Assembly (NCBI GenBank): GCA_030431355.1
Contig: JAUIJG010000136.1
Span: forward strand, 1 to 12,357
DNA: 12,357 bases
Source: a bacterium
GTDB lineage: Bacteria > Cyanobacteriota > Vampirovibrionia > Obscuribacterales > Obscuribacteraceae
Direction of reading: 5' to 3'
The stretch's first letter is position 1; the number at the start of each line of letters is the position of its first letter. The notes below the pieces were generated by a model. It searched no databases. It was not told where the DNA came from and worked only from the letters and a program-made list of their open reading frames with translations. Shown here piece by piece: positions 1-12,357 of the stretch. The translations under genes were made by a program, and so were the position numbers.

Positions 1-18
1 ACTAAAAGGTAGGTTCCG

Positions 19-453
19 ATGCGTGTATTGATAGCGGTTCAAGAGCAGTACTATGCTGAGAAACAGATTGAATTTGTGCTCAATCATCATTGGGATAAGC
101 CGGTCTCCATTCTCGTTTTACATGTGGTGGAACCCCTTGAGATGGATCATCAGCATGAACCGGGCAAGAATTTGCTCACGGAGCTGCATTCCTTGCATGT
201 TGAAAATGGCTCCAAGCTGGTGAAAAGCCTGGTGCAAAAGCTTGGTCTGAAATTGCCTGGTGCCGATATCCAGGACAAAGTGGTGACAGGTTATGCCAAA
301 GAGGTCATCTTAAATGAGATCGAAACCTGGCAAGCTGATGTGGCGGTGGTGGGTTCCCACGGAAGGCGGGACATGATTCGCAAGATGATAGGCAGCGTAT
401 CATCGGCGGTTCTCGCCTACGCTCCCTGTTCGGTGATGGTTGTGAGACCCTGA
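19..453 (+). CDS. Universal stress protein, ATP-binding type
   Basis: Single-domain cytosolic USP of 144 residues, the normal family length. The C-terminal half carries the nucleotide loop G112-x2-G115-x9-G125-S126 (GSHG...GS), which in the family contacts the ATP phosphates, followed by the usual hydrophobic strand ending SVMVV. The N-terminal strand reads RVLIAVQ: the acidic residue that normally follows this strand and contacts adenine is Gln here, so ATP binding may be altered. Start is ATG 19, with an AAAGGTAGG SD just upstream and an in-frame TAG at 10-12 that excludes a longer protein. It is the first of six USP genes in the window and lies upstream of another USP and a cytochrome c on the same strand. 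Such proteins usually act as dimeric stress or dormancy regulators; the specific partner is unknown. Confidence 0.93.
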   Translation: MRVLIAVQEQYYAEKQIEFVLNHHWDKPVSILVLHVVEPLEMDHQHEPGKNLLTELHSLHVENGSKLVKSLVQKLGLKLPGADIQDKVVTGYAKEVILNEIETWQADVAVVGSHGRRDMIRKMIGSVSSAVLAYAPCSVMVVRP

Positions 454-474
454 AGTTATCGGTCTTGCTTGTCT

Positions 475-495
475 GCTCAGGGTCATCCCCATGAG
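475..495. repeat. Small inverted repeat between two USP genes
   Basis: CTCAGGG (476-482) can pair with CCC and TGAG (487-489 and 492-495) across a TCAT loop, with a two-base bulge. It lies in the gap between the first and second USP genes. There is no T-run after it, so it is not a standard terminator; it may be an operator half-palindrome or chance. Confidence 0.22.
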
Positions 496-557
496 CGATG
501 TACTAAAATTGGTTTTAAGATTTACTTGTCTTGAGGCCGTTTGGAGGTGGAAATCTA

Positions 558-1055
558 ATGCGAGTACTACTGCCTATTGATGAAGAGCCCTATACTAAAG
601 CGCAGTTGGACTTTGTCAAGTCTTACTCCTGGCCGGAGGATACCGAAATAATAGTGATGCATGTTATGCACTCGGTCATGATCGAAAGGACCATGGTCAG
701 CTCCCAGATCTACATAGATCAGATTATGAAGGACGCCCGTAAGCTCGCCAGTAAGGCCGCGGATGCCTGTATAGAGACGATTCAAAAGAGTTGTCCGCAG
801 CTGAAAGTGAAGAAAGAGTTGAAAGAGGGCGACGCCATTCGTGAGATTATCGGTTTTGCTGAAAAGTCAAGAGTCGACATGATTGTGATGGGAAGCCACG
901 GTCGAGAAGGTATCGGAAGAGTGGTATTGGGTTCGGTGGCGTACTCTGTCCTCGCTAAAGCTCCGTGCAAAACAATTATCCTGGGCTTACCCCATGTGGA
1001 AAAGGAGTACGATGAATACTGGAACCAGTCACCGGTGGCTCTAAAGCTTCAATAG
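558..1055 (+). CDS. Universal stress protein, ATP-binding type
   Basis: USP of 165 residues. ATG 558 is preferred over the upstream TTG at 531 because a strong GGAGGTGG SD (543-550) sits seven bases before it and the protein then begins MRVLLPID, the normal first beta strand with the adenine-contacting Asp. The nucleotide loop is canonical: G112-x2-G115-x9-G125-S126. The C-terminal tail after the last strand (about 20 residues, rich in Glu, Tyr and Asn) is longer than in a minimal USP. It shares the strand with the preceding USP about 100 bases upstream, and the cytochrome c gene follows 41 bases later, so the last two are probably co-transcribed. Likely an ATP-binding cytosolic stress protein. 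Confidence 0.93.
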   Translation: MRVLLPIDEEPYTKAQLDFVKSYSWPEDTEIIVMHVMHSVMIERTMVSSQIYIDQIMKDARKLASKAADACIETIQKSCPQLKVKKELKEGDAIREIIGFAEKSRVDMIVMGSHGREGIGRVVLGSVAYSVLAKAPCKTIILGLPHVEKEYDEYWNQSPVALKLQ

Positions 1056-1096
1056 AACATATTTGAGTTTCAATATATTTGTCAAAAGGAGAATAT

Positions 1097-1900
1097 ATGG
1101 GCTTCTCGGGAAAAAGGGTTTTAGCGCTCGCGGTGTCTTTTCTGGCGACCGGCTCGCTTCTTAATTGCTTTCCGCCAGCCGTCTTGGCTGCCGACAAAGA
1201 GAAGAAGGAGGCGCCGAAGAGCTATGTGCCCCAGAAGCCAAGCAAAGCATCTAAGGCGGGTCAGGTTTTTATAGCAAAGAACCAGTGCAATTTGTGTCAT
1301 ACGATTGCCGGAAAAGGGGGCTGTATCGCACCACCGCTGGATGGTATTGGAGCAAGACGTTCCCGGGATTTTCTTATCTCCCGGATCACCGATGAAGATA
1401 AAGAAGAGCAGAAGTTTCTTGAGCAATATGGGGAGAGTGAGTTAATGCCCCATGTGCGAATTCCCCGTTCCGAATCCACAAAAATCGTGTCCTACCTATT
1501 AACTCTGCCCGGACGGGAGATCAAAATGGTGGGTCACAAGAGTAAGAGCGGCCTTAGTCAGGAAAAGAAAAGAAAGCTTGAAAAGCAGTTGTCCACAGGT
1601 AAGAAACTGCCCCGCAATGAATTCGAAAAAGACGTGGAGCGCGGAAAACGCCTGGTGGCTGAAAAAGGCTGTCAGGCTTGCCATTCCATTGGCAATATCG
1701 GAGGTGACTTCGGACCTTCCCTGGATCATGTCGGCTCTAGAAAAGATATCAATGAGATTGCTGAGACGATCTTAGCTGCTGAGTTGGTCTCTCTTTCCGA
1801 CTCCCGGGAGTATGGCAAGAAGCCTGTGCGCATGCCGGCTTCGGAACTGAGCATAGGTCAGATTCGTTCAATATCCCGATTTCTAGAAACATTGAAATAG
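1097..1900 (+). CDS. Exported diheme cytochrome c
   Basis: About 267 residues. A signal peptide is clear: Arg/Lys near the start, a hydrophobic stretch at residues 8-22 and a likely A-x-A type cleavage near residues 31-32 (VLA/AD). A charged Lys-rich linker follows. Two class-I-like cytochrome c domains come next: haem motif C64-N-L-C67-H68 with candidate distal Met117, and C192-Q-A-C195-H196 with candidate distal Met246 (VRMP). The two domains are joined by a Lys/Glu-rich segment (about 145-185). ATG 1097 is chosen over TTG 1079 because AAAAGGAG (1084-1091) lies five bases upstream. Expected role is periplasmic or surface electron transfer, donor and acceptor unknown. Its place directly after a USP gene suggests respiration under stress. 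It could also be a small subunit of an oxidoreductase whose other subunits are elsewhere. Confidence 0.9.
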   Translation: MGFSGKRVLALAVSFLATGSLLNCFPPAVLAADKEKKEAPKSYVPQKPSKASKAGQVFIAKNQCNLCHTIAGKGGCIAPPLDGIGARRSRDFLISRITDEDKEEQKFLEQYGESELMPHVRIPRSESTKIVSYLLTLPGREIKMVGHKSKSGLSQEKKRKLEKQLSTGKKLPRNEFEKDVERGKRLVAEKGCQACHSIGNIGGDFGPSLDHVGSRKDINEIAETILAAELVSLSDSREYGKKPVRMPASELSIGQIRSISRFLETLK

Positions 1901-2047
1901 CAAGAGTAGTAACTCCTCAAATAGTCCATGCGGCTGATACCGGCTCCTGATACTTTCTTTATGATTTAAGTGGAGTCTTGGAATTAGTGTATTCATTGAA
2001 GTGAGCCGACAGGAGCCTATGCTCGGTCGGAGGGCGGGAGGAAGCAG

Positions 2048-2992
2048 ATGTCTCAGTTTTCTATTCTGTATGGTTTGAGTGGTTCCGAAGCGTCCAAGCA
2101 GGCTGCTGAAGTGGCTTGGAGAATCGCCGGCAACTGTGGCGGAAAAGTCGATGCTCAACATGTTATTGATTCCCGGGCTATCTGGGAGTTGTTGCGCAAT
2201 GACAAACCAGGCTTTATCGGGAGCGGGCCTTATGTGGCAGCCTATGATGAAATGTCAAAGCACCTGCGTTCCATCGCCGACAAGCTATCGGTAAAGTACA
2301 AAGCTCTTACCGAGGAGCAGAGTATTGCCGGGGAGACCTTCATAGAGGAAGGCAATCCCATAGAACTGGTTTCGAAGAGGGCAAAGAGTTATGACCTGGT
2401 GGTGGTCGGTCATCAGCCCCGGGCTCCCCTGGGCACAGAGGATCGCAAACACTATGTGCGATTTGCCGTGGCGGAAGGGCTGGCCCATGAATGTCCGACA
2501 GCTTTATTGGTGGTGCAGGATCAAGTGGAGACCTGGACTTCCTTGACCATTCTCGTATCCGTCGACCATCTCAATTATCAATTTATGGAGACCTGCCTGG
2601 ACTTTGCCTGTCTGCTTGGTGTGTCACCGAAAGTGGTGGCATTGGATAGCGGCATGGTGGATGTCTCCGGAGAAACGTTTGCCGACGATATGAGAAAAGC
2701 AATTCCCGACCTTGCCGATGTGCCGGTGGAGATCCATGAAGTGTCCGGAATGAGCGTGGAAAAGAGTGCCGGATTGTGGCACAGGGAGGAGATAAGTCTT
2801 GACTGGACGCCCGACAGCGATACTCTGCTTGTTATTCCGACACGCCGGAGCGGCAATACCAGATTGACAGTATTTGACACGGCGCCGGATATTTTTGTTC
2901 GCAATCTCACTCTCTCATCGATTATGATGTGGCCGGAAGAACACACCAGGCTCAATCTGGACAAGACCAAGATTAAGACCTACTGTGCGTGA
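2048..2992 (+). CDS. Diverged tandem USP-domain protein
   Basis: A 314-residue protein that reads as two USP-fold halves. The first (about 3-158) has the opening strand FSILYGLSGSE, a helix, and a late strand YDLVVVGH around residues 115-122 followed by a final strand TALLVVQD. The second (about 165-296) begins TSLTILVSVDH and ends with strand DTLLVIPT plus a short tail. Neither half keeps the G-x2-G-x9-G-S/T nucleotide loop: the first has GHQPRAPLG, the second PTRRSGN. ATP binding is therefore doubtful and a structural or scaffold role is more likely. ATG 2048 has a GGGAGGA SD (2036-2042). It follows the cytochrome c gene by 147 bases and is followed after six bases by a tiny membrane protein. 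Assignment to the USP superfamily is from fold-level resemblance and genomic context. Confidence 0.75.
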   Translation: MSQFSILYGLSGSEASKQAAEVAWRIAGNCGGKVDAQHVIDSRAIWELLRNDKPGFIGSGPYVAAYDEMSKHLRSIADKLSVKYKALTEEQSIAGETFIEEGNPIELVSKRAKSYDLVVVGHQPRAPLGTEDRKHYVRFAVAEGLAHECPTALLVVQDQVETWTSLTILVSVDHLNYQFMETCLDFACLLGVSPKVVALDSGMVDVSGETFADDMRKAIPDLADVPVEIHEVSGMSVEKSAGLWHREEISLDWTPDSDTLLVIPTRRSGNTRLTVFDTAPDIFVRNLTLSSIMMWPEEHTRLNLDKTKIKTYCA

Positions 2993-2998
2993 TCATTG

Positions 2999-3169
2999 AT
3001 GTTGCAAGTTCTCTCTTATTTGGCTCTGGTTGCGCTGGCTGTTATGGGCCTGAACGCAGGCGGCATGCTCGACTTTTCTCGATCGGAGTCCATTGTCGCC
3101 GTGCTGGCCCTGGTGATTGTCGGCATAGTGCTTCTGGTTTTGAAATTCAGGTCCGGGGGCGGAGGCTGA
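2999..3169 (+). CDS. Small two-helix membrane protein
   Basis: A 56-residue reading frame, MLQVLSYLAL... to a Gly-rich end (RSGGGG). It has two clear hydrophobic helices, about residues 4-19 and 31-49, joined by a polar turn containing DFSRSES. ATG 2999 begins six bases after the stop of the double-USP gene, so translation is probably coupled; there is no separate strong SD. An in-frame TTG directly before the ATG is an alternative start. The 3' end overlaps the convergent acetyltransferase gene by 23 bases. The clean alternation of hydrophobic and polar segments argues for a real gene. Family not recognised; the hairpin topology suggests a small inner-membrane partner or anchor for the neighbouring stress protein, which is inference. 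Confidence 0.68.
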   Translation: MLQVLSYLALVALAVMGLNAGGMLDFSRSESIVAVLALVIVGIVLLVLKFRSGGGG

Positions 3170-3674
3170 GCTCTATCTCGTAGGTGGAGCCGTCAGCCAT
3201 GGATTTCTGCATCGGTAGACCGCTATGGTTAAAAACCGACAACATCCTTTTGTTTTCGGTTAGCACGTAGGCGACAAATCGCTCAAGTCCGGCAGAGCGT
3301 CCTATTATTGCCAGCTGTTTCATCAGGGCTGAACCGATTCCTATTCCCTGGAAAGGATCATCCACCACGAAGGCTACCTCGGCGGTGCCCGGATTCTCTT
3401 CGGTTACTATATATCTTCCTATGGCAACGGGTTCAAGACTGCCATCTTTGTTTTCTATGCAGGCTGTAAGCGCCACATGCTTTTTAAAATCCACATGGCT
3501 CAGATATTCGAGATCTGATTCGCTCAGCTCTTTTTTGGGGCTGAAAAATCGATAATATATGGACTGCGGGCTCAGGTGCTTCCAGATAGTGGACAGAGTC
3601 TTTCTGTCACCATCTTTGAGCGGACGGATGGTGACCTCCGCCCCATTTTTGAGGCGTTCTTTAAATTTGTACAT
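3147..3674 (-). CDS. GNAT-family acetyltransferase, Pat-like
   Basis: A 175-residue single-domain N-acetyltransferase. The N-terminus (IRPLKDGD... then SPQSIYYRFFSPKKELSE) matches the style of the GNAT domain of Pat/PatZ protein lysine acetyltransferases. The acetyl-CoA pyrophosphate loop is visible as Q-G-I-G-I-G within the FVVDDPFQGIGIG segment, followed by the usual helix SALMKQLA. In that family the targets are acyl-CoA synthetases and other metabolic enzymes, and some members are fused to cAMP or CoA-ligase domains; this one stands alone. Its start ATG overlaps the stop of the upstream helical protein by one base (TGATG), a mark of translational coupling. A CoA-transferase gene lies upstream on the same strand, so acetyl-CoA metabolism is a plausible link. 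The substrate cannot be read from sequence. Confidence 0.87.
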   Translation of the reverse strand: MYKFKERLKNGAEVTIRPLKDGDRKTLSTIWKHLSPQSIYYRFFSPKKELSESDLEYLSHVDFKKHVALTACIENKDGSLEPVAIGRYIVTEENPGTAEVAFVVDDPFQGIGIGSALMKQLAIIGRSAGLERFVAYVLTENKRMLSVFNHSGLPMQKSMADGSTYEIELSLRPRT

Positions 3675-3946
3675 CAGCTTTCGTTCTGGTTACCGTCGGC
3701 TCCCTGGCTGGGATCTGAGTTTGGCTGGGAATTCTCATCCAGGCGACTCTGCAATTCATAAAGTTTGGCAAGCTCAGCCTGGAGTCCCCGGACTGCAGAT
3801 TCGGCTTCGTCCCGCTTCTTTTCCGCTCGGATCAACCCGCCTTTCAGCAAGCGTTCCGCATGGGCGAGATCGCCTTTTTCTATGAGTTGTTTGCTCAAGT
3901 CGATAAACATGAGGGTACTCTCTTCCTGGTTGTTGATGTCATCCAT
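3674..3946 (-). CDS. Small helical (TPR-like/coiled-coil) protein
   Basis: A 90-residue hypothetical protein. Residues about 11-35 (FIDLSKQLIEKGDLAHAERLL in outline) have the spacing of a tetratricopeptide-like helix pair. Residues about 38-70 are a heptad-like, Glu/Lys/Leu-rich coiled coil. The last 20 residues are Ser/Asn/Gln/Asp-rich and probably disordered. Start taken as ATG 3946; no strong SD precedes it, and an internal Met at residue 13 is an alternative. Its TGA overlaps the ATG of the GNAT acetyltransferase, so the two products are probably made together and may interact. No family recognised; a protein-protein adaptor is the most that can be inferred. Confidence 0.7.
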   Translation of the reverse strand: MDDINNQEESTLMFIDLSKQLIEKGDLAHAERLLKGGLIRAEKKRDEAESAVRGLQAELAKLYELQSRLDENSQPNSDPSQGADGNQNES

Positions 3947-4222
3947 GGATTTTCTGGTGTTGAATTTGGTGGATGCGATTATCCAATTCGAATAAGGGCA
4001 GAACTGGGCATGCTGGTCTTGTAGGTAGATTTGAAACTATTTAGGGCCTGAATCTGAAATTGATAATGTGTTGTAGATTCATTATTTGCCAGATCGCCTT
4101 ATTGAGCATCCTTCTGATTGTTGATTGGTTATTGATTTGTTGCCATGGTATCGTCCTGTAGGATGATTCGAATAATAACCCACCAGGGGAGACCTGTTTA
4201 GAGTCTTGGTTTTCGAAGGGAG
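3947..4222. other. Intergenic region upstream of the acetyltransferase pair
   Basis: A/T-rich spacer of about 276 bases. It must hold the 3' end signals of the CoA-transferase transcript and probably a promoter for the minus-strand helical protein/acetyltransferase pair. Visible structure: a 7-bp inverted repeat ATCGTCC/GGATGAT at 4150-4167 (with one G-T pair and a TGTA loop) but with no T-run, and three close copies of TGATT(G/T)(G/T) at 4115-4139. I see no convincing -35/-10 pair and no credible protein-coding frame. Confidence 0.4.
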
Positions 4223-5539
4223 CTAGAGCCAGGGCACACTGTCGCATTCTTTTTGTAAACGGTCTCTAAATTTCGGGTGAGCTATGGCGATCAAGCTTTC
4301 CGCCCGGGATTTCAAGTTCTTGCCATAGAGATCGGCGATGCCGTATTCGGTGACAATGTAGTGAACATCAGCTCGGGAAGTGACAACTCCGGAGCCTTTG
4401 CTGAGGTGGGTTACGATTCTGGAGATTTCACCATGCTTGGCCGTGGAAGGGATGGCTATGATCGGCTTCCCGCCCTTCGACCTTGCCGCGCCCCGGATGA
4501 AGTCCACCTGGCCGCCGAAGCCGCTGTAGAGCTGAATCCCCACCGAGTCGGAGCAGACCTGACCGGATAGATCGACCTGGAGGGCGGAATTTATGGCTGT
4601 CATCTTGTGGTTCTGGGAGATGATAACCGGATCATTGATGAAGTCTGTGGTCTGGAATTCAATCAGCGGATTATTGTTTACGAAGTCATAGAGTCTCTTG
4701 GTGCCCATGACAAAAGAGACGGCTATTTTTCCGGGGAGCACGGTCTTTTTGTTGCAGGTTATAACCCCGGCTTCCACCAGATCCAGCACACCGTCGGAGA
4801 ACATCTCACTGTGAACGCCGAGATTCTTTTTGTCTCTTAAATTTTGCAGTACCGCGTCTGGTATGGAGCCGATGCCCAGTTGTAAGGTGGCGTCATCTTC
4901 CACCAGGGATGCCACATTCTTGCCTATGGCCATGGATACATCATCCAGCGGTTTTGGAACATGTTCGGGTATGGGTCTGTCTGTCTCCACCACATAGTCG
5001 AGCTTGCTGGCATGGACAAAAGAGCGTCCCAGGGTACGAGGCATCTGTTTGTTCACTTCGGCTATAACGAGAGAAGCTTGCTTCCTGGCGGCGATGGTGC
5101 AGTCCACTGATACACCATAGCTACAGTATCCATGCTCATCAGGCGGTGATACCTGAATCAGGCATACATCAAGGGGCATCCTGCCGGACTCAAACATTGA
5201 AGGTATTTCGCTGAGGAAGAGGGGGGTATAGTCGGCTCTGCCTTCATTTACAGCCTCTCTCACGTTTTGTCCTATGAAAAGAGCATGCACTTTGAAGGAG
5301 TCTTTGTATTCCTTTTCAGAATAAAGAGCCGGTCCCATGGTGAGGATATGGAAAATCTCCACATTCTTCAATTCCGGTGCTCGTCTGGTCAAGGCATCGG
5401 CTAGCGGGATCGGATTGGCGGCGTTCGACTGAATATATATGCTGTCTCCGGACTTTATTTTCTTCACCGCTTCGTCAGCGCTGACAACCTTGCTTTTGTA
5501 TTCTTCCCGCCAGGAGCGGACCCCTGTGTATATGGTCAT
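4223..5539 (-). CDS. Acetyl-CoA hydrolase/transferase family CoA-transferase
   Basis: A 438-residue class I-type CoA-transferase of the family that includes 4-hydroxybutyrate CoA-transferase, succinyl-CoA:acetate CoA-transferase and so-called acetyl-CoA hydrolases; the length matches. Visible hallmarks are LGIGSIPDAV (221-230), the GVHSEMFSDG segment with the likely catalytic Glu245 that forms the glutamyl-CoA thioester, and GGQVDFIRGA (342-351). A C-terminal TEYG-IADLYG segment is also typical. It would move CoA between a short acyl-CoA and acetate or another carboxylate, which allows ATP-saving acetate or butyrate metabolism. Start ATG 5539 has an AGGCGG SD-like site seven bases upstream. 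It is cytosolic and alone in its transcript upstream of the acetyltransferase pair. The exact substrate cannot be assigned; 4-hydroxybutyrate is one option. Confidence 0.93.
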   Translation of the reverse strand: MTIYTGVRSWREEYKSKVVSADEAVKKIKSGDSIYIQSNAANPIPLADALTRRAPELKNVEIFHILTMGPALYSEKEYKDSFKVHALFIGQNVREAVNEGRADYTPLFLSEIPSMFESGRMPLDVCLIQVSPPDEHGYCSYGVSVDCTIAARKQASLVIAEVNKQMPRTLGRSFVHASKLDYVVETDRPIPEHVPKPLDDVSMAIGKNVASLVEDDATLQLGIGSIPDAVLQNLRDKKNLGVHSEMFSDGVLDLVEAGVITCNKKTVLPGKIAVSFVMGTKRLYDFVNNNPLIEFQTTDFINDPVIISQNHKMTAINSALQVDLSGQVCSDSVGIQLYSGFGGQVDFIRGAARSKGGKPIIAIPSTAKHGEISRIVTHLSKGSGVVTSRADVHYIVTEYGIADLYGKNLKSRAESLIAIAHPKFRDRLQKECDSVPWL

Positions 5540-5599
5540 AGTTAAACCGCCTGAATTTTATTAGTTGTCTAGAGAAGGGCGCCACCCGGATTAAAGTTT

Positions 5600-5626
5600 T
5601 CCTGATTTTCAGGATAATGAAATCAG
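5600..5626. promoter_or_regulatory. Nested inverted repeats in a divergent intergenic region
   Basis: CTGATTT (5602-5608) is matched by AAATCAG (5620-5626), a perfect 7-bp inverted repeat with 11 bases between. Inside it, TCCTGA-TTT-TCAGGA (5600-5614) forms a second, tight palindrome. The site lies about 60-90 bases upstream of the minus-strand CoA-transferase start and in the divergent gap before the plus-strand orphan gene. No T-run follows in either direction, so an operator is more likely than a terminator. The binding protein is unknown. Confidence 0.35.
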
Positions 5627-5731
5627 CCCGGGGAATGATCCATTGTACCGGCCTGATAGACTAACTTAGTTGATCGATGGTTTTCTTTCAGCAGGCCATC
5701 CTTCGCATCCCACAGCACTGGTATCCAAACC

Positions 5732-6205
5732 TTGGAGTTGAAGTTCCCTAACGCTCGTCTGCTGGTCTATGACCGGATCTTGAGCGGTTCTAAAAATTGC
5801 GCATCGGCCCTTGTTCAGTCTGCATATGAGACCGGAGTTCTCGCCTCCGGCAGTATGGATGATTGGTTGCAAGAGATGGAATCCGGCGGTGTCAGTGGTG
5901 CTTGCAGCGCTAGGTTGGCGGCTCGGAAGATCCTGGAGGAGAGTCTCCGTCAGTCCGGTTTGTCCGGCGCAGTACTGAGCCTTAAATTGACTGAGATTTA
6001 TGACCAGGTGGAGAAAGATCTTAATCATTACATTGAGAGAAAACAGTCGACCAGGAAGTCCGGAGCTAAAAAGGATCTTGATTGCGAGAAGTTTGAAGAG
6101 GCAAATATCGGAGAGCCGGTAAGTAAAGATAAAGAGCTGTGCGTGGATTATGCTCCTGTGGTGCTCGATCTTTTGTTACAGCAGCATATGAAGCATGGAC
6201 CATGA
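5732..6205 (+). CDS. Unrecognised helical protein upstream of Hsp20
   Basis: A reading frame of up to 157 residues with no family I recognise. Residues about 42-105 are strongly helical and amphipathic (MDDWLQEMES..., then ARLAARKILEESL and IYDQVEKDLNHYIERK in outline). A Lys/Glu/Asp-rich linker follows, then a short hydrophobic helix near the end (APVVLDLLLQQH). The start is uncertain: the frame is open back to a TAG at 5657-5659, there is no ATG before 5855, and TTG 5732 has no good SD. ATG 5855 would give 116 residues and sits five bases after a perfect 6-bp hairpin, CCGGAG/CTCCGG (5832-5850). It lies 70 bases upstream of the double-Hsp20 gene, so a shared transcript and a stress role are possible. 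The N-terminal 40 residues could be untranslated. Confidence 0.55.
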   Translation: MELKFPNARLLVYDRILSGSKNCASALVQSAYETGVLASGSMDDWLQEMESGGVSGACSARLAARKILEESLRQSGLSGAVLSLKLTEIYDQVEKDLNHYIERKQSTRKSGAKKDLDCEKFEEANIGEPVSKDKELCVDYAPVVLDLLLQQHMKHGP

Positions 6206-6275
6206 TAGTCATTTGGGTTGATGATTCTCAGCCCGGAGTCCGGTAAACTGGAATGGGTTTTGGAAGTACTTTTTG

Positions 6276-7121
6276 ATGAACAGGCAAGAAGAGTTTCGTC
6301 CTGGCTCTGATGAAGGGCTAGACGAGGTCAGGTGGCTATTTAAGCCCCTGGCTGCTCTCTCCGGCCGCCTGGCCATGATTGTCGGTGAATTCCCGCCACT
6401 TGATGTTTACAAAACCGAAGAAGGCGCGCTTCTAGTCATGGAAGCAGCCGGTATGGATGTGGACAATGTGGAGCTTAGTGCCAGGCTCAACGAGTTTGAA
6501 ATTCGGGGCGATAGAGAGGTGGAAGAAGCCAGTCATGGCTTCAGTCCGGTTCGCGTGGAACGATTTCATGGTCCATTCCAGCGTGCTCTTGAGCTTCCTT
6601 TCTATATAGACGAGGAGCAGATAAGAGCTGAATATAAAGATGGCATTCTAAGGGTTTTAATGAAAAGCTGCATGCTTCCTCGGGATGACCTGGTTCTAGT
6701 CAAGCCAAAAGTGCACGGAAGGAAAGAAGTGAAGATGCAGGAGCTTCCCGGCGGGACACTCTCTTTTCTTGAAGACAATGTTGTTCAGGGTGAGACCCGC
6801 CTCCCATCTTGCGATATCATGGAAGACAGAAGCGCATATTTGCTCTGTGTCGACCTTCCCGGAGTGTGCCAGGAGAACCTGGATATCGCAGCTACGGATG
6901 ACTCTGTCACTATATATGGTGAGCCGGGCCAGGTGGAATCAGGCAACGGATCCGACCTCGATCTTACATATGGGGAGTGTGAAAGTGGTGCCTATGGCAG
7001 GACATTTAGGCTTTCGGCGGAGGTTGACGGAAGCGGGGTCTCCTATTGCCTGGAAGACGGTCTTCTTAAAGTACGATTGCCCAAGCGCGTTATTCGACCT
7101 GACTTTCGTAAGATAAATTAG
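6276..7121 (+). CDS. Small heat-shock protein with two alpha-crystallin domains
   Basis: About 281 residues, roughly twice a normal Hsp20. The first alpha-crystallin domain (about 41-132) runs from PPLDVYKTEEG through VERFHGPFQRALELP to the signature A-x-x-x-D-G-I-L at 118-125. A linker of about 45 residues follows. The second domain (about 176-271) starts LPSCDIMEDR, keeps DLPGV and GRTFRLSAEV, and ends with the LEDGLLKVRLPK signature. The second is more diverged and carries several Cys residues. Such proteins are ATP-independent holdases that bind unfolding proteins; two domains in one chain may change oligomer assembly. ATG 6276 is preferred to the TTG just before it; GGAAG at 6262-6266 is a fair SD. 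The 3' end overlaps the convergent kinase gene by 32 bases. Confidence 0.9.
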   Translation: MNRQEEFRPGSDEGLDEVRWLFKPLAALSGRLAMIVGEFPPLDVYKTEEGALLVMEAAGMDVDNVELSARLNEFEIRGDREVEEASHGFSPVRVERFHGPFQRALELPFYIDEEQIRAEYKDGILRVLMKSCMLPRDDLVLVKPKVHGRKEVKMQELPGGTLSFLEDNVVQGETRLPSCDIMEDRSAYLLCVDLPGVCQENLDIAATDDSVTIYGEPGQVESGNGSDLDLTYGECESGAYGRTFRLSAEVDGSGVSYCLEDGLLKVRLPKRVIRPDFRKIN

Positions 7122-8715
7122 GCAGGCTAAATTGGAAGCTGCTGCCTTTGCCCAATTCGCTAGCGCACCAGATCTTGCCGCCATGGGATTCTATGATCTT
7201 GCGGCATAGATAGAGTCCCAGGCCGGTGCTGGCGTAATAGCGACCGGAGTTGGAGGCTTGCCAGAAGCGCTGGAAGAGTTTCGGCTTGTCTTCTTCGCTT
7301 ATGCCTTTGCCGTTGTCGCTTACCGAAATCAGTGTCTGGTCATCTTCTTGTTTGAGGGAGACAGTAATCGTGCCACCATAATTAGTGTATTTTAGAGAGT
7401 TGTCCAGGAGGTTTTGCAGCACCCTTTTGACTTCGTTTTTGTCACAAAGAACCAGCTCCGGAACCGGTTCATGGTTGAAAATAAGCTCTATCTGACGCGA
7501 TTGGGATAAGGGTAGGAATTCGTTGTGGATTTTAGTGAGAATCTCCACTATGTTGGCGGGGGCTTTGTTCAGTCTCTTTGTGCCGCTGTCGTATTTGTAG
7601 ACGTCCAGCAGGGTGACCACCATCTGGTACATGTCGTTATTGCTTTCTAAAATGGTTTCGACCAGCTCTTTCTGTGACTCGTCGATCTCTCCAAACTGAC
7701 CTTCATTGATCAGTCTCAGGGCACGGTTTGCCGCTATAAGAGGGGTCTTTAGATCATGGGTGAGGGTGGCGACAAAATCCTCCCTCTGCTGCTGTAGTTT
7801 GACTGTATCGGTGACATTGGTGAACATGGCCACCAATCCGGTGTTTTCGCCTGCCGGGGAGCGGGTGGGCCAGACCGCCCAGTCGAAAAATCTTAGTTCC
7901 TGAAAGTCTTTGAAAAGCAGGGGCTTAGCCGGCTCTTTGTGGGAATCTCCCTCTTTCAGCACTTTCTCAAATACCGCGGCGTCCAGGCCGGGCAGGAGAT
8001 CGAGAATGCATGTCTCTTCCAGGTTTTTGCTGTTGCTAATGCCCGCTATGGTAAGGAATTCTTCGTTGAACTCTTCCAGTAAGAACTTCTCGTTGAGGCG
8101 CACGATACCCACCGGGGCGCTCTCTAGAATACTCTTGGTTACTCGGCTTTCGGATTCGAGTCGGGAGATGGAATCCTGGGTCTTTCTGATCTCTTCTTCC
8201 TTGAAGCTGGCGTAGCTGTCTATGGCAAGACCCATGTCGAAGAATATTAATTTGATGGCGTCTCTCAGTGCTTTGGCTGCCTTGTCCGGCTCTTCCCTGT
8301 GGTGCTGTAGTAGCTTTTCTATGAACCAATCTATTACCAGGCGATAGGCGCCGAGATACCAGGTGGTATCAAGTCCGGTTCTATAGTGCACCTCTCCCAC
8401 CTTAATGCGATTGGTGACATATTCCGGACCGTAGTCGCCGTTGGTCAGTCTCAGGAAATACTTCTTCTGGGCGGCTTTCGCGCGTTCAAGAATCTCTTGA
8501 TTTGGAAAATAGCTTCGACTATGCTCATTGGCCAGAAAATGTTCATACATGCACTGCATTAAGGCATCGATATCTTCTTTCAGGATATCGTCAAGAGGCT
8601 TAATCCCTTTTTCTAGATCCTGGTCGATATCAAGCCAGTCTTTTCGTCGCTTAATCTCTTCCTGGCTGACTAATTCTTCGAAGGTTCTAGGTTTTTTTGT
8701 GGTTTCTTGAGCCAT
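7090..8715 (-). CDS. Globin-coupled sensor histidine kinase
   Basis: Soluble 541-residue sensor kinase with no membrane segments. Residues about 25-170 look like the protoglobin domain of globin-coupled sensors: Tyr57 in the MYEHFL helix is the candidate distal residue, and His110 in VGEVHYRTGLDTTWYLGAYR is the candidate proximal haem ligand. The 53-residue spacing is close to that of known globin sensor kinases and cyclases. A short coiled linker (about 171-192) leads to a PAS domain (about 193-305). Then come HisKA with phospho-acceptor His320 (THDLKTP) and a HATPase domain with N-box NLLDNSLKYT (435-444), G1 DNGKGI (467-472) and G2 STGLGLYL (496-503). It would sense O2, or NO/CO, through haem and autophosphorylate. 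It is divergent from the NarL-type regulator gene, its likely partner. Start ATG 8715 has only a weak SD. Confidence 0.9.
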   Translation of the reverse strand: MAQETTKKPRTFEELVSQEEIKRRKDWLDIDQDLEKGIKPLDDILKEDIDALMQCMYEHFLANEHSRSYFPNQEILERAKAAQKKYFLRLTNGDYGPEYVTNRIKVGEVHYRTGLDTTWYLGAYRLVIDWFIEKLLQHHREEPDKAAKALRDAIKLIFFDMGLAIDSYASFKEEEIRKTQDSISRLESESRVTKSILESAPVGIVRLNEKFLLEEFNEEFLTIAGISNSKNLEETCILDLLPGLDAAVFEKVLKEGDSHKEPAKPLLFKDFQELRFFDWAVWPTRSPAGENTGLVAMFTNVTDTVKLQQQREDFVATLTHDLKTPLIAANRALRLINEGQFGEIDESQKELVETILESNNDMYQMVVTLLDVYKYDSGTKRLNKAPANIVEILTKIHNEFLPLSQSRQIELIFNHEPVPELVLCDKNEVKRVLQNLLDNSLKYTNYGGTITVSLKQEDDQTLISVSDNGKGISEEDKPKLFQRFWQASNSGRYYASTGLGLYLCRKIIESHGGKIWCASELGKGSSFQFSLPNLSYESQVE

Positions 8716-8794
8716 GAGTTCTCTGGGATTATTACTTTTCCGCTTTTCTTATTAAGGATAAATCACCGACAGGGGGATGAAAGAGCCATAGACT

Positions 8795-8803
8795 TGCTAA
8801 TAT
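8795..8803 (+). promoter_or_regulatory. Extended -10 promoter candidate for the response regulator
   Basis: TGCTAATAT fits an extended -10 element (TGn followed by TAATAT), about 56 bases before the regulator start. The -35 position (near 8775-8780, GGATGA) is poor, as is common for extended -10 or activator-dependent promoters. The palindrome TTCCGGGAA follows directly at 8809-8817. Confidence 0.4.
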
Positions 8804-8808
8804 AAGCC

Positions 8809-8817
8809 TTCCGGGAA
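8809..8817. promoter_or_regulatory. Short palindrome TTCCGGGAA, possible operator
   Basis: TTCC-G-GGAA is a perfect 4-bp palindrome around one central base, between the candidate -10 element and the regulator start codon. The eight-base core TTCCGGGA recurs at 9658-9665 upstream of the next USP gene. It could be a site for the neighbouring NarL-type regulator; with only two short copies it may be chance. Confidence 0.28.
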
Positions 8818-8858
8818 CCTATTTGCCATTATCTTCAAATCAATGGAAGAGTGTCCAT

Positions 8859-9593
8859 ATGTCCAGCGAACAAATCAAAGTACTGATAGTAGAGGATCAT
8901 AAGCTTACCAGAATTGGTTTAAAAGCTATTCTTAAGCAAGTGTCCGACATAGATGTGGTGGGAGAAGCCGTCAACGGCAAGGAAGCCGTGGAGATGGTTG
9001 CTACTCTCCATCCCGATGTGGTCTTGATGGACGTGGGAATGCCTGTTATGGACGGCATCGAGGCGGTCAAGCTGATTCATGACAATTACAAGCAAGTAAA
9101 CACGATAATGCTTACCTCTCACGACAATGATAACGACATAGTCGCTTCATTGACCTCCGGCGCCTGTGGATACTGTTTGAAAGATGTGGATCCCGACCGT
9201 CTTTTCACCGCTATTCGCTCGGTGAACGAAGGGGATATCTGGCTCGATTCTTCCATCGCCAGTAAGCTCATGAATCTTTATTCTTTTACCGGCTCTATCG
9301 GAAACGCTCCTGGGACCGAAGAGGGAGAAGGGGCGGATCAACCCAAAGCCGCTGCGCCATCAGCAGCCCATGTAGACCAGAGCGGCTTCCCTCCCCTGCC
9401 GGACCCGCTTTCTCCGCGGGAGTTGGAGGTGTTGAATCTAATTGTGGAAGGTCATTCCAATCAGCAGATCGCCGACAAATTGATTATCTCTCTGGCCACA
9501 GCCAAGACCCATGTTCGAAATATCTTGAATAAGTTGGCCGTGGACGACAGGACCCAGGCGGCAGTGCAGGCTATGCGACGCGGCCTGGTTTAG
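8859..9593 (+). CDS. NarL/FixJ-family response regulator
   Basis: About 244 residues. The receiver domain (about 5-125) has the acidic pair E12-D13, phospho-acceptor D58 in VLMDVGMPVMDG, Thr86 and Lys108 (CLKD). A flexible linker of about 45 residues rich in Gly, Ala, Pro and Glu follows. The C-terminal LuxR-type helix-turn-helix (about 182-244) has LSPRELEVLNLI..GHSNQQIA and the recognition helix region TAKTHVRNILNKL. ATG 8859 is chosen over TTG 8823 because GGAAGAG (8845-8851) lies seven bases upstream and the protein then starts directly on the receiver domain. It is divergent from the globin-coupled kinase with 143 bases between, so the two likely form an oxygen-responsive two-component system. 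The target promoters are inferred to be the local stress genes. Confidence 0.95.
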   Translation: MSSEQIKVLIVEDHKLTRIGLKAILKQVSDIDVVGEAVNGKEAVEMVATLHPDVVLMDVGMPVMDGIEAVKLIHDNYKQVNTIMLTSHDNDNDIVASLTSGACGYCLKDVDPDRLFTAIRSVNEGDIWLDSSIASKLMNLYSFTGSIGNAPGTEEGEGADQPKAAAPSAAHVDQSGFPPLPDPLSPRELEVLNLIVEGHSNQQIADKLIISLATAKTHVRNILNKLAVDDRTQAAVQAMRRGLV

Positions 9594-9627
9594 GTAGACG
9601 AATTCCAGTACATGAGTTTGTATAGAT

Positions 9628-9672
9628 GGTAGGATCCGGTTGGATGTTCGGAAATTGTTCCGGGATACTACC
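9628..9672. repeat. Imperfect stem-loop downstream of the response regulator
   Basis: GGTAG-G-ATCC-GG (from 9628) pairs with CC-G-GGAT-A-CTACC (to 9672): about 11 base pairs with one mismatch and one bulged G. No T-run follows. An internal perfect inverted repeat, CGGAA-ATTG-TTCCG at 9649-9662, would compete with this fold and may be a protein-binding site instead. It lies between the regulator stop and the next USP gene. Confidence 0.38.
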
Positions 9673-9688
9673 TAGGGATGAAGCCGAA

Positions 9689-9702
9689 TTGATTTAATTC
9701 AA
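9689..9702. promoter_or_regulatory. FNR/CRP-like box upstream of a USP gene
   Basis: TTGAT-TTAA-TTCAA matches the FNR consensus TTGAT-N4-ATCAA with a single mismatch in the second half-site. It lies 54 bases before the USP start codon, in an A/T-rich stretch. In the family this site would give activation in low oxygen. No FNR gene is in the window, and no clear -10 element is well placed, so the call is tentative. Confidence 0.35.
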
Positions 9703-9755
9703 CTACATTTTTATTTGTAGGTGACACAGGTATCAGCTTAGAAGGGGTTTTGCCG

Positions 9756-10211
9756 ATGAAAGTAATGATTGCACTAGACGACTCTCTGTATTCCAATCAG
9801 ATCATCAAAGGCGTGTTGAAAAGACCCTGGCCGGCCAACTGTGAGTTCAAGCTCATCACCGTACTGGAGCCCCTTCATCTGAACGTTGAAGAAAGGCAGA
9901 AGAAGATGGTGAGCGAAGTCCAGGAGATGAGACGGGAAGCCGCTCGGCAGTACATGACCGACGTGAAGAAAGAGTTCGATAAGTTTGCCGGCAGCAAAGT
10001 ACATTTTGAAATCCGCGAAGGCACCCCGAGTCGGGAGATTATCGATTCGGCGGTGGAGTGGGAGCCGGATAGAATTGTTGTGGGCGCGTTCGGCAGGGGT
10101 AGCAAAGAGAGAAAGAACACTGCTGCTCTTGGCTCTACTTCCCAGACCGTGGCAACCCACTCTCCCTGCACAGTGGAAGTGATTCGTGAGCCGGTGCCGG
10201 TAAAAGTTTAG
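9756..10211 (+). CDS. Universal stress protein with enlarged nucleotide loop
   Basis: USP of 151 residues beginning MKVMIALDDS, with the normal first strand and adenine-contacting Asp. The nucleotide loop is unusual: G110-A-F-G113 is followed by twelve rather than nine residues (RGSKERKNTAAL) before G126-S127, so ATP contact may be changed. The rest of the fold is normal, with a strand DRIVVGAF and a last strand TVEVIRE. ATG 9756 is preferred to the upstream TTG 9750; AGAAGGGG lies about nine bases before it. It follows the response regulator on the same strand after 162 bases that hold a stem-loop and an FNR-like box, so it probably has its own promoter. It converges with the next USP gene. 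Confidence 0.91.
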   Translation: MKVMIALDDSLYSNQIIKGVLKRPWPANCEFKLITVLEPLHLNVEERQKKMVSEVQEMRREAARQYMTDVKKEFDKFAGSKVHFEIREGTPSREIIDSAVEWEPDRIVVGAFGRGSKERKNTAALGSTSQTVATHSPCTVEVIREPVPVKV

Positions 10212-10256
10212 AGATCGGGTTTGGGACCAGATTTGGGATCAGATTCGGGTTCAGAC
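10212..10256. repeat. Short imperfect tandem repeats between convergent USP genes
   Basis: Units of about 12 bases, AGATTTGGGATC and AGATTCGGGTTC, with a less regular first copy beginning AGATCGGGTTTGGG. They fill the short gap between two convergent USP genes and run into the end of the second. No palindrome or T-run is evident, so a terminator is not supported. Confidence 0.45.
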
Positions 10257-10736
10257 GATGATGTGATTCATCTGGTTCTGCCGTTCTTTCTTCTCTTCTG
10301 GTGTTAAAAGTGGTACCACTACAACGGAGCAGTCTCCGTTGGTGACCAGGTCCCTGGAGACGCTTCCCAGGCTCATCAAGCCTTGTTTGCCATGGGAACC
10401 CACCACAAGGAGATCCGGCTGCCAGTCTTCCATGATTGAATGTAATGCCGTGCGTGGTTCGCCTTCCACAATAAGCTCTTCTATCTTATCGGTGGCCAGG
10501 GCGACGTTTAAAATTTTAGCCAGTTGATTGAGATACTTTTTGCCTAACCTCAGCTTCTCGTCCTGGATGCTGGTCTCCTGTTCATCGCTTACCAGATTCA
10601 TATAGCTGGCGATATGAAGGGGGACGATCACATGGACCAACTTGAGGTTGGACTCTTCCGGCAGGGGATAATCTAAGAGGAAGTTGCTCAGACTTTCCAC
10701 GCAGGCTTTGTCTTGTACTGCGACTAGAACTTTCAT
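10251..10736 (-). CDS. Universal stress protein with shortened nucleotide loop
   Basis: USP of 161 residues. It starts MKVLVAVQDK: as in the first USP of the window, the adenine-contacting acidic residue is replaced by Gln. The loop G113-S-H-G116 is followed by seven residues (KQGLMSL) rather than nine before G124-S125, so ATP binding may be weakened. A charged tail (LTPEEKKERQNQ) follows the last strand. The start ATG overlaps the TGA of the upstream USP as ATGA, and GGAGG lies six bases upstream, so the two are made as a coupled pair, perhaps as a heterodimer. USPs are known to dimerise; the heterodimer is inference. Confidence 0.92.
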   Translation of the reverse strand: MKVLVAVQDKACVESLSNFLLDYPLPEESNLKLVHVIVPLHIASYMNLVSDEQETSIQDEKLRLGKKYLNQLAKILNVALATDKIEELIVEGEPRTALHSIMEDWQPDLLVVGSHGKQGLMSLGSVSRDLVTNGDCSVVVVPLLTPEEKKERQNQMNHIIV

Positions 10737-11227
10737 TGTTTTCCTCCGGTTGAACTGGAAACAGGCTCGTTCTCGATTTCGTAAGATGGGATTTTAACTA
10801 TCTCCACCGGGCACATGGCGTTTACCATCACCGATTCCGCCACGCTGCCGAGCAAAAGTCTTTTAAATCCTGTGCGTCCATGGGAGCCCATGATGAGAAG
10901 GTCCGGTTCGAAATGCTTCACTTCGTTGACTATGCACTCCCTGGCTCTACCCTGGAGAACCCGGGTTGAAATTTTGCAGCCGGACAGTTTCTTCTTGAGG
11001 GTCTCGGCGGCAAGGTCCAGGTACTGGGTTCTTTCTGCCACCAGATCTTTATTGATCTTGTTAAGGTTGAGAATATTGTTCGCGTTCCAGCCTTCGTGAT
11101 CGTAGAGACCCAGATCTATAACCGAAATCAGCGTGATGCTGGTGCCGGAGGTCCAGGGGCGTTCCGCCACGCTCTTCAGAGCTGCTTCCGAGTGCTCCGA
11201 TACATCCAGTGCCACTATTACTTTCAT
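10733..11227 (-). CDS. Universal stress protein, ATP-binding type
   Basis: USP of about 164 residues starting MKVIVALDVSEHS, the classical first strand with Asp. The nucleotide loop is canonical, G114-x2-G117-x9-G127-S128 (GSHGRTGFKRLLLGS). ATG 11227 is chosen over the in-frame ATG 11263 because AGGGGAG lies nine bases upstream and the longer form only adds a polar stretch not seen in the family. A Ser/Glu-rich tail follows the last strand. It is the first gene of the coupled USP pair and follows the hydrogenase large-subunit end by about 79 bases on the same strand, so it may belong to a hydrogenase operon. Confidence 0.93.
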   Translation of the reverse strand: MKVIVALDVSEHSEAALKSVAERPWTSGTSITLISVIDLGLYDHEGWNANNILNLNKINKDLVAERTQYLDLAAETLKKKLSGCKISTRVLQGRARECIVNEVKHFEPDLLIMGSHGRTGFKRLLLGSVAESVMVNAMCPVEIVKIPSYEIENEPVSSSTGGKQ

Positions 11228-11306
11228 TACTGGTTTCTCCCCTGAGTCACAGTGCTCATACATTTTACAGTGTTTCCCGTTGACATTGCCGGGATTTCAT
11301 ATCCTA

Positions 11307-11393
11307 TTAGTCTTTTCCTTTCTGATACCTGACTTCCACCATATGGGTGGCGCAGGTGTTGCATGGATCATAGGCCCTCACTAGAGTTTCAAG
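11307..11393 (-). pseudogene. C-terminal fragment of a group 3 [NiFe]-hydrogenase large subunit
   Basis: The last 28 residues read LETLVRAYDPCNTCATH followed by an 11-residue tail. RAYDPCxxCATH is the L2 motif of group 3 hydrogenase large subunits: the two Cys (codons at 11361-11363 and 11352-11354) ligate the Ni-Fe centre, and the His at 11343-11345 is the usual processing point where a maturation protease removes the tail. The rest of the large subunit, including the N-terminal RxCxxC Cys pair, is absent; tape-measure-like sequence stands in its place. The 3' neighbour on the same strand is a coupled pair of USP genes. I cannot separate subgroup 3b from 3d on so few residues. A functional enzyme cannot be made from what is seen here. 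Confidence 0.85.
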
Positions 11394-12357
11394 ATTTTTG
11401 TTGAGATTCTCTATGGCTCTAATTAAGTTTTCTTCCGTGCTGATCTGTTGAACAGTTAATTGCTCTAATGTGTTTCCGTATCCCTGAGCTTCTTTCGTCA
11501 GCTCCGCATCTCTCGTCAGGTTGTCTCGAATGTTATCTTGGAACCCACCTGTCCCTTGGAAGGCCGCACCAGATAGTGCCTGAAATATTTCCAACGAGTC
11601 TTTGCCAGACGCATTTCCAATAACATTGGATCGTCCAGCCTGCTGCAAAGAGTCAAAGATTTGTTGCCTTATGCTAGATGGTAGCTGTGCCAATTGAGCA
11701 CCGGCATTCGACAACCTGTCGATTAAACCAGAGTCGCCCCCTTGAATTCTTCCGAACAAACCTTCTAGGTCGGTTATTCCGGTGTCTCTAAGTATATCTG
11801 CTATTGGACTATTTGTAGCTGTACCTAAGAACGACTTATTCAGCAAAAAGGATTCAACACTTTGCCCCGAAAGAGCCTTCAAGTTCTGGATTGAGTTACG
11901 AAACTCTGCAGCAGCCGACTCATAAGCTCGCGTCAAAAGATTAACGGATTCGACTTGTGATAGCTGAGCTCTAGCCAAGTCAGCCGATACCGTCGACAAG
12001 GAAGATAGAATACCCTCTTGTCTGCTTAAGTTGGCAGCAGAGTTCGGGTTACTCGACCCTTGTATTTGATTTAACTCTTGCCTTAGTGCTAACTCTTCTC
12101 TGGCCAACCTTGGGGCATCTTGTGCGTCAAAAAGTGACGTTCTAAGCGTGTCGTTAATCACACCTCTTTCTATGCCCGGATCTATATCGAAAAGCTGAGC
12201 ACGACGCCTAACACTGTCTAGCTCTACCGCAGATAGCTGGATGAAGGCCTTCGTGCTTCGAGAGACAGCGTCTATGTTGGAGTCGACACTTTTGGCGAAC
12301 TTGTTTAGCCTTACGTAAGACAATTCCAGATTATTGTTTAACAAATCTGTGGTTTGT
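11307..12357 (-). CDS. Chimeric ORF: phage tape-measure-like protein ending in a hydrogenase C-terminus (5' partial)
   Basis: An open frame of at least 349 residues that runs off the window; the TTG at 12344 is not a convincing start because the frame is open beyond it. Most of it (to about residue 315 counted from that TTG) is Ala/Gln/Ser/Leu-rich helical sequence with heptad-like stretches (ALRQELNQIQ, DLARAQLSQVESVNLL) and Gly-rich breaks, as in phage tail tape-measure proteins; I infer this from composition and layout, not a diagnostic motif. The last residues are instead a [NiFe]-hydrogenase large-subunit end. The tape-measure part uses more TTA, CTA and AGA codons than the neighbouring genes, consistent with a different origin. 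It may be a real recombination or an assembly join at the end of a contig. No other phage gene is present. Confidence 0.6.
   Translation of the reverse strand, partial: QTTDLLNNNLELSYVRLNKFAKSVDSNIDAVSRSTKAFIQLSAVELDSVRRRAQLFDIDPGIERGVINDTLRTSLFDAQDAPRLAREELALRQELNQIQGSSNPNSAANLSRQEGILSSLSTVSADLARAQLSQVESVNLLTRAYESAAAEFRNSIQNLKALSGQSVESFLLNKSFLGTATNSPIADILRDTGITDLEGLFGRIQGGDSGLIDRLSNAGAQLAQLPSSIRQQIFDSLQQAGRSNVIGNASGKDSLEIFQALSGAAFQGTGGFQDNIRDNLTRDAELTKEAQGYGNTLEQLTVQQISTEENLIRAIENLNKNLETLVRAYDPCNTCATHMVEVRYQKGKD

What the first reader, a model, noticed from the sequence alone, without database searches (positions are those of the whole stretch)
19..11393. A DosR-like low-oxygen survival cluster built around a globin sensor
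The window gathers six USP genes, a double Hsp20, a Pat-like acetyltransferase, a CoA-transferase, a diheme cytochrome c, the end of a group 3 NiFe-hydrogenase and a haem-sensor kinase with a NarL-type regulator. The mycobacterial DosR region has a closely similar gene set (USPs, alpha-crystallin, hydrogenase in M. smegmatis, haem-sensing DosS with NarL-type DosR). Here the sensor is a protoglobin kinase of a different fold, which suggests an analogous dormancy regulon assembled independently.
Basis: partly seen in the sequence, partly recalled or inferred. Interest (0 to 1): 0.75.

Follow-up and report, generated by a model that had tools for sequence, protein, structure and literature searches.

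The report
Globin-sensor stress regulon with shared operator
In non-photosynthetic relatives of cyanobacteria, a kinase with a haem-globin sensor and its partner regulator sit among stress, hydrogenase and electron-transfer genes, many of which share one conserved DNA switch, so that the whole looks like a separately built counterpart of the low-oxygen dormancy system of mycobacteria.

Summary
The gene list is real. The window is a 12,357-base metagenome contig whose relatives are mostly Obscuribacterales (Melainabacteria). It holds six USP genes, a diheme cytochrome c, GNAT, CoA-transferase, double Hsp20, a protoglobin-HisKA kinase and a divergent NarL-type regulator. Only about 31 codons of a group 3 hydrogenase remain, fused in frame to a 318-codon stretch without any relative found (probable chimeric contig end).

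A de novo search found one palindrome, ATCRTYC-N4-GRAYGAT. A matrix trained on 39 related loci, without the window, finds it in 6 of 8 upstream regions here (2,000 permuted matrices: mean 0.04, none reaches 6). It replicates in four unseen loci. Genome-wide the exact pattern is enriched only where the globin kinase occurs (80 sites, control 2; elsewhere 31, control 41). Its axis lies 31 bases before a -10 box, about -42.5, as for a class II activator. It also precedes related NarL regulators, some paired with globin-free kinases, which suggests that NarL binds it.

I read it as a DosR-like regulon with another sensor fold, kinase class and operator. Oxygen response and its direction are inferred, not shown.

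The parts
19..453 (+). USP 1 (promoter off the contig)
   Evidence: Pfam PF00582 9.7e-21
480..501 (.). operator upstream of usp2-cytochrome c; predicted -10 TTTACT at 521-526
   Evidence: PWM 11.6 bits; -10 offset
531..1055 (+). USP 2 (true start probably the ATG at about 558, since the predicted -10 is at 521-526; inference)
   Evidence: Pfam PF00582 2.3e-20
1079..1900 (+). diheme cytochrome c
   Evidence: Pfam PF00034; two CxxCH
1919..1940 (.). operator upstream of the double USP; predicted -10 TATGAT at 1960-1965
   Evidence: PWM 14.3 bits
2048..2992 (+). USP 3, 314 aa, double-USP length; Pfam matches one USP stretch only
   Evidence: Pfam PF00582 1.2e-08; family with 20 loci
3147..3674 (-). 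GNAT acetyltransferase, nearest NCBIfam model mycobacterial Pat (below cut-off)
3674..3946 (-). small protein, weak TPR-like match, probably co-transcribed with GNAT
   Evidence: below cut-off
4106..4127 (.). second operator upstream of small-GNAT; predicted -10 AATAAT at 4081-4086 (minus)
   Evidence: PWM 12.3 bits
4148..4169 (.). strongest operator in the window, upstream of small-GNAT; no good -10 at the fixed offset (CCAATC)
   Evidence: PWM 21.8 bits
4223..5539 (-). acetyl-CoA hydrolase / CoA-transferase family enzyme
   Evidence: Pfam PF13336 8.1e-68; TIGR03948 329 bits, cut-off 675 not met
5620..5641 (.). operator in the divergent region CoA-transferase / unknown-157
   Evidence: PWM 16.7 bits; weak -10 candidates on both strands, AAAACT and CTAACT
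5732..6205 (+). conserved protein of unknown function, all-helical model, invariant Cys58 and Cys137
   Evidence: 23 loci; alignment A1; model pLDDT 84
6203..6224 (.). operator upstream of the double Hsp20; predicted -10 TAAACT at 6244-6249
   Evidence: PWM 12.6 bits
6273..7121 (+). protein with two Hsp20 stretches
   Evidence: Pfam PF00011, 2 stretches
7090..8715 (-). protoglobin-(PAS-like)-HisKA-HATPase sensor kinase; distal Tyr57, proximal His110, phosphoacceptor His320
   Evidence: Pfam; 2w31, HemAT, AfGcHK matches; conservation
8823..9593 (+). NarL-type response regulator, phosphoacceptor Asp70
   Evidence: Pfam; conserved recognition helix
9663..9684 (.). operator upstream of USP 4; predicted -10 TACATT at 9704-9709
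   Evidence: PWM 12.4 bits
9750..10211 (+). USP 4
   Evidence: Pfam PF00582 7.5e-17
10251..10736 (-). USP 5, no operator of its own
   Evidence: Pfam PF00582 2.6e-17
10733..11263 (-). USP 6, no operator of its own, 43 bases behind the hydrogenase stop
   Evidence: Pfam PF00582 1.3e-23
11307..11401 (-). C-terminal tail of a group 3 NiFe-hydrogenase large subunit
   Evidence: NLETLVRAYDPCNTCATHMV shared with L002 and L031; PDB hydrogenase matches, best E 0.012
11402..12356 (-). unrelated open frame fused to the hydrogenase tail; probable chimeric contig end
   Evidence: no relative found; GC 0.457 against 0.495

Best explanation
The window is the core of a two-component stress regulon of Obscuribacterales. 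A soluble kinase senses a gas ligand, most likely O2 (possibly also NO or CO), with an N-terminal haem globin domain, and passes phosphate through its HisKA domain to the divergent NarL-type regulator. The phosphorylated regulator binds as a dimer to ATCRTYC-N4-GRAYGAT centred near -42.5, overlapping the -35 region, and activates sigma70-type promoters of USP-cytochrome c, double USP, GNAT, CoA-transferase, unknown-157, Hsp20 and USP units here, and in relatives also P-type ATPase, PEP synthase, some hydrogenase operons and distant genes such as rubredoxin-hemerythrin. The programme probably runs when oxygen is short, sparing energy and disposing of electrons through H2 and fermentation. Shown by sequence: gene content, conservation, operator, its association with this system, promoter geometry, intact haem and phosphotransfer residues. 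Inferred: binding by this regulator, activation, O2 as the ligand, and induction at low oxygen.
For: De novo palindrome (window included in that search). PWM trained on 39 loci without the window: 197 noncoding sites at 9 bits or more, against mean 13.4, maximum 23 for 30 permuted matrices. Window: 6 of 8 upstream regions at 11.5 bits, 0 of 2,000 permutations reach 6. Four unseen loci: 19 noncoding sites at 10 bits against mean 1.07, maximum 5 of 200 permutations. Exact pattern genome-wide: kinase-positive genomes 80 sites in 30 of 40, control 2; kinase-negative 31 sites in 30 of 342, control 41. Genes with a site (own or operon head): double USP 26 of 26, USP 60 of 81, unknown-157 18 of 23, P-ATPase 11 of 14, PEP synthase 7 of 9, cytochrome c 12 of 18, GNAT 4 of 4; for comparison other families 94 of 189, single genes 83 of 230. 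TAnnnT at one fixed offset in 26 of 218 oriented sites, mean 1.6% over offsets, P about 3e-15 before correction for the offsets scanned. NarL relatives chosen on sequence alone: 5 of 5 paralogues and 3 of 6 deeper relatives carry a site upstream. Haem residues present in 42 of 47 aligned kinases, regulator Asp in 44 of 44.
Against: No binding, expression or ligand data. AfGcHK is active with O2 bound and inactive as deoxy-Fe(II) (PMC8697598, passages), which predicts the opposite sign if copied. 10 of 40 kinase-positive genomes have no exact site. Kinase and regulator lack an operator (0 of 39, 3 of 38), hydrogenase subunits mostly too (large 1 of 10, small 2 of 9), and CoA-transferase (4 of 11) is not above the other genes; but three of four hydB genes with visible upstream DNA have a site. 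Distant globin kinases (about 40% identity) show no enrichment (1 site against 0.29). Most kinase-positive records share one order, so another co-inherited regulator is possible. Sites called coding are also somewhat enriched (114 against 77.9 at 9 bits), in part through false ORF calls. 11 sites fall in convergent regions (permuted 0.9). In the window only 3 of 8 oriented sites have TAnnnT at the fixed offset.
Confidence: 0.7

Rival explanations
1. The regulon is real but is driven by another transcription factor of the same order that binds the palindrome; the globin kinase and NarL regulator are neighbours with other targets.
For: Kinase and regulator genes rarely have a site themselves. 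Recognition-helix variants do not separate cleanly: TVKSHV regulators lack the motif in L071-L073 but have it in L157.
Against: The site precedes NarL paralogues in 5 of 5 genomes chosen on the regulator alone (permuted mean 0.11, but maximum 5, since these loci are related), and deeper relatives in 3 of 6. FNR boxes are at chance level, and the motif's half-sites point the other way from FNR/CRP half-sites (recalled).
Confidence: 0.19
2. The system is O2- or redox-activated, like AfGcHK, and the regulon protects respiring cells against oxidative or nitrosative damage rather than preparing for anoxia.
For: AfGcHK is active as Fe(III) and Fe(II)-O2; remote targets include rubredoxin-ScdA_N-hemerythrin, a repair-type protein (role recalled), and a reductase fused to rhodanese.
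Against: Hydrogenase, CoA-transferase, PEP synthase and multiple USPs are typical of energy-limited low-oxygen programmes (recalled; PMC8125079 and PMC6127331 passages); in Myxococcus the related sensor feeds a pathway whose target mxan_4236 rises under hypoxia.
Confidence: 0.25
3. The palindromes are terminator hairpins or repeated elements, not operators.
For: Inverted repeat with a 4-base centre; 11 sites in convergent regions, where 0.9 are expected.
Against: Density is higher upstream of genes (3.6 and 3.0 per kb in divergent and tandem regions, 1.1 in convergent), a -10 box stands at one fixed offset, and the exact pattern is not enriched in genomes without the system.
Confidence: 0.03

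Closest known systems
Mycobacterial DosR/DevR-DosS/DosT regulon
   Same: Haem sensor kinase plus NarL-type regulator; USPs, heat-shock proteins and, in M. smegmatis, hydrogenases (PMC8125079 and PMC10034137, passages); a palindromic operator upstream of scattered units.
   Different: Globin instead of GAF sensor and HisKA instead of HisKA_3 kinase (DosS features recalled); operator ATCRTYC-N4-GRAYGAT, DosR box at chance level; regulator scores VraR 158, NarL 119, DevR 102 bits; the pair itself mostly lacks the operator.
Globin-coupled histidine kinases: AfGcHK and NmpU of the NmpRSTU system (Myxobacteria)
   Same: Globin-domain sensor with proximal His and distal Tyr on a histidine kinase; the Nmp regulon includes a USP, a P-type ATPase and a hemerythrin (PMC11841059, abstract, passages and sections 16, 17, 22).
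   Different: There the output is an NtrC-like regulator at sigma54 promoters, reached through a hybrid kinase, operator GCGCA-N5-TGCGC; here a PAS-like stretch follows the globin and the partner is a single NarL-type regulator with a class II site.
lxa (low-oxygen-activated) locus of Burkholderia cenocepacia
   Same: Six USPs, a heat-shock protein and a cytochrome c in one locus (PMC6127331, passages).
   Different: The passages seen name no globin kinase; its regulator was not compared here.
VraR / NarL family response regulators
   Same: Receiver plus GerE helix-turn-helix.
   Different: Partner kinase is of HisKA type, while NarL-type regulators usually pair with HisKA_3 kinases (recalled).

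Membership tests
DosR/DosS system | NarL-type response regulator | tested here: met
   Response_reg plus GerE; DevR 3c3w is a match, though not the best
DosR/DosS system | GAF-domain haem sensor on a HisKA_3 kinase (definition recalled) | tested here: not met
   Protoglobin and HisKA, no GAF or HisKA_3 match listed
DosR/DosS system | DosR box GGGACTNNAGTCCC upstream of targets (sequence recalled) | tested here: not met
   4 matches with up to 3 mismatches, 5.2 expected
DosR/DosS system | regulator controls its own operon (PMC10034137, passages) | tested here: not met
   no site at 8716-8822; 0 of 39 kinases, 3 of 38 regulators in the loci
DosR/DosS system | induction by hypoxia, NO or CO | not testable with these tools
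   no expression data
Globin-coupled sensor kinases | globin domain with proximal His and distal Tyr on a histidine kinase | tested here: met
   PF11563 3.5e-32; nearest solved globin is 2w31, then others including HemAT and AfGcHK; both residues in 42 of 47
Globin-coupled sensor kinases | haem binding and ligand-dependent kinase activity | not testable with these tools
   needs protein
NmpRSTU | NtrC-like sigma54-dependent output regulator | tested here: not met
   output is GerE type, -10 of sigma70 type
lxa locus | orthologous regulator and gene order | not tested
   not compared
NarL/FixJ response regulators | receiver domain with phosphoacceptor Asp plus LuxR-type helix-turn-helix | tested here: met
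   Asp in 44 of 44 aligned

The most novel reading that the evidence does not exclude
The NarL regulator and its operator are older than the globin sensor: in deeper members of the class the same operator stands before a related regulator that is paired with a globin-free HisKA kinase, so Obscuribacterales seem to have captured a globin sensor for an existing regulator-operator circuit and built a convergent DosR regulon around it, with a HisKA-to-NarL pairing.
Probability: 0.35. Interest if true: 0.72.

Novelty: new variant of a known kind. Interest (0 to 1): 0.62.

Why it matters
It would give a predicted operator and regulon, with promoter geometry, for a haem-globin sensor in the non-photosynthetic sister lineage of cyanobacteria, where my paper searches listed none (the lists of 68 and 69 showed 10 of 2,160 and 12 of 342 papers). 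It would also be a second, separately built route to the USP-Hsp20-hydrogenase survival programme known from mycobacteria. That makes the question of why these genes keep being grouped directly testable, with named sites.

Tried and rejected
Rejected: DosR box and FNR box as the shared element, both at chance level. Rejected: general operator control of kinase and regulator. The distant globin kinases in G130, G044, G050 gave no motif enrichment. I first thought that the regulator's recognition helix sorts genomes with and without the motif; L157 (TVKSHV with a site) contradicts this. The unknown-157 model has no PDB fold match (best E 3.1), so its function stays open. Relatives of the unrelated open frame at 11402-12356 were sought in proteins, IMG/VR and phages without result. 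BLAST between the two Hsp20 halves gave nothing; the repeat rests on Pfam's two stretches. L097 was first taken for a beta-eliminating lyase by size; Pfam found no family there.

Rows dropped: L040-L042 (Calothrix, Bacteroidota) were left out of matrix training and densities. L071-L073 were counted apart. In one search entries with the prefixes L040, L041, L042, L028|14, L007|21, L099 and L088 were removed before alignment. Of 33 remote regions with an exact site (L078-L110), I scanned with Pfam neighbouring proteins of 14: four gave the rubredoxin fusion, two a beta-eliminating lyase, one each a reductase-rhodanese, a di-haem oxidoreductase, DUF2934 and a PaaA_PaaC protein, and four no family (L080, L097, L104, L105); the other 19 were only labelled by local BLAST. 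L146, L147 and G078:C5 were chosen knowing the motif and are not counted in the unbiased tests. The dyad search that seeded the consensus included the window; the matrix training did not. The offset test used sites 20-250 bases before a start and counts a site in a divergent region once per direction.
Full report
What is there. The window is a whole metagenome contig of 12,357 bases (P0001 is listed with that contig length). The globin kinase's relatives in one-genome-per-species data are mostly titled Obscuribacterales, Melainabacteria or Cyanobacteria, at 46-53% identity for the full-length ones; a few are titled only as uncultured bacterium or bacterium, and L033 as Proteobacteria. In the protein database the nearest is 80% identical, and 1,057 of 7,991 scored candidates reach E 0.001.

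The end of the contig. The last open frame (11307-12356) is hydrogenase only for its last ~31 codons. L002 and L031 share NLETLVRAYDPCNTCATHMV with it. For the other 318 codons the searches found nothing, and their GC is lower (0.457 against 0.495). In relatives, hydrogenase large and small subunits stand near the kinase in 10 and 9 loci, of a sulfhydrogenase-like (3b) type or, where NuoF-like subunits are present, a Hox-like (3d) type (the group names are my assignment). So a hydrogenase belongs to this neighbourhood, but the fusion is probably an assembly chimera. I could not test this without reads.

Conservation. Loci holding each family, over 42 loci plus the window: kinase 38, regulator 37 (including the unrelated protein of L042), USP 30 (81 genes in that cluster), unknown-157 23, double USP 20, diheme cytochrome c 15, P-type ATPase 12, CoA-transferase 11, hydrogenase large subunit 10, PEP synthase 9, GNAT 4. 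HypF and a hydrogenase maturation protease also occur. The double Hsp20 matched no place in the fetched loci.

The shared palindrome. Counting perfect dyads in regions with a gene start, window included, gave one family of words, TATCATCC-N4-GGATGATA and its shifts, at the top. At up to 3 of 16 mismatches there are 16 noncoding and 14 coding matches, against 0.4 and 2.95 for shuffled palindromes. A symmetric matrix of 22 positions trained on 39 loci without the window has 13.9 bits and 197 noncoding and 114 coding sites at 9 bits, against means of 13.4 (maximum 23) and 77.9 for 30 column-permuted matrices; noncoding DNA is about 100 kb, coding about 590 kb. In the window, 6 of 8 upstream regions carry a site of 11.5 bits or more: usp2-cytochrome c, double USP, small-GNAT (two sites), CoA-transferase/unknown-157, Hsp20 and usp4. 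Permuted matrices give a mean of 0.04 and none of 2,000 reaches 6; outside these regions there is no site at that score, and one at 10 bits (6670, inside the Hsp20 gene). The two negative regions are kinase/regulator and usp6. usp1 could not be judged, because its upstream DNA is cut off.

Replication and specificity. Four loci not used in training (L074-L077) have 19 noncoding sites at 10 bits, against a mean of 1.07 and maximum 5 in 200 permutations. Across 382 genomes of the class, the exact pattern occurs 80 times in 30 of 40 genomes with the globin kinase (reversed-pattern control 2), and 31 times in 30 of 342 without it (control 41). I defined the 40 as G001-G037, G061, G110 and G147; G033, G034 and G037 hold only fragments of the kinase. 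The three genomes with a distant globin kinase (G044, G050, G130) and G038 count among the 342. Site density at 10 bits is 1.8 per kb noncoding in kinase loci and 0.43 in the flanks of remote sites; the permuted matrices give about 0.08.

Which genes. With a site at 10 bits before the gene or its operon head: double USP 26 of 26, GNAT 4 of 4, P-type ATPase 11 of 14, unknown-157 18 of 23, PEP synthase 7 of 9, USP 60 of 81, cytochrome c 12 of 18. The comparison groups in the same loci are 94 of 189 (other families) and 83 of 230 (single genes), so the neighbourhood as a whole is rich in sites. CoA-transferase (4 of 11), hydrogenase small (2 of 9) and large (1 of 10) subunits, regulator (3 of 38; the 38 include two proteins that are not NarL-type) and kinase (0 of 39) are not above these groups.

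Promoter geometry. Among oriented sites 20-250 bases before a predicted start the median distance is 86 bases. Relative to the axis, a hexamer TAnnnT stands at one offset in 26 of 218 sites, with mean 1.6% over all offsets (P about 3e-15 for that offset, before correction for the offsets scanned), preceded by an enriched TG. Counted from the hexamer, the axis is at about -42.5, the class II activator position, where the site replaces the -35 box. In the window 7 of 8 oriented sites have T as the last base of that hexamer and 3 of 8 have TAnnnT; the strongest site, 4148, has neither. These positions lie outside the matrix, so they are separate evidence.

Who binds it. Second NarL copies (64-66% identity), chosen on the regulator sequence alone, have a 20-21 bit site upstream in 5 of 5 genomes (permuted mean 0.11, maximum 5; the loci are related). 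Deeper relatives (about 50-53% identity) have a site before the regulator in 3 of 6 and before the kinase in 2 of 6. The kinases beside the deeper regulators that I scanned (L141, L153, L154, L157) have no globin domain by Pfam, and three of them have PAS. The recognition helix is nearly the same in the globin pairs (SLATAKTHVRNILNKL and close variants). Regulators with TVKSHV beside the distant globin kinases come without the motif, but L157 with TVKSHV has it. This ties the operator to the NarL clade more than to the globin, but it is correlation.

Wider regulon. Remote exact sites precede rubredoxin-ScdA_N-hemerythrin proteins in four genomes (L081, L094, L098, L103), beta-eliminating lyases in two (L087, L092), a reductase-rhodanese (L108) and a di-haem oxidoreductase family protein (L091). 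Of five hydB genes, one starts at the contig edge; of the other four, L005, L016 and L031 have a site before them and L023 has none.

Sensor chemistry. The globin is closest to 2w31 (a sensor globin; G. sulfurreducens origin recalled), then a stressosome-type protein, HemAT, protoglobin and AfGcHK. Distal Tyr57 and proximal His110 are kept in 42 of 47 aligned kinases; the exceptions are two gapped entries and L029, L039 and L096, which have other residues. L029 is a second copy in genome G025. The kinase His is present in 47 of 47 and the regulator Asp in 44 of 44.

Sign of the response. AfGcHK autophosphorylates with O2, CO or ferric haem and not as deoxy-Fe(II) (PMC8697598, passages). In Myxococcus a homologue is wired through a reciprocal kinase, and a target of the pathway rises under hypoxia (PMC11841059, abstract and sections 16, 17, 22). 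Here the chain seems direct, so low-oxygen induction requires a kinase with DosS-like sign, or control by phosphatase activity. I favour low oxygen because of the target genes, but this is the weakest link.

Comparison. It works like the DosR system and is not a member: sensor fold, kinase class, operator and autoregulation differ. It is a globin-coupled sensor kinase by domain content. The paper searches listed no account of this regulon; some lists were capped, and subscription papers are mostly not in that library.

Noticed in passing
window 11402-12356, minus: A 318-codon open frame without any relative found is fused in frame to a hydrogenase tail; probably a chimeric contig end, possibly an unknown mobile or phage gene.
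   Followed up: partly
window 5732-6205: A conserved protein family (23 loci, 18 of 23 with an operator) with an all-helical model, invariant P6, R9, C58, C137, D146, L149 and Q150 in 22 aligned sequences, and no Pfam, NCBIfam or PDB fold match.
   Followed up: partly
L029:9944-11569 (+) and its neighbour regulator: A second protoglobin kinase in genome G025 has lost both haem-pocket residues (K and D instead of Y and H), and its regulator has TVKTHV in the recognition helix: perhaps a haem-free paralogue.
   Followed up: partly
L145-L147, L149-L152: A second NarL copy (64-66% identical) stands beside USP genes in six of these seven stretches (not L147), with no kinase labelled there, and a strong operator before it in all seven (two chosen knowing the motif): possibly a feedback or amplifier regulator.
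   Followed up: partly
L081, L094, L098, L103: Rubredoxin-ScdA_N-hemerythrin fusion proteins with an exact operator upstream, on contigs or stretches other than the kinase locus.
   Followed up: partly
L033: A record titled Proteobacteria carries the kinase (53% identical), regulator, USPs, double USP and cytochrome c; probably a misnamed bin.
   Followed up: no
L015:9870-10448 (-), family of 11 loci: A small conserved family labelled 'recomb' in my scripts; the member scanned has no Pfam match, and 9 of 11 have an operator before the gene or operon head.
   Followed up: no
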